Source: a virus
DNA: 64,000 bases
IMG/VR virus record: IMGVR_UViG_3300035670_000038
Coordinates: 1 to 64,000 of that record
Direction: 5' to 3' (one strand)
The translations under genes were made by a program, and so were the position numbers. The notes under the pieces were generated by a model that did not search any database, was not told the DNA's origin, and saw only the letters and a program-made list of their open reading frames with translations. Position 1 is the stretch's first letter, and every line of letters starts with the position of its first letter. Positions 1-64,000 of this stretch are shown here, piece after piece.

Positions 1-2
1 AC

Positions 3-1445
3 AAAGTTGAAGAATTAAACTCTCGTCGGCAAGACCTTGATGAAATTCGTGTTCAAGAAGATACGAACTTTGATATTAAGGGAATGAAACTCAGTCTTTA
101 TCCATACCAAAAAGTCGGTGTCCAATTCGTAGACAGAGCAGGTGGTCGATGTTTAATCGCTGATGCACCTGGTTTGGGTAAAACTGCACAGGCAATTGGA
201 TATGCACAACATCACAACCTCAAAACTCTTATCGTCTGTCCATTATCGGTCGTGGTCAATTGGCAACGTGAAATCAAGAAGTTCACAGGTAAGAAATCTA
301 CTATTTGGGATAGTAAACATTACGATGGAGAATTGGACAATCAGTTTCATATCGTCCATTACGATGCCGTAGCAAAGATTAACAAGGCACTTCGTGACCA
401 GAAGTTTGACCTTTTGGTATGCGACGAAGCAACCTATCTCAAAAATCGTCAAACCATTCGAGCAAAAAGTATCTTGGGGTCGTGGAAAGAACGACGAAAG
501 TATCCTGGGATTAAAACCAAGTATTCTATTTTCTTGACGGGAACACCAGTAATGTCTCGTCCAATAGAAGCGTTTAGTTTATTAAATTTCTTGGATAAAG
601 AACGATTTAATAATTTCTATCATTTCGTCGAACGATATGGTGGATGGAAAGGTGACGCACCTCGTAATCTTCAAGACCTCCACGACAGAACAAAAGATTT
701 GGTCATTCGTCGCAAGAAAGACCAAGTGTTGAAGGAATTACCAAAGAAACAACGTAATGACCTGTACGTAGAATTAACTAAGGAAGAAAAGAAAGAATAT
801 CAGCAATTACTCAAAGAAGTCTTTGGTCAGTGGAAAATGACGGGTAAACCATCAGTCACCCACATGCCAAAACTCCAAGGATTTCTTATCCAGAAGAAGA
901 TGCCACGATTGATGGAAATGATTGATGAATTTTTGGATAATGATAGGTCAATTCTTATCTTTAGTAATTATCTCGAACCTCTTCGTTTCTTGACCGAACA
1001 TTATGGAAACAAGGCAGCTCTCTTGACGGGTGATATGAACAGAAACCAACGACAAGAAAGTATTGATAGATTGGTAAGTGGTGAAGCTAAAATCGGATGT
1101 TTTAGTTTATTGGCAGCAGGTATGGGTATTGACGGATTACAGAAAGTAATAGATACGGTAGTATTTTTAAATTGTGATTGGGTTCCAGCAAACCACGAAC
1201 AAGCAGAGGACAGAACTCATCGTATCGGTCAAACAAACCAAGTCCAAGCGTATTATATGTTATGTGAGGACACTATAGACGAATATATGCGGGATATTTT
1301 GAAGGAGAAACAGAAGGTGGCCGACCTCGTAGTAGACGGGGAATTGGTCACTCCTGACAGTAATAAATCATTTTTTAGAGAATTTGTCCGTAGAATTAGT
1401 AGTGCATATAATACTCATTTTACCGATGAAAATATAGAAGATTGA
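3..1445 (+). CDS. SNF2-family DNA helicase/translocase, 5'-truncated by window edge
   Basis: An ATP-driven DNA translocase of superfamily 2, probably acting in replication, recombination or fork remodelling. Counting from the ATG at 84, a Walker A motif (GLGKT) lies at residues 30-34, a DEAT box at 114-117, and a C-terminal motif VI of the QAEDRTHRIGQ type that is diagnostic of SNF2/SMARCAL1-like enzymes. The frame stays open from the ATG at 84 back to base 3, so the real protein very likely begins upstream of the window and the ATG at 84 is internal. T4 UvsW is a functional analogue, but the HRIGQ motif points to SNF2 rather than UvsW proper. Family is secure; role is inferred. Confidence 0.88.
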   Translation, partial: KVEELNSRRQDLDEIRVQEDTNFDIKGMKLSLYPYQKVGVQFVDRAGGRCLIADAPGLGKTAQAIGYAQHHNLKTLIVCPLSVVVNWQREIKKFTGKKSTIWDSKHYDGELDNQFHIVHYDAVAKINKALRDQKFDLLVCDEATYLKNRQTIRAKSILGSWKERRKYPGIKTKYSIFLTGTPVMSRPIEAFSLLNFLDKERFNNFYHFVERYGGWKGDAPRNLQDLHDRTKDLVIRRKKDQVLKELPKKQRNDLYVELTKEEKKEYQQLLKEVFGQWKMTGKPSVTHMPKLQGFLIQKKMPRLMEMIDEFLDNDRSILIFSNYLEPLRFLTEHYGNKAALLTGDMNRNQRQESIDRLVSGEAKIGCFSLLAAGMGIDGLQKVIDTVVFLNCDWVPANHEQAEDRTHRIGQTNQVQAYYMLCEDTIDEYMRDILKEKQKVADLVVDGELVTPDSNKSFFREFVRRISSAYNTHFTDENIED

Positions 1446-1453
1446 TATTTATA
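1446..1453 (+). promoter_or_regulatory. Candidate late-promoter-like octamer TATTTATA
   Basis: TATTTATA directly follows the stop of the helicase gene and lies 39 bp before the baseplate gene start at 1485. It is one of six such octamers in gaps upstream of genes. It resembles the reverse complement of the T4 late promoter TATAAATA, so a promoter role is inference. Confidence 0.35.
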
Positions 1454-1484
1454 TACAAGTATTTACAACACAAGGAGTTATTTT

Positions 1485-2231
1485 ATGTCAAATGTTACAT
1501 TCCCTACAGAGGTAATTGATTTACCAAGTAAGGGTAAGTTTTACCCAGAAGGGCATCCTCTAAAAAGTGGTCAAATTGAATTGAAGTATATGACCGCAAA
1601 GGAAGAAGATATTTTAACTTCACAAAATCTTATTAAAAAAGGTATTGTGCTGGATAAACTCGTTGATAGTTTAATTGTTACAAAAGGCGTAACACATGAA
1701 GATTTATTTTTGGGTGACTTAAATGCGGTAATGGTTGCAAGTCGTATTCTTGGATATGGTAAGGATTATCCAGTAACGGCAACGTGTCCAAAATGTGGTG
1801 AATCTAATGAACATATAGTGAATCTCACAGAATTGGAAACAAAAGAAATAGATGAAAATGCAAGTATGGAATTGGAATTACCAATAAGTAAAAAGAAACT
1901 CAAACTTCGTTTGTTGACTCGTAAGATTGAAAAGGCAGTTGAACAGGAACTAGAAGGGTTACGAAAGGTTGGATTACAAGTAGAACCCGAAGCTACTACA
2001 AGAATGAGATATTTGGTAGAAGAAGTGGATGGTTCAACTAATCAAAAAGACATTCGGGAAACAGTAGAAAATATGTTGGTGGCGGATACACGAGCTATCA
2101 GAGATTTTTATAAAAAGGTTTCACCAGATATCAAGTTTGAATCAAGTTATACTTGTTCTAGTTGTGATCAAACTTCTGTATTACCAATCGCAATAGGCTT
2201 GAACTTTTTTTGGCCTGACGCAAGAATATAG
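1485..2231 (+). CDS. T4 gp26-like baseplate hub/assembly protein
   Basis: Probable baseplate hub assembly component of a contractile tail. The N-terminal LPSKGKFYP stretch and MTAKEEDIL segment (residues 36-44) are typical of the T4 baseplate protein family that includes gp26. Two CxxC pairs (C101/C104 and C224/C227) could bind one zinc ion. T4 gp26 is about 208 residues, so this 248-residue copy is slightly longer. AAGGAG lies just upstream of the ATG. It heads the tail block and is followed by a tiny gene and the tail-length protein, an order that fits T4-like hub genes. Family recognition is from memory of conserved patterns. Confidence 0.75.
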   Translation: MSNVTFPTEVIDLPSKGKFYPEGHPLKSGQIELKYMTAKEEDILTSQNLIKKGIVLDKLVDSLIVTKGVTHEDLFLGDLNAVMVASRILGYGKDYPVTATCPKCGESNEHIVNLTELETKEIDENASMELELPISKKKLKLRLLTRKIEKAVEQELEGLRKVGLQVEPEATTRMRYLVEEVDGSTNQKDIRETVENMLVADTRAIRDFYKKVSPDIKFESSYTCSSCDQTSVLPIAIGLNFFWPDARI

Positions 2232-2238
2232 GATAAAC

Positions 2239-2409
2239 ATGCATAAGGTCATCTTTTCTATGATATATCACGGAAAAGGTGGATTTACCTTTCAAGATTT
2301 ATACAATATGCCAGTGTTCTTGCGCGGCTTCTATTTAGGTGAAATGAATAAAGAAGTTGAACGACAAAATGCAGAGATTGAAAAGATTACTAAAAAACCT
2401 CGTAAATGA
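2239..2409 (+). CDS. Small 56-aa protein between gp26-like and tail-length genes
   Basis: A 56-residue ORF starts 8 bp after the gp26-like stop and ends 8 bp before the tail-length gene. It begins MHKVIFSMIYHGKGG and ends in a charged, lysine-rich helix. The position between a baseplate gene and the tail-length gene is where tailed phages often place small assembly chaperones (for example gp51 or gp28 in T4). No motif proves this, and the ribosome site (AGGATAA) is weak. I consider it a real gene because it fills the gap exactly in a densely packed operon. Confidence 0.6.
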   Translation: MHKVIFSMIYHGKGGFTFQDLYNMPVFLRGFYLGEMNKEVERQNAEIEKITKKPRK

Positions 2410-2417
2410 GATAGTAG

Positions 2418-4283
2418 ATGGCAACTCCACTAGACGTACAGATAGCTTATAGCGAAACAATGGAGGAACTTACAGCAACATCACGTAAGTTCGAAGAGTT
2501 AATAAGAAAAAATAATATGCGTCAATTAGTTGACTTTAATAAGGAACTAATTGACTCGGCTACCGCTTTTAATTCATTAGCAGGTAAGATTACACAATCG
2601 GTACAAACATTAGACAAATTTAACACCTCAGTAAAAGCTGGAAACACTACTGCCACGATGTTATATATGGGTCAGGCACTATCTAGTGCTGGTAGATCAT
2701 TAATTGATCTCCGTGACAAAATATATCAATTACAAAATCAATTAGGTACTACATTCGCAACAGCAGTAGATTCTGGAACAGCAGCTTTTACAAATCAAAT
2801 TACATCCCTATTCACTGCTGGACCGGCATTAAGTTTCAAAGATAGTATAGATGCCATCAACGCATTCCAAAAAGAATTTGGTACGTTATTAACACGTGGT
2901 GCAGCGGCCGATATAGCAAAGAGTGCAAAGCAATTTGGTACTGATGTTGGTGTGTTCGTTAGAGCACAGCGTGCGTTTTTAGTTGGTCCAAACGGTTTAG
3001 CAAACCAAGCAAGATTACAACAACAATTTATTACACAATTTAGAGCTGCAGGATTAACTGCAAATCAGGCATTGACTTTTGCTGCAAATAATGCAAACCT
3101 TGTAGCTATCGCTGGTGTTAAATACGCAGATGCATTGGCACGAGCAGCAGCAAACGCAACAAAAATTGGTGTATCATTAGAAAAAACTGAAGGATTTGCA
3201 GATACACTGGTTGGTGATTTTGAAGGAGGATTGGAACGTATCTCTGAATTACGAGCAATGGGTGTTGAAGTAGACTTCAACGAATTGGCTCGTATCGCAG
3301 GCACGGGTACCCCAGAAGAAGTATTTAATGAACTATCCCGACAACTTGGTGGAAATAACGCATTACTTAATGAAGTGCAACGTAATCGTTTTCTTAAAGT
3401 TGCAATAGAACGTGATTTGGGATTGAGTATAGCAGATGTAAGACGTTTAGCAGCAGGACCAGGAGGATTACCTGGTGAAGAAACTAAACCTGAAGAAAAT
3501 CAAGGTGGGTTTCTTGCAGGATTAACAAAAGTTATAGGACCATTTGCAAAGGTCGGTGGTATTTTAGCAACTGCCATGGGATTACAAACTATGGCAACCA
3601 TAGGAAATACCATGGCTCTTATGAAAAATACTGGTGCAAGTATGGCACAAGCACTAGGATTAAAAACGGGTGGTGGTGGACTGACGGGATTAGGAACAGC
3701 AGCTAAGGGACTTGGTATCGCTGGTGGTATTGCGGGTACAGTAGGTGGTGCGGTAGGTGCATACCAATCAATGAAAGCAGGAGACAAAGGTGGTGCATTA
3801 GCAAACGTATTGATGTCTACTTTATCGGGAGCAGGTACGGGTGCTATAATCGGTGGTGGACCTATCGGTGCATTAGTTGGTGGTTTGATTGGGTTGGGGT
3901 CAGGACTTATTAGTATGGCAGCAGCAAGTGATATCGCAATGGGGCCTGGTGCTGGTAGAGTATTATTGGGTCCAGAAGGTGCATTTTCATTAAATCCAAA
4001 AGATTCTATATTAGCAGGAACAAATTTGTTCCAACAAGCAAATGATGTGGCATACGTCAATCCATCCTCACCACCAGTAGAAAAATTAGCACAATCAAAA
4101 ATGATGAATGCATCGGAAGCATCAACTACAAATGTAAATGTTGATATGTCTAAGTTGGAATCTAAACTTGATAAATTAGCATCTGCATTCTCCGCAATAA
4201 AGATTGAAATGGACGGAAACACAGTAGGACGGGTTTCATTAAACGCACGGTCACCACTTGACCGTCTTTCTGTGGTGGGTTAA
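2418..4283 (+). CDS. Tail-length/baseplate hub protein (gp29 or tape-measure type)
   Basis: A 621-residue structural protein. The first 150 residues are helical and polar. Residues about 360-510 are a glycine/alanine-rich hydrophobic stretch (repeated GGxxG, AGGIAGTVGG) typical of tape-measure or hub proteins that insert into membrane or line the tail tube. Length is close to T4 gp29 (about 590 aa), which sets tail length and sits in the hub. Position after the gp26-like gene and before the tube-cap-like gene agrees. Exact equivalence to gp29 versus a tape-measure protein is not resolvable by eye. Confidence 0.6.
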   Translation: MATPLDVQIAYSETMEELTATSRKFEELIRKNNMRQLVDFNKELIDSATAFNSLAGKITQSVQTLDKFNTSVKAGNTTATMLYMGQALSSAGRSLIDLRDKIYQLQNQLGTTFATAVDSGTAAFTNQITSLFTAGPALSFKDSIDAINAFQKEFGTLLTRGAAADIAKSAKQFGTDVGVFVRAQRAFLVGPNGLANQARLQQQFITQFRAAGLTANQALTFAANNANLVAIAGVKYADALARAAANATKIGVSLEKTEGFADTLVGDFEGGLERISELRAMGVEVDFNELARIAGTGTPEEVFNELSRQLGGNNALLNEVQRNRFLKVAIERDLGLSIADVRRLAAGPGGLPGEETKPEENQGGFLAGLTKVIGPFAKVGGILATAMGLQTMATIGNTMALMKNTGASMAQALGLKTGGGGLTGLGTAAKGLGIAGGIAGTVGGAVGAYQSMKAGDKGGALANVLMSTLSGAGTGAIIGGGPIGALVGGLIGLGSGLISMAAASDIAMGPGAGRVLLGPEGAFSLNPKDSILAGTNLFQQANDVAYVNPSSPPVEKLAQSKMMNASEASTTNVNVDMSKLESKLDKLASAFSAIKIEMDGNTVGRVSLNARSPLDRLSVVG

Positions 4284-4286
4284 TTT

Positions 4287-6464
4287 ATGGCAAAGATATT
4301 TAGTAATATTGCAAAAAACGCTCCGAATCTACGTAAAAGATACGATGATTCAACCGTAGCAAACGAATTAACCACGTTCACAGCGTTAAGAAATGAAGGT
4401 GGTACAGACATAGTATATAAATCAAATTTACAACAAAATGTATATAATTTATATACAGACCCAGCAACTACATCCACAATAATAGATAGAAACTTCGCAT
4501 CTAGTAGACTGGTACAACCAGAAATTGTTATTCGTATCAGACGTTCTAAATTTTATGACGCATTTAGAATAGCAAACGTAAATATACCATCATTGAACGT
4601 TCCAGTAAACAATACGTTAGTTGAAATAAAACCTTATAGTTCTGCAAATGTTGACGAAATTTATTCGGTGGATAATAGTAGAATGCTACGGGACAGCCGT
4701 TCCAACCCATTAGTATCTGGTCCACGTGATGTAGTTCGTATGCGACGATATTTGAATAGTGGTGCTGGTGTAAACTTTAAATTATTCCAACAGATACTAC
4801 AAGCAGGTAATACCTTTGGTCAATCACAAGGATATAATCCTGTGTCTGTGGAAACAATGGTATTGAATTATCGTAACGCTACCTTCTATAATCCATTAGA
4901 ACGAGTTTCTAGAATACTCGAAGGTAATGCAATCACAAACCCAGAACTACAAGGTCGTTTACAAAAAAGAACTGCATTGGATGCACAAAGTAGATTACGA
5001 TTAAAATTTGTTGGTGGTGGTAATGCACAATCACAACAATCTCCATTTCTTGGGGCACTCAATAATTTATTATCATCTACTTTACGTGACAGAATCAATA
5101 GTATAAACATCCCAATTCCAGGATTTGCTAGAAATTTGTTTGGTAGTTCCATCAATGTTGGGCAAATTAACAGACAACTTGATGCAATTTCTGCTGGTGC
5201 GGATGCAATTCGTCGTGGGTTGAATACTAATAATTCAACATTAGAAGCAGACCAAACAGCATACGATTCTTTATACTTGAAGAATTTATGGCCATTAATG
5301 AAGGAAAATGATGGTACAATTAGAAATTTTCAAGGTCCACAAGGAACAAGACAACAATATCTTGATAGAGCACGACAAGCGATACGTAAAGGTAAGGATA
5401 TCAATAATGTAAACAAAAATACACTAGAATATCCTGACGATGATTACAGAAGTTCTGCAACGTACACAGAAGATGTTCGGTCAACTGGAACAAAAACAAA
5501 GGAAGGATTAATAACTGCAACTTATATTAAGGATGAAATGAATTTCATCAACCAAGGTACAGCAGGTGCGGTTGATGCAGCACAGTTAGATGGGTTGCAT
5601 GAAGATGCGGATTATATTAAGTTTAGAATTGTAGTTCCTGGTGTATTTGATAGAGGTATTAACTTTAGAGCATTTATTGAAGATATTAACCACAATTCAC
5701 GAGGACAATACGAAGAAGTTCGATATGTTGGTAGACCGGAACGATTTATTACATATAAGGGTATGAATCGTAGTATGACCGTTAGTGTGTTCTTAGTGGC
5801 ATTTAGTGACCAAGAATTAACAACCATTTGGACTCGTGCTAATATGTTAAATAAATTAACGTTCCCAATAGACGCATCTGGTGGATTTATGACTCCCCCA
5901 ATTGCAAGATTAACTATTGGTAATGTAATTGTAAACCAACCAGGATATGTAGAAAATGTAGATATGCGCTTACAAGACATTCCGTGGGACATTGATAGAG
6001 AATTGCCACAAGCTATCAAATTAAATTTCACATATAATATCATCGAAGAAGGATTCGTTACACAAAAAGCAACAAATCCATTTGCACCAGGTTCTCAAAT
6101 ATTTGGTGAACGTGATGTCGCACAACGAACTCAACAACTATTTGCTGGATTTGAACAAACAAATCAAAGTATTAATTCTGCATTAAGTAATTTAAATATA
6201 CCAACACCTAACATTCCTAATATTACAACCGATTTGACATTCCCACGAGGGAGTACTACTCAAACTGGTGCAAGTATCGCCGGATATCTTAATCAACGAG
6301 ACTTGGATGCACAACGTAGAGCAGAAACAAGATTTTCGGAAGGTGCTGCAAGAATAGCGGCACAACAAGAATTAGATAGACGAGCTGTATCAAATAATCA
6401 ACTACAAGGTACGGCGGAAGGCGGATTAGAACAGGTGTTCCGTGATTTAGGCGTAGTCCCATAA
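4287..6464 (+). CDS. Baseplate tail-tube cap/initiator-like protein (gp48/gp54 type)
   Basis: A 725-residue structural protein starting 3 bp after the previous stop. Residues about 440-590 hold a recognisable segment: an acidic-aromatic stretch (FRAFIEDINHNSRGQYEEV), then YVGRPERFITYKG, then an alternating beta pattern. This GRPE...YxG pattern resembles domains of phage proteins that cap the tail tube at the baseplate. The N-terminal half has no family I recognise. It lies between tail-length and LysM-like genes, as expected for the tube-baseplate junction. The structural role is fairly sure; the T4 counterpart is tentative. Confidence 0.55.
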   Translation: MAKIFSNIAKNAPNLRKRYDDSTVANELTTFTALRNEGGTDIVYKSNLQQNVYNLYTDPATTSTIIDRNFASSRLVQPEIVIRIRRSKFYDAFRIANVNIPSLNVPVNNTLVEIKPYSSANVDEIYSVDNSRMLRDSRSNPLVSGPRDVVRMRRYLNSGAGVNFKLFQQILQAGNTFGQSQGYNPVSVETMVLNYRNATFYNPLERVSRILEGNAITNPELQGRLQKRTALDAQSRLRLKFVGGGNAQSQQSPFLGALNNLLSSTLRDRINSINIPIPGFARNLFGSSINVGQINRQLDAISAGADAIRRGLNTNNSTLEADQTAYDSLYLKNLWPLMKENDGTIRNFQGPQGTRQQYLDRARQAIRKGKDINNVNKNTLEYPDDDYRSSATYTEDVRSTGTKTKEGLITATYIKDEMNFINQGTAGAVDAAQLDGLHEDADYIKFRIVVPGVFDRGINFRAFIEDINHNSRGQYEEVRYVGRPERFITYKGMNRSMTVSVFLVAFSDQELTTIWTRANMLNKLTFPIDASGGFMTPPIARLTIGNVIVNQPGYVENVDMRLQDIPWDIDRELPQAIKLNFTYNIIEEGFVTQKATNPFAPGSQIFGERDVAQRTQQLFAGFEQTNQSINSALSNLNIPTPNIPNITTDLTFPRGSTTQTGASIAGYLNQRDLDAQRRAETRFSEGAARIAAQQELDRRAVSNNQLQGTAEGGLEQVFRDLGVVP

Positions 6465-6477
6465 CCCATAATATAAT

Positions 6478-6750
6478 ATGTTACCAAGATACGTTAATAA
6501 CTTACAAATACGAAGAACGGATAGTGGAACTCGTTACTATTCTACAGTAATAACAAATCCCATTCCACCAGACACATTTGAGTTAGTTATCACTGCACAA
6601 GACGGTGACCGTTTTGACTCATTAGCTGTACGATACTATAAAGATGCCGCTAAGTGGTGGATTATTGCAAAGGCAAATAATTTATTGAATGGAACGATGA
6701 TGGTACCTGGTGGTACACAGTTGGTTATTCCATCTGCGGGGTTATTATAA
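6478..6750 (+). CDS. Small LysM-like baseplate hub protein
   Basis: A 90-residue protein whose second half is LysM-like: DGDRFDSLAVRYY, then KWWIIAKANNL and PGGTQLVIP. Small LysM-like tail proteins (the gpX or gp53 type in other myophages) sit at the hub or help anchor the tail to peptidoglycan. It is wedged between the tube-cap-like and hub-like genes. The start has little Shine-Dalgarno sequence and probably relies on coupling across the TAATATG junction. Confidence 0.6.
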   Translation: MLPRYVNNLQIRRTDSGTRYYSTVITNPIPPDTFELVITAQDGDRFDSLAVRYYKDAAKWWIIAKANNLLNGTMMVPGGTQLVIPSAGLL

Positions 6751-6753
6751 TTT

Positions 6754-9204
6754 ATGGCGTTGAATCCAGTTGAAACTATGAACGTATTTGCTGATGGTCT
6801 TTCAAAAGAACTTCGCAAACGTTCCTTATCAACAAATTTAGTTAAAACACGCACCCCATTTTTACGGTTCACTACTGCTGCGTATATGGATGATGTAGCT
6901 ACCAGAATGCGTGAAATAAATTCAGCAAATGCAGAAAAATTTGCAAATGATATTACTGGATATAGAGGTTATAAATTTTTTACACTTGGTGTACATGGGT
7001 ACGAACAACTTAATTATAGTATCCACGATTTGTATGGAACCCAAGGAGATAATGGGTTGGTTATTGGTACAACCTATAAGCAAGGTGTACAAAAATTAGT
7101 AAAAACATTTGGAGGTAAAGCTAAAGCAGGTGATACAGTAGCAAAAAATTACCCACCACCAGGTATCACTAATGCAAAAGTAGAACGATTACGTAATGGT
7201 AACGTTCTTAGATTTACTATTGAAACTCAATGTTATACACAAGAACAATTGGAAATGTTGGATATGATATGTTTTGTTCCTGGTATGACTTGTATTTTAG
7301 AATGGGGAACGCAATACTCAACATCAACGAATCAAGAAAAACTTATAAAGACTCTGGATTTCAAGAATCTCAATGCAACAGTAACGTCAGTAGAAAAAGT
7401 ATTAGGTAATCAATCAAGAACATCGTTTATAGAAGAGTGGTGTGAACCGAATGGATACAATTACGATTGGGCAGTAGCAAACATTGCCAATGTAAAAACC
7501 GTTGTACAAGACAATGTATACAAAACTACGATTATAGCATATGGTGTAGCAGATAATTTACTTTATATTTCCGCATACGCTACCAATAATCCATTAAAGA
7601 CCGAAACAGATACATCAACATCATTAACAAATTATTTTAGATTGAACGGTGAATTCAGCAATACACTAAGACAATATGTAACAACACCGGAGTTATTACC
7701 TAATAGAATATACAGAGATCAAATATTAAAGTTTACTGACGATTATAACAGAGAACAACTTATTGATGTGGTACCAACATCACAAAATACAGGACAAGTA
7801 AACGATTTCGGCCTAGAAGATTCCTATTTCATTACTATGCCATTTTTTATAGATTTGATAATAAATGGTCCTGTTAAGCAAATCATTGAGTCGGGATTAC
7901 CGAATAGATTAAACCAATTAATCGCAACTACAGGTGGGCAAGATCCTATATATGTTGGATATAACGAATCATTACGATCCACTAGTCCAGAAGTTTGTAT
8001 CATATATAACAAAAAGGCAAGAACAAGTAATGCAGCATCGGCAGCGGACAAACGTAATTTAGTAGATCAAGCTACTACTTTAGACGCACGTAATATTGGT
8101 GCACTTAAAGGGTTACCAAATACAAATGCTGCAAATATACAAGGAAGTAATACCGACAAAACTAGTGTGTTTGGTGTAATATCTACATTGAATGATAATT
8201 CTTTTGGTAGTGACATAAATACACCCAGTGGTATCACTCCATTAACAAAGGGAGTTTATATAAACAGTAAGGCTATACAATCTGCGTTCATTAATGCACG
8301 TACCTTTATGGAAGGATTTGAAACTCTACTTAGAAATATAAACTCTGCAACAGAAAATTATTGGGATTTAAAATTATTTTTTGATGATGACATCAATGCA
8401 TATCGTATTTTAGATGACAATGTACGTACAGCACCACAAAGTTCTGATATCTACGAATTTAACAAAAGATTGAACAATTTGGATGGTGATACCATAGGAC
8501 CTGATGTACTAAATATTGAGTTAACTACCGATTATCCAAAGATGTTATTTTCTCAATTAGCTGTAACTGGTATAAACGGAGGTACATTAAATAACATAGC
8601 TAGCTCTCCTGATCGTAAAGACGTTGATTTTAAATTAAATACGTCTGTAAGAGACATATTTAAAATACAGATAGGAGAACCACAACAAACATCGGAAGCA
8701 GGATTAAATAGACCCTCTACAGCAATTTTAGAGTTTGCTACTGGATTGAGTCAAACTGAATCGGGAAGATTATTAGCTAGAGAAGGATTCTCATTTGTTG
8801 GTCCACAATTTGCTAGTACATTCGGTAATTATTTTGCAAGTGGAGTTTCCGGTACTGTTACAGACTTAATACGGGGAGTATTTACTTCTACAAATTTACT
8901 ATCTCAGGCAGAGGCTTTGGATTTAAAGCAACGACTATCTAGAGAAACATTAACACAACAACAATCGGCAGCAATAAGTGACTTATTTGCTACACGAGCA
9001 AAGAGTATCATTAGAAGAAATAAACAAAATGAAATAGAAAGATATGAAAAAGCAATAGATGACGCCATCGAAAGTGGAGTGATTACAGATAGATTTGGTC
9101 GTGATGTAACAAATGTAAAACGTGTTGTTCGAGAAGCAATAGAACGTCAAAGAGATGAATTAATATCTCAAATAGACTCTACAATATCAAACGTAAGAAG
9201 ATAA
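6754..9204 (+). CDS. Large baseplate hub structural protein (gp27-like position)
   Basis: An 816-residue protein starting 3 bp after the LysM-like stop. It is rich in Asn/Thr/Ser, has no signal peptide or membrane segment and ends in a charged coiled-coil-like tail (residues about 740-816, with RRNKQNEIERYEKAIDDAI). Internal QEQLEMLDM and CILEWGTQYS stretches are typical of phage hub proteins but do not identify a family for me. Position between LysM and amidase-spike genes suggests the trimeric hub (gp27 role). That is inference from order and size only. Confidence 0.5.
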   Translation: MALNPVETMNVFADGLSKELRKRSLSTNLVKTRTPFLRFTTAAYMDDVATRMREINSANAEKFANDITGYRGYKFFTLGVHGYEQLNYSIHDLYGTQGDNGLVIGTTYKQGVQKLVKTFGGKAKAGDTVAKNYPPPGITNAKVERLRNGNVLRFTIETQCYTQEQLEMLDMICFVPGMTCILEWGTQYSTSTNQEKLIKTLDFKNLNATVTSVEKVLGNQSRTSFIEEWCEPNGYNYDWAVANIANVKTVVQDNVYKTTIIAYGVADNLLYISAYATNNPLKTETDTSTSLTNYFRLNGEFSNTLRQYVTTPELLPNRIYRDQILKFTDDYNREQLIDVVPTSQNTGQVNDFGLEDSYFITMPFFIDLIINGPVKQIIESGLPNRLNQLIATTGGQDPIYVGYNESLRSTSPEVCIIYNKKARTSNAASAADKRNLVDQATTLDARNIGALKGLPNTNAANIQGSNTDKTSVFGVISTLNDNSFGSDINTPSGITPLTKGVYINSKAIQSAFINARTFMEGFETLLRNINSATENYWDLKLFFDDDINAYRILDDNVRTAPQSSDIYEFNKRLNNLDGDTIGPDVLNIELTTDYPKMLFSQLAVTGINGGTLNNIASSPDRKDVDFKLNTSVRDIFKIQIGEPQQTSEAGLNRPSTAILEFATGLSQTESGRLLAREGFSFVGPQFASTFGNYFASGVSGTVTDLIRGVFTSTNLLSQAEALDLKQRLSRETLTQQQSAAISDLFATRAKSIIRRNKQNEIERYEKAIDDAIESGVITDRFGRDVTNVKRVVREAIERQRDELISQIDSTISNVRR

Positions 9205-9206
9205 GT

Positions 9207-10397
9207 ATGGCTATAACTATAATAGATAGAAAATCAGCAAATTTAAATACCGGTGATAGAAGAGCAGAAACTAGATTTTTGGTCATTCATCATACAGCGG
9301 GTGGAACTGTTGAAAGTACTATAAAAACACTACAAGATAGAAGATTAAGTTATCACTATTTGGTTGATAAAGATGGTAAAGTTTATCAATTGGTAGATGA
9401 TGCTATTATTGCATATCACGCGTTCGAAGCTAATAGAGTATCTGTCAGTATATCATTGGTTGCACCGAACGATCGTGGAGTTACAAGTCCGCAAGTTCAA
9501 GCAGCACTGGAACTGGGAAGAACTCTTCAACGAAAGTATAATTTACCAGTAAATGCGGTATATGGGCATGGAGAAATTGCATTACCAGCAGAAAAAGAAC
9601 CAACCGAAGGACTTACTGTTACAAATTTACTTCGTAATAATCAAGCACCACCACCATATAATTTAGTTAGAGTACCTGAAGAAAGACAACAACGTGCAGT
9701 TTCAGGAACATCATCGCAATCAACATCTACAAATTACTTTGATAGAATATATTTAACCCCACTGAGAACACTAGCAAATCAGAGTGGTAATGCTGGATTA
9801 CTAGCTCAAGAAGTTATAAAGAAAATAAATACGATAACTACCTCTCCGGCAAGAACGGCTACAGGACAACCACCACGAGTATCTTTGAAAACATTTATTG
9901 AAAATAATAATAGTGTCACTCCAAACGAAAGAATTATTACAGATGTTGTTGGAGAAGTTTCACTTTTAAGCGCGGTAACAACTGTTAATTTGGAAGCACA
10001 AGCAAGAGTGCAATCCATAACATCCAGAGTGGACGGGTTATTACCAGCAGAGGCTGCATTTGCAATACAATATGATTTGTTTGAATTTTTCCCAGATAAA
10101 ATGAGACAAAAAATGTCAATAAATGCTGTCGGTGAAAATCCAAACTATTCTCATGCATGGAGATCACCTGGTAAGTTAGCTATCACGGCAAATGTAACCA
10201 TTCCAGGAGCATCAGGATTTCGTATTGGTCAAATATTTTGGATAGGTCGTACTTATGAACATTATAAACAGTTTGGAGCATTCCAATTATTCGGATTAAC
10301 AGAAACAATAGATTTGAGTAGAGGATGGACAACCCAGATATATGCAAGATTTAATGCAATGCCAAGTACTAAAGTTGCAACATTAAAACCGGTATAA
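9207..10397 (+). CDS. Baseplate-associated N-acetylmuramoyl-L-alanine amidase with tail domain
   Basis: A two-domain protein. Residues 20-150 form an Amidase_2 (T7 lysozyme/PGRP-type) fold with likely zinc ligands H28 or H29 (VIHHTAGG), H121 (YGHGEI) and a YHYLVDKDGKVYQLV core. This enzyme cleaves the amide bond between muramic acid and the stem peptide. Residues about 240-396 form a beta-rich tail domain ending in a FRIGQIFWIGRTYEHY segment. In T4 the equivalent hub protein gp5 carries a lysozyme; here an amidase appears to replace it for local cell-wall penetration. The third zinc ligand of the classic family is not obvious, so activity is likely but unproven. Confidence 0.75.
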   Translation: MAITIIDRKSANLNTGDRRAETRFLVIHHTAGGTVESTIKTLQDRRLSYHYLVDKDGKVYQLVDDAIIAYHAFEANRVSVSISLVAPNDRGVTSPQVQAALELGRTLQRKYNLPVNAVYGHGEIALPAEKEPTEGLTVTNLLRNNQAPPPYNLVRVPEERQQRAVSGTSSQSTSTNYFDRIYLTPLRTLANQSGNAGLLAQEVIKKINTITTSPARTATGQPPRVSLKTFIENNNSVTPNERIITDVVGEVSLLSAVTTVNLEAQARVQSITSRVDGLLPAEAAFAIQYDLFEFFPDKMRQKMSINAVGENPNYSHAWRSPGKLAITANVTIPGASGFRIGQIFWIGRTYEHYKQFGAFQLFGLTETIDLSRGWTTQIYARFNAMPSTKVATLKPV

Positions 10398-10400
10398 TAT

Positions 10401-10814
10401 ATGAGAGGTATGCCTAGAACTTTGTTCGAATCTTTGGGAAATATAAATAACAAACAAGACCTACTTGCGGTTATTAGTAACGTTATTCCTACTGTTTCAC
10501 AAGAAGATATTGACCGTAAAATTAAAACACGTTACTTTGCAAAGTATGCAACGCAACGCAATGGTCTTATATACGAGTTGGATGGTGGTCAATATTCTCG
10601 TATAGAAAGAAATAGTTTATTTTTAAAAACTACTATTGATTGGATAATAGTTGGTAAATTAGAAGATACGATCTTGACTTTACCAAGTGGTGATAATATA
10701 TTAATCAAGGGAGTGATTAGCCAAAACAAAACGTTGGTTGCGTTGGCAGAAGAAGAACTTCCAGGTATCACCAACCACTTACGAAACTACGTGGAGTTTT
10801 ATTCGGGGGAATAA
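10401..10814 (+). CDS. Hypothetical protein at end of tail block
   Basis: A 137-residue soluble protein starting 3 bp after the amidase gene; its stop overlaps the start of the family A polymerase (TAATG). It begins with MRGMPRTLFESL and contains LTLPSGDNILIKG. No family is recognised. The position favours a small baseplate component, but its overlap with the polymerase start means it could also be co-expressed with replication genes. Confidence 0.5.
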   Translation: MRGMPRTLFESLGNINNKQDLLAVISNVIPTVSQEDIDRKIKTRYFAKYATQRNGLIYELDGGQYSRIERNSLFLKTTIDWIIVGKLEDTILTLPSGDNILIKGVISQNKTLVALAEEELPGITNHLRNYVEFYSGE

Positions 10815-12124
10815 TGCTGGTTCAATCGGTTACGGATTTACAGAAGTTACAAACCAGAATAGAGACAGAGGTATCCGTTGTGGTGCCTATTTTCGTTGAT
10901 CAGAATCTCCATCCCGCAGGAAATACCGTATCATCTATTCACATATTGATTGACCAAGATTACTACTGCGTTCCAATTAAACACCCAGACGCAGTACCGA
11001 TGACTATTTCGTTCAAGAACGCATTTAAAGTCATTACATTATACAAGAGAGAAATACTTCATTCGTTTGATGTTCCGCAAGAACGAGTGCATGATGTTGC
11101 AACTATTCTACATTTGTCTAGTAAAAATATTCCTGAAATCCGTGAATATTATACTCCTATTATCACACGGATGTTGCAGCAATTTCAATTCAAGAATTTA
11201 CATCTGAGTGTTCCATTGACGATTTGGATGGAATATGGTAGAAAGTTGACCAAGTTCATTCGAGACAATTTCTATACAGAAATTCCAGACGGATATGAGT
11301 TTGTGAGCAACACACTTATTCCTACATTAACACATATAGAAAAGTCTGGTATGTCTGTAAATACTTCTATCCTTACCGAACATTTTGGTGATGTAAAAAA
11401 GTATATTACTGATAATATAATATATTCCGAATATAATCCATACACAGCAACAGGTAGACCAAGTAACAAATATGGTGGGATTAATTTCGCAGCTCTTAAT
11501 AAGAACGATGGAACAAGAGAGGCATTTGTCAGTAGATACGGAGATGATGGATTACTTATCCAGTTTGATTACGAGGCGTTCCACTTACGTCTGGTTGCGG
11601 CACAACTTGGATATGAACTCCCCGAAACATCGGTCCATACCTATCTTGCCCAACAATATTACGGGAAGCAGGAAGTCAGTCCTGACGAATATGAGGCGTC
11701 AAAGGCAAGAACCTTTGCCCTAATGTATGGAATGAATGAGGATTTAGGTGGTGTTGAATTCTTTCACAAGGTTAGACAATATTCTGGTCAGTTGTGGAAT
11801 CTGTATAAAACTATGGGATATATCAAAACTAAAACTGGTAAGAATATTGTAGTAGATGAACCTTCGTCCAATAAAGTATTCAACTATTCTGTACAATGGT
11901 TAGAAACGGAAACCGCATTACAGAATGTGGCAAAGGTATGTGAACTTTTGAGTGATAAGTTGACCAAACCAATCTTATATACTTACGATGCAATCTTGCT
12001 AGATTTACATAGATCTGAAACCGCATTACTTCCCCGTATCAAGCATTTGTTGGAGGAAGGTGGGTATCCAACTCGAATGTATAAAGGAAAGAACTATAAC
12101 GAACTTTCACCTATAGAAATCTAA
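10814..12124 (+). CDS. Short family A DNA polymerase-like protein
   Basis: A 436-residue protein with the palm motifs of family A (Pol I-like) polymerases in order: TATGRPS at 211-217, motif A FDYEAFHLR with D252, an O-helix KARTFALMYG with K297, F301 and Y305, and motif C YTYDAIL with D392. Both catalytic aspartates are present. In motif C the usual HDE is YDA, and the O-helix arginine is not conserved. The N-terminal 200 residues lack clear exonuclease motifs, and the protein is shorter than Pol I or T7 polymerase. It lies between tail genes and the ssDNA-binding gene, while a full family B polymerase lies at 24970. Repair or a specialised replication role is inferred. Confidence 0.8.
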   Translation: MLVQSVTDLQKLQTRIETEVSVVVPIFVDQNLHPAGNTVSSIHILIDQDYYCVPIKHPDAVPMTISFKNAFKVITLYKREILHSFDVPQERVHDVATILHLSSKNIPEIREYYTPIITRMLQQFQFKNLHLSVPLTIWMEYGRKLTKFIRDNFYTEIPDGYEFVSNTLIPTLTHIEKSGMSVNTSILTEHFGDVKKYITDNIIYSEYNPYTATGRPSNKYGGINFAALNKNDGTREAFVSRYGDDGLLIQFDYEAFHLRLVAAQLGYELPETSVHTYLAQQYYGKQEVSPDEYEASKARTFALMYGMNEDLGGVEFFHKVRQYSGQLWNLYKTMGYIKTKTGKNIVVDEPSSNKVFNYSVQWLETETALQNVAKVCELLSDKLTKPILYTYDAILLDLHRSETALLPRIKHLLEEGGYPTRMYKGKNYNELSPIEI

Positions 12125-12144
12125 GGTTTCACCTTACATAATAA

Positions 12145-12152
12145 TATTTATT
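12145..12152 (+). promoter_or_regulatory. Candidate late-promoter-like octamer TATTTATT
   Basis: TATTTATT lies in the 71-bp gap after the family A polymerase gene, 51 bp before the start at 12196. It belongs to the six-member TATTTAT(A/T) set. Promoter function is inference. Confidence 0.33.
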
Positions 12153-12195
12153 AGGAGTAAAAGTAGTATAGTTCTACCCTAATGAGTTTATTATT

Positions 12196-12597
12196 ATGAA
12201 ACCAGAAACACAGTTACTTTGTACATTCTGTGCTAAAAAAGACATAGATTCCACCATTGAACATATCAAGAAAGTTTATTCTTTAGCGTTTAATTCAGTG
12301 TATGTGTTGGATAATGTGAATGATGAAAATCAAGCAATATTGACATACAATATTGATATGTCTAAACCAGTGCGTGGTGAAGCACCTGAATCTACAATTT
12401 CAGTACATAGAAAGAAGCAAACCAACACCATCTATACAATCAATGCAATTAATAAGTTGATTGAAGAAAAGAATGGTGGTGTATTAGATAAGACATATAA
12501 AATTGAATGGAACGAATTACAAAATACCGTATTAGTTACAGCATATGGTAAATTAAAAAAAGTAAATACTAAAATATCAAATATTATTAATCTTTAA
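12196..12597 (+). CDS. Hypothetical protein, 133 aa
   Basis: A soluble 133-residue protein, lysine- and asparagine-rich, with an N-terminal CTFCAKK pair of cysteines and a C-terminal lysine-rich segment (KLKKVNTKISNI). No family recognised. It stands alone between a candidate late-type octamer upstream and the promoter of the ssDNA-binding protein gene downstream, so it is probably expressed separately from its neighbours. Confidence 0.55.
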   Translation: MKPETQLLCTFCAKKDIDSTIEHIKKVYSLAFNSVYVLDNVNDENQAILTYNIDMSKPVRGEAPESTISVHRKKQTNTIYTINAINKLIEEKNGGVLDKTYKIEWNELQNTVLVTAYGKLKKVNTKISNIINL

Positions 12598-12606
12598 AAC
12601 TGGCAC

Positions 12607-12635
12607 TTGACAAACTAAGCTGACCTCATTATCAT
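12607..12635 (+). promoter_or_regulatory. Sigma70-like promoter for the ssDNA-binding protein gene
   Basis: TTGACA at 12607-12612, a 17-bp spacer and TATCAT at 12630-12635. Transcription would begin near 12642, about 45 bp before the gp32-like start at 12687. Spacing is ideal for a bacterial housekeeping holoenzyme. It matches the other TTGACA-17-TATATT sites in this window. Confidence 0.7.
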
Positions 12636-12646
12636 ACTAGTGAGGT
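12623..12646 (+). promoter_or_regulatory. Inverted repeat flanking the -10 box (possible operator)
   Basis: ACCTCA at 12623-12628 and its perfect complement TGAGGT at 12641-12646 flank the TATCAT box. Because the left arm lies upstream of the predicted start of transcription, the symmetry is more likely a protein-binding operator than an RNA hairpin. Confidence 0.4.
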
Positions 12647-12686
12647 GTATTAAACACTCAACTCTAAACACTAAGGAGAAAATTGT

Positions 12687-13505
12687 ATGGCACTAGATTT
12701 TAATGCCCTAAAGGCAAAGCTCAACACGTTCACAAAGCAAACTGACCGCAGTGAAGCTCTGTGGAAGCCCACCGAAGGTAAGACAACCATCCGTATTGTC
12801 CCATGGGCAAAGAACCGCGAGAACCCCTTTATCGAACTCTATTTCCATTATATCGGAAATAAGACGTATATCTCGCCTCTTTCATTTGGTCGCCGCGACC
12901 CTATCGCGGAATTCGCAGACAAGTTAGTTGAAGATGCACGCCGTGAGGGTCGTGAGGCGGAGAAGGCTGCTTGGAAGCAAGCTAACACCTTCCGTCCGAA
13001 GCTCCGTACCTATGTTCCTGTCATCGTTCGTGGTGAAGAGAGCAAGGGTGTTCGTTTCTTCTCATTCGGTAAGACTGTCTATCAGGACCTTCTTTCGTAC
13101 ATCGCTGACCCTGATTACGGTGATATTACTGACCCAAAGGCTGGTCGTGACGTTGTGGTTGAGTACATCCCACAAGAGAAGTCGGACACGAACTTCGCAA
13201 AGACCTCGGTAAAGGTCAAGCCAAATCAGACCCCTGTGGTCGCTGATGTGGAGTTGGCAAAGACCCTTCTTAACGAGCAGCCCGACATCTTTGCACTATA
13301 CAAGGAACCTTCATATGAAGAGCTCCGTGTTGTTCTCGAAAAGTATCTCGACCCAGATGGAACTACTCCTACCCCAGCTCCTGCTCGTGGTAATTCCGAA
13401 GTAAAGAGTGTGACCGCTGAAGTCCTCGACGTTAAGACGGAGATTTCTGAGTCGGCACAAGTCAAGAACGCTCTTGATGAATTTGATAAGCTCTTTGATA
13501 ATTAA
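12687..13505 (+). CDS. gp32: Single-stranded DNA-binding protein, T4 gp32-like
   Basis: Coats single-stranded DNA during replication and recombination. The N-terminus (MALDFNALKAKLNTF) and the segment TIRIVPWAKNRENPFIEL followed by FHYIG match T4-type gp32 proteins. A proline-rich linker (TPTPAPARG) near residues 226-236 leads to an acidic C-terminus ending DEFDKLFDN, which in T4 recruits partner proteins. The classic zinc-binding Cys/His set of T4 gp32 is not evident. AAGGAG sits upstream. Codons are visibly more G/C-rich than in the tail genes, consistent with high expression. It has its own promoter. Confidence 0.88.
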   Translation: MALDFNALKAKLNTFTKQTDRSEALWKPTEGKTTIRIVPWAKNRENPFIELYFHYIGNKTYISPLSFGRRDPIAEFADKLVEDARREGREAEKAAWKQANTFRPKLRTYVPVIVRGEESKGVRFFSFGKTVYQDLLSYIADPDYGDITDPKAGRDVVVEYIPQEKSDTNFAKTSVKVKPNQTPVVADVELAKTLLNEQPDIFALYKEPSYEELRVVLEKYLDPDGTTPTPAPARGNSEVKSVTAEVLDVKTEISESAQVKNALDEFDKLFDN

Positions 13506-13517
13506 TCGGTAATCATT

Positions 13518-14681
13518 ATGAGTACCGAAAAGAAATCAAAGAAACCAATTCCGTCAGCAGACCGTGACGAATTGGCACAAGTCATCGCAGACTCACTTAA
13601 TAAATTAAACAAAGACTCTGACCAGATTGCATATTTCCTTGATGGTAAGGAAGATACTCCGACAGATTTCACCGATTTTATCTCAACTGGTGCAACGATG
13701 TTGGATATCGCAATCAGCAATCGTCCGCACGGTGGTATCGCTGTGGGTCGTATCACCGAACTTACTGGTCTTGAAGGTTCTGGTAAGTCGTTGGTTGGAG
13801 CACAACTTATCGCTAACACGCAGAAGCGTGGTGGTGTCGCGGTTCTTATTGATACGGAAACCGCAGTCAATCCTGACTTCTTCAAGGCAGTTGGTATTGA
13901 TATGAATAAGTTGGTATATGTCCATCTTTCTACTGTTGAAGATATCTTCGACGCAATCACGAATATCATTGAGAAGGTTCGTGCAGGAAAGGACAAGGAC
14001 AAGTTGGTGACCATTATCGTTGACTCCGTTGCCGCAGCTTCTACCAAGAAGGAAATGGAAGCAGACTTCGGTAAGGATGGATACGCTACGGATAAGGCAA
14101 TTATTATCAGTAAGGCAATGCGTAAGATTACTGGCCTCTTGGGTCGTGAACGCATCGCATTGGTATTCACCAACCAGCTCCGTCAGAAGATGAACGCACC
14201 AGCGTTCTCTGACCCTTGGACAACTTCTGGTGGTAAGGCAATTGCGTTCCACGCATCCACTCGTATTCGTTTGTCATTGATTGGTAAAATCCAAGATGGT
14301 AATAAGAATGTGATTGGTGTAAATGTGAAGGCAGTTGTGGTCAAGAACCGTCTTGGCCCACCACATCGTGTCGCAGAATTTGATATCTACTTCGACCGTG
14401 GTATTGATGACTTCGGTAGTTGGTTGGATGTCTTAAAGGACAATGGTTTGGTCAAGCAGTCGGGTGCATGGTACACGATGGTTGATGAAACTACTGGTGA
14501 AGAAGTCAAGTTCCAATCAAAGGACTTCCCGAAGTTCTTGGAATCTAATGTTACTCGTAAGGAAGCAGTCTATAACAAGATTTGCGATGCACTCATTATG
14601 AAGTATCGTAGTGAGTATAATCCAGACGAACATACATTAGATACTGGTGAAGGTGATACTAAAGAACTCTTACTGGACTAA
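13518..14681 (+). CDS. uvsX: UvsX-like RecA-family recombinase
   Basis: ATP-dependent strand-exchange recombinase for recombination-primed replication. The core has Walker A GLEGSGKS at 84-91, a Walker B region VTIIVDSVAA, and TNQLRQK, the L2-proximal segment of RecA-like proteins. At 387 residues it matches T4 UvsX (about 390). It follows the ssDNA-binding gene by 12 bp, a natural functional pairing because UvsX must displace gp32. The acidic C-terminus is typical of the family. Confidence 0.9.
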   Translation: MSTEKKSKKPIPSADRDELAQVIADSLNKLNKDSDQIAYFLDGKEDTPTDFTDFISTGATMLDIAISNRPHGGIAVGRITELTGLEGSGKSLVGAQLIANTQKRGGVAVLIDTETAVNPDFFKAVGIDMNKLVYVHLSTVEDIFDAITNIIEKVRAGKDKDKLVTIIVDSVAAASTKKEMEADFGKDGYATDKAIIISKAMRKITGLLGRERIALVFTNQLRQKMNAPAFSDPWTTSGGKAIAFHASTRIRLSLIGKIQDGNKNVIGVNVKAVVVKNRLGPPHRVAEFDIYFDRGIDDFGSWLDVLKDNGLVKQSGAWYTMVDETTGEEVKFQSKDFPKFLESNVTRKEAVYNKICDALIMKYRSEYNPDEHTLDTGEGDTKELLLD

Positions 14682-14684
14682 TAT

Positions 14685-15011
14685 ATGTTAGAAGAATTTA
14701 TTTCAGTCGCACTAGAAGCATTTAGTAATGCAAACGGTGATGTAGATAAGTTTGAACTACAACTCCGTAGAAAACTGATGGTGTACAATACTGGTGTCGC
14801 ATCGGCGGCACCAGTTACACCACAGGCAATAACTAATAGTATTGTTACACCAGAATTTGAAAAAGTAGTAAATTCACTTGATGTGAACGATCCTATTTTT
14901 CAAGAATTGGAAAATGTCGATGTCAATAGTTTGAGTGATGAAGATATTTTGGCATTGGCAAGAAAAATGGGATTGATGACTAATTCACAAGAAGAATCTT
15001 TTGATGAGTGA
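14685..15011 (+). CDS. Hypothetical protein between uvsX and exonuclease
   Basis: A 108-residue acidic protein starting 3 bp after uvsX and overlapping the exonuclease start by 8 bp (ATG at 15004). A central low-complexity Ala/Pro/Thr linker separates two helical parts. No family recognised. Position suggests an accessory recombination or replication factor, but nothing in the sequence shows this. Confidence 0.55.
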   Translation: MLEEFISVALEAFSNANGDVDKFELQLRRKLMVYNTGVASAAPVTPQAITNSIVTPEFEKVVNSLDVNDPIFQELENVDVNSLSDEDILALARKMGLMTNSQEESFDE

Positions 15012-16074
15012 TTTACATAAAGTTTTTGAATCAATGAATTTTGATGTCAGTAAGGAGGACACGAAGTATAATAGTCGTGTCCTCTTTATTGACGCACTCA
15101 ACACGTTTTTACGAAGTTACGCAGCTATTCCTACCCTTGATGATAATGGTAATCATATTGGTGGGATGTCTGGGTTTCTAAAAAGTGTTGGTGCTGTAGT
15201 TCGTGATTTCAAACCTTCTCGTGTTGTGATTGTGTTTGACGGAAAAGGTGGGTCACAACGTAGACGTAAAATCTATTCAGATTACAAATCAAATCGTAAG
15301 CCACCGACTCGGTTGAATCGTCAGTATGATATGACAACCGAACAACAAGAAACAGAAAATATGAAGTGGCAGTTAGTGACACTTATTGAAATGTTGGAAT
15401 GTCTCCCTGTTACGGTATTTACGATGGATAATATTGAAGCAGACGATGTGATTGCATACGCATCAGAACTGATTACCGCACAGGGTGGTGAGTCTATTAT
15501 CTATTCAACGGATAAAGACTTCTTACAAATGGTGACAGAGACTACTAAAGTATATAATCCAGTCAAGAAAAAAACATTTGATGTAAATACCGTAGTAGAA
15601 ACATACGGAGTACATCCTGACAACTTTGTATATTATCGTGCATTGCTTGGTGACAAGAGTGATAATATTGATGGTATTCGGGGAGCAGGTGAAAAAACTG
15701 TTCTTAAATTACTACCAGAGTTAGTTGGCAACGCATCAACTATTGATTATGATTTTATAGAACAAAAATATACAGATGTAAAGAAGAAACCAAAATTAAT
15801 TGAAACTATTTTGGATAATAAAGATATATTAGATAGAAATATGCAATTAATGCAACTCAGAGATGTGAATATTTCTGCTGATGCAAAAATGAAAATTGTT
15901 CATAAGTTAGATATTGTTAAGACAGATTTACGCAAGATGGACTTGACAAAGATGCTCATTCGTAGTAGAGTTATATCTAACTTTCCGAATTACGATATGT
16001 GGCTTGCGTCCACATTTGGTACACTAACGAGGTTCTCTAATGGTTCCGATAGCAGCAACACCACCAAGCTATGA
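15004..16074 (+). CDS. 5'-3' exonuclease / RNase H (FEN-type)
   Basis: Flap nuclease of the 5'-3' exonuclease family (T4 RNase H, Pol I N-terminal domain), which removes RNA primers. The order of motifs fits: VLFIDALNTFLRS near the N-terminus, VVIVFDGKGGSQRRR, then IEADDVIAYA, IYSTDKDFLQM, and the helix-hairpin-helix area LGDKSDNIDGIRGAGEKT. The acidic metal ligands are all present. The ATG at 15004 is preferred over the TTG at 15001. The 3' end overlaps the helicase start by 35 bp, implying translational coupling. Confidence 0.88.
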   Translation: MSDLHKVFESMNFDVSKEDTKYNSRVLFIDALNTFLRSYAAIPTLDDNGNHIGGMSGFLKSVGAVVRDFKPSRVVIVFDGKGGSQRRRKIYSDYKSNRKPPTRLNRQYDMTTEQQETENMKWQLVTLIEMLECLPVTVFTMDNIEADDVIAYASELITAQGGESIIYSTDKDFLQMVTETTKVYNPVKKKTFDVNTVVETYGVHPDNFVYYRALLGDKSDNIDGIRGAGEKTVLKLLPELVGNASTIDYDFIEQKYTDVKKKPKLIETILDNKDILDRNMQLMQLRDVNISADAKMKIVHKLDIVKTDLRKMDLTKMLIRSRVISNFPNYDMWLASTFGTLTRFSNGSDSSNTTKL

Positions 16075-17446
16075 CACGAATGTAGACAATCTATCAAAGT
16101 ATGGTATTGAGTTTCAAACGAAAGTATTAGCATCTATTATTTCAGCTCCTAATTTCTTGGAGCAATCGTTTGATGTCATCAATCCCTACTTCTTTGATAG
16201 TGACTCTGGTAAATGGATTGCGAAGAAGGCTCTATCCTATTACAACGAATATCGCACTTTACCAACACTCGAATATTTCAAGGTAGAATTATCGCACGAG
16301 GCAGATGATAGTCTCCGCGCGGGAACTATTGAATTGCTCCGTAAGGTAGTCACGAAGGTCACAGATAGTGACGCAGAATATATTCGTGATAAGTTCCTTG
16401 ACTTTGCCCGTAATCAATCATTAAAGTCCGCAATCATTAAGTCTGTGGATTTGTTACAGAGTGGTGATTATGATAAGATTAAGAATGTTGTTGATAACGC
16501 ACTTCGTAGTGGGCAACCAAAAGAAATCGGTTTGAACTGGTCGGAAGATGTTGAAGGACGATTGATGAAGGTGGCTCGTGAAGTGGTTCCTACTGGTTGG
16601 GATGTAATTGACGCACTTACTGGTGGTGGTCTTGGACCTGGTGAGTTAGGTGTTATCGCAGCACCATCGGGTATTGGTAAGAGTTGGGCATTATCTTCTA
16701 TTGGTGCAAACGCATTGAAGAAAGGAAAACGAGTAGTCCATTATACTCTTGAATTAAATGAAAATTATGTTGGTATCAGATATGATACTATCTTTACTGG
16801 AATTGAACCTGGAAAAATTCCAGATAATGTTGAAACTGTAAAAGATGTGGTGTCTAAGATTACTGGACAATTAATTATTAAGTATTACCCCGCTCGTAGT
16901 GCAAATTGCAACACCCTTATAGCACATGTGCAGCAACTCACGGCGTTGGGATATAAACCAGATTTAATGTTGGTGGATTACGCAGACTTGCTACGATCAT
17001 CCGAACGTGTAGATGCTCGGTATCAAGAACTTGGTGCAATTTACGAGGAACTTCGTGGTATTGCAGGAGAACTTGGTATTCCGTGTTGGACGGCATCACA
17101 AACACAGCGGTCATCTATCCAAGACGAGGTAATTCAGGCAGATAAGATTTCGGAGTCATATAATAAGATTATGACTGCTGATTTAGTTATCTCATTGAGT
17201 AGAAAATTAGAAGATAAGGTCAATAAGACAGGACGTGCCCATATTATCAAAAATAGATTTGGTGCAGATGGTCAGACATTCCCTGTCTTGATGGATACAA
17301 GTATCGGTCAGATACAGATTTACGATGAGAAGTCATCAAAGGGTATTTTATTGAAGAAGCAGATGGATAATCAGGTTAACGATGAAAGAAATTCACTCCG
17401 TAAAAAGCTGGCAGAGATGAGTGGATTAGAAAGTCTTGATGATTAA
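16040..17446 (+). CDS. Replicative DNA helicase, DnaB/gp41 type
   Basis: Hexameric 5'-3' helicase that unwinds the replication fork. It has an N-terminal helical domain, then a RecA-type core with Walker A APSGIGKS at 208-215, HYTLELNE (the DnaB H1a region), LMLVDYADL (Walker B) and ASQTQRSS. Length (468) matches T4 gp41 (475). It overlaps the upstream nuclease gene by 35 bp. No primase domain is fused, and no primase gene is seen in this window. Confidence 0.9.
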   Translation: MVPIAATPPSYDTNVDNLSKYGIEFQTKVLASIISAPNFLEQSFDVINPYFFDSDSGKWIAKKALSYYNEYRTLPTLEYFKVELSHEADDSLRAGTIELLRKVVTKVTDSDAEYIRDKFLDFARNQSLKSAIIKSVDLLQSGDYDKIKNVVDNALRSGQPKEIGLNWSEDVEGRLMKVAREVVPTGWDVIDALTGGGLGPGELGVIAAPSGIGKSWALSSIGANALKKGKRVVHYTLELNENYVGIRYDTIFTGIEPGKIPDNVETVKDVVSKITGQLIIKYYPARSANCNTLIAHVQQLTALGYKPDLMLVDYADLLRSSERVDARYQELGAIYEELRGIAGELGIPCWTASQTQRSSIQDEVIQADKISESYNKIMTADLVISLSRKLEDKVNKTGRAHIIKNRFGADGQTFPVLMDTSIGQIQIYDEKSSKGILLKKQMDNQVNDERNSLRKKLAEMSGLESLDD

Positions 17447-17478
17447 CTAACACATAATTTTTTCCTAAATCAACACCC

Positions 17479-17486
17479 TATTTATT
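17479..17486 (+). promoter_or_regulatory. Candidate late-promoter-like octamer TATTTATT
   Basis: TATTTATT lies in the 83-bp gap before the ribonucleotide reductase gene, 51 bp upstream of its ATG. It belongs to the recurrent gap octamer set. Function is inferred. Confidence 0.33.
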
Positions 17487-17529
17487 TAACCACAACCCCT
17501 AACAAAATTGAAAAGTTTGGAGTAAGCAA

Positions 17530-19380
17530 ATGCAGATTGAAGCAAAGATTTTGAGTGATATTACCGTGTTTATGAAGTATGCGAAGTTTAATCCTGAATT
17601 AAATCGCAGAGAAAATTGGAAAGAATTAGTTGATAGAAACAAACAAATGCATTTGGAAAAGTTTCCAAACTTAAAGGATGAAATTGAAAATGCGTATCAA
17701 TACGTCTACGATAAGAAGATACTACCTTCCATGCGCAGTTTGCAGTTTGCTGGCAAACCAATTGCCATTAATAACGCTCGTTTGTATAATTGCTGTTTCC
17801 TACCTGTTGATCACGTGGACGCATTCTCAGAAGTCATGTTCCTCTTGTTGTCGGGAACAGGTGTAGGATATTCAGTTCAACGTCATCATATTGAAAACCT
17901 TCCTGAAATTAATAAGCCAACTAAGCATCGTCGTTATTTGGTCGGTGATAGTATCGAAGGTTGGGCAGATGCGGTGAAGGTGTTGATGACTGCATATATG
18001 AAGGGCAAGGCAATGCCTGTGTATGATTTTTCAGATATTCGCCCAAAGGGTGCGATGTTAATCACCAGTGGTGGAAAGGCACCTGGTCCTGAACCATTGA
18101 AGGATTGCTTACACAATGTGCAAAAGGTATTGGATAGAAAGCAAAATGGTGAAAAGCTTACCACATTAGAAGTCCACGACATTCTCTGCTACATCGCAGA
18201 CGCAGTGTTGGCAGGTGGTATTCGTCGTTCAGCAATGATTTCATTGTTTGATATTGACGATGATGATATGTTGACTTGTAAGTTCGGCAACTGGTGGGAA
18301 AATAATCCACAACGTGGTCGTGCAAATAATAGTGCAGTAATTGTTCGTTCAAAGGTTGAAGCAGAAACATTCTTTGATTTATGGAAGAAGATTGAATTGT
18401 CTGGTTCAGGTGAACCTGGATTCTTCTTTACAAATGACAAGGATTGGGGTATGAACCCATGTGCGGAAATTTCACTCCGTCCATTCCAATTCTGTAATCT
18501 CACTACTATCCACGCAGGTGATGTTGAGTCGCAAGATGACTTGAATAATCGTGCAAAGGCAGCGGCATTTATTGGCACATTACAAGCATCCTATACCAAT
18601 TTTCACTATTTGAGAGACATATGGAAGAGAACAACAGAGAAGGAAGCACTCATCGGAGTGTCGATGACTGGAATCGCATCGGGTGGAGTATTAAAACTCG
18701 ACATGAAGGAAGCTGCAAATATGGTGAAGGAAGAGAATGCACGTGTATCGTCCTTAATTGGTACGATGCCAGCGGCCCGTTGCACGACCGTGAAGCCAGA
18801 GGGCACGTCATCCCTCGTCTTGGGTACGAGTAGTGGTATCCACGCTTGGCATAACAAGCACTACATTCGTCGTATCCGTGTAGGTAAGAACGAAAGTATC
18901 TATGCATACTTGAAGGATAATCACCCAGAATTGGTGACCGACGAATATTTCAAGCCAAACATCCAAGCAGTTATTGAAGTACCACAGAAGTCACCAGAAG
19001 ATGCAATCACTCGTCAAGAATCAGCTCTTGATTTGTTGAAGCGTGTATCGAAGGTCTGGAAGGAATGGGTAAAGCCAGGACATCGTAAGGGTGCAAACAA
19101 GAACAATGTGTCTACCACCGTATCCATTAAGGATGGTGAATGGAAGGAAGTTGGTGAATGGATGTGGGACAATCGTGAAAACTTCACAGCATTAAGTGTT
19201 CTTCCATATTCAGACCATACCTACATTCAAGCACCATTCGAAGATATTGATGAAGAAACCTACAATGAACTTGTCGGTCACTTACATGATATCAATCTTG
19301 ACGATGTAGTTGAGGGAGTAGATGCAACCAACTTACAAGCAGAAGCTGCTTGTGGTGCTGGTGGTTGTGAAGTGGTGTAA
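17530..19380 (+). CDS. nrdJ: Adenosylcobalamin-dependent (class II) ribonucleotide reductase
   Basis: Reduces ribonucleotides to deoxyribonucleotides using adenosylcobalamin. The active-site motif NPCAEI lies at 309-314 (C311 thiyl candidate, with N309 and E313). YNCC at 87-90 supplies a substrate-proximal cysteine (the second partner is C219/C220 or another mid-chain Cys). A C-terminal redox pair CGAGGC (C609, C614) is of the kind reduced by thioredoxin, and a thioredoxin gene lies 1.4 kb downstream. Length and organisation fit the monomeric ribonucleoside-triphosphate reductase type. No class I subunits are seen here. The enzyme needs B12 from the host. Confidence 0.88.
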   Translation: MQIEAKILSDITVFMKYAKFNPELNRRENWKELVDRNKQMHLEKFPNLKDEIENAYQYVYDKKILPSMRSLQFAGKPIAINNARLYNCCFLPVDHVDAFSEVMFLLLSGTGVGYSVQRHHIENLPEINKPTKHRRYLVGDSIEGWADAVKVLMTAYMKGKAMPVYDFSDIRPKGAMLITSGGKAPGPEPLKDCLHNVQKVLDRKQNGEKLTTLEVHDILCYIADAVLAGGIRRSAMISLFDIDDDDMLTCKFGNWWENNPQRGRANNSAVIVRSKVEAETFFDLWKKIELSGSGEPGFFFTNDKDWGMNPCAEISLRPFQFCNLTTIHAGDVESQDDLNNRAKAAAFIGTLQASYTNFHYLRDIWKRTTEKEALIGVSMTGIASGGVLKLDMKEAANMVKEENARVSSLIGTMPAARCTTVKPEGTSSLVLGTSSGIHAWHNKHYIRRIRVGKNESIYAYLKDNHPELVTDEYFKPNIQAVIEVPQKSPEDAITRQESALDLLKRVSKVWKEWVKPGHRKGANKNNVSTTVSIKDGEWKEVGEWMWDNRENFTALSVLPYSDHTYIQAPFEDIDEETYNELVGHLHDINLDDVVEGVDATNLQAEAACGAGGCEVV

Positions 19381-19381
19381 T

Positions 19382-20089
19382 ATGAAGGATCTTCTTACTA
19401 TCGTCATCCCTTGTAAAAATGAAGAAGATTATATCGTACCTTTATTGGAAGATTTGTCTCAACAGTACGGTATTAGAGATGTCCGCATCATTATCGCAGA
19501 TGCCAATAGTACCGATGCTACTGTCCCTCTTATAAACACCTATAAAGATGAACTGAATATTGAGGTCATCAAAGGTGGACCAGTATCGGTAGGACGGAAT
19601 AATGGTGCGGCACTAGCAACTACTCCATACATTTTATTCTTGGACGCCGATGTTCGGCTCTTTAATGAATTAACCATTTTTGATGCAGTACATATGATGG
19701 ATTTTCATCAATTGGATTTGGTGACGGCAAACATTAAGAACTATGGGAAGGATTGGAGAGCATCATTCTTGTTCTGGAAATTTAATCTTGTCAATCAAAT
19801 CATGACCAAGAAAACTCCATTTGCGATTGGAGCATTCTTCTTGACTCGTCGTGATAGATTTGAAGAATTGGGTGGGTTCCCGAACAAGTATGAAACCTCA
19901 GAAGATTACATCCTGAGTAAACAATATGATGCTGATAAATTTCGAATCATCCACCATTACTTCGGTCAAGATGAACGCCGTTTCAAGAAGTTAGGATACT
20001 TGGGAATGATGTGGTATATGACTGTGAACTTTTTTAACAGAAACAATCTGAAACATTTTGAGAAAGCTAAAGTAAACTATTGGGATTAA
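19382..20089 (+). CDS. Family 2 (GT-A) glycosyltransferase
   Basis: Transfers a sugar from an NDP-sugar donor; acceptor unknown. The N-terminus TIVIPCKNEEDYIVPL is typical of GT2, followed by DANSTDAT and the DxD motif FLDADVRLF. A QDERRFKKLGYLGMM stretch near the C-terminus may be membrane-proximal. I place the start at the ATG at 19382, right after the RNR stop in a TAATATG junction; an upstream in-frame start inside nrdJ is unlikely. It is followed by an LpxH-like phosphoesterase, hinting at glycolipid work far from the main glycan region. Confidence 0.85.
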   Translation: MKDLLTIVIPCKNEEDYIVPLLEDLSQQYGIRDVRIIIADANSTDATVPLINTYKDELNIEVIKGGPVSVGRNNGAALATTPYILFLDADVRLFNELTIFDAVHMMDFHQLDLVTANIKNYGKDWRASFLFWKFNLVNQIMTKKTPFAIGAFFLTRRDRFEELGGFPNKYETSEDYILSKQYDADKFRIIHHYFGQDERRFKKLGYLGMMWYMTVNFFNRNNLKHFEKAKVNYWD

Positions 20090-20090
20090 T

Positions 20091-20831
20091 ATGAAACACC
20101 ATAAAGCAGTCATCATTTCTGATGTTCACTTAGGAACTGAAGCAAGTAAGGCAGCAGAACTCCTTGAATTCCTAAACGAAAACCATACTGATATTCTTAT
20201 TATTAATGGTGACTTCGTTGACGGATGGGCGTTGGCAAAGGGATATAAGTGGAGAGCTAAACACACCAAGGTCATCTCAAAGATATTGGACATTTCCAGA
20301 AAGGTGCCTGTAGTATGGATTCGTGGTAATCACGATGAGTTTTTACATGAATTTATGCATATGCATTTAGGAAAACTTCAAGTCGAAGAAAATTACATCC
20401 TTGACTTAGGTGAAGGAAAGCGTTATTTTATATTTCACGGAGATGTTCTTGACGTATTCGTGGCCAAGTGGAAGTGGATTGCGAAGATTGGTGCAAGTGG
20501 ATATGAGTTGGCACTTCGTATTAATACCTTATACAATAAGTGGAGAGCATGGAGAGGACTTCCATATTACTCTATTTCCAAAGATATTAAGAACGGAGTA
20601 AAGGCGGCAGTCAACTATATCACAGACTTTGAAGTAAGTGCAACAAAATTAGCAAGACAAAATAATTGTTCTGGAGTCATTTGTGGTCACATCCACAAAC
20701 CAGAAAATAGACAAATCGCAGGAATACATTATATTAACTCTGGTGATTGGGTAGAAAACTTAACTGCAATCATCGTTGATTATGATAATAACATCACATT
20801 AAAGGAATTTCATAATGTTAAAAAGCATTGA
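20091..20831 (+). CDS. LpxH-like metallophosphoesterase
   Basis: Calcineurin-type phosphoesterase with the complete metal-binding set: SDVHLG at 10-15, NGDFVDGW, RGNHDE, HGD and CGHIHKP. The overall pattern, with an inserted helical region after HGDVLDVF, resembles UDP-2,3-diacylglucosamine pyrophosphatases (LpxH) and their membrane-associated relatives. If it truly is LpxH-like it would act on lipid A precursors at the inner membrane. Its pairing with a GT2 gene one base upstream supports an envelope-lipid substrate, but that remains inference. Confidence 0.72.
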   Translation: MKHHKAVIISDVHLGTEASKAAELLEFLNENHTDILIINGDFVDGWALAKGYKWRAKHTKVISKILDISRKVPVVWIRGNHDEFLHEFMHMHLGKLQVEENYILDLGEGKRYFIFHGDVLDVFVAKWKWIAKIGASGYELALRINTLYNKWRAWRGLPYYSISKDIKNGVKAAVNYITDFEVSATKLARQNNCSGVICGHIHKPENRQIAGIHYINSGDWVENLTAIIVDYDNNITLKEFHNVKKH

Positions 20832-21132
20832 TACGATAGATGAACTCAAAGATGCGGTCAACAATAACAATATTGCAATTGTAGATTTATACGCAACGTG
20901 GTGCAAACCATGCCAAGAAATGCTACCTGTTATTGAAGAAATATCAAACACAACAGATATTCCATTCTTCAAGGTAGATATTGACCAAGTACCAGAAGCA
21001 AAGACGTTCACAGGGGCAAAGGCTGTTCCGATGTTATATATGTACAAGGAAGGTCGTATCCGTGAATTTGCGTATGGGGTCAACGACAAGTCAAAGATTG
21101 AAATGAAACTTAAACGGGTTATGAGGTCATAA
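20815..21132 (+). CDS. Thioredoxin
   Basis: A 105-residue thioredoxin-fold protein with the active-site WCKPC (C30, C33) and a cis-proline region AVPMLYMYKEG. It probably supplies electrons to the class II ribonucleotide reductase, whose C-terminal cysteine pair would be its partner. The gene overlaps the upstream phosphoesterase by 17 bp and the dUTPase by 1 bp (TAATG). Confidence 0.9.
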   Translation: MLKSIDTIDELKDAVNNNNIAIVDLYATWCKPCQEMLPVIEEISNTTDIPFFKVDIDQVPEAKTFTGAKAVPMLYMYKEGRIREFAYGVNDKSKIEMKLKRVMRS

Positions 21133-21551
21133 TGAAGGTAAAGAAGTTAGTAGAAAACGCTATCCTCCCAACCAAAGCACATGCAGGGGATTTGGGATAC
21201 GATTTATACACTAGTTCTCCAATAGCAATATTCCCTGGGGAAGTGAAATTAGTTTCTACTGGTATTTCCGTAGAATTCCCACAAGGATATGGAGCATTAC
21301 TTCGGGACCGTTCTTCGGTGGCTACAAAACAATACTTATTTGTAGTGGCTGGTGTAATAGACAACGGTTATACTGGTGAAATAAAAATTGCTTTATATAA
21401 TGGTGGTGGAGATGTTGCTAAAATCACCGAAGGAACCAAGATTGCACAAATGATTTTAGTTCCTACAGTTAATTTTGATATAGAAGAAGTCACAGAAACC
21501 ACATCGGTAGATGGAAGGGGGTCAAATGGATTCGGTTCAACAGGAAGTTGA
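21132..21551 (+). CDS. dut: dUTPase
   Basis: Hydrolyses dUTP to dUMP and pyrophosphate, preventing uracil incorporation and feeding thymidylate synthesis. The trimeric dUTPase motifs appear in order: AGDLGYDLY, RDRSSVATK, GVIDNGYTGEI, GTKIAQMIL and the C-terminal GRGSNGFGSTG arm. Length 139 is normal. The 3' end overlaps the Fe-S carrier gene by 26 bp. Confidence 0.92.
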   Translation: MKVKKLVENAILPTKAHAGDLGYDLYTSSPIAIFPGEVKLVSTGISVEFPQGYGALLRDRSSVATKQYLFVVAGVIDNGYTGEIKIALYNGGGDVAKITEGTKIAQMILVPTVNFDIEEVTETTSVDGRGSNGFGSTGS

Positions 21552-21876
21552 TTTCAAGATTACCTTTACCAAAGCAGCACTTGGGGAAATGAAGAAGTTT
21601 GCAGAAGCGGAAGGAGTGGACTACTTCCGTATTTCTGTACTTCCAGGTGGGTGTTCTGGTTTTAAATACGACTTCAATATAATTGATAATCCAGAAGCAG
21701 ATGATATGGTCATTGAACAAGAAAACGGACTGAAGGTAGTTGTTGACCCATTCTCAATGTCATATTTAAATGGTACATTAGTCCATTATGTAATGACGAT
21801 GCAAGCATCTGGATTTACATTTCAAAATCCAAACTCAACAGCAAAATGTGGATGCGGAAGTAGTTTCGCAGCGTAA
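21526..21876 (+). CDS. A-type Fe-S cluster carrier (HesB/IscA/ErpA family)
   Basis: A 116-residue protein with the three conserved cysteines of A-type carriers: C43 in GGCSGF and C108/C110 in KCGCGSSF. These bind or transfer Fe-S clusters. I place the start at the ATG at 21526, preceded by AAGGGGG, rather than at 21511. HesB-like genes are known from marine T4-like phages. Possible clients here are unknown. It overlaps dut by 26 bp. Confidence 0.9.
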   Translation: MDSVQQEVDFKITFTKAALGEMKKFAEAEGVDYFRISVLPGGCSGFKYDFNIIDNPEADDMVIEQENGLKVVVDPFSMSYLNGTLVHYVMTMQASGFTFQNPNSTAKCGCGSSFAA

Positions 21877-21885
21877 GGAGGTTTT

Positions 21886-22452
21886 ATGAGTAGGAAAGAT
21901 ATGCATTGGTTATTCTCTGTTCCTGTGGGTGTGTATGATTTATCCCACATGCTGACGGATGAAATTAACCAAGCTCTACAAAAGATTGGTTATACACAAA
22001 ATGATTTGGTAGAAGGTATTCGTGGAACGCAAGATCCTAGTACAATACCTGAACTCAAAAATTTATACGATGAATTTCAAAAATATGTAGATTTATATTC
22101 TGCAGAGATAGGTATTAATACCAGCAAGATTTATGAAAGTTGGATGAATATTTTGACGATGCATGGTTCTGTGGGAGTGCATAGACATTATGATAGTGTA
22201 GTCAGTGCGGCGTATTATCCGTATGTAGAAGAAGGAAGTGCACCAATAACATTTGTAAGTTCAACTGAAGGATTTAGAATGTTAGATGTTCAGCACACGG
22301 CACCAAACGCTCCTGGAACATATACGTCTAATATACAACACGTGGAAGCAAAGACAGGACAACTCGTATTATTCCCTGGATGGTTGCAACATTATGTTCC
22401 ACCCAATAAGACTAATATGAGAATCACTTTAAGTTTCAACACTAAATACTAA
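21886..22452 (+). CDS. 2-oxoglutarate/Fe(II)-dependent oxygenase
   Basis: A jelly-roll oxygenase with the facial triad H101-x-D103 (HRHYD) and H169 (WLQHYVPP), plus R179 as the likely 2-oxoglutarate binder. The overall pattern fits the small 2OG-Fe(II) oxygenases common in cyanophages and other T4-like phages. The substrate is unknown. AAGGAGG upstream is a strong ribosome site. The preceding Fe-S carrier gene ends 9 bp away. Confidence 0.8.
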   Translation: MSRKDMHWLFSVPVGVYDLSHMLTDEINQALQKIGYTQNDLVEGIRGTQDPSTIPELKNLYDEFQKYVDLYSAEIGINTSKIYESWMNILTMHGSVGVHRHYDSVVSAAYYPYVEEGSAPITFVSSTEGFRMLDVQHTAPNAPGTYTSNIQHVEAKTGQLVLFPGWLQHYVPPNKTNMRITLSFNTKY

Positions 22453-22472
22453 TATGACCCTTTTCATTACAT

Positions 22473-22859
22473 ATGGCTCGTAAGAAAAAAGAGAAACGAG
22501 AGATAGGTAATAAAATTGAGAAAACGGTTTCGACAATATTAACGAGATTAAATCTTCCATTTGAAGAGCAAGTCTCGGTAGATAAATATACCGTTGACTT
22601 TTTGGTAAATAAGAAGTATATTGTTGAATGTTATGGTGACTTCTGGCACTGTAATCCACAGCAGTATACTTCTTCGTATTTCAATCGTGGTAAAAAGAAA
22701 ACCGCGGAAGAAATATGGGAACGTGATACTGAACGAAAAAAGAAATTTGAACAGATGGGATATAAGTTTTTATGTTTGTGGGAAGATGATATACGAAACA
22801 ATCCAAAAATTGTTCAGTCAAAAATAAAAAAGCATATCAAATTAGATGAGGGGTTATGA
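22473..22859 (+). CDS. Vsr/DUF559-like PD-(D/E)XK endonuclease
   Basis: A 128-residue basic protein. The core YTVDFLVNKKYIVECYGDFWH gives the Asp and Glu-x-Cys/Lys positions of a Vsr-type very-short-patch nuclease fold, followed by a CNP and a WERDTERKKKFEQMGY helix typical of Vsr relatives. These include mismatch nickases and free-standing homing-like endonucleases in phages. It lies between metabolic genes with no replication context, so a selfish homing role is plausible. Confidence 0.7.
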   Translation: MARKKKEKREIGNKIEKTVSTILTRLNLPFEEQVSVDKYTVDFLVNKKYIVECYGDFWHCNPQQYTSSYFNRGKKKTAEEIWERDTERKKKFEQMGYKFLCLWEDDIRNNPKIVQSKIKKHIKLDEGL

Positions 22860-23293
22860 GAATTTTACTATTCGGTTTACCTGGTTCTGGAAAGACTACA
22901 TTAGCACAAGAGTTGGTTAAGTTACTTCCAAACGCGGGTCATTTAAACGCGGACGCCATCCGTAAAGCATTTGAAGATTGGGATTTTAGTCCCGCAGGAC
23001 GAGCACGACAAGCACTTCGTATGAGAACAATGGCCGACAATCTTTTGGAAGATGGTCGGGTGCAATATGTCGTATCTGATTTCGTGGCACCAACACGAGA
23101 ACTCAGAGCAATTTATCAACCAGATTATGCTATCTGGATGGATACTATTAAAGAAGGAAGATTTGAAGATACAAATAAAGCATGGCAAGTCCCACAACAA
23201 GACGAATATCAACTTACAATTACAGATTTTGTTCCAGTAGAACAGGAGGCACAACGAGTATGCAATTTAATTCTAAATCACCCACGGGGTTGA
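22856..23293 (+). CDS. Adenylylsulfate-kinase-like P-loop kinase
   Basis: A 145-residue P-loop kinase with Walker A GLPGSGKT (7-14), LNADAIRK in the place of the substrate DGDNIR motif of APS kinase, and IWMDTIKEGRFEDTNKAW near the end, a pattern also seen in APS-kinase-like proteins. APS kinase makes PAPS, the sulfate donor. It is shorter than typical CysC (about 200). It overlaps a nucleotidyltransferase gene by 34 bp and precedes a DUF2061-like protein. Two sulfotransferase-like genes elsewhere in the window (38899, 54810) would need PAPS. Confidence 0.65.
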   Translation: MRILLFGLPGSGKTTLAQELVKLLPNAGHLNADAIRKAFEDWDFSPAGRARQALRMRTMADNLLEDGRVQYVVSDFVAPTRELRAIYQPDYAIWMDTIKEGRFEDTNKAWQVPQQDEYQLTITDFVPVEQEAQRVCNLILNHPRG

Positions 23294-23616
23294 TGATTGG
23301 ACGCTTTCAGCCGTGGCATAAGGGGCATCGTACTCTCTTCGAGAAGATTTTGGAGAGAGAAGGTCAAGTTTGCATCGTGGTGCGTGACACGCAGGGAACA
23401 AGTGATAAAGATCCTCTTGATGCCGAAACTGTGGTCGCTAACATCCATCACGACTTGGAAGAAGATTATTACGGGAAGTATACGATACACGTGCTACCAA
23501 ACATCACAGGTGTATATTATGGGCGTGATGTGGGTTACAAGGTCGAACAACTCAAATTGGATGACGAAATCGAAGCTATTAGCGCCACAAAGATTCGTAA
23601 GGAAATGGGGTTGTAA
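23260..23616 (+). CDS. Cytidylyltransferase-like nucleotidyltransferase (NMNAT/TagD superfamily)
   Basis: A 118-residue HxGH nucleotidyltransferase: GRFQPWHKGH near the N-terminus binds the nucleotide, and SATKIRKEMGL at the C-terminus matches the ISxTxxR motif. Such enzymes join a nucleotide to nicotinamide mononucleotide, phosphopantetheine or an alcohol phosphate. I chose the ATG at 23260, preceded by AGGAGG, over an in-frame start upstream. Substrate is unknown. It is nested between the APS-kinase-like gene and the DUF2061-like gene. Confidence 0.75.
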   Translation: MQFNSKSPTGLMIGRFQPWHKGHRTLFEKILEREGQVCIVVRDTQGTSDKDPLDAETVVANIHHDLEEDYYGKYTIHVLPNITGVYYGRDVGYKVEQLKLDDEIEAISATKIRKEMGL

Positions 23617-23831
23617 TGGTCCATGTAAAACGCCATATTGCGAAGGCTATATCTTACAGAGCACTCGGAACTCTCCAAACAATAACAATCGGATATATAC
23701 TCACAGGTAGTCTTGTTATTTCCTCTACGATTGGTGTCGTAGAATTATGCGTGAAACCTGTGATGTATTTTCTCCACGAACGAGTATGGTATAAATGGAT
23801 TAAATTTGGATTAAATAAGGAAAACGAGTAA
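23616..23831 (+). CDS. DUF2061-like small membrane protein
   Basis: A 71-residue protein with two hydrophobic segments (about 16-32 and 36-52) and the pattern KAISYRALGTLQTI...VELCVKPVMYFLHERVW, which matches the DUF2061 family of small predicted membrane proteins. Function is unknown. It overlaps the nucleotidyltransferase stop by 1 bp, so the three genes from 22856 form one unit. Confidence 0.75.
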   Translation: MVHVKRHIAKAISYRALGTLQTITIGYILTGSLVISSTIGVVELCVKPVMYFLHERVWYKWIKFGLNKENE

Positions 23832-23832
23832 C

Positions 23833-23840
23833 TATTTATA
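23833..23840 (+). promoter_or_regulatory. Candidate late-promoter-like octamer TATTTATA
   Basis: TATTTATA lies 31 bp before the start of the lectin-like virion gene at 23864 and directly after the previous stop. The downstream gene is probably structural, which would suit a late promoter. Promoter function is inference. Confidence 0.4.
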
Positions 23841-23863
23841 TTATAATACTTCGGAGATTATAA

Positions 23864-24661
23864 ATGCCTTCACAAATAACGATTACAAATACAGGAACAT
23901 TTGATACTGTAATAAGTTCCAACGCATCTGGAAATCCATCCATAGTATCACCAGCAGTAAGTACAGGTGGCACATCCGATATTTTATTAACAAATCTGTT
24001 CATGCACCTTGACGCTTCAGATTACACAAGTGGAACATGGAACGATAAAACAGCAAATGGTAATAACGCAACAATTGATGGGGCAACGTGGTCAGATACG
24101 GATGGTGGAATATTTGATTTGGATGGAAATAACGATACAATCAGTATTCCACATAACGCATCATTATCATTAACTACTACAGCTCAAAGAACAATTCAAG
24201 TGTGGGTTAAATTTGACACCTTACCTTCAGTAAGTGTTCAAATGCCAGTATTTGGTAAATTATCATCTGCAAGTGGATTTGATGGTTATTGGGGTGGATT
24301 ATTCTCTAATACAGGTAATACAAGAGTAGTGACTAATGGAACGGCGGTTCAAAGAATTACTGATTCCACTACAACTCCAATATCAATTGATACTTGGTAT
24401 TTATACACATTTATATCACAAATAACATCAACTTCAAACACCACAAAGGTTTATATTAATACAACGGAAGTAGCTTCATCGGCACACGGTAATGATGGAT
24501 ATGGTGAAACCAACCCATTATATTTAGGATTTATAGGAAGTGGTGTCGGTTCTGGATACTTAAATGGAAAAATTGGAGCGTGTTATTTTTATACGAGTGG
24601 CTTGAGTGCATCCGACATCTCCACTAACTTCAATGCAACTAAAGCAAGATTCGGACTCTAA
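23864..24661 (+). CDS. Concanavalin-A-like lectin (LamG-type) virion protein
   Basis: A 265-residue Thr/Ser/Gly-rich protein. Residues about 45-265 show the LamG/laminin-G_3 pattern: LFMHLDASDY, DKTANGNNAT, FDLDGNNDTISIPH, IQVWVKFDT and KVYINTTEV, ending with a sugar-binding-fold hairpin. Such domains occur in tail-fibre or capsid-decoration proteins that bind glycans. It stands apart from the tail block, has its own upstream octamer, and has no signal peptide. Confidence 0.75.
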   Translation: MPSQITITNTGTFDTVISSNASGNPSIVSPAVSTGGTSDILLTNLFMHLDASDYTSGTWNDKTANGNNATIDGATWSDTDGGIFDLDGNNDTISIPHNASLSLTTTAQRTIQVWVKFDTLPSVSVQMPVFGKLSSASGFDGYWGGLFSNTGNTRVVTNGTAVQRITDSTTTPISIDTWYLYTFISQITSTSNTTKVYINTTEVASSAHGNDGYGETNPLYLGFIGSGVGSGYLNGKIGACYFYTSGLSASDISTNFNATKARFGL

Positions 24662-24664
24662 TAC

Positions 24665-24693
24665 TTGACAAACACGGAAACAAAGGTTATATT
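24665..24693 (+). promoter_or_regulatory. Sigma70-like promoter before the polymerase gene pair
   Basis: TTGACA at 24665-24670, exactly 17 bp, then TATATT at 24688-24693. The predicted start of transcription (about 24700) falls just inside the first codons of the small membrane gene at 24696. The site therefore best serves the DNA polymerase gene at 24970, or gives a leaderless or shortened upstream product. Confidence 0.6.
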
Positions 24694-24695
24694 TG

Positions 24696-24992
24696 ATGAG
24701 ATTACTATTAGTATTTGCATTCCAAGTATTATTTAATATTTTTAAGGTATTAGAAATACGATTTACTCTACAGCATAATGTTCGTAAATTGTTGATTAAT
24801 TCCATATGGATAAACTTAGTATCACTTGGTTCCACATTCGTTTCAATTGACCAACTCTTGAAAGGAAACTTCTTGGTGATTATATTCTATATCGCAGGAA
24901 GTGTGGTCGGCAAGTATATTGGAATGAATTTAGAAATCACACCAAAGAAGAAAAACAAAAGAGGTTTCCGTGTATCAGAATATTTTTATTGA
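24696..24992 (+). CDS. Small integral membrane protein
   Basis: A 98-residue protein with about three hydrophobic segments and a basic C-terminus (PKKKNKRG). The segment IIFYIAGSVVGKYIGM resembles the C-terminal part of another small membrane protein at 43864 (AAGSVVGSYLGI). The ATG at 24696 is preceded by AAAGG; a TTG at 24693 is in frame. The 3' end overlaps the GTG start of the polymerase by 23 bp. Function unknown. Confidence 0.65.
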   Translation: MRLLLVFAFQVLFNIFKVLEIRFTLQHNVRKLLINSIWINLVSLGSTFVSIDQLLKGNFLVIIFYIAGSVVGKYIGMNLEITPKKKNKRGFRVSEYFY

Positions 24993-27492
24993 GGATGGTG
25001 AAGGTCGTGGTATGGTGCATCTCTGGGATGACCAGAATGGTTATACCACTATGCCGTTCGCACAATTTGATTACGCATACAAACCAGACCGTAATGGGTC
25101 AAAGTTAAGTATGACGGGTGTTCGGGTCAGCAAGACAAAGTATTATAAGTTTGATGACCCGACTATGTTTGAAAGTGATGTCCCTCGTGAAACGCGAGTA
25201 TTGACAGACTTATATCTCAACGAAGATAATCCATCCACAGGTCACAAAGTTATCTTCTTTGATATCGAAGTATCGATGGAAAATGGTATTCCAAATATCG
25301 AAAATCCAAATAATGAAGTCACAGCAATCACGCTTTACGATAGTGTGACCAAGGAATACACTGTGCTTGTTCTCGACAAGACAGGTTCTCGTGACAATTA
25401 TAAGAAAGGTGATATTGACACCTATTTCTTCAAGGACGAAATCGACCTCCTTTACAAGTTTGTTGATGTCTATGAAGCTATCGGTCCCACGATTATTACG
25501 GGATGGAATAGTGATTACTTCGATGTGCCATATCTTTATAACAGATTAAAGCAGCAGTGTGGAAACGGAATTGCTAGTCGGTTATCCCCGATTGGAAAGT
25601 TGAAGTATTCCAAGTTCCGTAAGAAGTGGATGATTGCTGGTGTCTCATCGTTGGATTATCTTGACCTCTATAAGAAGTTTACCTACGGACAACAGCAGAA
25701 TTATCGTCTTGACACGATTGGTCGTATCGAAGTTGGAATGGGAAAGATTGAATATGAAGGGTCGTTGGATGAACTCTTCAAGAACGATTTAGATAAATTT
25801 ATCGACTATAACGTACAAGACGTGCGTATCATTGTGGAAATCGACAAGAAGATGAAGTTAATTGAATTGGTCCGTGGTATCTGTCATGTCGGTCACGTAC
25901 AATACGAGGATTATTGTTACAGTTCCAAGTTTCTTGAAGGGACGATCATTACGTATCTTCACCGCAAGGGAATGGTAGTTAGTAATAAACCCGCCGATGG
26001 TCGGCAGTTAATGAATGACCGTGTGGAAAATAATGACGAAGGGTTCTCTGGGGCATATGTGAAACCTCCTGTTCCTGGATTGTATGATTGGGTATATTCA
26101 CTTGACTTACAATCTCTATATCCGTCAATTATTATGTCTCTTAATATCTCACCAGAAACAAAGGTGGGATTCGTTACGAATTGGGATGTGGAAAAGCATC
26201 GTAAAGGTGAGATTGACATTTATCTTGTTCGGGATAAGGAAACGGACGAAGTGGTGAAATTGACCAAAGACAACTTTATCAAGTTTATGGACGAAATGCA
26301 GTATATGATTAGTTCCAACGGTGTCTTGTATTCCTCAACCAAGATGGGTATTATTCCAGAAGTGCTTGACCGATGGTTTGAGGAACGAGTGGAATATAAG
26401 AACTTGATGAAGAAGTATAAGAATGAAGGAAATGCGGAGTTGGCGGATTACTACGATCGTCGTCAGCATATTCAAAAGATTTTCTTGAATTCTCTGTATG
26501 GTGTTCTTGGACTTCCAATTTTCCGTTTCTTTGATATTGACAACGCACTCGCTGTCACGGCAACGGGTCAAGATGTGATTAAGAATAGTGCAGAGTTTGC
26601 AAACAAGTTATACCAAGACAGACTAAAGGACAATAACGACCATTGTATCTACATTGATACTGACTCGTTGTATTTCTCGTCAAAACCTTTACTCCCAGAA
26701 AATGTGGATGCAAAGGATTTCACGATTAAACTGGCTCGTGCGGTGGAAAAGAAACTCAATGATTACTATAATGTAATGTCGAAGGAACTATTCTTCTGTG
26801 ATAAGCATCGGTTCTATATTAAGGGTGAGTCGGTGGCAAGTAAGGGGTTCTGGGTCGCCAAGAAGCGTTACGCAATGAACGCGGTGTATGATTTGGAATC
26901 CAACCTTGATGTAGATAATAAAATCAAGATTAAGGGATTGGATGTGGTTCGTTCCACCTTCCCACCAGCATTTCGTGATTTTATGAACAAGGTATTAAAG
27001 AGTGTCTTGGGTGGCATTACAAAGAATGAGATGGACGAACGAGTATTGGAATTCCGTGAGTCTTTGGATAGCAAATATTATATGGAAGTAGCACGAAATA
27101 CTTCAGTTAAGAACATCAGTGAATACGAGAAGGGATTGTCGAAACAGCTGAACGAGTTTAGGAAGGGAACTCCTGCGCACGTCAAGGCATGTATCAGTTA
27201 TAACAAACTCCTTCATCACTTTAAGATTGCAAACAAGTATGAGAAGATTAGTGACGGAGAGAAAATCAAGTATGTATATCTCAAACCCAATCCATTTAAT
27301 CTCGAAACCATCGCGGTTAAGGGATATAATGACCCGAAGGAAATTATAGAGATTGCTGAGAAGTATATTGACTATGAAGCACTGTTCGTCAACGAATTAA
27401 AAACGAAATTAGAAGATTTTTATAGCGCATTGGGATGGGGATTACTTCCAACTGATGTCAACCAAAAAGCAACAGAATTCTTCTCATTCTAA
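24970..27492 (+). CDS. gp43: Family B DNA polymerase (T4 gp43-like)
   Basis: The main replicative polymerase, with proofreading. Exonuclease motifs: FFDIE with D98 and E100, the NSDYFDVPYL region (180-189) and YNVQD at 280-284. Polymerase motifs: SLDLQSLYPSII (D379), KIFLNSLYGVLG (503-514) and YIDTDSLYF (DTDS 563-566). At 840 residues it is near T4 gp43 (898). The start is a GTG preceded by AAAGAGG and overlaps the upstream membrane gene. A second, shorter family A polymerase lies at 10814. Confidence 0.93.
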   Translation: MYQNIFIEDGEGRGMVHLWDDQNGYTTMPFAQFDYAYKPDRNGSKLSMTGVRVSKTKYYKFDDPTMFESDVPRETRVLTDLYLNEDNPSTGHKVIFFDIEVSMENGIPNIENPNNEVTAITLYDSVTKEYTVLVLDKTGSRDNYKKGDIDTYFFKDEIDLLYKFVDVYEAIGPTIITGWNSDYFDVPYLYNRLKQQCGNGIASRLSPIGKLKYSKFRKKWMIAGVSSLDYLDLYKKFTYGQQQNYRLDTIGRIEVGMGKIEYEGSLDELFKNDLDKFIDYNVQDVRIIVEIDKKMKLIELVRGICHVGHVQYEDYCYSSKFLEGTIITYLHRKGMVVSNKPADGRQLMNDRVENNDEGFSGAYVKPPVPGLYDWVYSLDLQSLYPSIIMSLNISPETKVGFVTNWDVEKHRKGEIDIYLVRDKETDEVVKLTKDNFIKFMDEMQYMISSNGVLYSSTKMGIIPEVLDRWFEERVEYKNLMKKYKNEGNAELADYYDRRQHIQKIFLNSLYGVLGLPIFRFFDIDNALAVTATGQDVIKNSAEFANKLYQDRLKDNNDHCIYIDTDSLYFSSKPLLPENVDAKDFTIKLARAVEKKLNDYYNVMSKELFFCDKHRFYIKGESVASKGFWVAKKRYAMNAVYDLESNLDVDNKIKIKGLDVVRSTFPPAFRDFMNKVLKSVLGGITKNEMDERVLEFRESLDSKYYMEVARNTSVKNISEYEKGLSKQLNEFRKGTPAHVKACISYNKLLHHFKIANKYEKISDGEKIKYVYLKPNPFNLETIAVKGYNDPKEIIEIAEKYIDYEALFVNELKTKLEDFYSALGWGLLPTDVNQKATEFFSF

Positions 27493-27501
27493 GAGGTTAT
27501 T

Positions 27502-28356
27502 ATGGAAAAGGACAAAAACATAACTGTATATAGAACATACGACAACAAACTCATTCCTGGATGGGAGTTTCACGCAGCTTCACCAAAACGTGAGTGGATG
27601 GACGAATATATTCATATGTATCGTTGCCTTCCAATGACGATTGCAAATCAAAATGGATGGGTCATTGAATGTCCTTGTGATATTCGAGCTGTATGGTTTG
27701 GTGGGCAAGATAGACGTTCAATGCACTTCTGGTTAGACCCAGAATACAATGTTCAAAATCCCTGGGTGAAGTGTCATTTCGTTGGTGGAGTTATAACTTT
27801 TGAATTTGATTTTTTGATTAAAACATCACCAGGTGTAAATCTTTTGGTTCGTGGAGCACCTAACTTTTTTATTGATGGTGCAATGCCATTGGAAGGTGTT
27901 GTTGAATCAGATTGGTTAAATTATTCCTTTACGATGAATTGGAGAATTACAGAAACAAACAAAGTGGTTTACTTTAAAAAGGGTGATCCCATTTGTTTCA
28001 TCCAACCAATACCACATAATTACGCTGAACAATTCGATTTTAAAATTGATTTCCTAAACAATAATCCTGATTTAGCAGAAAAATTTCACAGTTATCACGC
28101 ATCACGTGCATCGTTTTCTGAAGGTAAAAAAACAGGTGAGCATAATGAAGATTGGCAACGTCATTACTTTAACGGAATTGATGTGAAAACTGGTGTAAAA
28201 GTAAAAAATGATGTTCATGCCATTAAATTAAATTTAACAGAACCACCATCTCAGAATCTAGTCGCGGAAGAACAATTGCCAACACCAACTCACGCAGATG
28301 TGGTTCCTACTTGGTATAAAGTAGGTGCGGACACCACTTTAAAAATTGTTAAATAA
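27502..28356 (+). CDS. DUF6065-like protein
   Basis: A 284-residue soluble protein. The pattern MYRCLPMTIANQNGW, later TSPGVNLLVRG, and SDWLNYSFTMNWRIT is characteristic of the DUF6065 family found in bacteria and phages. The fold is probably beta-rich. Function is unknown. It starts 9 bp after the polymerase gene with AAGAGG upstream, so it is likely co-transcribed with it. Confidence 0.7.
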   Translation: MEKDKNITVYRTYDNKLIPGWEFHAASPKREWMDEYIHMYRCLPMTIANQNGWVIECPCDIRAVWFGGQDRRSMHFWLDPEYNVQNPWVKCHFVGGVITFEFDFLIKTSPGVNLLVRGAPNFFIDGAMPLEGVVESDWLNYSFTMNWRITETNKVVYFKKGDPICFIQPIPHNYAEQFDFKIDFLNNNPDLAEKFHSYHASRASFSEGKKTGEHNEDWQRHYFNGIDVKTGVKVKNDVHAIKLNLTEPPSQNLVAEEQLPTPTHADVVPTWYKVGADTTLKIVK

Positions 28357-28371
28357 TATTTAATAAAGGAC

Positions 28372-28400
28372 TTGACATTTTGGGGGATGTGTGATATATT
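28372..28400 (+). promoter_or_regulatory. Sigma70-like promoter for the small-membrane/ligase operon
   Basis: TTGACA at 28372-28377, 17 bp, TATATT at 28395-28400. Transcription would begin near 28407, before the tiny ORF at 28431 whose ribosome site GGAGGCAGG is strong. It matches the promoter at 24665 in both boxes and spacing. Confidence 0.75.
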
Positions 28401-28412
28401 TCATACATCCCC
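28383..28412 (+). promoter_or_regulatory. 12-bp inverted repeat centred on the -10 box
   Basis: GGGGATGTGTGA (28383-28394) and TCATACATCCCC (28401-28412) pair over 12 positions with a single G-T wobble. The six bases between them are exactly the TATATT -10 box. This is what a dimeric repressor or activator site overlapping a promoter would look like. A hairpin role in DNA is also possible. Confidence 0.55.
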
Positions 28413-28430
28413 TATTCCTTGGAGGCAGGT

Positions 28431-28532
28431 ATGAGTTCGATTGGTGTATGGTTAAGCAGAGGTAATGCAGGGTGGGTATCTGCGGCTATCGGGTTCGTTA
28501 TCATTATTTACCTCATCATTACAGAGGACTAA
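28431..28532 (+). CDS. Tiny membrane protein, 33 aa
   Basis: A 33-residue ORF with a strong ribosome site (GGAGG) and a single hydrophobic segment (AAIGFVIIIYLII) ending in ED. It is the first gene after the dyad-flanked promoter, followed one base later by another small membrane ORF. Function unknown; coding is supported by packing and the ribosome site. Confidence 0.6.
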   Translation: MSSIGVWLSRGNAGWVSAAIGFVIIIYLIITED

Positions 28533-28533
28533 T

Positions 28534-28656
28534 ATGCTATTCAAAATTGGTGTCATCCTTGTTGGACTATTCGCAATCGTCGTATTGATTAGTGCGATAT
28601 ACGCCCACATCAGTTATGCTCTTATGAAGATGGACGAGGAGCGTGATATCTCATGA
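28534..28656 (+). CDS. Tiny membrane protein, 40 aa
   Basis: A 40-residue ORF (MLFKIGVILVGLF...) with one long transmembrane helix and an acidic-basic C-terminus (KMDEERDIS). It starts in a TAATATG junction and ends with an ATGA overlap with the next tiny gene. An upstream in-frame start exists, but the ATG at 28534 fits the gene spacing. Function unknown. Confidence 0.6.
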   Translation: MLFKIGVILVGLFAIVVLISAIYAHISYALMKMDEERDIS

Positions 28657-28727
28657 CTAATATTGGACTAAAAATTTTTGTTGTTAGCGTTGTTGTTATG
28701 TTCATCCTCGATAGGATTATCAAATGA
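28653..28727 (+). CDS. Tiny membrane protein, 24 aa
   Basis: A 24-residue ORF (MTNIGLKIFVVSVVVMFILDRIIK) trimmed to one transmembrane helix with a basic end. It overlaps both neighbours by ATGA: the previous tiny gene and the DNA ligase. The double overlap supports it as a coupled coding unit. No function can be assigned. Confidence 0.5.
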   Translation: MTNIGLKIFVVSVVVMFILDRIIK

Positions 28728-29824
28728 AGATTATCAAGTCAAGTGATTGGTTGATTTCAGAAAATAAGAATGGTGGTGAAAAGTTCTGGCGGTTGCATAT
28801 CGTCAAGGACGGAAATGACTATTATACCCAGACTGAATGGTATCAGATTAGTAAGACGGGTCGTGAGACAAAGAAGCAAATGTCCGAACCGTATTTCGCT
28901 GAACCTACGAACGTTGGTCGTTCTAATGAACGGAATTCTGAGCAGCAGGCAGAATTTGAGTTTGATGCCGTTATCAAAAAGCAACGTGACAAGGGATTCC
29001 GTGCAAAGGGTGAACGGAAGAATGTTCGTCCGATGCCGATGCTCGCTCATAAGTTCACCGACCACAAGAAGAAGATTGAATTCCCCGTTTACGTGCAACC
29101 CAAGTTGAATGGAATGCGGATGTTGTTTGACGGGGAGAACGGATGGAGTCGTGGTAACAAGGAAGTGATTCCCGAAGTCATTCAGCACTTGAAGTTTGAT
29201 ACGGGTGGGTTTATTCTTGATGGTGAATTGATGCTTCCGAACAACGTACTCCTCCAAGAGAGTATGACTGCGATTAAGAAGTATCGCCCAGAGTTGTCTC
29301 CGAAGTTGCTGTATCACGTGTATGACATTGTGGATAGTGAACTTCCGTATGCGAAGCGTCAGCAGATTATCCACGACATTTTCCACAGCGCTCCAAAGAA
29401 TGTGGTTCGTGTTCCTACGTGGGAAGCACATAACGAGTCAGATGTACTGGTCTGGCATAAGTCCTTCACCCGTGATGGGTTTGAGGGAACGATGATTCGG
29501 AATCCCGATATGCCGTATGAGATTGGTAAGCGTTCCTATTCACTTCTTAAACTCAAGGACTTCGTAGATGCAGAATATCGTATTGTTGCTGTTACTGATG
29601 GGGACGGTAGTGATGTTGGGCTCGCCATATTTGAATTGGAGACTGATTCTGGTGAGCGCTTCAATTGCCGTCCAGAAGGTTCGCAGGAGAATCGGGCAGA
29701 CCTATTCAAGAATCGTCGTGAGTTGGTTGGGAAATATCTGACGGTTCGTTATCAAGAGCTTTCTAAGGATGGCATTCCCATCTTCCCTGTGGGTGTTTCT
29801 ATTCGGGAGTGGGGTGAGTTTTGA
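28724..29824 (+). CDS. ATP-dependent DNA ligase with WGR-like N-terminal region
   Basis: Seals nicks in phage DNA. The adenylation motif KLNGMR lies at 127-132 (K127 is the AMP-lysine). Later motifs FILDGELM, DGFEGTMIR and LLKLKDF follow, and the C-terminal OB domain ends at 366. Residues about 18-95 (FWRLHIVKDG...VGRSNERN...FDAVIKKQRDKGF) resemble a WGR domain, a DNA-end sensing module unusual in phage ligases. It is expressed from the dyad-flanked promoter via three tiny membrane ORFs. Confidence 0.88.
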   Translation: MKIIKSSDWLISENKNGGEKFWRLHIVKDGNDYYTQTEWYQISKTGRETKKQMSEPYFAEPTNVGRSNERNSEQQAEFEFDAVIKKQRDKGFRAKGERKNVRPMPMLAHKFTDHKKKIEFPVYVQPKLNGMRMLFDGENGWSRGNKEVIPEVIQHLKFDTGGFILDGELMLPNNVLLQESMTAIKKYRPELSPKLLYHVYDIVDSELPYAKRQQIIHDIFHSAPKNVVRVPTWEAHNESDVLVWHKSFTRDGFEGTMIRNPDMPYEIGKRSYSLLKLKDFVDAEYRIVAVTDGDGSDVGLAIFELETDSGERFNCRPEGSQENRADLFKNRRELVGKYLTVRYQELSKDGIPIFPVGVSIREWGEF

Positions 29825-29979
29825 TACTGACTAAACTCTTTCGCATCGTCACCCGAACGAACTTTCTGTTGGGTATACTATTGATACATCACGGTGTATA
29901 TTTCCGTAATTTGATTGAGATATATGTGGGTACGCTAATGACTATTGTATTTGCACTTTACATCAAGAGAGGTTACTAA
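29821..29979 (+). CDS. Small membrane protein with TTG start, 52 aa
   Basis: An open frame begins at a TTG overlapping the ligase stop (TTGA) and runs 52 residues with two hydrophobic segments (FLLGILLIHHGVYF and YVGTLMTIVFALYI), ending in KRGY. GGGGTGAG lies about 8 bp upstream. The region would otherwise be an unexplained 170-bp gap in a tight operon. The non-ATG start lowers certainty. Confidence 0.4.
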   Translation: MILTKLFRIVTRTNFLLGILLIHHGVYFRNLIEIYVGTLMTIVFALYIKRGY

Positions 29980-29998
29980 AATGCCTAAGGGGGTTCTA

Positions 29999-30229
29999 AT
30001 GCCGAAATTTACTGTAGAGTTGGATTGGGATACGGTGGATAACATCGTCGTACAACAGGTTACCGATGCCCGTGATGATTTGATTGAGCAGTTAGAGGAA
30101 CGGAAAGGAGATGGTAATAAGGGTGGTGTCTTTGATAATAACAAGAAGAAGGATATTATACTTATTAAGGCACATATTGATGCCTTTGAGTTGGTGATTA
30201 AGTATTTTGGTGGGACGGTAGATGAATAA
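29999..30229 (+). CDS. Hypothetical acidic protein, 76 aa
   Basis: A small charged protein (MPKFTVELDWDTVDNIVV...) with a helical middle and no recognised domain. Two in-frame ATGs exist: 29981 and 29999. The latter has AAGGGGG six bases upstream, so I prefer it. It overlaps the next gene by 8 bp. Confidence 0.6.
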   Translation: MPKFTVELDWDTVDNIVVQQVTDARDDLIEQLEERKGDGNKGGVFDNNKKKDIILIKAHIDAFELVIKYFGGTVDE

Positions 30230-30428
30230 GTACAAATACGAGGTCACAACGATTTCCGCGTCAAGTTATGATAGAAAGATTAGTGTCGAAATTCCTCTTG
30301 ATGCTACTATGGAAGAAATTATGGATGCCTTTGGAACAATAGTTAAAGGATTGACTTTTCCCGATGGTGTGTGGGAAGATGCGATATTGACCCAAGCAGA
30401 AATCATCAAGGAACGAGAAAATATTTAA
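30222..30428 (+). CDS. Hypothetical protein, 68 aa
   Basis: A small soluble protein (MNKYKYEVTTISASS...), with a predicted alpha/beta mix. It overlaps the previous gene and ends 5 bp before the tRNA-like RNA. No family recognised. Confidence 0.55.
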   Translation: MNKYKYEVTTISASSYDRKISVEIPLDATMEEIMDAFGTIVKGLTFPDGVWEDAILTQAEIIKERENI

Positions 30429-30433
30429 GAAAC

Positions 30434-30552
30434 GGCACCGCAGTTGGTCGGGACAACGATAGTATGACACGGGCGCTACCCGAGGTTACAAGCATACTAT
30501 GCTAGCCAAGGACTAGGTGAGAGCCTAGATGGGTTCGAATCCCACGGTGCCA
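30434..30552 (+). ncRNA. Non-canonical tRNA-like RNA
   Basis: GGCACCG at 30434-30440 pairs perfectly with CGGTGCC at 30545-30551, and A30552 would be the discriminator. A T-arm (TGGG-TTCGAAT-CCCA, 30530-30544) abuts the acceptor, and a D-like hairpin GTTG/CAAC lies at 30443-30457. The rest is unusual. An 8-bp stem (30459-30466 with 30493-30500) encloses a CGGG/CCCG hairpin, and a CTAGG/CCTAG hairpin occupies the variable region. Total length of about 119 nt is far above a tRNA. One reading is a tRNA with anticodon GAC (loop ATGACAC, 30464-30470) carrying a 25-nt insert at 30471-30495. Another is a tRNA mimic. It lies in the 138-bp gap between two genes. Confidence 0.5.
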
Positions 30553-30566
30553 CTAACGAGGTCACT

Positions 30567-31151
30567 ATGGCATTACAGGGTTATACAGTAGAACACATTT
30601 CATTTTCAGAAACAGTCAGAAACTTTCTTCGTCGCTGGCATTATTCTGATTATGTGAATATCCAAGAAAAAGAAACATTTGGATTATTCCGTGAAGGAAC
30701 GTTCTTGCCAGAACTGGTGGGTGTTTGTATTTATACCCGTCCTGCAGGGGCTGCGGCGGCACAAAAGTATTATCCAAAAGACCCCGATAAGTGTTTAGAA
30801 CTTCGACGTTTGTGTTTGATTGATGATACGCCGAAGAACGCTGAGAGTTTCTTTGTGAGTAGAACACTAAAGTGGTTAAAAAAGAATAGTGAGTGGGAAT
30901 TCATAATTAGTTATGCTGACCCAAACCACGGTCATAAAGGAACTATTTACAGAGCAGCAAATTTCAAGTATGGGGGATTGACTTCTCCTGGTAATACCCT
31001 TATTGTTGATGGTAAGAGTTTTCATCCACGAACCCTCACGATGTTAGACCGTCCCTATGGTGTCGAAATCAACAATCGATATAAGCGTGGTGACCCTGGG
31101 GTACAATTAATTAAAACTGAACCGAAACACATTTACACATATCAATTATGA
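30567..31151 (+). CDS. Mom-like DNA-modification (GNAT-fold) protein
   Basis: A 194-residue protein with the signature of the phage Mu Mom family: WHYS (24-27), LELRRLCL (78-85), and YADPNHGHKGTIYRAANF (116-133). Mu Mom converts adenine to a methylcarbamoyl form that blocks host restriction. A second relative lies at 38075. Whether this protein modifies DNA in the same way is inferred from family membership. It follows the tRNA-like RNA and is translated from a GAGG-preceded ATG. Confidence 0.78.
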   Translation: MALQGYTVEHISFSETVRNFLRRWHYSDYVNIQEKETFGLFREGTFLPELVGVCIYTRPAGAAAAQKYYPKDPDKCLELRRLCLIDDTPKNAESFFVSRTLKWLKKNSEWEFIISYADPNHGHKGTIYRAANFKYGGLTSPGNTLIVDGKSFHPRTLTMLDRPYGVEINNRYKRGDPGVQLIKTEPKHIYTYQL

Positions 31152-31243
31152 AAGCCGCAATCCTCACATTCTTATTCATCGCAGTTTCTATTAGTGTGGC
31201 AACATTTTATATTGCCAGATTTTTAGAACGTGATGATTTCTAA
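31148..31243 (+). CDS. Tiny membrane protein, 31 aa
   Basis: A 31-residue ORF (MKAAILTFLFIAVSIS...) with one N-terminal transmembrane helix and a charged end (FLERDDF). It overlaps the Mom-like stop by ATGA and ends one base before the next start. Coding is supported by that spacing. Function unknown. Confidence 0.5.
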   Translation: MKAAILTFLFIAVSISVATFYIARFLERDDF

Positions 31244-31244
31244 T

Positions 31245-31616
31245 ATGGATGACGAAAAGAAAAATCCAAATGCTCTCACATATGGAATAAGTCCAAGCGC
31301 ACCTGCCAGTATCAAACCTGTTGATATTGAGAAGTGGAAAGCGGTGGTGTCTCCTACATTTAAACATTATTTTACCGAAAGATATAATGAACTGGTAAAA
31401 GAATATGAAGAACTTGTACGAGATTACCAGATTAATCAAATGTTATACGAAAGTTCCATAGGTTTTAAGCCGATTATCGGTCAAACTTATTACTTATATA
31501 AGAAGGACAACGGCACCGCATTTATCTCAATAGTATCACCAGACGAATCCTTTTGGGGTGGATATGTTGGAGCATTCAAATTTAATGCGCAATACGCGTG
31601 GGAAGAGGTTCTATGA
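31245..31616 (+). CDS. Hypothetical protein, 123 aa
   Basis: A soluble protein starting MDDEKKNPNALTYGISPSAPAS, then a helical middle (FTERYNELVKEYEELV) and a beta C-terminus (YYLYKKDNGTAFISIVSPDESFWGG). The C-terminal part resembles small SH3-like or DUF2442-like folds only loosely. I use the ATG at 31245 in the TAATATG junction. The stop overlaps the HExxH gene start by ATGA. Confidence 0.6.
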   Translation: MDDEKKNPNALTYGISPSAPASIKPVDIEKWKAVVSPTFKHYFTERYNELVKEYEELVRDYQINQMLYESSIGFKPIIGQTYYLYKKDNGTAFISIVSPDESFWGGYVGAFKFNAQYAWEEVL

Positions 31617-32467
31617 CGATAGACTATAGCAGAATAATCAACGCACAACAAGACGGGTACGATATCCAAGTCTACCAACAGATTAAGAAAGAACGTGGAT
31701 TCGTAAAAAAAGAATTCCCATATGGTAAACTTGTAGGTATGTACATACATACGTGGATGACAAAAGCGGATATGGAAGCAGATTATTTCGTTGATGAACG
31801 ATTATTAAATAACGTTGCGAATGAAGCAGAAAAAGCGGTTCCTACTATTTGGAAATCCATCACGAGTCTTGTTGATGTGTTTACCCCTATTGCATGTATA
31901 GACGGTAATGAGTTCTCTTGTCAACACGCAGCACGTGAATATCCGAACAGTTGGATTGTGATGGCACCTCTTACGGACGATCCCGTAATCAGCGTTCGTA
32001 ATATGTATCACGAAATGATTCATTGGAAATTTACAGCACTTGGTTTTGGTAAAGGATGTACACCGGAAGTATTTGATATGTTGCATACTACGGATGAATT
32101 TGTATTAAATCCAGTCACCGAACTTCACCATTCTATTGTCAATAGTTATAATGACACTGCTCAATCCGCTGTAGGACATAAAGCATCAGGCCGTCCTATT
32201 AGTGCATCTCTTCACGCGTATGGTTCATTCTTAGGTGAAGCAGAAGTTGCACTAAAGTTCGTACAGTACAATCCCCAAAAGTATTACAGTTGGATGGGAT
32301 ATGCAAAGAAGTGGGGTAGTAGACTAGATGAATCATTAGAAGCTATTATGAAAGGAACGAAGGCAACCGCAAAAGGTGCCCAACTTCTTCTTGGATTATA
32401 TCGATGGACAAAGGATTATCAAGAAGAATATAACGATACAATTAAAACACTATCTAAATTAATGTAA
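31613..32467 (+). CDS. HExxH-motif protein (putative metalloenzyme)
   Basis: A 284-residue protein with a clear HExxH zinc/iron motif (HEMIH, H133-H137) and a downstream GRPISASLHAYGSFL segment. HExxH plus a late RP...LHA element recalls the HExxH-type peptide-modification family (2-oxoglutarate-dependent beta-hydroxylases). A plain metalloprotease is the alternative. No signal peptide. Overlaps both neighbours by 4 and 1 bp. The JmjC-like oxygenase gene at 33429 is close by, so protein or peptide modification is a reasonable but unproven idea. Confidence 0.55.
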   Translation: MTIDYSRIINAQQDGYDIQVYQQIKKERGFVKKEFPYGKLVGMYIHTWMTKADMEADYFVDERLLNNVANEAEKAVPTIWKSITSLVDVFTPIACIDGNEFSCQHAAREYPNSWIVMAPLTDDPVISVRNMYHEMIHWKFTALGFGKGCTPEVFDMLHTTDEFVLNPVTELHHSIVNSYNDTAQSAVGHKASGRPISASLHAYGSFLGEAEVALKFVQYNPQKYYSWMGYAKKWGSRLDESLEAIMKGTKATAKGAQLLLGLYRWTKDYQEEYNDTIKTLSKLM

Positions 32468-33072
32468 TGCATTCATTAACAGCATCTCTTCCACAACATT
32501 TATATGGTCGTGTTCGTCGTGAGTTTATTACGAACGGAATTGATACGGGAATAGATAATTGCATCATCCACGCAGTGTCGGTCAGACCTGCCCAAGCATT
32601 GACATTTTCTGTGTTACTAGAAAATGGTGCGCAATATCGTGGTGTTCCGATTCACGGACTCGTTATTGGACAAGACCCTATTAAAGCTACACCTTACGCA
32701 CTAGATTTACATAGTCATCAAGTGTGGGGATGTTTTGGTACTGAATTTAGTATAGTTGATATGACGTTTTCCAAAGGATTAAGTGCGGAATGGATAGACT
32801 CAAACGGAACTAAATTTACTGGTCGTGGATTAGGATGGTCTATAGAATTTCACGATGATGGATATTCTAACGCACCACAACAAGATAAGAGTTTTAATAT
32901 GTTGGTGTCGAATGAAGGATACTTGGCAGCAATGCCAAACAATCGTGTTCGATGGTGGGAAGATTCTTTTACTAACTGGAAATTACCAATTAAGTTAAAG
33001 GTCAATCACAAAACATATTATGTAGAAAAAATTGGAAATAATCCAGAGGAAACGGCTTTTGTTAAGGAGTAG
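32467..33072 (+). CDS. Hypothetical protein, 201 aa
   Basis: A soluble beta-rich protein (MHSLTASLPQHLYGRV...) with no family I recognise. It contains GVPIHGLVIGQDPIKATPYALDL and several aromatic-rich turns. It shares one base with the HExxH gene stop (TAATG), so translation is coupled, and it may serve as a partner or target of that enzyme. Confidence 0.55.
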   Translation: MHSLTASLPQHLYGRVRREFITNGIDTGIDNCIIHAVSVRPAQALTFSVLLENGAQYRGVPIHGLVIGQDPIKATPYALDLHSHQVWGCFGTEFSIVDMTFSKGLSAEWIDSNGTKFTGRGLGWSIEFHDDGYSNAPQQDKSFNMLVSNEGYLAAMPNNRVRWWEDSFTNWKLPIKLKVNHKTYYVEKIGNNPEETAFVKE

Positions 33073-33075
33073 AAT

Positions 33076-33435
33076 ATGGGAATGTTTGATTATATAAAGT
33101 GCGAAGTCCAACTTCCAGGATATTCATTTATTACAGATGAAGAATTCCAAACAAAATCATTTGATAATTGTATGGACCATTATGTTTTAACTAAAAATGG
33201 TGAATTATATAGAGAAATTTGGGACCACGAATGGGTAGATAATCCAGAGTCACCAATCGGCGGTAGTTTCAAGAAAATAGAAGGTACTTATCGCAGGCAC
33301 TACTTGACAGACTTACACGGAGACATTATATTCTATAGTGATACACTTATAGACGGAAAACGATATGATTACTTCGCAAGGTTTACCGAAGGTAAGTTGT
33401 CACGAATGTGGACTAAGGAGTGGGACAGATGGTAA
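33076..33435 (+). CDS. Conserved hypothetical protein (MGMFDYIKCE type)
   Basis: A 119-residue protein opening MGMFDYIKCEVQLPGY, then FQTKSFDNCMDHYVLTKNGELY. This opening is recurrent among small proteins of bacteria and phages of unknown function. A sigma70-like promoter lies inside its 3' half. It ends 7 bp into the next gene. Confidence 0.65.
   Translation: MGMFDYIKCEVQLPGYSFITDEEFQTKSFDNCMDHYVLTKNGELYREIWDHEWVDNPESPIGGSFKKIEGTYRRHYLTDLHGDIIFYSDTLIDGKRYDYFARFTEGKLSRMWTKEWDRW
33304..33332 (+). promoter_or_regulatory. Internal sigma70-like promoter
   Basis: TTGACA at 33304-33309, 17 bp, TATATT at 33327-33332, inside the preceding coding sequence. It would drive the JmjC-like gene at 33429 and the sliding clamp at 34118. 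The boxes are identical to those at 24665 and 28372. Confidence 0.6.
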
Positions 33436-34097
33436 ATGATGAAGTATTTGAACGTATCTTAGAAAACAAAGAAAGGGCATTTGTTCTTACTAACTCCTGT
33501 GTACCAGAGCAAATACTTACGTGGACTGATGTAGAACGTTATCTAAATGATAATTCACACAATACAGAAATTACCATAATTGGTGATAACAAACAAAAGA
33601 AAGATGTATACAGAAGCACAGAAACTAGTGGTACTCCGTCCGAAACTATATTCGGTGAAATAAACAACGGTAGTTCTTTTATATTGAATTATATGGAACG
33701 ACATACAAAAGGTTTATTTTACGCATCAAATATGTGTTCACGTATTCATAATATGTACGTAACAACAAATATATACGGTGGATTAAAAAGTACTTCTAAA
33801 TCATTTTACACACATGCCGATTCACAGTATGTATTGATATTACAATTAGAAGGTGAATCGGATTGGACGGTTTATGGTGAGCAGTGGAATGGAAATCCAG
33901 ACGAAGTAGTATGTACAAATGACAGTATATTAACTGTTGATTTCCGATACACTTTACAATCTGGAGATGTGTGTTATATTCCATATAGACGGTATCACAA
34001 GTGTATACCGTTGAGTAAAAGATTATCGGCAAGTGTAAGTGCAGATTACAACACGGTAAGACCAGTAAATTATGGTGATTGGTTCAGTTTAAATTAA
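33429..34097 (+). CDS. JmjC/cupin-like 2OG-Fe(II) dioxygenase candidate
   Basis: A 222-residue protein whose C-terminal half fits a JmjC-type double-stranded beta helix: H129-x-D131 (YTHADSQYVLILQLEGE), then SDWTVYG, GDVCYIPYRRYHKC with H190, completing an HxD...H iron site. JmjC-like enzymes hydroxylate proteins or nucleic acids. The N-terminal 110 residues are unassigned. I use the ATG at 33429, 7 bp inside the upstream gene. It lies 20 bp before the sliding clamp gene. Confidence 0.6.
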   Translation: MVNDEVFERILENKERAFVLTNSCVPEQILTWTDVERYLNDNSHNTEITIIGDNKQKKDVYRSTETSGTPSETIFGEINNGSSFILNYMERHTKGLFYASNMCSRIHNMYVTTNIYGGLKSTSKSFYTHADSQYVLILQLEGESDWTVYGEQWNGNPDEVVCTNDSILTVDFRYTLQSGDVCYIPYRRYHKCIPLSKRLSASVSADYNTVRPVNYGDWFSLN

Positions 34098-34117
34098 ACA
34101 ACAGAGGTTAAAAGGTT

Positions 34118-34837
34118 ATGGAAAAGTCAAAGTTAGAGCGGTTTATCGCCAAGTACAATCTCGGTGGTTCATGTGAGAGTGTTTTATGGAAGTCCGATGG
34201 TGACGATATCACCGTTAAGTGTATTTCCGATGACAAGAATGTTTTGGGCATCGTGACAGTCAAGGATGCAAAGTTGGATGAAGGTGACTATGGTATCTTT
34301 GATACAAAGCAACTTTCGTCAATGTTGTCTGTTCTTGGTGAAGGTATTGAGATTACGACCAAGAAGAACAATGGTAAGGTTTCCGCTATCCATCTTACCG
34401 ACAGTAATGCAAAGGTTGACTATGTGTTGGCAGATAGTGCGGTCATCCCCGCAGCACCAGATTTGAAGCAACTCCCATCATTCGATATTGAAATCAAACT
34501 TGACCAGAAGGTAATGAATACTTTCTTGAAGGCCAAGGGTGCTCTTTCCGATGTCGAAACCTTCACGGTCATTAGTGATGGTGATAAGGCACAAATCATT
34601 CTTGGTTATTCGGATATGAATACCAATCGTATTACCCTTGATGTCGAAACTTCCAAGAACGGTAAGTTAAACCCCACCAATTTCTCAGCTCGTTATTTGA
34701 AGGAAATCATCGCAGCAAATCGTGAAGCGGCGAGTGGTGTCCTGAAGGTCAGTTCGAAGGGATTGGCGTATGTCAAGTTCGGTGTCACCGACTATAACAC
34801 CGATTATTATCTCGTCCAAATTCAGACTGCTTCATAA
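34118..34837 (+). CDS. gp45: Sliding clamp (T4 gp45-like)
   Basis: Trimeric DNA clamp that tethers the polymerase. Length (239) and the pattern SKLERFIAKYNLGG, GIFDTKQLSSMLSVLG, and the C-terminal DYYLVQIQ agree with T4 gp45. GAGGTTAAAAGG lies upstream. The next gene, a DruA-like protein, shares one base with the stop, and the clamp loader follows. In T4 gp45, gp44 and gp62 are contiguous; here an extra gene is inserted between the clamp and gp44. Confidence 0.87.
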   Translation: MEKSKLERFIAKYNLGGSCESVLWKSDGDDITVKCISDDKNVLGIVTVKDAKLDEGDYGIFDTKQLSSMLSVLGEGIEITTKKNNGKVSAIHLTDSNAKVDYVLADSAVIPAAPDLKQLPSFDIEIKLDQKVMNTFLKAKGALSDVETFTVISDGDKAQIILGYSDMNTNRITLDVETSKNGKLNPTNFSARYLKEIIAANREAASGVLKVSSKGLAYVKFGVTDYNTDYYLVQIQTAS

Positions 34838-36273
34838 TGTCATTCTTTGAGTTTGACGATACACCAAAGCAGACAGCACCTAAACCCCCTTCGGCAAAGA
34901 AACCGCCGAAGGGTGGTGTTGTCTTAAATACCGCTGCCACGGATTTCTTTAGTGGTGAAGGGGCATCGTTTGACTTTGATGTAGAAAAGGTGAGATTCAA
35001 AGAGCATATGGATTTACTTAAAAGCCAAACAGTACAAGAAAGTACATTATATAAAAAGTGGAAAGAACTCTCTACAGATTATAATAATACAAAAGATATT
35101 CAAATGGCGCAAATCGTGCAAGCAAAGATTTGGCAGCCTACGGATATAATGAACAAGGATTTGACCATCCAAGAGGTCAGTGCGATTGACCCCGAAATTA
35201 TTATTGTAGAACCAGAAGATACGCAGTATTTTAATGATTGGAAATATATTCGAGTGTTTTGCCACACTATGGAATTTACTGCAAATGTTGGTCGGTTGAT
35301 TCGTGTATTGATTCGTGACCGTTCATCTGGAAAATATGTTGGAGCAGCATCACTTGGCTCCGATGTAGCATCAATCAATGTCAGAGACAACTGGATTGGC
35401 TGGTCAAGAGAAAATAAATTTGAACAGGGTTTGTTAAACTCTACTGCAATTTGTACAACTATAATTCCTACACAACCATTCGGATATAATTTTTTGGGTG
35501 GTAAGATGATTGCATCGTTACTTACCACAAAAGTCATCCGTGATGAATGGAAAAGAAAATTTGGTGATACTTTGGTTGGTGTTACTACAACATCACTTTA
35601 TGGTTCGCATAGTATGTACCAACGTATTCCATTTTGGAAGGAACTTGGGGTCACTGCAGGAAAGATTTCACTCAAACCAGATGACGATGTGTTTGAGAAA
35701 TGGGCAAATTATTTAAAAGTAAATCATTCCGAAGCGTTTGATAAATGCACAATTCCATACTTTGGTGATATTACACAAGATGGTGAAATGTGGGTATGCA
35801 CAGATGGCACTACAAAGATAACAGCATCATCACGTGACGAGTTAGTTTCTATACTAGAAAACGATAACTATTCTGTACATACCACTGGTGAAGTTTATGA
35901 TAAGAAGTGTAGATGCGGATCACCACCAACAGGTCCAAAACTACAGCAGATGTTACTTTTATATAAAATATTAGGTATCAAATCTAGTGATTACGAACAC
36001 GGATTCCAGCGTGGTGTCTATTTCGCACCACTTTATGAAAATACTCGTGAATATCTCCGTGGAGAAATCGGTGACGATAAACTAAAATTGTCAAGCCGAT
36101 TGACAAATGATGTGGAGAGTGTTATGTTATGGTGGAAGGAAAAAGCACTGAATCGGTATAATAACTTATTGGAAAGTGGAAGAATCAATCCTAATATTCT
36201 TTATTATCGTAAGATGGTGCAAATGACTTGGGATGAAGCCAAGAACACTTACTTGGGTGAGGTTGGACGATGA
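34837..36273 (+). CDS. DruA-like (DUF4338-like) protein
   Basis: A 478-residue protein. Residues about 150-280 match the DUF4338 domain pattern of the Druantia defence protein DruA: LIRVLIRDRSSGKYVGAASL, RDNWIGWS (183-190), then PTQPFGYNFLGGKMIASL and a DEWKRKFG segment. The N-terminus is proline-rich and acidic. A later CRCG pair may bind metal. It overlaps the clamp (1 bp) and clamp loader (4 bp), so it is co-translated with replisome genes. Function in phages is unknown. Anti-defence, DNA modification or recombination are guesses. Confidence 0.65.
   Translation: MSFFEFDDTPKQTAPKPPSAKKPPKGGVVLNTAATDFFSGEGASFDFDVEKVRFKEHMDLLKSQTVQESTLYKKWKELSTDYNNTKDIQMAQIVQAKIWQPTDIMNKDLTIQEVSAIDPEIIIVEPEDTQYFNDWKYIRVFCHTMEFTANVGRLIRVLIRDRSSGKYVGAASLGSDVASINVRDNWIGWSRENKFEQGLLNSTAICTTIIPTQPFGYNFLGGKMIASLLTTKVIRDEWKRKFGDTLVGVTTTSLYGSHSMYQRIPFWKELGVTAGKISLKPDDDVFEKWANYLKVNHSEAFDKCTIPYFGDITQDGEMWVCTDGTTKITASSRDELVSILENDNYSVHTTGEVYDKKCRCGSPPTGPKLQQMLLLYKILGIKSSDYEHGFQRGVYFAPLYENTREYLRGEIGDDKLKLSSRLTNDVESVMLWWKEKALNRYNNLLESGRINPNILYYRKMVQMTWDEAKNTYLGEVGR
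36100..36128 (+). promoter_or_regulatory. Possible internal promoter before clamp loader
   Basis: TTGACA at 36100-36105, 17 bp, TATGTT at 36123-36128, within the DruA-like gene and 142 bp before gp44. The -10 is weaker than in the other sites of the set. Confidence 0.35.
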
Positions 36274-37184
36274 CCGAAAATACACTCTGGGTCGAAAAAT
36301 ATAGACCAGACACATTAGAAAACTATATTGGTAATGATAATCTCAAAGCCAAGTTAGAGCAGTTTATCAAGAACCAAGACATTCCACATCTCTTGTTCTG
36401 TGGTACTGCGGGTACTGGTAAGACCACCGCTGCGAAGATATTGGTGAAGAACATCGAATGTGATTATCTTTTCATCAACGCATCCGACGAAAACTCTGTG
36501 GATACAATCAGAACAAAGATTAAGAACTTCGCAGCCACGATGAGTTTTAAACCGATGAAGATTATTGTTCTTGACGAGGCGGACTTCATTACTCCACAGG
36601 CACAGGCAGCACTTCGTAATCTAATGGAAGTGTTCAGTAAGAATACTCGTTTCATCTTGACTTGTAATTATGTGGAACGGATTATTGACCCACTTATCAG
36701 TCGGTCACAAGTGTTTAAACTCACTCCACCGTCCAAGAAGGAAGTGGCGGTGCATGTGATGAAGATTTTAGATACGGAAAATGTCTCCTACGAGAAGGGA
36801 ACCTTAGCAGCATTGGTCACCTCATATTATCCAGACATCCGTAGAATTCTAAACAACTCGCAACTCCAAGTGATTGACGGAAAGTTGCAGATTAATGTAG
36901 ACGAGATTATCGCTGGTGATTACAAGTTGCAAGTACTAGATGTATTGGCAAGTAATCTTCCACTAAAGGATAAGGTCAATGGTGTGAGACAGATTGTAGC
37001 AGATAGTAATGTAAAAGATTTTACAGAGTTATACAGAGTATTGTTCGACAAGGTGCAAGAGTATGCACCAACCAAAGTCCCCCAGAGTATCTTGGCAATC
37101 GCTGAGGGGCAATATCGGGATAGCTTCGTAGTTGATAAAGAGATTAATTTCGTAGCTACATTATATAACATTTTGAATAGTTGA
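36270..37184 (+). CDS. gp44: Clamp loader large subunit (T4 gp44-like AAA+)
   Basis: Loads the sliding clamp using ATP. WVEKYRP at 7-13 is the clamp-loader signature; Walker A GTAGTGKT lies at 45-52, Walker B VLDEAD at 100-105, and the arginine-finger SRSQ at about 149-152 (SRC in many relatives). Length (304) matches T4 gp44 (319). A gp62-like partner lies at 39611. Confidence 0.92.
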   Translation: MTENTLWVEKYRPDTLENYIGNDNLKAKLEQFIKNQDIPHLLFCGTAGTGKTTAAKILVKNIECDYLFINASDENSVDTIRTKIKNFAATMSFKPMKIIVLDEADFITPQAQAALRNLMEVFSKNTRFILTCNYVERIIDPLISRSQVFKLTPPSKKEVAVHVMKILDTENVSYEKGTLAALVTSYYPDIRRILNNSQLQVIDGKLQINVDEIIAGDYKLQVLDVLASNLPLKDKVNGVRQIVADSNVKDFTELYRVLFDKVQEYAPTKVPQSILAIAEGQYRDSFVVDKEINFVATLYNILNS

Positions 37185-37191
37185 GGAAGTT

Positions 37192-37497
37192 ATGGCACGA
37201 GACAAGTTTGGTGGTCCACCTCCGATGGCTCCGCAGATGAACGTAGATTTATCAAAGGCAGAGGATGTGGTATGTGAGAAGTGTGGAAACTATACCTTTG
37301 AGCAGGTAATGTTGATGAAGCGTATCTCCGCACTAGTATCTCCAACGGGAAAGGAAGCAATCGTTCCTATTCCAACCTTCGCATGTAATGCGTGTGGTTT
37401 CATCAATAAGCAATTCCTTCCAGTTCTTCCAAAGGGTCGGGAAGAGGAGCAGGTTGAAGAAGCACCAAGAAAGCCAATTTTAACCCTGGAGAAGTAA
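37192..37497 (+). CDS. Zinc-ribbon hypothetical protein, 101 aa
   Basis: A small protein with CEKCGNYTF (CxxC near residues 24-27) and CNACGFIN (CxxC near 64-67), spaced as a zinc ribbon. The N-terminus is Pro/Met-rich (GGPPPMAPQM). AAGTT/GAGGAAG lies upstream. It is followed one base later by the ClpP-like protease. It may bind RNA or DNA; no function is known. Confidence 0.65.
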   Translation: MARDKFGGPPPMAPQMNVDLSKAEDVVCEKCGNYTFEQVMLMKRISALVSPTGKEAIVPIPTFACNACGFINKQFLPVLPKGREEEQVEEAPRKPILTLEK

Positions 37498-37498
37498 T

Positions 37499-38068
37499 AT
37501 GGCAAATACACCATCACCTATGATGCCCCCTGCCACGGTTAATATGCGTGACGCTGGGATTTACTACCTCTGTGATGAGTTTAACACGAATGTCGCAAAG
37601 GATGTGGTGTCATGGATTATCGAAGCCAACTTAAACAAGACAAAGAAGTTTGACCACCTTACGTTGATGATTACCAGTTATGGTGGTGACCTCAGCGCAG
37701 CTTTTTCAATCATTGACGTTATGCGGGGAAGTAAGATTCCTGTACACACCGTTGGATTGGGATGTATCGCTTCGGCTGGATTGTTGACCTTTATCTCTGG
37801 TGCAAAGAAGAATCGTGTTATTACTCCTAACACCAGCATCTTGTCTCACCAGTGGTCGTGGGGTCAAGTTGGTAAGGAACATGAACTTATCGCTACGATG
37901 CGTGAATTCGAACTTACGACAATTCGTATGATTAATCATTACAAGAAGTGCACGGGATTGCCTGATAAGATGATTCGTGAACGACTTCTCCCACCGCAGG
38001 ATGTATGGCTTTCACCGCAGGAAGCACTGAAGTATAAGCTCTGTGACGCGGTGAGAGATATTAAGTGA
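37499..38068 (+). CDS. ClpP-like serine protease
   Basis: A 189-residue ClpP/crotonase-fold peptidase. Catalytic candidates line up: S92 in GCIASAGLL, H117 in ILSHQWSWG and D168 in PPQDVWLSPQEAL, with SYGGDLSAAFSI at the oxyanion region. ClpP normally pairs with a AAA+ unfoldase, none of which is seen here, so it might use a host unfoldase or act on small substrates. ClpP-like genes occur in several large phages. It follows the zinc-ribbon gene. Confidence 0.82.
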   Translation: MANTPSPMMPPATVNMRDAGIYYLCDEFNTNVAKDVVSWIIEANLNKTKKFDHLTLMITSYGGDLSAAFSIIDVMRGSKIPVHTVGLGCIASAGLLTFISGAKKNRVITPNTSILSHQWSWGQVGKEHELIATMREFELTTIRMINHYKKCTGLPDKMIRERLLPPQDVWLSPQEALKYKLCDAVRDIK

Positions 38069-38074
38069 GGTTAT

Positions 38075-38902
38075 ATGGAAGAACAGTTCGTTGATAAGTC
38101 CCGTGTCTCAGTCCGTGAAATCAGTAAGGCTGTGGCACGGGATTTTATCGAAAAACATCATTACACACATAAGTTCAGTTCCACACGATATGCCCTTGGG
38201 GTTTTTTATCGTGAGGAAACTGAGCATATGTTCTTTGCTGGTGACAACGAACAGTTAATCGGTTGTATGACCTATGGGCATCCTGTGAGTAATAGAACCG
38301 TAGATAGTATTGTGGATGATTTGGAATTGGACGAAGTGTTAGAATTAACCCGATTGGTGTGTTTAGATGGATATGGAAAGAATCTGGAAAGTTTTGTAAT
38401 TGCTCAGTCCTTTGATTGGATGAAGAAGAATGACCCAAAGGTAAAAGTCTTGGTCAGTTACGCAGACCCCGAACAAGCACATACGGGTGGTATCTATAGA
38501 GCAACCAATTGGATATATCAAGGCTGTGGATATTCCAAATTGATGCCAGATTTTAGTCTTAGACTCAACGAAGAAGATTTGTGGATACATTCACGAACTG
38601 TTGGAGCCAAGTTTGGAAATAAAAATGTAGAAAACTTGGCAAAAACAATCGGTCATACCTTCTGGAGAAAAGAAGAAACCGCGAAGCATCGGTATATTTA
38701 TTTTCTCTGTAATAAGAAAGAAAAGAAACGAATGATGAAGAATTTGAAAATTCCAGTTATTCCTTATAATGATATCAAAGAGTATGTCCAACTCATTCAG
38801 AAGGTACATGTGAAGGATGGAGTAATTGAGAAAATTGAAGTATTACAAGGTGTGGACAATGGATGGAAACCGCAAAAGGTAGAATTACAGGAGAAAATAT
38901 GA
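38075..38902 (+). CDS. Second Mom-like DNA-modification protein
   Basis: A 275-residue relative of the 30567 protein: HHYTH at 28-32, LELTRLVCL near 89-97, and YADPEQAHTGGIYRATNW at 129-146. These line up with the first copy's WHYS, LELRRLCL and YADPN motifs. It is longer, with about 100 extra C-terminal residues, and sequences outside the motifs differ strongly, so the two are divergent family members rather than a recent duplication. DNA hypermodification is the family-based expectation. Confidence 0.75.
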   Translation: MEEQFVDKSRVSVREISKAVARDFIEKHHYTHKFSSTRYALGVFYREETEHMFFAGDNEQLIGCMTYGHPVSNRTVDSIVDDLELDEVLELTRLVCLDGYGKNLESFVIAQSFDWMKKNDPKVKVLVSYADPEQAHTGGIYRATNWIYQGCGYSKLMPDFSLRLNEEDLWIHSRTVGAKFGNKNVENLAKTIGHTFWRKEETAKHRYIYFLCNKKEKKRMMKNLKIPVIPYNDIKEYVQLIQKVHVKDGVIEKIEVLQGVDNGWKPQKVELQEKI

Positions 38903-39675
38903 AAGTGATAGTTGTATCAACACCACGAACGTGTTCTAGTTATCTTTGTAACATTTTTGCAAAACGATTTGATTTGATAGATTATTCTGAATTATTTTCT
39001 GAGATGTGGGTAAAAGCTGACGTTAATACAAAAATGAAATTGGTTACACGGAGTGATAATTACACCGCAAAGATTACTAGTACGTCACTTACTACGTATC
39101 CACATGTATTTGATTACCAGACATTTCCTTGGGAAATATTTGACTATATCATTGTAACAGAACGATTGGATATTACCGCTCAAGCCGCTAGTTGGTTATT
39201 ATTGTCACACGCACAAATGAATGGTAAGGGTGACCAAAGATTATTGGTAGAGTATTTGGTAGATGGTATGCAGCATCCAGAAGATTTCCCAGAAGTTGAT
39301 AAAGGACTACTCCTAGGAATATTAAAAACAATTAATTACTTTTATGATTATATAAAGCCACATCTATTGAATTCTGGATTGAAATCTGTTAAGTTAGTAA
39401 ACCACGAAATGTTTCAGCAACAACCAGAAGAGTATATAGAAGAATTAAGAAACAAAACAGATATCTATTGGCGTATTGAAAATTTGGTTGATCAAGGTAA
39501 TCCTACTTATGTAGATTACACACCATATATTGAAACAAAGAATCTACGTCAAATTATAGAAGAGATGCAAAATGAGTTGAAGGGAATTCCTACACAAACA
39601 GAGGTATCAGATGCCCCCACGGAAGAAGCAAACAACGACAGACCAGATTCAACAGAAAACGAAGGGACTGTTTGA
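38899..39675 (+). CDS. Sulfotransferase-like protein
   Basis: A 258-residue protein whose N-terminus MKVIVVSTPRTCSSYL matches the PAPS-binding 5'-phosphosulfate loop of sulfotransferases (PRTxSSxL). WEIFDYIIVTERLDITAQAASW fits the 3'-phosphate-binding region. It would transfer sulfate from PAPS to a carbohydrate or other acceptor. Another such protein lies at 54810 with a similar opening (TSPRTGSSF). I chose the ATG at 38899 in an ATGA overlap. The 3' end overlaps the gp62-like gene by 65 bp in another frame. Confidence 0.68.
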   Translation: MKVIVVSTPRTCSSYLCNIFAKRFDLIDYSELFSEMWVKADVNTKMKLVTRSDNYTAKITSTSLTTYPHVFDYQTFPWEIFDYIIVTERLDITAQAASWLLLSHAQMNGKGDQRLLVEYLVDGMQHPEDFPEVDKGLLLGILKTINYFYDYIKPHLLNSGLKSVKLVNHEMFQQQPEEYIEELRNKTDIYWRIENLVDQGNPTYVDYTPYIETKNLRQIIEEMQNELKGIPTQTEVSDAPTEEANNDRPDSTENEGTV

Positions 39676-40087
39676 CCACATAGACGCAATTTATACGAAC
39701 CAGAAGCCAGATTACTATACTTCGTTATCTGATGGTGATAAGAAGTCATATAACAACTATATGGTCAATAAGTTTTTGAGTATGAATCCTCACCAACTTC
39801 CTTTTGTGAACGAAGTACAAAAATATACACTTACTCCAGAACTTCATTACGCATTCTTTAGTCGAGTGATTCCAAAGGGTAAACAGTTTAACAAATATAT
39901 CAAATCGAAGAAGGAGAGTTCATATGAAACGTGGTTGGTTGGATTGGTTGGGGAACATTATAACGTTAGCTCAGCAGAAGCTACAGACTACCTCGACATC
40001 TTCTATAAGCACAACAAAGCAGGATTGCGAACGTTGTGCCAAATGTACGGAAAAACAGAGAAAGAAATAAAGAAAGCAAAACTATGA
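39611..40087 (+). CDS. gp62: Clamp loader small subunit (T4 gp62-like)
   Basis: A 158-residue protein with the gp62 pattern: a SYNNYMVNKFLSMNPHQLPFVNEV segment, then LHYAFFSRVIPKGKQFNKYIK. T4 gp62 (187 aa) shares the YxxYxVN...FP...NE and RxRxRFxKW layout. It forms the stator of the clamp loader with gp44. Here it is separated from gp44 by four genes, whereas in T4 the two are adjacent. It overlaps its upstream neighbour by 65 bp and the dCMP deaminase by ATGA. Confidence 0.72.
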   Translation: MPPRKKQTTTDQIQQKTKGLFDHIDAIYTNQKPDYYTSLSDGDKKSYNNYMVNKFLSMNPHQLPFVNEVQKYTLTPELHYAFFSRVIPKGKQFNKYIKSKKESSYETWLVGLVGEHYNVSSAEATDYLDIFYKHNKAGLRTLCQMYGKTEKEIKKAKL

Positions 40088-40590
40088 TACAGGATTTGGT
40101 TACTATGGTAAAATTAAGTTGGGCAGAATATTTCAGACAAATCGCACATACTATTAAACTCAAATCAAAAGATAAGAGTACACAGATTGGTGCAGTTATT
40201 GTCGGTTCCAATAATGAAATCCGTTCGACGGGATACAATTCATTTCCTCGTGGGATTGAAGATTTCCACGATAAACGGCAGGAACGTCCAGAGAAGTATT
40301 ATTGGATGGAACATGCTGAACGTAACGCAATTATTAATGCAGCACGTATTGGTGTCTCCACGAATAACTGCACTATGTACATGACTTCCGACATTCCGTG
40401 TGTGGATTGCACTCGTGCGATTATCAACGCAGGTATCAAGATTATCTATTGTGAAAAAGATGGTGGAACCAAGGCAGAGCATTGGGAAGGACACAGAGAA
40501 CGTAGTATCCAGATGTTGAAGGAAGCGCATCGAACAGTTTGGTACTATGGTGAATCAAAACCTTTTATTGATATTGGTGAAATACGATGA
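40084..40590 (+). CDS. Deoxycytidylate (dCMP) deaminase
   Basis: Converts dCMP to dUMP, feeding thymidylate synthesis. Zinc motifs are HAERNAI and PCVDC, with the STQIGAVIVGSNNEIRSTGYN opening of the family. I start it at the ATG at 40084, overlapping the gp62-like stop; an internal ATG at 40108 is also possible. Together with dUTPase at 21132 it supplies dUMP. No thymidylate synthase is seen in this window. Confidence 0.88.
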   Translation: MIQDLVTMVKLSWAEYFRQIAHTIKLKSKDKSTQIGAVIVGSNNEIRSTGYNSFPRGIEDFHDKRQERPEKYYWMEHAERNAIINAARIGVSTNNCTMYMTSDIPCVDCTRAIINAGIKIIYCEKDGGTKAEHWEGHRERSIQMLKEAHRTVWYYGESKPFIDIGEIR

Positions 40591-40805
40591 CGAATGGTAA
40601 AGGTGATACTCCACGCCCACTGAGTGTGGATACTGAAACATATAAGAATAATTGGGAACAAACATTTGGAAATACCCCAGAAAAGAATCGTGCTAGAATT
40701 TCTGCATCATTACAAGAAGTTAAAGAAGAAATAGATAGACTACGAGAAATCGTGGATAATTGTGAATATAGTGGATTACCACACACTTCATCTTACGAGG
40801 ACTAA
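40587..40805 (+). CDS. Conserved small phage protein, 72 aa
   Basis: A 72-residue protein (MTNGKGDTPRPLSVDTETYKNNWE...) of the kind that recurs in tailed phages: a short conserved head followed by a coiled-coil-like acidic part. Function unknown. Overlaps the deaminase by ATGA and the next gene by 1 bp. Confidence 0.65.
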   Translation: MTNGKGDTPRPLSVDTETYKNNWEQTFGNTPEKNRARISASLQEVKEEIDRLREIVDNCEYSGLPHTSSYED

Positions 40806-41011
40806 TGGCTTTATATAACGCAAAACAAAAAGGAACCACGGAGTCTGGAAGTTGGTACTCCATTCTCCAAGATGGTCCTGCATCGTTTCACATAAGTGTG
40901 GGGAAAGGTGATAATGTAGTATATGATTATTTTCTAAACCCTCCTAATATACAACATTTAATGGATAATATAGTATTATTGGAGAAAGAATTAGAGCAAA
41001 TGACCCCTTGA
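40805..41011 (+). CDS. Hypothetical protein, 68 aa
   Basis: A 68-residue soluble protein (MALYNAKQKGTTESGSWYS...), no family recognised. Its stop codon lies within the stem of the terminator that ends this operon. Confidence 0.55.
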   Translation: MALYNAKQKGTTESGSWYSILQDGPASFHISVGKGDNVVYDYFLNPPNIQHLMDNIVLLEKELEQMTP

Positions 41012-41028
41012 TTTTTGAGGGGTTTTTT
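41004..41028 (+). terminator. Rho-independent terminator
   Basis: CCCCTT pairs with GAGGGG (six base pairs, one T-G wobble) around a loop of seven, then six T. It overlaps the stop codon of the upstream gene and the -35 box of the next promoter. Confidence 0.7.
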
Positions 41029-41036
41029 GTTATATT
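41008..41036 (+). promoter_or_regulatory. Sigma70-like promoter overlapping the terminator
   Basis: TTGATT at 41008-41013, exactly 17 bp, TATATT at 41031-41036. It would start transcription near 41043, about 20 bp before the gene at 41064. The -35 box sits inside the terminator stem, so the two elements share sequence. Confidence 0.6.
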
Positions 41037-41063
41037 TCTACTGTATCTATCTGTGAGGAATTT

Positions 41064-41429
41064 ATGACCGATGTAAATTACAAAGGATATACAAGAGAGA
41101 TGGGGCTAAATAGTGTCGGGAAGGGATGGGCACATTTGGTCAATCGTGTCTTTGATAAGTTGGATACTATCAAAGGGTCTATCAAGATTGTGCAGGTCAA
41201 GGAGAAATACGCAGGACTCCGTATCTATACAGATTACAGTAATAAAGAACTTGACAAGTTAATCTACGATGTAGAGAACGAGAGTCTAAGGACTTGTGAA
41301 GAATGTGGTAAGCCAGGCAAGGTTCGTGGGAAGGGATGGTATTATACATCGTGCGACATTCATTCCAAGAACGGGGACACTCCACACAAATACCAACCAG
41401 GAGATAAAAATGCCAAAGAAAAAAACTAA
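41064..41429 (+). CDS. Small zinc-binding hypothetical protein, 121 aa
   Basis: Begins MTDVNYKGYTREMGLNSVGKGW; a mid-protein CEECGKPG and WYYTSCDIH region (near residues 76-100) could bind zinc. Such proteins recur in phages without known function. TGAGGAATTT upstream is a ribosome site. It is the first gene after the terminator/promoter. Overlaps the next gene by 20 bp. Confidence 0.6.
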   Translation: MTDVNYKGYTREMGLNSVGKGWAHLVNRVFDKLDTIKGSIKIVQVKEKYAGLRIYTDYSNKELDKLIYDVENESLRTCEECGKPGKVRGKGWYYTSCDIHSKNGDTPHKYQPGDKNAKEKN

Positions 41430-41640
41430 CACTACAAAAGAACTCAAACTGAACTTTACGGGTAAGGCTACCTTCTTGGTTGAGCTGGAAGATTTCGGTC
41501 CAATTGAATATCGTATTGATGATAGGGAAGTGGTGGTTGAAATCTTTAAGGTGTTAATTGAGAAGATGGGACCGACTACACCTGTTAATAGCTACGACAA
41601 GAAAACACAAAAGAAACTTGAAACTTTACTGGATTTCTAA
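41410..41640 (+). CDS. Hypothetical protein, 76 aa
   Basis: A lysine-rich start (MPKKKTNTTKELKLNF) then beta/helix segments. I choose the ATG at 41410 because AGGAG lies upstream; the frame extends further back but inside the previous gene. The stop shares one base with the RecB-like gene (TAATG). Function unknown. Confidence 0.6.
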   Translation: MPKKKTNTTKELKLNFTGKATFLVELEDFGPIEYRIDDREVVVEIFKVLIEKMGPTTPVNSYDKKTQKKLETLLDF

Positions 41641-42542
41641 TGAATAAAATCTCTTACTCACAATACTCCATCTGGGCTAATTGTCCTCTCGCATGGAAGC
41701 TGAAGTATGTTGATGGTGTGAAGTTGGATGACGCATCAATTCATACCGTATTCGGTACTGCGATGCATGAGGTCATTCAAGAGTGGTTAGAGAACTATGT
41801 GTATCAAGGAAAGGATACACAGGCCAAGAGTATTGACTTGACCGAACCCTTGAAGCAGAAGTTTATTACTTTGTTCCAAGAGCAAACCACCGTAGATAAT
41901 AATGGTAACAAGGTATTCCTTTGTGATAAGAAAACTTTGATGGAGTTCTACAATCAAGGATGTGAGATTTTGTCGTATGTCCAGCAGCATCGTCAGAAGT
42001 TGTTCCCATCGAAGGATGTAACCCTTCTTGGAATTGAGCATCCGATTGAGGAAGAGGTTCGTCCTGGTGTCACCTTTATCGGATATATTGATATTATGGT
42101 GAAGAACGAAAAGACGGGAAAGATTACCATTTATGATTTAAAGACTTCTCGTGCAAGTTGGACACAGGCACAAAAGAGTGATCCTGTTAAGTTGAACCAA
42201 ATTCTTCTCTATAAGAAGTTTATCTCTGAGAAGTTTAATACTCCGTTGGAAATGATTGGGACCGAGTTTGTTATCTTGAAGCGGACGATTAGTGAGAATA
42301 GTCCGTATCCTATTCCTCGTGTTAGTTCCTTCGAACCGTCTAATGGAAAACCATCGGTCAACCGTGCATGGGGTCATATTGAAAAGTTCCTTAATGAGTG
42401 TTTCGATAATGAGGGAAATTATCGTACCGATTTGATTAAGGCAAACCCTAGTAAGGATAGTTGTAAGTATTGTGTGTATAATGATAAGGAAATCTATTGT
42501 CAAGAATCCTTTTACAAGATTAAGAAAAAGGTATTGGTGTGA
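41640..42542 (+). CDS. RecB/Cas4-family PD-(D/E)XK exonuclease
   Basis: A 300-residue nuclease of the RecB/AddB family. Typical elements: SYSQYSIWANCPLAWKLKYV at the N-terminus, FGTAMHEVIQEW, the metal-binding GYIDIMVKNEKTGKITIYDLKTS (D...D-x-K), and a C-terminal cysteine cluster CKYCVYNDKEIYC that may hold an Fe-S cluster. Exonuclease in recombination or host DNA degradation. It overlaps the GNAT-like gene by 4 bp (GTGA). Confidence 0.82.
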   Translation: MNKISYSQYSIWANCPLAWKLKYVDGVKLDDASIHTVFGTAMHEVIQEWLENYVYQGKDTQAKSIDLTEPLKQKFITLFQEQTTVDNNGNKVFLCDKKTLMEFYNQGCEILSYVQQHRQKLFPSKDVTLLGIEHPIEEEVRPGVTFIGYIDIMVKNEKTGKITIYDLKTSRASWTQAQKSDPVKLNQILLYKKFISEKFNTPLEMIGTEFVILKRTISENSPYPIPRVSSFEPSNGKPSVNRAWGHIEKFLNECFDNEGNYRTDLIKANPSKDSCKYCVYNDKEIYCQESFYKIKKKVLV

Positions 42543-43054
42543 TAGTCCAAGAGTTGAGTGTAGAGCATATCCCATCCACATACCATCTTGTAAGAGAAAC
42601 TATGTTCAATCTTTCCGAATATAATAGTCGGGGAAAAGAGGACCAATTAATAGCGTATTCACCTGATAAGTTAAAACTAAACATTAATAATCCTGATAGA
42701 CTTAATATTATTGCTATAGAAAACAATCAAGTTGTAGGATTTTTGTTTGGTGTAATAGAAAGATTGTCAATAGCTAATATGTTTTACGTAGAATGGTTTG
42801 GTGTAGACACTAAGTACAAAACTAAACGAATCAAGTTGGTGGATGGAAATACCACAACTGTAATTAATTTATTGTGGGACCATATGGAAATGTTTGCAAA
42901 GAGTAAAAATTTGAACGGTATATTAGGGGATAGTTTGGTAAGTAATAATAAAGCTATCAACTTTGGAAAACATAATGGAATGAATCTTTGGGCAGAAATG
43001 AAAAATCACTGGTACGGACAAGATTATTTTCTTTTTGGGAAATTTTATGGATAA
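42539..43054 (+). CDS. GNAT-family acetyltransferase-like protein
   Basis: A 171-residue protein with a GTG start inside a GTGA overlap. The core NQVVGFLFGVIERLSIANMF and FYVEWFGVDTKYKTKRIKLV fits the acetyl-CoA-binding beta-alpha region of GNAT enzymes, though the glycine pattern is loose. Substrate unknown. Overlaps the SpoU-like gene by 8 bp. Confidence 0.55.
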   Translation: MIVQELSVEHIPSTYHLVRETMFNLSEYNSRGKEDQLIAYSPDKLKLNINNPDRLNIIAIENNQVVGFLFGVIERLSIANMFYVEWFGVDTKYKTKRIKLVDGNTTTVINLLWDHMEMFAKSKNLNGILGDSLVSNNKAINFGKHNGMNLWAEMKNHWYGQDYFLFGKFYG

Positions 43055-43655
43055 TCCGATGGTCAACTATAGCAAGATTATTGCAGATACCGCAAGTAAT
43101 CATTATAATGTTCGTGATGAGTATAAGAACAACTCATACGAACAGAATGTAGCTATTACTATTAGTGAGCAACGTCCGTTTTCAGTTGGTGCGATTAACA
43201 TTACGGGTGAACTCAATATCGGAATGATGATTCGGTCTGCGTGTCTATTGGGTGCAGAGAACTTTTATATCTTTGGACGAAAGAAATTCGATAAGCGGTC
43301 CACAGTAGGGGCTGAGAAATATATTAATATCGTCCAGTATACGTTTGATGACCCGATACACGCGGATACCGAAATCAATGACCGATTGATGTATCTGTTG
43401 AAATGGAACAGTGTGGTATTGTGTGAACATGGTGGGACGGAGGCTGGTTCGTATCTCGCAAAACAAATGTACACCGAGTTGAAGAATCCGTTGTTCGTGT
43501 TCGGTTCGGAGAGTCATGGACTACCCGATATTATTACACAGAACGAAAACTTCTATAAGTTGAGTATTCCACAACGAGGTGTCCTTCGTTCGTTCAACGT
43601 ATCAGCAGCAATGAATATTATCGTGTGGGATTATATCAAGGAGAGGTACCTATGA
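43047..43655 (+). CDS. SpoU/TrmH-type RNA 2'-O-methyltransferase
   Basis: A 202-residue knotted methyltransferase. Motif 1 GELNIGMMIRSACLLGAENFYIFG, motif 2 PLFVFGSESHGLPD and motif 3 LSIPQRGVLRSFNVSAAMNIIVW are all recognisable. It methylates a ribose in tRNA or rRNA. The ATG at 43047 overlaps the GNAT stop and has GGGA upstream. Phage RNA methyltransferases of this family are uncommon. Confidence 0.82.
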   Translation: MDNPMVNYSKIIADTASNHYNVRDEYKNNSYEQNVAITISEQRPFSVGAINITGELNIGMMIRSACLLGAENFYIFGRKKFDKRSTVGAEKYINIVQYTFDDPIHADTEINDRLMYLLKWNSVVLCEHGGTEAGSYLAKQMYTELKNPLFVFGSESHGLPDIITQNENFYKLSIPQRGVLRSFNVSAAMNIIVWDYIKERYL

Positions 43656-43867
43656 ATCTGGAACGCAGAGTACAAGTATATGAAATGGTTCTTCGTCGGC
43701 TGAACGCATTCGGTAATCTCAATCCCAATCACGAAAAGATGCGGGAGCTAATGGTTGAGATTATGCATTGGCAACATACCAGACGAGGTGGAGAGTATAC
43801 CCAAGAAGAGTTGGACCAGATGGAAAATAAAGCATTTGAAAAACTTGCAAAAAAGGTGGGTCTATGA
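43652..43867 (+). CDS. Hypothetical protein, 71 aa
   Basis: A small helical protein (MNLERRVQVYEMVLRRL...) with a charged coiled-coil pattern. It begins in an ATGA overlap with the SpoU-like gene; GAGAGG lies upstream. No family recognised. Confidence 0.6.
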   Translation: MNLERRVQVYEMVLRRLNAFGNLNPNHEKMRELMVEIMHWQHTRRGGEYTQEELDQMENKAFEKLAKKVGL

Positions 43868-44130
43868 CTAAATTAAAGGAAGCAGCAGTATTATTTTTTA
43901 TTCAGGTATTGAGTTATACCATTTGGTGTATTAACTTTAGAGCAGTGGCAGATGCACATTATCACACGGCTGCGGCAAGTGATTTCCTAATCGCATCAAT
44001 CCAGTTCTTCGTGATTCGTCGGATTGCTCACGGACAAGACCACCTACATCAATGGATGGGATATGCCGCAGGAAGTGTGGTAGGAAGTTATTTGGGGATT
44101 TGGATTTCCGCAACATTCTTGGGAGGTTGA
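43864..44130 (+). CDS. Small integral membrane protein
   Basis: An 88-residue protein with three hydrophobic segments and the C-terminal pattern MGYAAGSVVGSYLGIWI, which resembles the segment IIFYIAGSVVGKYIGM of the membrane protein at 24696. Function unknown. Overlaps its neighbour by ATGA. Confidence 0.6.
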   Translation: MTKLKEAAVLFFIQVLSYTIWCINFRAVADAHYHTAAASDFLIASIQFFVIRRIAHGQDHLHQWMGYAAGSVVGSYLGIWISATFLGG

Positions 44131-44131
44131 T

Positions 44132-44296
44132 ATGAGTGAAGGATTAGCTATTACATTGACGATTATCGTAACCACTATCGTTGGAATAGGAATATCCACC
44201 ACGTTCTATGCACGTTGTCGTGATTGTAGAGCAAAGATATACAAACATAGTATTCACAAGTGTCCAGTATCGGGCAAACGATATAGGGGGATGTAA
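44132..44296 (+). CDS. Small membrane protein with C-terminal zinc-knuckle-like tail, 54 aa
   Basis: A 54-residue ORF beginning MSEGLAITLTIIVTTIVGI (one transmembrane helix) and ending with cysteines (YARCRDCRAK, HKCPVSGK). It fits exactly between two genes with GGGAGG upstream. Function unknown. The CxxC plus later C might bind zinc. Confidence 0.6.
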   Translation: MSEGLAITLTIIVTTIVGIGISTTFYARCRDCRAKIYKHSIHKCPVSGKRYRGM

Positions 44297-44297
44297 T

Positions 44298-44657
44298 ATG
44301 ATTGAGAAGATTGAGAAGCCGTGGGGAAGTGAATTAAAGTTTGCACATACGGCACATTATGTTGGAAAGATTCTGGAAGTGAAAGGTGGGGAAGCATTGA
44401 GTGTCCAATACCACAAACAGAAAGTGGAAACGATGCACGTAATTGAAGGTACGGGTCGTATGGTTCTTTATGTGATGGATGAAGATGGTGAAACCACGGT
44501 GACAAGTGTTAAGGCTATGGAACCGAAGGATACATTTCATATCCCACCCAACCAGATTCACAGAATTATTGCAGATACAGATATGAAGATTATTGAAGTA
44601 TCTACCAACCATTTAAATGATTTGGTCAGATTACAGGACAAATACGATAGGAAGTAA
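44298..44657 (+). CDS. Cupin protein, mannose-6-phosphate isomerase type II-like
   Basis: A 119-residue cupin with EKPWGSELKF, LSVQYHKQKVETMHVIEG and HIPPNQIHRI. This matches the C-terminal isomerase domain of GDP-mannose pyrophosphorylase/phosphomannose isomerase (ManC), standing alone. It could supply mannose-6-phosphate to the GDP-mannose enzymes at 47236 and 50067. I start it at 44298 (AGGGGG upstream) rather than at an earlier in-frame codon. Confidence 0.75.
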   Translation: MIEKIEKPWGSELKFAHTAHYVGKILEVKGGEALSVQYHKQKVETMHVIEGTGRMVLYVMDEDGETTVTSVKAMEPKDTFHIPPNQIHRIIADTDMKIIEVSTNHLNDLVRLQDKYDRK

Positions 44658-44659
44658 TT

Positions 44660-45358
44660 ATGATTTTATTATTGGGTGACATCCACGGAGACTACACTAT
44701 TCTCCAAAAGGCGATAGAGAAGGCTGAATGGGCGGGTGCAAAGGCACTTATCCAAGTTGGTGACTTTTGCTTATTTCGTGGTGGTCAAACCGATTTGGGT
44801 GCAAGACTTCCCGATAATCAAGATGACTTTCATAAAGTAGTCACCAAGTCTAAAATCCCAGTGTATTTCATCGACGGTAATCACGATGACTGTGACCGAT
44901 GGTTATATCACACAGAGGTTACACAGGTGTTCGATGATGCACCATTCTATTATGTCCCTCGTGGAACTGTTATGGAAATAGATGATAGGATTGTTGCTTT
45001 TATGGGTGGTGCGTCGAGTATCAATAAGAAGTGGTCACTTCGTGATGGTGCACATTGGACACCATTGGAAGATATTCGTCAAGAAGATATTGATAAGCTT
45101 CTACGAAATATCGAAGGTAAGAAGATTGATATGTTTATTACGCACATACCTCCACACAGTGTTATCCAAGAACATTTTGATAATAGTGCAAAACTATTCT
45201 TCGAAGTGGGATTAGACTGGCACGACCAGAACCAAACGATTGTTGAGGAATTGTGGCATAAGTTAGGAACACCTGAGATTTTCTCAGGACATATGCATAA
45301 ACGAGTAGTGGGAATGACTTACAGAATTTTGGATATAAACGAACTTTTGGCAGTCTAA
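44660..45358 (+). CDS. Calcineurin-like metallophosphoesterase
   Basis: A 232-residue phosphoesterase with GDIHGDY, VGDFCLFRGG, DGNHDD, THIPPHS and SGHMHKRV, the full two-metal set. Resembles small protein-phosphatase/nucleotide-phosphoesterase types. Substrate unknown. It follows the cupin by 2 bp and is the last gene before the RHH gene. Confidence 0.82.
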   Translation: MILLLGDIHGDYTILQKAIEKAEWAGAKALIQVGDFCLFRGGQTDLGARLPDNQDDFHKVVTKSKIPVYFIDGNHDDCDRWLYHTEVTQVFDDAPFYYVPRGTVMEIDDRIVAFMGGASSINKKWSLRDGAHWTPLEDIRQEDIDKLLRNIEGKKIDMFITHIPPHSVIQEHFDNSAKLFFEVGLDWHDQNQTIVEELWHKLGTPEIFSGHMHKRVVGMTYRILDINELLAV

Positions 45359-45363
45359 CTTAC

Positions 45364-45371
45364 TATTTATT
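45364..45371 (+). promoter_or_regulatory. Candidate late-promoter-like octamer TATTTATT
   Basis: TATTTATT, 35 bp before the ribbon-helix-helix gene at 45399. A direct repeat TCTATAGAAA follows at 45371-45390. Promoter role is inference. Confidence 0.38.
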
Positions 45372-45398
45372 CTATAGAAATCTATAGAAAGGTTACGT

Positions 45399-45563
45399 AT
45401 GAAAAAAGATAAGCAACACTATACTACCGTTCAAATCACGAAAGAAATAAACAACCACATCCGTGAGTTCTGTAAACTCAATGGACTGGTCGCTAGCTCT
45501 GTAACAGAGATGTTATGGTCTAGGCATATTTCTTCAAGTATGAGCGGTAGTATTGTTTTATAG
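45399..45563 (+). CDS. Small ribbon-helix-helix (Arc/MetJ-type) DNA-binding protein
   Basis: A 54-residue ORF: basic N-terminus, then YTTVQITKEINNHIREFCKL, which fits an Arc-type beta strand plus helix, and a second helix NGLVASSVTEMLWSRHI. RHH dimers bind short palindromes. It opens the carbohydrate region and could bind the dyads seen at promoters elsewhere in the window. AAGG sits upstream of the ATG. Coding is supported by spacing: an octamer upstream, the next gene 9 bp downstream. Confidence 0.6.
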   Translation: MKKDKQHYTTVQITKEINNHIREFCKLNGLVASSVTEMLWSRHISSSMSGSIVL

Positions 45564-45571
45564 GAGATAAT

Positions 45572-45829
45572 ATGTCAGAAGAACAATTGGTGAATATCAT
45601 CAGACAACAATTGGATGAAGAAGCAGATACATCTTCTCCAAGACAACGTGTTTTCAAAACAGCACAGAAGGGAAATAACATCTTCGCAGAAAGTATAGGT
45701 CGTGCAGTGTATGAATATTTGGATACAATATACTTTGAACGTATCATTACGTACATCGAAGATACCTACGAACCACGTATCAAGAGATTAGAAGAACGAG
45801 TTACATCATTAGAAGCAAGGGTAAAATAA
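45572..45829 (+). CDS. Hypothetical acidic coiled-coil protein, 85 aa
   Basis: An 85-residue protein with a helical acidic start (MSEEQLVNIIRQQLDEEADTSS) and a C-terminal coiled coil (RIKRLEERVTSLEARVK). AGGAG upstream. It sits between the RHH gene and the first glycosyltransferase. No family recognised. Confidence 0.6.
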   Translation: MSEEQLVNIIRQQLDEEADTSSPRQRVFKTAQKGNNIFAESIGRAVYEYLDTIYFERIITYIEDTYEPRIKRLEERVTSLEARVK

Positions 45830-45832
45830 TAT

Positions 45833-47239
45833 ATGAGTAATAAGAAAGGTTACATTCCAAAGGACCAACGAAAGAAAATTTTATTCCTCGCAGACGATAT
45901 GCGAGTAACATCTGGTGTTGGAACAATGGCACGAGAAATCATTGAAGGTACTGCTCACCGATTTAATTGGGTACAAGTAGGAGCAGCGGTAAGTCATCCA
46001 GAAGCAGGTAAGATGTTGGATATGTCTGATGCTTTAAATAACGAACTTGGTATGACGGATGCCAATGTTAAGATCGTTCCATATAATGGATATGGTGACA
46101 GTCGATTAATCCGTCAATTAATTGAAATGGAAAAGCCAGATGCCATTCTTCATTTTACTGACCCTCGTTATTGGATTTGGTTGTATCAAATAGAACACGA
46201 AATTCGTCAAAAGATTCCGATGTTTTTCTACGCCATCTGGGATGACCTCCCATATCCATATTACAATGAAAACTTCTATCGGTCTGATGATTGGATTGGA
46301 TGTATCAGTAAGCAGACCTATAATATTGTTAAACACGTATCCCGTAAGGAACCACGTGAACCGTGGTCATTGACTTATGTTCCGCATGGCATTAATACAA
46401 AGCGATTTGGTCCATTACCTGCGGACGATAAGGAAATGTTGGAAGTTCGTCAACGATTGTTTAATGGTGAAGAAGTTGATTATGTAGTATTTTACAACAG
46501 CAGAAACATTCGTCGTAAGATGACATCCGACATTTTGTTGGCATTTGATACATTTATGAAGGCACTTCCAGAAGAAAAACGAAAGAAGTGTCGTTTAGTA
46601 ATGCATACGCAGAAAGTAGATGACCATGGTACAGATTTACCTGTTGTCATCCGTGATGTGGTTCCTGGTATTGAACCATATGTTGTATTCTCAGACGAAC
46701 GTATCGAAGCAAAGCACATTAATATTCTTTACAATATCGCAGATGTTACAATCAATCTTTCCAGTAACGAAGGATTTGGTTTAGGTACTTGCGAAAGTAT
46801 AATAGCAGGAACTCCTATTATTGTAAACGTTACTGGTGGATTACAAGACCAATGTGGATTCGTAAATGACGAAGGAGAATATCTAGACCCAGAACGTGAC
46901 TTCACATATGAATGGGGAACAAACGCAGATGGTAGATTCCGTAAGCATGGTGAATGGGCATTTCCAGTATTTCCAGTATCACGTTCTCTTCAAGGTTCAC
47001 CATTAACTCCATATATTTTTGATGACCGTGCATCGTGGACAGATGCAGCAAATCGTTTGATGGAAGTATATTTGTTAGACCGTGAGGAACGGAAACGCCG
47101 TGGAATGTTAGGTCGTGAATATGCACTTGGACCAGGACAATTTACCGCAGAACGTATGTGTGAATTATTCATTCAAGATATGGAAAACGCATGGGAAAAC
47201 TGGACTCCACGTAAACGATTTACTTTGGTGAAGGCATGA
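45833..47239 (+). CDS. GT4-type (GT-B) glycosyltransferase
   Basis: A 468-residue glycosyltransferase with a Rossmann-like N-terminus (KILFLADDMRVTSGVGTM) and the C-terminal donor motif SNEGFGLGTCESIIAGTP (E-G-F-G...E). GT4 enzymes use NDP- or GDP-sugars, often mannose. It overlaps gmd by 4 bp, linking it to GDP-mannose metabolism. Acceptor is unknown. Confidence 0.85.
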   Translation: MSNKKGYIPKDQRKKILFLADDMRVTSGVGTMAREIIEGTAHRFNWVQVGAAVSHPEAGKMLDMSDALNNELGMTDANVKIVPYNGYGDSRLIRQLIEMEKPDAILHFTDPRYWIWLYQIEHEIRQKIPMFFYAIWDDLPYPYYNENFYRSDDWIGCISKQTYNIVKHVSRKEPREPWSLTYVPHGINTKRFGPLPADDKEMLEVRQRLFNGEEVDYVVFYNSRNIRRKMTSDILLAFDTFMKALPEEKRKKCRLVMHTQKVDDHGTDLPVVIRDVVPGIEPYVVFSDERIEAKHINILYNIADVTINLSSNEGFGLGTCESIIAGTPIIVNVTGGLQDQCGFVNDEGEYLDPERDFTYEWGTNADGRFRKHGEWAFPVFPVSRSLQGSPLTPYIFDDRASWTDAANRLMEVYLLDREERKRRGMLGREYALGPGQFTAERMCELFIQDMENAWENWTPRKRFTLVKA

Positions 47240-48213
47240 TGAAAACAGCATTGGTTACTGGAATTAATGGACAAGACGGTTCCTATATGGCAGACTTTCT
47301 TCTCGACAGGGGATATAAAGTATATGGAATGGAACGTAGAGCATCAGTAAAGATTCGTGAAAACACAAAACATTTGGAGAGTAATCCAAACTTTGAATTT
47401 ATTATCGGAGATTTGTCTGACCAGAATTCACTACTCCGGTGTTTAAAAGCTACGAAGTGCTCGGAAGTATACAACTTCGCAGCACAATCATTCGTGGGTG
47501 AAAGTTGGAATACCCCAGAACAGACAAGTGATATTACTGGATTAGGTGTTCTTCGTATGTTAGAAGCTATTCGTGAATATGGTGAACCTGTAAAATTCTA
47601 CCAAGCATCGTCAAGTGAAATGTTTGGTCGGTTGGTGGAGAATCCAGCAAAGGAAACTACTCCATTCTATCCACGGTCACCATATGGTGTGTCCAAGTTG
47701 TATGGACATTGGATTACAAAGAACTACCGTGAGAGTTATGGAATGTTTAATGTTTCTGGGTTATTGTTCAATCACGAATCGGAACGCCGTGGGTTAGAAT
47801 TCGTTACTAGAAAGATTACTAATGGTGTTGCACGAATTGACCGTGGATTTGATAAAGTTATTGAATTGGGAAACCTTGACGCCGGACGAGATTGGGGTTA
47901 TGCTCCTGATTATGTAGAAGCAGCATGGATGATGTTACAACAAGACGAACCAGATGATTATGTTATTGCTACTGGTGTTACGAAAACTATCCGTGATTTC
48001 TTGGACGCAGCGTTTGCAGCAGTAGATATTATGGATTGGGAACCATTTGTAAAGGTAAATCCAAAGTTCCTTCGTCCAGCAGAAGTAGAGACACTTCGTG
48101 GAGATGCAAGTAAGGCAAAAGAAAAGTTTGGATGGGAACCCAAAACTCCATTTGAAGTGTGGGTAGAAAGAATGGTAGTAGCAGATATTGATAGATTAGA
48201 AAAACGAGGTTAA
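47236..48213 (+). CDS. gmd: GDP-mannose 4,6-dehydratase
   Basis: Converts GDP-D-mannose to GDP-4-keto-6-deoxy-mannose, the precursor of GDP-L-fucose, rhamnose and others. NAD(P) motif TGINGQDGSY, the catalytic area ASSSEMFG and YGVSKLYGHWI (YxxxK), FNHESERRG, and GNLDAGRDWGYA are all hallmark segments of GMD. Length 325 is normal. A later fucosyltransferase-like gene (51089) would use the GDP-fucose product if a fucose synthase is supplied by the host or another gene. Confidence 0.92.
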   Translation: MMKTALVTGINGQDGSYMADFLLDRGYKVYGMERRASVKIRENTKHLESNPNFEFIIGDLSDQNSLLRCLKATKCSEVYNFAAQSFVGESWNTPEQTSDITGLGVLRMLEAIREYGEPVKFYQASSSEMFGRLVENPAKETTPFYPRSPYGVSKLYGHWITKNYRESYGMFNVSGLLFNHESERRGLEFVTRKITNGVARIDRGFDKVIELGNLDAGRDWGYAPDYVEAAWMMLQQDEPDDYVIATGVTKTIRDFLDAAFAAVDIMDWEPFVKVNPKFLRPAEVETLRGDASKAKEKFGWEPKTPFEVWVERMVVADIDRLEKRG

Positions 48214-48214
48214 T

Positions 48215-49522
48215 ATGTTAGGTAAACCGTTATGTATAGTTAGAGCACCATGCCAAACACGTTCTGGATATGGTGATATGAGTAGAGACATCATCCGTCA
48301 CATTATTGAATGGGATAAGTTTGATGTGAAGATTCACAGTGTACCGTGGGGTGATACACCGATGAATGCATTGGATGAAAATAATCCAAAAGACAAGATG
48401 TTGCTAGATAGAATTGTTAAGAATGGACAACTCCCAAGACCAGACTTGTATGTGACCATTACCATTCCAACGGAATTTGAACCAGTTGGTAAATATAACA
48501 TTGGTATTACCGCTGGCATTGAGACATCAGTTGCATCGGTACAATGGATTCAGGCGTGTAACAAAATGGATTTGGTACTAACCATTTCTGAGCATTCCAA
48601 GAACGTATTTCACTTTTCAAAATACACACAAAAAGACCAAAATGGAAATACTCTTGGTGAAATTAAAATTGAAAAACCGTTAGAAGTTTTACATAACTGC
48701 ATTGACACCAATGTATTTAAGAAGTTGGAATATGAATCGGATGTAGAAAAGTCGGTTCGAGAAGAACTTGCACAAATTCCAGAAAAGTTCTGTTATTTGT
48801 TTGTCGGTCACTGGCTCCGTGGTGACTTTGGTGAAGATAGAAAGAATGTTCCTTTCCTCATCAAGATATTCTTAGAAACTTTCAAACAAGTTCCAGACAA
48901 GGAAAAACCAGCGTTAATTCTCAAAACCAGCTCGGCTGGATTCTCCCTACTTGACAGGGAAGAAATTTTGAATAAGATTAATCAAGTGAAAAATTCAGTT
49001 TCTTTGGCTGCTGGACAAACTCTTCCAAATATTTATTTATTGCATGGTGAGTTGACAGATAAAGAAATGAATTCTTTATACAATCATCCAAAGGTAATGG
49101 CACACGTTAGTTTCACCAAGGGTGAAGGATTCGGCCGTCCATTACTCGAAGCATCGGTAAGCGGTAAACCAATTATTGCATCTGGTTGGAGTGGTCAATT
49201 AGATTTCTTAGACCAGAGTAATGCAGTTTTGGTTGGTGGTGAACTAAAACCAATTCATAATAGTTCTATATGGGATGGGGTATTAATTAAAGAATCAACT
49301 TGGTTTGCACCAGACATGAATCAGAGCGCAAATGCTCTGTACGCAGTGTTCAAGAATTATAGTCAGTTTAAGAAGCGTGCAAATATGTTGGCTAGAGAAA
49401 ATAGTAAAAAGTTTTCTTACCAAACAATACAGAAGAAAACGTGGGAACTTCTCGACCAATATGTTCCAAAGTTCTCAGTAGAAACTAAACTGGTTTTGCC
49501 AACACTTAAAAAGATTAACTAA
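48215..49522 (+). CDS. GT4-type glycosyltransferase
   Basis: A 435-residue GT-B protein with the motif TKGEGFGRPLLEASVSGKPI in its C-terminal half and a GITAGIETS stretch in the N-terminal half. It begins in a TTAATATG junction after gmd with GAGG upstream. Donor and acceptor unknown. Confidence 0.82.
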   Translation: MLGKPLCIVRAPCQTRSGYGDMSRDIIRHIIEWDKFDVKIHSVPWGDTPMNALDENNPKDKMLLDRIVKNGQLPRPDLYVTITIPTEFEPVGKYNIGITAGIETSVASVQWIQACNKMDLVLTISEHSKNVFHFSKYTQKDQNGNTLGEIKIEKPLEVLHNCIDTNVFKKLEYESDVEKSVREELAQIPEKFCYLFVGHWLRGDFGEDRKNVPFLIKIFLETFKQVPDKEKPALILKTSSAGFSLLDREEILNKINQVKNSVSLAAGQTLPNIYLLHGELTDKEMNSLYNHPKVMAHVSFTKGEGFGRPLLEASVSGKPIIASGWSGQLDFLDQSNAVLVGGELKPIHNSSIWDGVLIKESTWFAPDMNQSANALYAVFKNYSQFKKRANMLARENSKKFSYQTIQKKTWELLDQYVPKFSVETKLVLPTLKKIN

Positions 49523-49902
49523 TGGCAATTGAAGAAATTAGAAGTACGTTGGGGATTCGTTCCTTCGTATCTAGAGCAGATTTAACACCAGGTAAAGTTA
49601 TTCAGTTCACATACGATGGTGAACAAAAATACGCACTGGTGTTAAATCCCGAATGGGAAGGTAAACTCCACGCACTTTCTATTAAAGATGTAAATCTTTC
49701 TAAATTTACAGAAATAAGAAAGTTGGTAGGTTCAGATGTTGATGGACAAGTATTATATTCTAAGTTTAGAAATTCAAGTTTAGTCGCGGATAGACCTTAT
49801 CGAACCTATTTATTATCAAAGGTATCTACGTTACGTGAAGTGTTTGTAAAAGAAGAAGTATTAAAGAAAGCTGAAGTAACGGAGAATATGTATGGGGAAT
49901 AA
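49522..49902 (+). CDS. Hypothetical protein, 126 aa
   Basis: A soluble protein (MAIEEIRSTLGIRSFV...), with a beta-rich core around GKVIQFTYDGEQKYALVLNPEWEGKL. No family recognised. Shares one base with the upstream glycosyltransferase stop (TAATG) and overlaps the next small gene by 11 bp. Confidence 0.55.
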   Translation: MAIEEIRSTLGIRSFVSRADLTPGKVIQFTYDGEQKYALVLNPEWEGKLHALSIKDVNLSKFTEIRKLVGSDVDGQVLYSKFRNSSLVADRPYRTYLLSKVSTLREVFVKEEVLKKAEVTENMYGE

Positions 49903-50047
49903 CACATACCAACACCCACTTACCAATCTAAATTACGATAAACCAATAAATTTACAGAAGCTAATACCTAAAAGGGAATGGTGGACTGTTTGGTATTATA
50001 TCTTTACTGGTAAGATGATTGACTTAAAAAAAGAAAACAATAACTAA
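49892..50047 (+). CDS. Small protein, 51 aa
   Basis: A 51-residue ORF (MGNNTYQHPLTNLNYDKP...) with REWWTVWYYIFTGK, an aromatic amphipathic stretch, and a lysine-rich tail. It overlaps the gene before by 11 bp and fills most of the gap before the epimerase-like gene. No function. Confidence 0.45.
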   Translation: MGNNTYQHPLTNLNYDKPINLQKLIPKREWWTVWYYIFTGKMIDLKKENNN

Positions 50048-50066
50048 TATTTAAAGGAAGGGTTAT

Positions 50067-51092
50067 ATGACATACGAAGGTAATGTAAGTAAAAAACCAC
50101 TGAACACAGCGGAGAAAGTCGCTGTGGTTTTCGGTGGTTGTGGTTTTATAGGACACCATCTAGCTCGTAGATTACAACAAGAAGGATATTGGGTCAGAGT
50201 TGCTGACATCAAACCCCCAGAACATTGTGAACTTTCTACTTTCGCAGACGATTTCTATCACGGAGACTTGTCAAATGAAGGTATGACGTACAACGCTCTC
50301 AATCTTGGTAGAACCGATATTGAGGTATATCAACTTGCCGCGGATATGGGTGGTGCACAATATATCTTTAGTGGTGATAATGACGCAAATGTAATGTCAA
50401 ACTCCGCAGCTATCAATCTGAACGTTGTTCGTTCGATGATACGCTTGAAGTTAAAGAAGGTATTCTACTCATCGTCAGCATGTATCTATCCAGAACATAA
50501 CCAGATGGACCCTGACAATCCCAATTGCGAAGAGAGTTCGGCATATCCCGCAAATCCAGATTCGGAATATGGATGGGAGAAATTGTTTAGTGAACGCCTT
50601 TATATGTCATTCAAGAGAAACTATGGTATCGAATGTCGTATTGCACGATTTCATAATATCTACGGACCAGAAGGTACGTGGAGAGGTGGTAAAGAAAAGG
50701 CACCCGCAGCTCTCTGTCGTAAGGTATTGTTTACCCCAAGTGGTCGTTCAATAGAAATGTTTGGAGATGGTAAGCAGACCCGTTCATTCTTATATGTAGA
50801 CGAATGTGTTGAAGGTATTCTTCGATTGATGCGGTCTGATTATTGGAAGCCAGTTAATATTGGTTCGGAAGAAATGATTTCCATCAATGACTTTGCAAAG
50901 ATGATTATGGAAGTTGCTGGTAAGGAACTAGATATTGAACACATTCCAGGCCCACTTGGTGTCCGTGGTCGTTCTTCTGATAATAGACTTGTTCGTGAAG
51001 TATTGGGATGGGAACCAAATGCTCCACTTCGTGAAGGTATAACCAAGACATACAACTGGATTAAGGAAGTTGTAGAGAGTGAAAAGACATGA
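50067..51092 (+). CDS. GDP-mannose 3,5-epimerase-like enzyme
   Basis: A 341-residue extended short-chain dehydrogenase. AVVFGGCGFIGHHLA (NAD), LAADMGGAQYIF, SSSACIYPE, YGWEKLFSE (YxxxK), ARFHNIYGPEGTWRGG, GDGKQTRSFLY and IPGPLGVRGRSSDN line up with plant-type GDP-mannose 3,5-epimerases, which produce GDP-L-galactose and GDP-L-gulose. Few other NAD epimerases share the EGTWRGG and GVRGRSSDN segments. Following gmd, it suggests two different GDP-mannose branches. The stop overlaps the fucosyltransferase-like gene by ATGA. Confidence 0.82.
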   Translation: MTYEGNVSKKPLNTAEKVAVVFGGCGFIGHHLARRLQQEGYWVRVADIKPPEHCELSTFADDFYHGDLSNEGMTYNALNLGRTDIEVYQLAADMGGAQYIFSGDNDANVMSNSAAINLNVVRSMIRLKLKKVFYSSSACIYPEHNQMDPDNPNCEESSAYPANPDSEYGWEKLFSERLYMSFKRNYGIECRIARFHNIYGPEGTWRGGKEKAPAALCRKVLFTPSGRSIEMFGDGKQTRSFLYVDECVEGILRLMRSDYWKPVNIGSEEMISINDFAKMIMEVAGKELDIEHIPGPLGVRGRSSDNRLVREVLGWEPNAPLREGITKTYNWIKEVVESEKT

Positions 51093-51925
51093 TTACGCAT
51101 GTTGGGATAGGAAACTCTGGACGATTTGGTAATCAAATATTCCAACTTGCTGCATTGATTGGTATTGCAGAAAAGAACGGATATGATATAAAGATTCCCA
51201 TAGAGAATACTGATAATCCATTTACATTTTTCGATTTGGCAAAACAACAAGCCGAACCAACTGGTATGGAACTTCGTAGACCATTTCTTATCCCAGACGA
51301 ATACTTTTCTCCATTTACTGACATCGCATCTGTGGTCAAGCAACGATATCAAGAACCATTCTTTCACTTCAATGGTGCAACATTAGATATTCCCGACAAT
51401 ACAGATATTGCTGGATTTTTTCAAAGTGAAAAGTATTTCAAACACGCAGAACAAACGGTTCGTGAAGTACTTACATTCCGTCCAGAAATAAGACAACAAG
51501 CTCAAATAGAATTGGCAAAGGTCAAGGACGATGCACCACGAGTGTCTATCCACGTTCGTCGTGGAGATTATGTAGCAAACTCGGCAAATCATACGGTGAC
51601 GGGTATGGAGTATTATGCTGAAGCTATTAGCAAGTTCTTTTCAAATGAATCATATCGATTCGTTGTATTCTCCGATGACCCAGAATGGTGTAAGGAAATG
51701 TTTGAAGGTGGACATATCGTAGACATCAATAACTCATATGTTGAGATGTGTATGATGAGTATGTGCGACCACCATATTATCGCAAATAGTTCATTCAGTT
51801 GGTGGGGAGCATGGTTAAATCCAAACCCAAAGAAGATTGTCACTGCACCCTCACTCTGGTTTGGTCCGAACCTTCGTCATAATAGTATTGTAGACATTCT
51901 ACCTGATGAGTGGTTTTGGATATGA
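51089..51925 (+). CDS. GT11 (alpha-1,2-fucosyltransferase-like) glycosyltransferase
   Basis: A 278-residue GT11 enzyme: N-terminal GNSGRFGNQIFQLAAL, the donor-binding VSIHVRRGDYV, and the C-terminal SSFSWWGAWLNPN. These are standard for alpha-1,2-fucosyltransferases, which use GDP-fucose (or, in some members, GDP-L-galactose). Neighbouring gmd and the 3,5-epimerase-like gene could provide the donor. Confidence 0.9.
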   Translation: MITHVGIGNSGRFGNQIFQLAALIGIAEKNGYDIKIPIENTDNPFTFFDLAKQQAEPTGMELRRPFLIPDEYFSPFTDIASVVKQRYQEPFFHFNGATLDIPDNTDIAGFFQSEKYFKHAEQTVREVLTFRPEIRQQAQIELAKVKDDAPRVSIHVRRGDYVANSANHTVTGMEYYAEAISKFFSNESYRFVVFSDDPEWCKEMFEGGHIVDINNSYVEMCMMSMCDHHIIANSSFSWWGAWLNPNPKKIVTAPSLWFGPNLRHNSIVDILPDEWFWI

Positions 51926-52521
51926 GATTAAAAGAATTTTATTATCAAATGGCAGAAGTAGAAGGTATTGGATTTTCTGATAAAGGTGACCGTCATCCAA
52001 CACACAAACACTTTTATATTGACATTTATGATGGAATGTTTTCTGCATGGAAGGATGAACCTGTTAAGTTGATGGAACTTGGTATAGCTTCTGGTGCAAG
52101 TTTATTAATGTGGTCACAGTTCTTTACAAAGGGACATATCCTTGGTCTTGACATCGTAGAACCTGTTCGTAAAGAGTATTTGGAAAAATTACCAAATGTT
52201 GGAATGATTTTTGGTGATGCATACAACAATGATAATGCTAAATACCTCGTAGAAAACTTACCAAAGCAAGACATTTTTATTGAAGATGGTGCACACGATA
52301 TAGATAATCAAATTACAGCACTACTGAAATATAATACACTCGTTAGACCAGGTGGATATTATATTTGCGAAGATTTATATATTGCAAATCTTGCAAGATA
52401 TCTCACCGAAGGTGTCTATCAAATAAACAATAGAAATTTTACAACCACTATATTTGACCAACATCGTCGTATCAATGGTTTGTATGACGATGTTATGGTT
52501 ATCATTCAATTCTTAAATTAA
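51922..52521 (+). CDS. Class I SAM methyltransferase
   Basis: A 199-residue Rossmann methyltransferase: VKLMELGIASGASLLMW (SAM-binding), HILGLDIVEP, and LVRPGGYYICEDLY. The pattern fits sugar O-methyltransferases of macrolide or polysaccharide clusters (CmcI/TylF-like). It starts at the ATG at 51922 in an ATGA overlap. Probable role: methyl capping of a glycan. Confidence 0.75.
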   Translation: MRLKEFYYQMAEVEGIGFSDKGDRHPTHKHFYIDIYDGMFSAWKDEPVKLMELGIASGASLLMWSQFFTKGHILGLDIVEPVRKEYLEKLPNVGMIFGDAYNNDNAKYLVENLPKQDIFIEDGAHDIDNQITALLKYNTLVRPGGYYICEDLYIANLARYLTEGVYQINNRNFTTTIFDQHRRINGLYDDVMVIIQFLN

Positions 52522-52522
52522 T

Positions 52523-53299
52523 ATGAAGATAGCATTGTGTTTATCTGGACAACCACGGGGATTACCTTTATCACTTAAAATGTTAAAGGCAAATCTTGTG
52601 GGTATAGAAAACATGGATATATTCTTACACGCATGGTTTGACCCATCTACAATCGGTCAACCATACGATAGTGCGCAAGCACATCAACAAGGTCGTGTGG
52701 GATTAGTGCATCCACAAACAGAAGAAATGTTATTGGGATTAACCCCAAAAGATTATTTGTTTGAACCACAAAAAGAATTTCCGTTTGCACGAAAGTTTGT
52801 ATCACCACCAGAGGCAAACCAAGAAAGAATGGCAAGTATTTTCTATTCCATCTATACCGCAAATATGTTGAAGAAACGATACGAAATATTGAACGGATTC
52901 GAATACGATTTGGTAATTCGTGCACGATATGATTTGTGGTATGAACAACCTATCGATGTGATGGAATATTGGGAGCAGTCTAGAACACACATTGTTACAG
53001 CTAATAAGTTTCAAGGAATACGAAACGACCCTAATTTTCAGCAGGGTAGTTATACGATGACAGACATCTTTGCATTCTCTACATCAAAAAATATGAACGT
53101 ATTTTGTGATACTTATCCGCACTTCTCGTTTATTCATTCGCAGATTGATATTCCATATGGTGAAAATTATATCGGGTATAGAGTTCGTGTGATGGGTGGA
53201 ATCGAAGCATACTGTGCTCCATTTAATTATGAAATAATGCATCGTGTGGTCAATATAAACAATTTAGAAGAACTGGAAAAACAATATGCCGCGTACTGA
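52523..53299 (+). CDS. Glycosyltransferase-like protein
   Basis: A 258-residue protein beginning MKIALCLSGQPRGLPLSLK, with FEYDLVIRARYDLWYE in the middle (the DxD-like RxRYD found in some GT-A proteins of phage and algal-virus clusters). The opening SGQPR recurs in these proteins. Exact family and donor unknown. It sits between a methyltransferase and another sugar-transfer-like gene. Confidence 0.6.
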   Translation: MKIALCLSGQPRGLPLSLKMLKANLVGIENMDIFLHAWFDPSTIGQPYDSAQAHQQGRVGLVHPQTEEMLLGLTPKDYLFEPQKEFPFARKFVSPPEANQERMASIFYSIYTANMLKKRYEILNGFEYDLVIRARYDLWYEQPIDVMEYWEQSRTHIVTANKFQGIRNDPNFQQGSYTMTDIFAFSTSKNMNVFCDTYPHFSFIHSQIDIPYGENYIGYRVRVMGGIEAYCAPFNYEIMHRVVNINNLEELEKQYAAY

Positions 53300-54158
53300 T
53301 TTTACACCAGATAATGTTGAACTCTGGATTTCCAACTGGCGGAGAAAGGAATTGATGGATGGATTCGCACGTCAGTGGTTAAATACATTTGACTTCGAAC
53401 GAGTCAATATTATCACCAATCACTCATCGGTCACTATTGATGACTTCGCAGATGACATCAAACCTCGTGTCAAGATTTGGAACAATGTAATGCGACACGA
53501 CTACGCAATCGGTCCAATGGTTGAGAATTATAATCAGGCATATGTTCATACCTTCCTCGCTGGTAAAAAGTATTGTATAACGGCACATGACAATATGATT
53601 ATCAAGGATGGGTGGGTTGACATTATCAAAGAAACTGATTATGATTTATATATGGCCCCACAAGGTGACCAAGTAACTTTGATGACATTGGAAGGATTAC
53701 GTTTCTTTGGTTGGTGGGATGAACGATATGCAACAAATGGAAACCACGAATTGGATTTCAGTACACGTGCATTACGTAGAGATTTAGGACATAATAGAGC
53801 ATCAATGGTTGATTATCACGCATGGCATAACTGGCCTGATAAGATAGATGTGGAAGGAGAAATTGTAAGTCCAATATGTAGAAATGGACATCCAGAATTC
53901 GGTGATGGGTTTCCATACCTTAGATGGAATGATATAGGACTGGATAAATACTGGACAAGAGCCAGTAAGCATGACGTTCCACAATGTGGACCCAAGACAC
54001 AGAAGTTTGAGAAGTTGACTTGGAACGATAGGAAGTGGAGAGGACAGGCACCAAACACTTTCAAGAATTTCGCAGAAGGACCAGCAGAACCAGAACTTGA
54101 TTGGTATCCGTGGTTAGATATAAATTCACTAGACTTTGACATTTGTAAAATAGTATAA
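53286..54158 (+). CDS. GT-A-like glycosyltransferase
   Basis: A 290-residue protein with KKYCITAHDNMIIKDGW (a DN-type metal site) and FGWWDERYATNGNHELDF (typical of the acceptor-binding WWDE segment of GT2-like enzymes). It overlaps its upstream neighbour by 14 bp and is followed by ribB. Donor and acceptor unknown. Confidence 0.6.
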   Translation: MPRTDFTPDNVELWISNWRRKELMDGFARQWLNTFDFERVNIITNHSSVTIDDFADDIKPRVKIWNNVMRHDYAIGPMVENYNQAYVHTFLAGKKYCITAHDNMIIKDGWVDIIKETDYDLYMAPQGDQVTLMTLEGLRFFGWWDERYATNGNHELDFSTRALRRDLGHNRASMVDYHAWHNWPDKIDVEGEIVSPICRNGHPEFGDGFPYLRWNDIGLDKYWTRASKHDVPQCGPKTQKFEKLTWNDRKWRGQAPNTFKNFAEGPAEPELDWYPWLDINSLDFDICKIV

Positions 54159-54170
54159 GGGGAAAATTAA

Positions 54171-54806
54171 ATGTTATCACAAAAGATTCAGGCAGCACTC
54201 GAAGATATTCGTAACGGAAAACCAATCATCGTTGTTGACAGTTATGATAGAGAAAATGAAGGTGACTTGATGATTGCCGCAGAGAAGGCAACTCCACAAA
54301 CCTTGGCGTTTATCGCAAAGGAAGCACGTGGAATTATGTGTATTCCTACACCAAAGTTTATGTTGGACCGTTTGGAAATTCCAATGAGTCCATCAAACAA
54401 CAATGACAAGTTTTCTACTCCATTCACAGTTAGTATTGACGCACGTGATGGTGTCACTACTGGCGTAAGTGTTGAAGATCGTATGGTCACGATTGGATTG
54501 GTGTTGGATGAGAACACCAAACCAGAACAACTTGCGTACCCAGGTCACTTATTTCCACTTCGTCCTCGTCCTGGTTTATTAAAAGAACGTCAAGGTCATA
54601 CGGAAGCATCAGTTCAACTTGCGATGATGGCTGGAACGAAACCAGTGGCAATCATCTGTGAGATTATGAATGACGATGGTAGCATGGCTCGTATTCCAGA
54701 CCTCGAACCATATGCAGAGAAGTGGGGACTTAATATGATTTCTATTGATGAAGTCATCGAATACTGTAATGAAACTGGATGGGAACCACCATTTAATGTT
54801 GGGTAA
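54171..54806 (+). CDS. ribB: 3,4-dihydroxy-2-butanone-4-phosphate synthase
   Basis: Converts ribulose-5-phosphate to 3,4-dihydroxy-2-butanone-4-phosphate plus formate. Catalytic signature DRENEGD lies near residue 25, with EARGIMCIPTP, DARDGVTTGVS, HLFPLRPRPGLL and HTEASVQLAMMAG completing the family pattern. At 211 residues it is a stand-alone RibB without a RibA fusion. No other riboflavin gene is visible, so the product may be diverted to glycan or sugar-phosphate use, or the substrate may differ. It has a GGGGAAAA ribosome site. Confidence 0.92.
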   Translation: MLSQKIQAALEDIRNGKPIIVVDSYDRENEGDLMIAAEKATPQTLAFIAKEARGIMCIPTPKFMLDRLEIPMSPSNNNDKFSTPFTVSIDARDGVTTGVSVEDRMVTIGLVLDENTKPEQLAYPGHLFPLRPRPGLLKERQGHTEASVQLAMMAGTKPVAIICEIMNDDGSMARIPDLEPYAEKWGLNMISIDEVIEYCNETGWEPPFNVG

Positions 54807-54809
54807 ACA

Positions 54810-55496
54810 ATGCGTGTAGCAGTTGTAACTTCTCCAAGAACAGGTTCTTCGTTTTGTATAAAATTAATATCCGAATTACTAAATCTTGAAAACTATGAAG
54901 AAATTTTAAATGAGCAGTTATATGTTTTTGAAGATGATAGCCACGTTCGTATTAATACCAACATAACAAACGAAAAAATATTGGAGAAATTATTACACAC
55001 AAATGATTATGTTGTAAAAATAATGGCTTCGGAGTTGTTTGAGAGAAATTTTAATGTAAGTGATTTTCCGTGGGATAAGTTTGATTTAATCATACTACTA
55101 GAACGTGACAATATATTCGAGCAAATAACCAGTTGGTATAGTTTAAATTATTGGCAACAACGTGTTACAAATACTACTACCTCCGAATACAACATAAAAG
55201 ATAAATTTCTTAGATATACAATTGAATGCATAAAAAAATATCACATCGTAAAAGATTTGATAATCCAGAATAGAAATAAGTTTGTTGTGATGGAAAAAGA
55301 AAACATAATAAATGATGTATCTGTAATATTCGACACGCAAATCACAGATGATATAATACTTCGTGCAAGAAAAAAATTAGTTCCTGAATGTGATTTGAAC
55401 GATATTGATTACGAAGTAATAATGAGTAATCAAAATATAAAACAAAGAGTATTAAGTATATTGGAGCAAGAATTAAATGGAACGGATAGTAACTAG
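54810..55496 (+). CDS. Second sulfotransferase-like protein
   Basis: A 228-residue protein opening MRVAVVTSPRTGSSFC, matching the PAPS-binding loop of the sulfotransferase at 38899 (STPRTCSSYL). DFPWDKFDLIILLERDNIFEQITSW parallels its second motif. It overlaps the kinase gene by 20 bp and would fit sulfation of the sugar made by this cassette. PAPS could come from the APS-kinase-like gene at 22856. Confidence 0.62.
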   Translation: MRVAVVTSPRTGSSFCIKLISELLNLENYEEILNEQLYVFEDDSHVRINTNITNEKILEKLLHTNDYVVKIMASELFERNFNVSDFPWDKFDLIILLERDNIFEQITSWYSLNYWQQRVTNTTTSEYNIKDKFLRYTIECIKKYHIVKDLIIQNRNKFVVMEKENIINDVSVIFDTQITDDIILRARKKLVPECDLNDIDYEVIMSNQNIKQRVLSILEQELNGTDSN

Positions 55497-56469
55497 AGCA
55501 TACAATAGATTCGAAATAGATGAAACCAGAGGTGTCATTCGTAAGTTGAGTGCTACCCCCCGGCTTCGTGATGAGATACAATATTATGTTAAGTTAGTTA
55601 ATGCCCATCCACGTGAAGCTACGTTCTTCCCAAGATTGTTTCAATGGTCAGCAGAGGGTGAGAATCATTGGATGGATTTGGAAATGTATGATTATCCCAA
55701 CTTAGGTAAATATCTCCTAGCAGAAGATATACTACCTGAATGGTATTCTGTTTTAGATAAACTAAAAAATATTCTTCTACACTGGTCTACAACGCATCCA
55801 TATTCTGTGTGGACAAAGGAAGAAATTCGTCAGGCAGCATTCGATATGTACATCACCAAAACAGAACGAGAACAAAAAGCATTCTATAACGGATGGAAAG
55901 ATAAACTTGATTGCATATTTCTTGACCAGATAAAAAATCATATAATCTATATTAACAAAAAAGAATATAAACCATTTGAAATTATTTGGTTGCAAGTACG
56001 AAAGTACATAGAAGAAAATATGTTGGAGTTTACACCTTCCCTTATCCACGGTGATTGTTGTTTTAGTAATATTCTATATGGTAAGGATAAGAAAATTATA
56101 CGATTTATAGACCCACGTGGTTCTTTCGGTAAAGATGGTATATACGGAGATATTAGATACGATGTGGCAAAATTGTATCACTCTGTGGATGGAACATATG
56201 AATCATTTATTACAGATAAATTTGAAGTATCAAGTAATGGTAATTTACATGATTTGATTCTAACAGGTCATATGTCAAGAATAGAAACCAGTCATGCGTT
56301 GGAAGCTTTTGAAAATACTTTCTTCCCGCAATTTAATAAGAAAGAAATTAAGATATTGCAAGGATGTATTTTTATTGGAATGTGTGCTCGTCACTATGAT
56401 AGTTTAGAAAGACAACACGCAATGTATCTAACCGGAATCCGTTTACTTAATGAGGCTATGGAACTATGA
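55477..56469 (+). CDS. Aminoglycoside/choline-kinase-fold sugar or alcohol kinase
   Basis: A 330-residue APH-fold kinase. The catalytic loop SLIHGDCCFSNILYG (HGDxxxxN) and the metal motif IIRFIDPRGSFG (D) are intact. These kinases act on choline, ethanolamine, sugars or polyols. It is followed by a nucleotidyltransferase (4 bp overlap), like LicA-LicC type pairs where a phosphorylated alcohol is activated by CTP. Substrate not known. Confidence 0.72.
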   Translation: MERIVTRAYNRFEIDETRGVIRKLSATPRLRDEIQYYVKLVNAHPREATFFPRLFQWSAEGENHWMDLEMYDYPNLGKYLLAEDILPEWYSVLDKLKNILLHWSTTHPYSVWTKEEIRQAAFDMYITKTEREQKAFYNGWKDKLDCIFLDQIKNHIIYINKKEYKPFEIIWLQVRKYIEENMLEFTPSLIHGDCCFSNILYGKDKKIIRFIDPRGSFGKDGIYGDIRYDVAKLYHSVDGTYESFITDKFEVSSNGNLHDLILTGHMSRIETSHALEAFENTFFPQFNKKEIKILQGCIFIGMCARHYDSLERQHAMYLTGIRLLNEAMEL

Positions 56470-57236
56470 ATATACTAGTATTGATGGCTGGTAGAGGTCA
56501 ACGATTCCGTGATAAAGGATACGATAAGCCAAAACCATTAATCGAAGTTAATGGTAAGACAATTCTTCAATGGACAACCGAATCATGCCCATACATCAGT
56601 CATAATGGTAAGGGACAAGGTGATTATATAAAACTCCACTTTGCAGTTCTCCAAGAGCATTTAGACGAAGGATTGGATAAATTTCTGTATTCCGTTTATG
56701 GTCGTGATATTGAAATTATTCCATTCAAGGAAGTAACCAGAGGTAGTTTAGATACCGCGATGCAAGCAGCATCTCGTATGTGGCATAAAGAATATCCATT
56801 GTTGGTATTAGATTCCGACAACAAATATAATGACAATGGTTTTAAAGATTTTGTTCGTGAAATAGTCTTTAAAAAGAACGCAATGGCAGTGGCATGCTTC
56901 GACAATCCAGACCAATCACTTCCTAATAAGTGGTCAAATGTAGATGTTCGTGAAGGAGTGGCAAAAGGAATTCGTGAAAAAGACGATTCGTGGGTTCATC
57001 ATCCCACAATGATTGGAATATTCTACTTTGGTCAAACTAAGTTCTTTAAGGAATATGCAAAGTTTATTATGGAGTTTCATAAACCAGTAGAGTTTAATGG
57101 GAACGCAGAGTATTATATGAGTATGGTTCCGTCTTATAATATCGGTATAAATACTCCTGTATATGTTCACAAAGTCACCGATGTTGTTCCACTTGGAACA
57201 CCAGAAGATGTTAAAAAGTTTGAGGAATCTATATGA
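56466..57236 (+). CDS. Sugar-phosphate nucleotidyltransferase
   Basis: A 256-residue GT-A-fold nucleotidyltransferase: ILVLMAGRGQRFRDKGYDKPKPLI with the GxGxRF...KP signature, and LVLDSDNKYNDNG near the metal site. It forms an NDP-sugar or CDP-alcohol from a phosphate. A second such enzyme lies at 58443. Coupled by ATGA to both neighbours. Confidence 0.82.
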   Translation: MNILVLMAGRGQRFRDKGYDKPKPLIEVNGKTILQWTTESCPYISHNGKGQGDYIKLHFAVLQEHLDEGLDKFLYSVYGRDIEIIPFKEVTRGSLDTAMQAASRMWHKEYPLLVLDSDNKYNDNGFKDFVREIVFKKNAMAVACFDNPDQSLPNKWSNVDVREGVAKGIREKDDSWVHHPTMIGIFYFGQTKFFKEYAKFIMEFHKPVEFNGNAEYYMSMVPSYNIGINTPVYVHKVTDVVPLGTPEDVKKFEESI

Positions 57237-57613
57237 TTTTTTGTTTTGACATTGATGCAACTATCTGTGAAAATAAAACTGGTGATATGACTTACGCAGA
57301 TGTTAAACCATTCCCAGAAGCATTGGAAACATTACGATGGTTACGAGCAGAAGGACACACCATTATTCTTCATACTGCACGACATATGAAAACTGGTGGT
57401 GGAAATCAAGGAAAGGTATTGAAATTACAAGGTAAAGTATTATTTGATTGGCTAGAAAAGTGGGATGTTCCATATGATGAACTTTGGTGGAGTAAACCAC
57501 ACGCCGATTTAACGATAGATGATGCAGTACATAGACACACAGATTGGGCAACCTCAATCTTAGCAATAAAAGATAGAATACGTAAAGGACCAAGAACCGT
57601 GGAGAATCCATAA
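57233..57613 (+). CDS. HAD-family phosphatase (capsule-type)
   Basis: A 126-residue HAD phosphatase with the nucleophile motif FDIDATICENKTGDM (D6 and D8), LHTARHM and the later HADLTIDDAVHR. Short HADs of this kind are common in capsule or LPS operons, where they dephosphorylate a sugar or polyol phosphate. Overlaps both neighbours by 4 and 1 bp. Confidence 0.82.
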   Translation: MIFCFDIDATICENKTGDMTYADVKPFPEALETLRWLRAEGHTIILHTARHMKTGGGNQGKVLKLQGKVLFDWLEKWDVPYDELWWSKPHADLTIDDAVHRHTDWATSILAIKDRIRKGPRTVENP

Positions 57614-58446
57614 TGTCACAACCAACATTCTTTTTTGACACAGCAGACACCGACTATATCCGTAAGATTTGGGACAAGTTGGGTAAGTATATTGACGGTA
57701 GTTCCGTAATCGGAATAACCACCAACCCAAACGCATTGGCAAAGGTCAATTGCGATACACTTGAAAAGTTTGAAACACTTGTACCACAGATGACTTCACT
57801 TGTTGGAGAACTTCGTGGTGAAGGACCACAAGGATTGGTCTATGTACAAGTTCCAAATTCTACAATGAAGGATGAAGATATTCTTCGTTGGGCAACCTAT
57901 GTGAATGAGTTTAATGGAAACGGTGCAGCAATCGCATTAAAACTTCCTCATTTCAGTTATGTCCTTCGTTTATCTGGTGAACCTGAATTACAAAATCTTT
58001 TCCTAAATGTAACTGGTGTATCGGATGCAAATACAATCATTAAGGCGTTGAGTTACCAGAATGTATTCTTCGCAAGTATTATTCCAGGTCGTATGGAAGA
58101 AGTTGGTATTGATGCAAACGCACATCTCAAATATTTGGCTGACCAACAACTCCAACGTCACCAGAACATAATCGCTGGTAGTATGAGAACAATTGAAGGA
58201 TTGAAGAACTCTATCTTCTATCACACGGTTCCGACCATCGGTAGTCGTGTATGGGATTTGATTGATAAGGAAAATCGTTGGGAAGAATTTGCATCCTATT
58301 GGGAAACCACATATGAAGTCTCAGAAGAACCAAGTGCTGACTACACACCATTGGTTACAGATACGAATCTGGATTTAAGTAAGCAATTCTTTGACCAGAT
58401 GGATAAGTTGGGTGAATCACTTCATACGGAGTTTATGTCCAGATGA
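57613..58446 (+). CDS. Transaldolase (FSA/TalC family)
   Basis: A 277-residue transaldolase-fold protein: FFFDTADTDYI, GITTNPNALAK, a putative Schiff-base K110 in AIALKLPHF, LNVTGVSDAN, SIIPGRMEEVG and IIAGSMRTIEGL. These align with E. coli FSA/TalC landmarks. It is longer than FSA (220), with an insertion before the catalytic lysine and an extra C-terminal helix. It moves three-carbon units between sugar phosphates, so it may feed or drain the same pool as RibB and the RuBisCO-like protein. Cyanophages often carry talC, though not in such a cassette. Confidence 0.82.
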   Translation: MSQPTFFFDTADTDYIRKIWDKLGKYIDGSSVIGITTNPNALAKVNCDTLEKFETLVPQMTSLVGELRGEGPQGLVYVQVPNSTMKDEDILRWATYVNEFNGNGAAIALKLPHFSYVLRLSGEPELQNLFLNVTGVSDANTIIKALSYQNVFFASIIPGRMEEVGIDANAHLKYLADQQLQRHQNIIAGSMRTIEGLKNSIFYHTVPTIGSRVWDLIDKENRWEEFASYWETTYEVSEEPSADYTPLVTDTNLDLSKQFFDQMDKLGESLHTEFMSR

Positions 58447-59162
58447 ACATAATCATCCCAATGGCAGGTGAGGGGACTCGTGTAAAAAGCACAGTTCCCA
58501 AACCACTTGTCGAGGTTATTAGTGGAAAACCAATGATTGAGATGGCATTGGAATCATTAAACATTGATGGACATTATTGTTTTATTGTTCGTCGTTATAA
58601 CAATCAAGATTGGAATGTCGCACTTCGTGAAGCAATCCACAAAACGGTAGGAAATGCGGTGATTGTGGAAATCGACTATCTAACAAAAGGACCAGCGATT
58701 TCTGCATTACATGCACCAAATCTTTTCTTTAATGATGAAGATTTATTGGTTACCAACTGTGACCAGATAATGCATTGGGATGCAGACAAGTTTATCGACT
58801 TCACCAAGACAACAGATGCGGATGGTGCTGTGGTCACATATGAAACACAAACACCAAAGAATAGTTACGCAAGAGTTATATCGGACGAAGAACATCCTGA
58901 ATTTGATATTATAAAAGAAAAGGAAGTTATTAGTAAATATTCATTAAATGGTATTCATTGGTGGAAGCATGGAAAGAACTTTGCAAAATCAGTGGTGAAG
59001 ATGATGGAAAGTAAAGACACAGTAAATGGTGAATACTACGTTGGTCCATCATACAATTATTTAGATGGTACTAAGAGAGTTTACAATATAGATTCATCAG
59101 AACATTTTGCTGTTGGAACTCTGGAAGATATTGAACGATATAGGGTGATTTATGGACGTTAA
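58443..59162 (+). CDS. Second sugar-phosphate nucleotidyltransferase
   Basis: A 239-residue protein with MNIIIPMAGEGTRVKSTVPKPL, a GxGTR...KP signature, and NCDQIMHWDADKF in the metal region. It resembles small sugar-1-phosphate nucleotidyltransferases. The similarity to the 56466 gene is limited to the fold signature, so the two probably have different substrates. Overlaps transaldolase by ATGA and the cupin by 11 bp. Confidence 0.8.
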   Translation: MNIIIPMAGEGTRVKSTVPKPLVEVISGKPMIEMALESLNIDGHYCFIVRRYNNQDWNVALREAIHKTVGNAVIVEIDYLTKGPAISALHAPNLFFNDEDLLVTNCDQIMHWDADKFIDFTKTTDADGAVVTYETQTPKNSYARVISDEEHPEFDIIKEKEVISKYSLNGIHWWKHGKNFAKSVVKMMESKDTVNGEYYVGPSYNYLDGTKRVYNIDSSEHFAVGTLEDIERYRVIYGR

Positions 59163-59478
59163 ACGTATTGAGAATATGAAGGGTGGATGGTTTATTGGGG
59201 ACTTCGACCCTGCCGTTTTACGAACCCACGACTTTGAAGTAGGGTATAAGTTTCATCCAAAAGGTGAGAAGTGGGACAAACACTATCACAAACGAGCAGT
59301 CGAGATTACATATCTGATTCGTGGCAAGATGCAAATACAGGATAGGATATTGACTTCTGGTGATATATTCACTATACTTCCGTATGAAGTTGCAGACCCA
59401 ATTTTCTTAGAAGATTGTGAAGTAGTAATAGTAAAAAGCCCATCCGTTGTGGGTGACAAATATACTATAGAGGAATAA
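59152..59478 (+). CDS. Cupin-domain protein
   Basis: A 108-residue single cupin: DKHYHKRAVEITYLIRGKMQIQDRIL gives the metal-binding HxH...E pattern, and SGDIFTILP the second box. Cupins serve as sugar isomerases, epimerases or binding proteins. It lies directly before the RuBisCO-like gene with a 3-bp gap, making a joint reaction likely. Confidence 0.72.
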   Translation: MDVKRIENMKGGWFIGDFDPAVLRTHDFEVGYKFHPKGEKWDKHYHKRAVEITYLIRGKMQIQDRILTSGDIFTILPYEVADPIFLEDCEVVIVKSPSVVGDKYTIEE

Positions 59479-59481
59479 GTT

Positions 59482-60711
59482 ATGAGTGTTAATATTTTTA
59501 CACGTGATGTAGATTTATCAAAATATTTTGTTGTCAAGTATTTCTTAGTCGGTAAGACATCACTACGTGATGCTGCATGGAACTTGGCAATTGGACAAAG
59601 TATCGGCAATCCCAACAACAGAAGTGTGTGGGAAACCGACCAGATGTTTCTTGACCACAGTTGTTTCATTCTTGCAGACGAAGGGGAACTAAAATCAAAG
59701 ACTTCTGGTGAAGTTGAGATTGCTTTCCCACTCGCAAACATCAATCTTGAAGAAGATGGTGTGTCTCAAATTCTTTGCCATATCGCCGGTGGTCAAGTAG
59801 ATATTCTCGAAATTGAACAGTGCCACGTATTAGACATCACATTACCAGAAGAAATTGACCAGATGTTTACCCTCAAACCTGCGTATGGTATCACAGGTTT
59901 CCGTGAATTCAATTGGGTAGAAAATAAACCATTCTTCGGTGGTATCATCAAACCCAAGGTTGGTATGAGTCCAAAGGTATTGTTGGAAGCTGTGAAGGAA
60001 ATGGTTGACGGTGGTGTGAACTTTATCAAGGAAGATGAGTTACTTGGTGACCCATCACACTGTTCACTAAAAGAACGAGTTCCACTCATCTCTAACTGGT
60101 TAAGAAAGAATTGTCCAGAGGTAATGTATACCTTCTGTATCAATGGTGATAGTCCTTACGCACTCCAACGAGCACAGTTCGTAGAGGATGAAGGTGGACT
60201 TGGTGTTCACATCAACGTGTGGAGTGGGTTGGGTGTCTATCGTGCAATTCGTAAGCAGAATCCTAGACTCTGGATTCATTTCCAGAAGTCGGGTGATAAG
60301 TTCTTTACTGACAGACGAGCACCAAATCATATCTATTGGCCTGTTATCTGTAAGATTGCAGGATGGTCTGGTGCAGACTCTATTCACGCAGGTATGATTG
60401 GTGGATATATGAACCAAGACGATACTGAATTGAAGGACGCACTAAAGGTATTGTGGAAGTATAATGTTATCCCAGCACTCAGTTGTGGAATGCATCCTGG
60501 ATTAGTTCAACACATCAACACTTTACTTGGTAGTAATGATTGGATGGCAAACGTTGGTGGGGCGATGCACGGACACCCGATGGGAACCAAGGCTGGTGGA
60601 TTGGCAATGCGCCAAGCTATTAGTGGATTCCACGGACCAGAGTATGAAGCTGCAATCAAGAAATGGGGATTCAAAGAAGTAAACCCTGATTTACAATATA
60701 GAATTTTTTAA
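59482..60711 (+). CDS. RuBisCO-like protein (large-subunit fold)
   Basis: A 409-residue member of the RuBisCO superfamily. Recognisable parts: IIKPKVGMSPK with K157/K159 (plant K175/K177), FIKEDELLGDP with K183, D185 and E186 (carbamyl-lysine and metal ligands), H266 near plant H294, SIHAGMIGGYM with H302 (plant H327), SCGMHPG with S334, and VGGAMHGHPMG with G359/G360. The loop-6 lysine is replaced by Y309, and the N-terminal substrate residues E60, T65 and W66 are not visible. Together with an HPG segment typical of form IV, this argues for an enolase or isomerase-type reaction on a sugar phosphate, not CO2 fixation. Neighbours: transaldolase, RibB, nucleotidyltransferases. Confidence 0.88.
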   Translation: MSVNIFTRDVDLSKYFVVKYFLVGKTSLRDAAWNLAIGQSIGNPNNRSVWETDQMFLDHSCFILADEGELKSKTSGEVEIAFPLANINLEEDGVSQILCHIAGGQVDILEIEQCHVLDITLPEEIDQMFTLKPAYGITGFREFNWVENKPFFGGIIKPKVGMSPKVLLEAVKEMVDGGVNFIKEDELLGDPSHCSLKERVPLISNWLRKNCPEVMYTFCINGDSPYALQRAQFVEDEGGLGVHINVWSGLGVYRAIRKQNPRLWIHFQKSGDKFFTDRRAPNHIYWPVICKIAGWSGADSIHAGMIGGYMNQDDTELKDALKVLWKYNVIPALSCGMHPGLVQHINTLLGSNDWMANVGGAMHGHPMGTKAGGLAMRQAISGFHGPEYEAAIKKWGFKEVNPDLQYRIF

Positions 60712-60723
60712 TAGGAATATACA

Positions 60724-61380
60724 ATGGTCACCCAAGACATCCTTAATGCAATATCAAGAACCCCAACAGACATCTACGGATTGAAATGGGCACCTTCGGT
60801 AGAACCTACTATTGGTAATGATGTGGATTGGATTAATCCAACTCGTGGAAATTGGTCAATTCATTGGAGTGCAGCTAATGATATAGCACTTCGTGAAGCA
60901 TGGTCACGATGTGAGAGTTCTCCAAAACTTATTGTTGAAATCGGTGTACACCGCCCGGAAAGAAATGACGAAGGACGTTCTTCCACAAGTACGTTACTCA
61001 GTTTAAAGGATGACGATTGTATGTACATTGGTATAGATTTAGCAGACAGAACATTCTTAAACGATATGGGTAAGAATATATTTACCATCCAAGGTGATTC
61101 ATCAAACAAGAATGAAGTGTATAAATTGATGGAATGGTATGGTAAAGAAACTATTGATTTTATGTTTGTAGATGGATGGCATTCGATTAATCAATGCTTA
61201 CGAGATTGGCAATATTGGGAAAGAATTTCAAACACAGGTGTTATGGCGTTCCACGATACAAATTATCATCCAGGACCAGTTGCACTTCTTGACGCTGTAG
61301 ACGAATCGATATTTGATATACAGATATTTAATCGTGATGAAGATGACGCCGGTGTTGCATACGTAAAACGTAGAGGTTAA
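60724..61380 (+). CDS. Class I SAM methyltransferase
   Basis: A 218-residue methyltransferase with KLIVEIGVHRPERN (SAM loop), YIGIDLADR, TIQGDSSN, DFMFVDGWHS and MAFHDTNYHPGP. This is the Methyltransf_24/CmcI-like layout. Follows the RuBisCO-like gene by 12 bp with AGGAAT upstream. Probably methylates the cassette's sugar or a nearby group. Confidence 0.75.
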   Translation: MVTQDILNAISRTPTDIYGLKWAPSVEPTIGNDVDWINPTRGNWSIHWSAANDIALREAWSRCESSPKLIVEIGVHRPERNDEGRSSTSTLLSLKDDDCMYIGIDLADRTFLNDMGKNIFTIQGDSSNKNEVYKLMEWYGKETIDFMFVDGWHSINQCLRDWQYWERISNTGVMAFHDTNYHPGPVALLDAVDESIFDIQIFNRDEDDAGVAYVKRRG

Positions 61381-61381
61381 T

Positions 61382-62293
61382 ATGGCAAAGGGTTTGATTT
61401 CAATATTTACATTACCGCACGAGATTGATAATCTTCAAACAACGTTATACAATCTTCGTAGAAACTATGCGGTGATGTCTGGGCACGAATTCGGATTTGA
61501 CATAACTCTGTGTTTAAGTGATGAACTTACAGATTGGAATACTTCACAATTATCTAGAGAATACTTTGCAAGTAAGTATCGGCAAATTGTAGATAGTTTG
61601 TGTGATTGGGCAACGTTAGAAAGTATCAAGATTGAATATGGAAACACTATTCTTGGATGTGTGTCGCAACGTAGACACTCATTAAAATTCTTGAATAAAT
61701 ATGATTTCACGATGTGGTTAGACAATGATATGTTTTTCAATGATTATCTGTTGGCATATGTTGGTACATCGGTAAATATGTTATTAGAACAAGGTATAGA
61801 ACACTATGTTCTCACACCACAGATTACACGGCAGTGGGATGAAACGTGGGATGTCATTGTCAACAAAGATTTGTTAGATAGACCACTCAATGACAATTTA
61901 ACCGCCGATGTATTTGACTTGGGTTTAACACCGAGTGGTAATGTTGGATTACGACCAATAGAAACCTTTAAAGCTGCGGGTGGATGGTGTACAACAATTA
62001 GTAATGATTTGTTAGAACTTACTGGTATTCCAGATTCATTCGGTCATTACGGATTGGAAGATACATATGTCTTAGTGTGTGCAGATTTACTTCGTAGAAT
62101 GAATCGTAAAGAAAAACCACAACAGTTTGTAATTGACAATTTGATTGTTGGTGAAAACCACAGATATCAAACTAGTGATTACTTGAAGAATCATCTTGTA
62201 TCTTTCGATAGAAAAGATGAGTTTAGACAAATAGCAACAAACAACTTTAATAGTGAGATTGAAAAGTTTATCCAACGGATGCTTCAACAATGA
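61382..62293 (+). CDS. GT-A-type glycosyltransferase candidate
   Basis: A 303-residue protein with a GT-A-like centre: LKFLNKYDFTMWLDNDMFFND contains the DxD metal site, with SGNVGLRPIETFKAAGGW as an acceptor-region segment. It begins MAKGLISIFTLPHEIDNL. Donor and acceptor unknown. Overlaps the next gene by 4 bp. Confidence 0.65.
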   Translation: MAKGLISIFTLPHEIDNLQTTLYNLRRNYAVMSGHEFGFDITLCLSDELTDWNTSQLSREYFASKYRQIVDSLCDWATLESIKIEYGNTILGCVSQRRHSLKFLNKYDFTMWLDNDMFFNDYLLAYVGTSVNMLLEQGIEHYVLTPQITRQWDETWDVIVNKDLLDRPLNDNLTADVFDLGLTPSGNVGLRPIETFKAAGGWCTTISNDLLELTGIPDSFGHYGLEDTYVLVCADLLRRMNRKEKPQQFVIDNLIVGENHRYQTSDYLKNHLVSFDRKDEFRQIATNNFNSEIEKFIQRMLQQ

Positions 62294-63048
62294 AAATCTT
62301 TTACAGAATATCAGAATCTACTAATTCACAACACGCAGCTGCAAGAACGTGGCAAGTGAAACTTCCAAATGCAACAAAAAAGAATTGCTTACTCAATACG
62401 ATGGAATGTTTTCCAACCGCAGAGATAAAAGTGTTTGTAGACTCAATTACCGATGAAACGTGGAATTGGTTACACACTCTCCCACGAATCACTATCCAGA
62501 AGATTAATGAAGGTTCTGATGCAAAGTCTATGCGGGTGTTATTGAAGGAAGCAGTATTATTAGAAGATGATAATCAAATCGTATTGTTCCAAGAAGATGA
62601 TTATCTATATCTACCTGGGTCAGAGAAGAAGATAATAGAAGCATTAAACTATTCTCACTACGCTACTGGATATTTACATCCCGACAAGTTTTGGCATCCA
62701 AGTCGTGGTGGTAATCCATTCACTCCGATGGATAATGTGTCCGAAGCAACACAAGTCATAAAAACTTCTGACCATTTCTGGATGGTTACAAACTCCACAA
62801 CAAACACATTCGCAACCACGGTTGGTGTATTAAAGGAAGATATTGATGTGTGGATGTGGGGAACAGAAGATTTAATTAATACAAAAGACTTCGCAATCTT
62901 TCTTAAACTTCGTGAGAAGGGTCGAGCATTGGTGCAACCACTACCATCATTAGCAACACATTGTCTCAAAGGATACGAAGCACCTACTGTTGGATTAGAT
63001 ATTGATTCTTGGGAAAGCATACAACCCTTGACACCAACCACAGAGTAG
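62290..63048 (+). CDS. Glycosyltransferase-like protein
   Basis: A 252-residue protein with IVLFQEDDYLYLPGSEKKI, an EDDY acidic site of GT-A type, and TGYLHPDKFWHPSRGG. It is likely another sugar transferase, but the fold is inferred from these two segments only. Precedes a 41-bp gap before the final gene. Confidence 0.55.
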   Translation: MKIFYRISESTNSQHAAARTWQVKLPNATKKNCLLNTMECFPTAEIKVFVDSITDETWNWLHTLPRITIQKINEGSDAKSMRVLLKEAVLLEDDNQIVLFQEDDYLYLPGSEKKIIEALNYSHYATGYLHPDKFWHPSRGGNPFTPMDNVSEATQVIKTSDHFWMVTNSTTNTFATTVGVLKEDIDVWMWGTEDLINTKDFAIFLKLREKGRALVQPLPSLATHCLKGYEAPTVGLDIDSWESIQPLTPTTE

Positions 63049-63052
63049 TTTA

Positions 63053-63060
63053 TATTTATA
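63053..63060 (+). promoter_or_regulatory. Candidate late-promoter-like octamer TATTTATA
   Basis: TATTTATA, 37 bp before the epimerase start at 63090, directly after the preceding stop. It is the last of the six-site set. Confidence 0.38.
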
Positions 63061-63089
63061 TCTTAGAACCCTTAACATAATATATTATA

Positions 63090-64000
63090 ATGATTAATAA
63101 AGTATTAATTACGGGCGTAGGTGGACTATTGGGTTCACGACTCGCAGATTGGATTTTAGCAAATAAACCAGGTGTAGAAGTTATTGGTATTGACGATTTT
63201 AGTGGTGGATATAGAGAGAACGTTGACCCACGGGTAAAATTGTACGTAATGGATTTGGGTAAGCAATCCGCAGAACGTATCTTCGACGAACACAGACCCG
63301 ACCTCGTGTATCACTTCGCAGCATATGCCGCAGAAGCATTGTCTCCATTCATTCGACAATATAACTATGTAAACAATCTTCTTGCAACTGCAGGGATTGT
63401 TAATAACTGCATCAAGTATGACGTAAAGCGTATTGTCTTTACTTCATCTATGGGTGTGTATGGCTTCGGTGCAAACCAACCTCCGTTCCACGAAGATATG
63501 GCACGAGCACCAATCGATCCATATGGTATTGCAAAGGCAGCGTGTGAACAAGATATCGAAGTGGCTGGAGTCCAACACGGATTAGATTGGTGTATCATCC
63601 GTCCACACAACGTGTTCGGTGCAAAGCAAAACATTTGGGACAGTTACAGAAACGTTCTTGGTATCTGGATGTACAAGCATCTTACTGGTCAACCGTTAAC
63701 TATCTTTGGTGATGGAGAACAAAAACGTGCATTCAGTTGTATTGATGACTCATTAGAACCACTCTGGAATGCTGGAACCTATGAGAAGGCATCCAAGCAG
63801 ATTATCAACCTTGGTGGTATTCACGAATATAGTATCAACATAGCAGCACAGACATTGATTGGGGTTATGGGTGGTGGTCGAGTCAAGTATCTCCCACCCC
63901 GTCACGAAGTCAAGTACGCATATCCAACGTGGCAGAAGTCGGTTGATATTCTTGGGTTCCAACACAAGACCGATTTGTATGAAGGATTACAGAAGATGTG
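63090..64000 (+). CDS. NAD-dependent sugar epimerase/dehydratase, 3'-truncated by window edge
   Basis: An extended short-chain dehydrogenase of UDP-glucose-epimerase type with no stop before the window ends (303 residues seen). KVLITGVGGLLGSRLADW (NAD binding), FTSSMGVYG (catalytic S), YGIAKAACEQD (YxxxK) and RPHNVFGAKQNIWDS are present. The FGDGEQKRAFSC segment matches sugar epimerases. It extends the carbohydrate region beyond the window. Confidence 0.85.
   Translation, partial: MINKVLITGVGGLLGSRLADWILANKPGVEVIGIDDFSGGYRENVDPRVKLYVMDLGKQSAERIFDEHRPDLVYHFAAYAAEALSPFIRQYNYVNNLLATAGIVNNCIKYDVKRIVFTSSMGVYGFGANQPPFHEDMARAPIDPYGIAKAACEQDIEVAGVQHGLDWCIIRPHNVFGAKQNIWDSYRNVLGIWMYKHLTGQPLTIFGDGEQKRAFSCIDDSLEPLWNAGTYEKASKQIINLGGIHEYSINIAAQTLIGVMGGGRVKYLPPRHEVKYAYPTWQKSVDILGFQHKTDLYEGLQKM

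Follow-up and report, generated by a model that had tools for sequence, protein, structure and literature searches.

A RuBisCO-like protein encoded within a glycan gene cassette of tailed phages

The RuBisCO-like gene and its surroundings

The stretch of DNA analysed here (the window) comprises the first 64,000 nucleotides of IMG/VR virus record IMGVR_UViG_3300035670_000038. It belongs to a tailed phage: genes for a helicase, baseplate hub, DnaB, ribonucleotide reductase, DNA polymerase, ligase and endolysin share the window, in support of the phage origin proposed in an initial annotation of this DNA. Among them lies an uninterrupted open reading frame of 409 codons from ATG, which encodes a protein of the RuBisCO superfamily, a RuBisCO-like protein (RLP). 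The glycan or nucleotide-sugar cassette in which the RLP was first placed is also found, with nucleotidyltransferase, cupin, glycosyltransferase (GT), methyltransferase and epimerase genes around it (Table 1).

Table 1. Genes of the cassette and active-site codons of the RLP, in window positions.
Feature	Position	Strand	Basis
Upstream flanking glycan genes	50067..54158	+	neighbourhood annotation
NAD-sugar epimerase	start 50067	+	glycan flank
GT11 fucosyltransferase	start 51089	+	glycan flank
Methyltransferase-like	start 51910	+	glycan flank
GT-like proteins	starts 52523, 53286	+	putative GT role, from context
RibB, 3,4-dihydroxy-2-butanone 4-phosphate synthase (strong match)	54171..54806	+	profile matches
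APH/kinase-like protein	55477..56469	+	database match
Second NTP transferase	56466..57236	+	profile matches
HAD phosphatase (EcbF/BcbF capsule phosphatase-like, below cut-off)	57233..57613	+	profile match
Divergent transaldolase-like protein	57613..58446	+	Pfam TAL_FSA 1.9e-4 (below cut-off), PHROG 440 4.1e-15
Sugar-phosphate nucleotidyltransferase (GlmU/RmlA-like), 239 aa	58443..59162	+	Pfam/NCBIfam profiles, family in 51/55 lineages
Small cupin, 108 aa, HxH...E motif, directly upstream of RLP	59152..59478	+	PHROG 24762
RLP, 409 aa	59482..60711	+	Pfam, PDB matches, AlphaFold model
N43-P44, replacing T65-W66 (P1 phosphate site); E60 = G38	59608..59613	+	alignment
G104-Q105; G104 replaces N123	59791..59796	+	alignment
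K157-P158-K159 (RuBisCO K175-P-K177), kept; K157 proposed general acid/base	59950..59958	+	alignment
K183-E184-D185-E186 (K201 carbamyl-lysine, D203/E204 metal ligands), kept 55/55	60028..60039	+	alignment
Q268-K269-S270-G271-D272, replacing H294-R295-x-x-H298	60283..60297	+	alignment
H302 (H327, kept) to Y309 (replaces loop-6 K334); loop with lower model confidence	60385..60408	+	alignment, AlphaFold
S334-C335-G336 (S379-G380-G381); S and G kept, C clade-invariant	60481..60489	+	alignment
Downstream glycan genes	60724..63998	+	ORF list, profiles
Methyltransferase	start 60724	+	downstream glycan genes
Unassigned protein	start 61382	+	downstream glycan genes
Weak GT-2-like	start 62290	+	downstream glycan genes
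NAD epimerase-like, runs off window	start 63090	+	downstream glycan genes

The assignment as an RLP, made initially by reading motifs, was confirmed by profile, sequence and structure comparisons. Pfam model RuBisCO_large (PF00016) matched the protein with an E-value of 7.6e-33, which places it in the RuBisCO superfamily and not in an unrelated family. The best solved relatives in a PDB sequence search were the RLP 3nwr (E 1.4e-32) and form III RuBisCOs, while C. tepidum RLP (1tel) and R. palustris RLP2 (2qyg) gave 59-65 bits only. All NCBIfam models for RuBisCO and RLPs matched, each far under its cut-off: the best form III model reached 151 bits (cut-off 497), the OiaX equivalog 113.6 bits (cut-off 700), so that the protein is not OiaX by score, and the MtnW (YkrW clade) models, likewise too low for membership, 95.3 and 65.8 bits (cut-offs 409 and 513.6).

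An AlphaFold model built on an alignment of 51 sequences had a pLDDT of 92.1 and a pTM of 0.90. It shows the N-terminal domain and TIM barrel of the RuBisCO fold, and the top PDB chains found by Foldseek were all RuBisCO or RLP (E 3.6e-29), with a TM score of 0.84 to form III RuBisCO. Among the matches listed for the viral protein models of BFVD, the TM score over the RLP query was at most 0.39 and no full-length RuBisCO-fold protein was present, and a hand-made N-terminal RLP probe of 32 aa added nothing when searched against the PDB. Between the RLP gene of the window and those of two relatives, dN/dS was about 0.06.

The transaldolase, RibB, HAD phosphatase and kinase genes of the window recur alongside the RLP only in its closest relatives. 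Cyanophage S-SKS1 lacks an RLP but has these genes, its RibB being fused to an NTP transferase. Transaldolase and RibB were therefore rejected as functional partners of the RLP. Homologues next to a transaldolase, as envisaged initially, do exist in these closest relatives, but the consistent partners are instead a nucleotidyltransferase, a cupin and a GDPD-like protein. Together, the RibB, NTP transferase, kinase, HAD and transaldolase genes look like a separate nucleotidyl pathway from ribulose 5-phosphate. The fusion gene of S-SKS1 (L028, 7001-8428) is clustered with the kinase, HAD and transaldolase genes, and PHROG 3980 points the same way.

Kept and replaced active-site residues

Residues were mapped by multiple alignment with form I, form III, Patescibacteria RuBisCO and OiaX-type references, and their conservation was assessed over 55 lineages (clusters at 90% identity, with relatives down to 48% identity). 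RuBisCO residues K175, K177, K201, D203 and E204 are kept in the phage RLP as K157, K159, K183, D185 and E186, and H327, S379, G381 and G403-G404 as H302, S334, G336 and G359-G360. Replaced are E60 (by G38), T65 (N43), W66 (P44), N123 (G104), H294 (Q268), R295 (K269), H298 (D272), K334 (Y309) and G380 (C335). Kept and replaced positions are the same in all 55 lineages, except for D272, which is Ser in one, and G359-G360, which falls in a gap in one. The carbamyl-lysine and both acidic metal ligands are therefore present by alignment in every lineage, while K334, E60, N123 and H294, expected of a bona fide RuBisCO, have given way to Y309, G38, G104 and Q268. As a RuBisCO homologue without essential carboxylase residues, the protein is a form IV member in the broad sense.

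The motifs first read from the translation were largely correct: KPK (157-159) and KEDE (183-186) are exact, SCGMHPG (334-340) and GGAMHGHPMG (359-368) are both there, and SIHAG is present but lies at 300-304, one residue off the given 301-305. The multiple alignment also bore out the earlier hand alignment, in which K334 corresponded to Y309, E60, T65 and W66 had no visible equivalents (G38, N43 and P44 stand there) and the carbamyl-lysine, metal ligands and phosphate-binding glycines (G336, G359-G360) were retained. The changes at N123, H294, R295, H298 and G380 come in addition.

In RuBisCO, the C3 proton is abstracted by the carbamate on K201, and K175 protonates and deprotonates the enediol. 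R295, H327 and S379 hold one phosphate. The CO2 steps, and hence carboxylation, depend on E60, N123, H294 and K334.

A near-exclusively viral clade with a conserved operon

In a profile scan of IMG/VR, 88 viral contigs were found to encode relatives of the RLP, 80 of which were kept (48-89% identical). When 84,980 species genomes of bacteria and archaea were scanned with the peptides VWETDQM and NFIKEDE, the latter invariant in the clade, one cellular relative emerged, 53-54% identical, in a Patescibacteria MAG (L026). Its surroundings, read by eye, appear to hold cellular glycan genes and no phage genes; at 6467-9182, a GDPD-like gene and a cupin lie directly 5' of the RLP and an NTP transferase is on the opposite strand. 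The isolate phage records searched contained no RLP match. The distribution of the clade is near-exclusively viral. T4-type major capsid protein gp23 was encoded in 12 of the 14 RLP-bearing virus records tested; it was not found in the window's own record, which may be incomplete. The cassette was also seen in a phage record of more than 500 kb with a T4-type gp23 (L102, 518,643 bases).

The RLP was placed in a superfamily tree, as the initial annotation had suggested. By maximum likelihood the phage RLPs and the MAG protein form one clade with 100/100 support, whose long stem separates it from the references of the tree: form I, form III, the Patescibacteria RuBisCO group and, for form IV, the OiaX/3nwr group. 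In this tree the phage RLPs do not belong to form I or form III. Relative to these reference groups they make up a new branch, a position that is provisional towards classical form II and the named form IV clades MtnW, DeepYkr, Photo, NonPhoto, AMC and GOS.

The gene neighbourhood is conserved as well. A nucleotidyltransferase family is found near the RLP in 51 of the 55 lineages, usually two genes upstream, and a 106-aa cupin family in 49, immediately upstream in 44. A GDPD-like family of about 146 aa (mini-GDPD) lies within 5 kb in 46 lineages, as the next or next-but-one gene downstream in 36, and a GT-like family is nearby in 33. Epimerases (19/55), methyltransferases (15/55) and other families (14 or fewer) are less frequent; further neighbours are GDP-mannose dehydratases, FkbM/TylF/CmcI methyltransferases, UDP-glucose dehydrogenases and GTs. 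The NTP transferase, cupin and GDPD-like genes are nearly always on the strand of the RLP, usually in the order NTP-cupin-RLP. The phage RLP sits in a small conserved operon, which appears to serve the making of an activated sugar. Distances of the RLP and its partners correlate weakly to moderately (Spearman 0.22-0.39, above permutations); the weakness of this correlation indicates that the module has often been reshuffled or reassembled.

The GDPD-like family matches the glycerophosphodiester phosphodiesterase 7e0v with a profile E-value of 1.4e-4 and carries HRG, E-N, E-x-D and H-D motifs. No such gene turned up in the 131-kb record from which the window is taken. Mini-GDPD proteins (e.g. 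L006:9230-9667) have no clear Pfam or NCBIfam match and correspond to PHROG 34507, where a function is unassigned.

A compact NTP-cupin-RLP-GDPD-GT cassette is present in a T4-like group of records (L006, L007, L018, L022, L023, L025, L104 and L106). Fusions of a HAD phosphatase with an NTP transferase occur in phage glycan clusters, identified by Pfam at L005:2164-3531 and by sequence clustering at L072:6280-7653, L084:4774-6138 and in cyanophages S-CAM9 and DSL-LC03. Such a fusion suggests dephosphorylation of a sugar bisphosphate ahead of activation.

Proposed function and relation to known systems

With a probability of roughly 0.55, the RLP is a non-carboxylating RuBisCO-fold enzyme, by which a host sugar phosphate is converted through Mg2+/carbamate-lysine proton transfer to another sugar phosphate, which is NTP-activated for a glycan. 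K183 would carry the carbamate and, with D185 and E186, hold Mg2+. A ketose phosphate would be bound at its far phosphate by K269, H302 and S334 and at the other end by G336, G359 and G360. The carbamate and K157 would then move a proton via a 2,3-enediol(ate), and reprotonation at another position would give an isomer or epimer; CO2 would not be added, with E60, N123, H294 and K334 all replaced. Given that the proton-transfer and phosphate-binding residues are kept (R295 as Lys) and those of the CO2 steps are not, the simplest outcome would be that a phosphorylated sugar is isomerised or epimerised. The adjacent cupin may further alter the product, after which the nucleotidyltransferase would join the sugar phosphate to an NTP, and the glycosyl- and methyltransferases of the cassette would build the activated sugar into a glycan on the host surface, the virion or DNA. 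Because a sugar-phosphate nucleotidyltransferase is the third constant member of the operon, the product is probably converted to an NDP-sugar that the cassette transferases use. The substrate would come phosphorylated from the host, as there is no sugar kinase in the core operon.

A precedent for an isomerase is RLP1 of Rhodospirillum rubrum and Rhodopseudomonas palustris, a ketose-phosphate 1,3-isomerase; in R. palustris, the product is processed further by a cupin whose gene carries the neighbouring number (PMC5893883). Several points count against the isomerase or epimerase proposed here. The kept residues would suit a decarboxylase or retro-aldol reaction too, and a simple NDP-sugar pathway has no obvious step for the GDPD-like protein, whose gene was not detected in the window's record. 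The core has no sugar kinase, and the distances of the RLP follow those of its partners only weakly. The wider proposal, put at about even odds, is that this phage-borne branch, nearly absent from cells, is the isomerase or epimerase of a dedicated NTP-cupin-RLP-mini-GDPD pathway, providing T4-like and jumbo phages with a new activated sugar for glycan or DNA.

It is rather unlikely that the RLP acts as a decarboxylase or retro-aldol enzyme, like OiaX on 3-oxo-isoapionate 4-phosphate, and makes a short sugar phosphate for activation. OiaX likewise has Gly at position 123, its model does match the phage protein, at the score given above, and enolate chemistry would be in common. However, OiaX and its relatives retain K334 and an E/D at position 60 and adjoin catabolic genes (aldo/keto reductases, four-carbon acid sugar kinases, TRAP transport), whereas sugar-acid enzymes are absent from the RLP operon and the phage clade stands apart with full support.

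Somewhat less probable still is the same enzymology with the activated sugar placed on phage DNA (hypermodification) rather than on host or virion glycans. T4 relatives glucosylate their DNA, and the compact cassette of the T4-like group lies within replication genes, between a RuvC-like gene and gp32 (names by eye from sequence), where it is possibly a DNA modification module. In most lineages, on the other hand, the surroundings of the cassette are typical of surface-glycan loci, with epimerases, FkbM/TylF methyltransferases and many GTs.

A methylthio-sugar enzyme of methionine/isoprenoid salvage, like RLP1 and with the cupin as methylsulfurylase, is improbable. The R. palustris RLP-cupin gene pair speaks for it (PMC5893883), the cupins being likened by description, but the recurring neighbours of the phage RLP are a nucleotidyltransferase and glycan genes, the named recurrent families include none of MtnP, MtnA or Met17 type, and the MtnW models score far under their cut-offs.

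True RuBisCO, carried as an auxiliary metabolic gene (AMG) to fix CO2 during infection, is the usual reading of 'rbcL' in viral metagenomes, and viral rbcL has been published as carbon fixation (PMC8506154, PMC12607003). For the present clade it is very improbable and was rejected. The carbamyl-lysine site is retained, but all four carboxylation residues are replaced and the replacements fixed in the clade, the form III score is less than a third of its cut-off, and the operon is of the glycan type. The absence of phosphoribulokinase (0 of 14 related phage records) and psbA (0 of 12) likewise disfavours CO2 fixation. A catalytically dead relic or scaffold, for which the partial loss of RuBisCO residues could be cited, is hardly credible with the catalytic triad, K157 and phosphate-site residues invariant over 55 lineages and a dN/dS so low.

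Known RLP roles are methionine salvage and sugar-acid breakdown. To our knowledge, a role in activated-sugar biosynthesis has not been described for the RuBisCO family. No paper found in the open-access literature searched described an RLP from a glycan or nucleotide-sugar operon, nor this clade, its operon, active site or role. This agrees with the initial view of an undescribed system, although the RLP of the window is not unique, given the 88 contigs. If the proposed function is correct, the RLP clade, tied to a nucleotidyltransferase and a cupin and present in at least 88 viral contigs, adds a biosynthetic role to a well-known enzyme fold, one new for the superfamily if confirmed by assay, and gives phages a new way of making an activated sugar. 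At least some 'rbcL' genes of phage metagenomes should not be taken as viral CO2 fixation. The clade offers a small, well-conserved and testable system in which RuBisCO chemistry would have been redirected after CO2 addition was lost.

As judged by description, members of the phage clade may already be among the divergent RuBisCO homologues of earlier metagenome reports, some of which lie in viral contigs. Global Ocean Sampling (2007) gave 65 homologues outside known clades (PMC1821046), and viral rbcL was counted among the carbon-fixation AMGs of Great Salt Lake (PMC8506154) and of landfill viruses, where it clusters with 'RbcL-like' proteins and was also found in a random IMG/VR set (PMC12607003). 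These reports proposed CO2 fixation or left the role open, and contained no operon, active-site or functional analysis of the phage clade. The nucleotide-sugar clusters of Kyanoviridae (S-CAM9, Bellamy, SynMITS9220M01, DSL-LC03, B23, S-SM2) share the NTP transferase (HAD fusion) and GDPD-like genes with the RLP operon, and two of them its cupin family as well, but have no RLP in any isolate phage record searched.

Among cellular RLPs, MtnW, the 2,3-diketo-5-methylthiopentyl-1-phosphate enolase, has the RuBisCO fold and enolisation in common with the phage RLP; the latter reaches 65.8-95.3 bits against MtnW cut-offs of 409-514, and no methionine-salvage genes were seen near it. DeepYkr RLP1, the 5-methylthioribulose-1-phosphate 1,3-isomerase, resembles it in the isomerase chemistry proposed for the phage RLP and in being paired with a cupin, which for RLP1 acts on the sugar-phosphate product, the RLP/cupin pairs being compared by description, but functions in methionine salvage with no nucleotidyltransferase partner described. 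RLPs of the OiaX/3nwr type are, like the phage RLP, not expected to fix CO2, and OiaX shares the Gly at the N123 position; they differ in keeping K334 and E/D60, in their sugar-acid catabolic operons and in being monophyletic apart from the phage clade. Form III and II/III RuBisCOs (Pyrococcus horikoshii 2cwx/2d69, Methanococcoides burtonii 9dyp) share the fold, with N-domain and TIM barrel (TM 0.84), and the equivalents of K175, K177, K201, D203, E204, H327, S379, G381 and G403-404. From these enzymes the phage RLP differs at E60, T65, W66, N123, H294, R295, H298 and K334, in its identity of about 20-27%, in its separate clade and in its place within a glycan operon.
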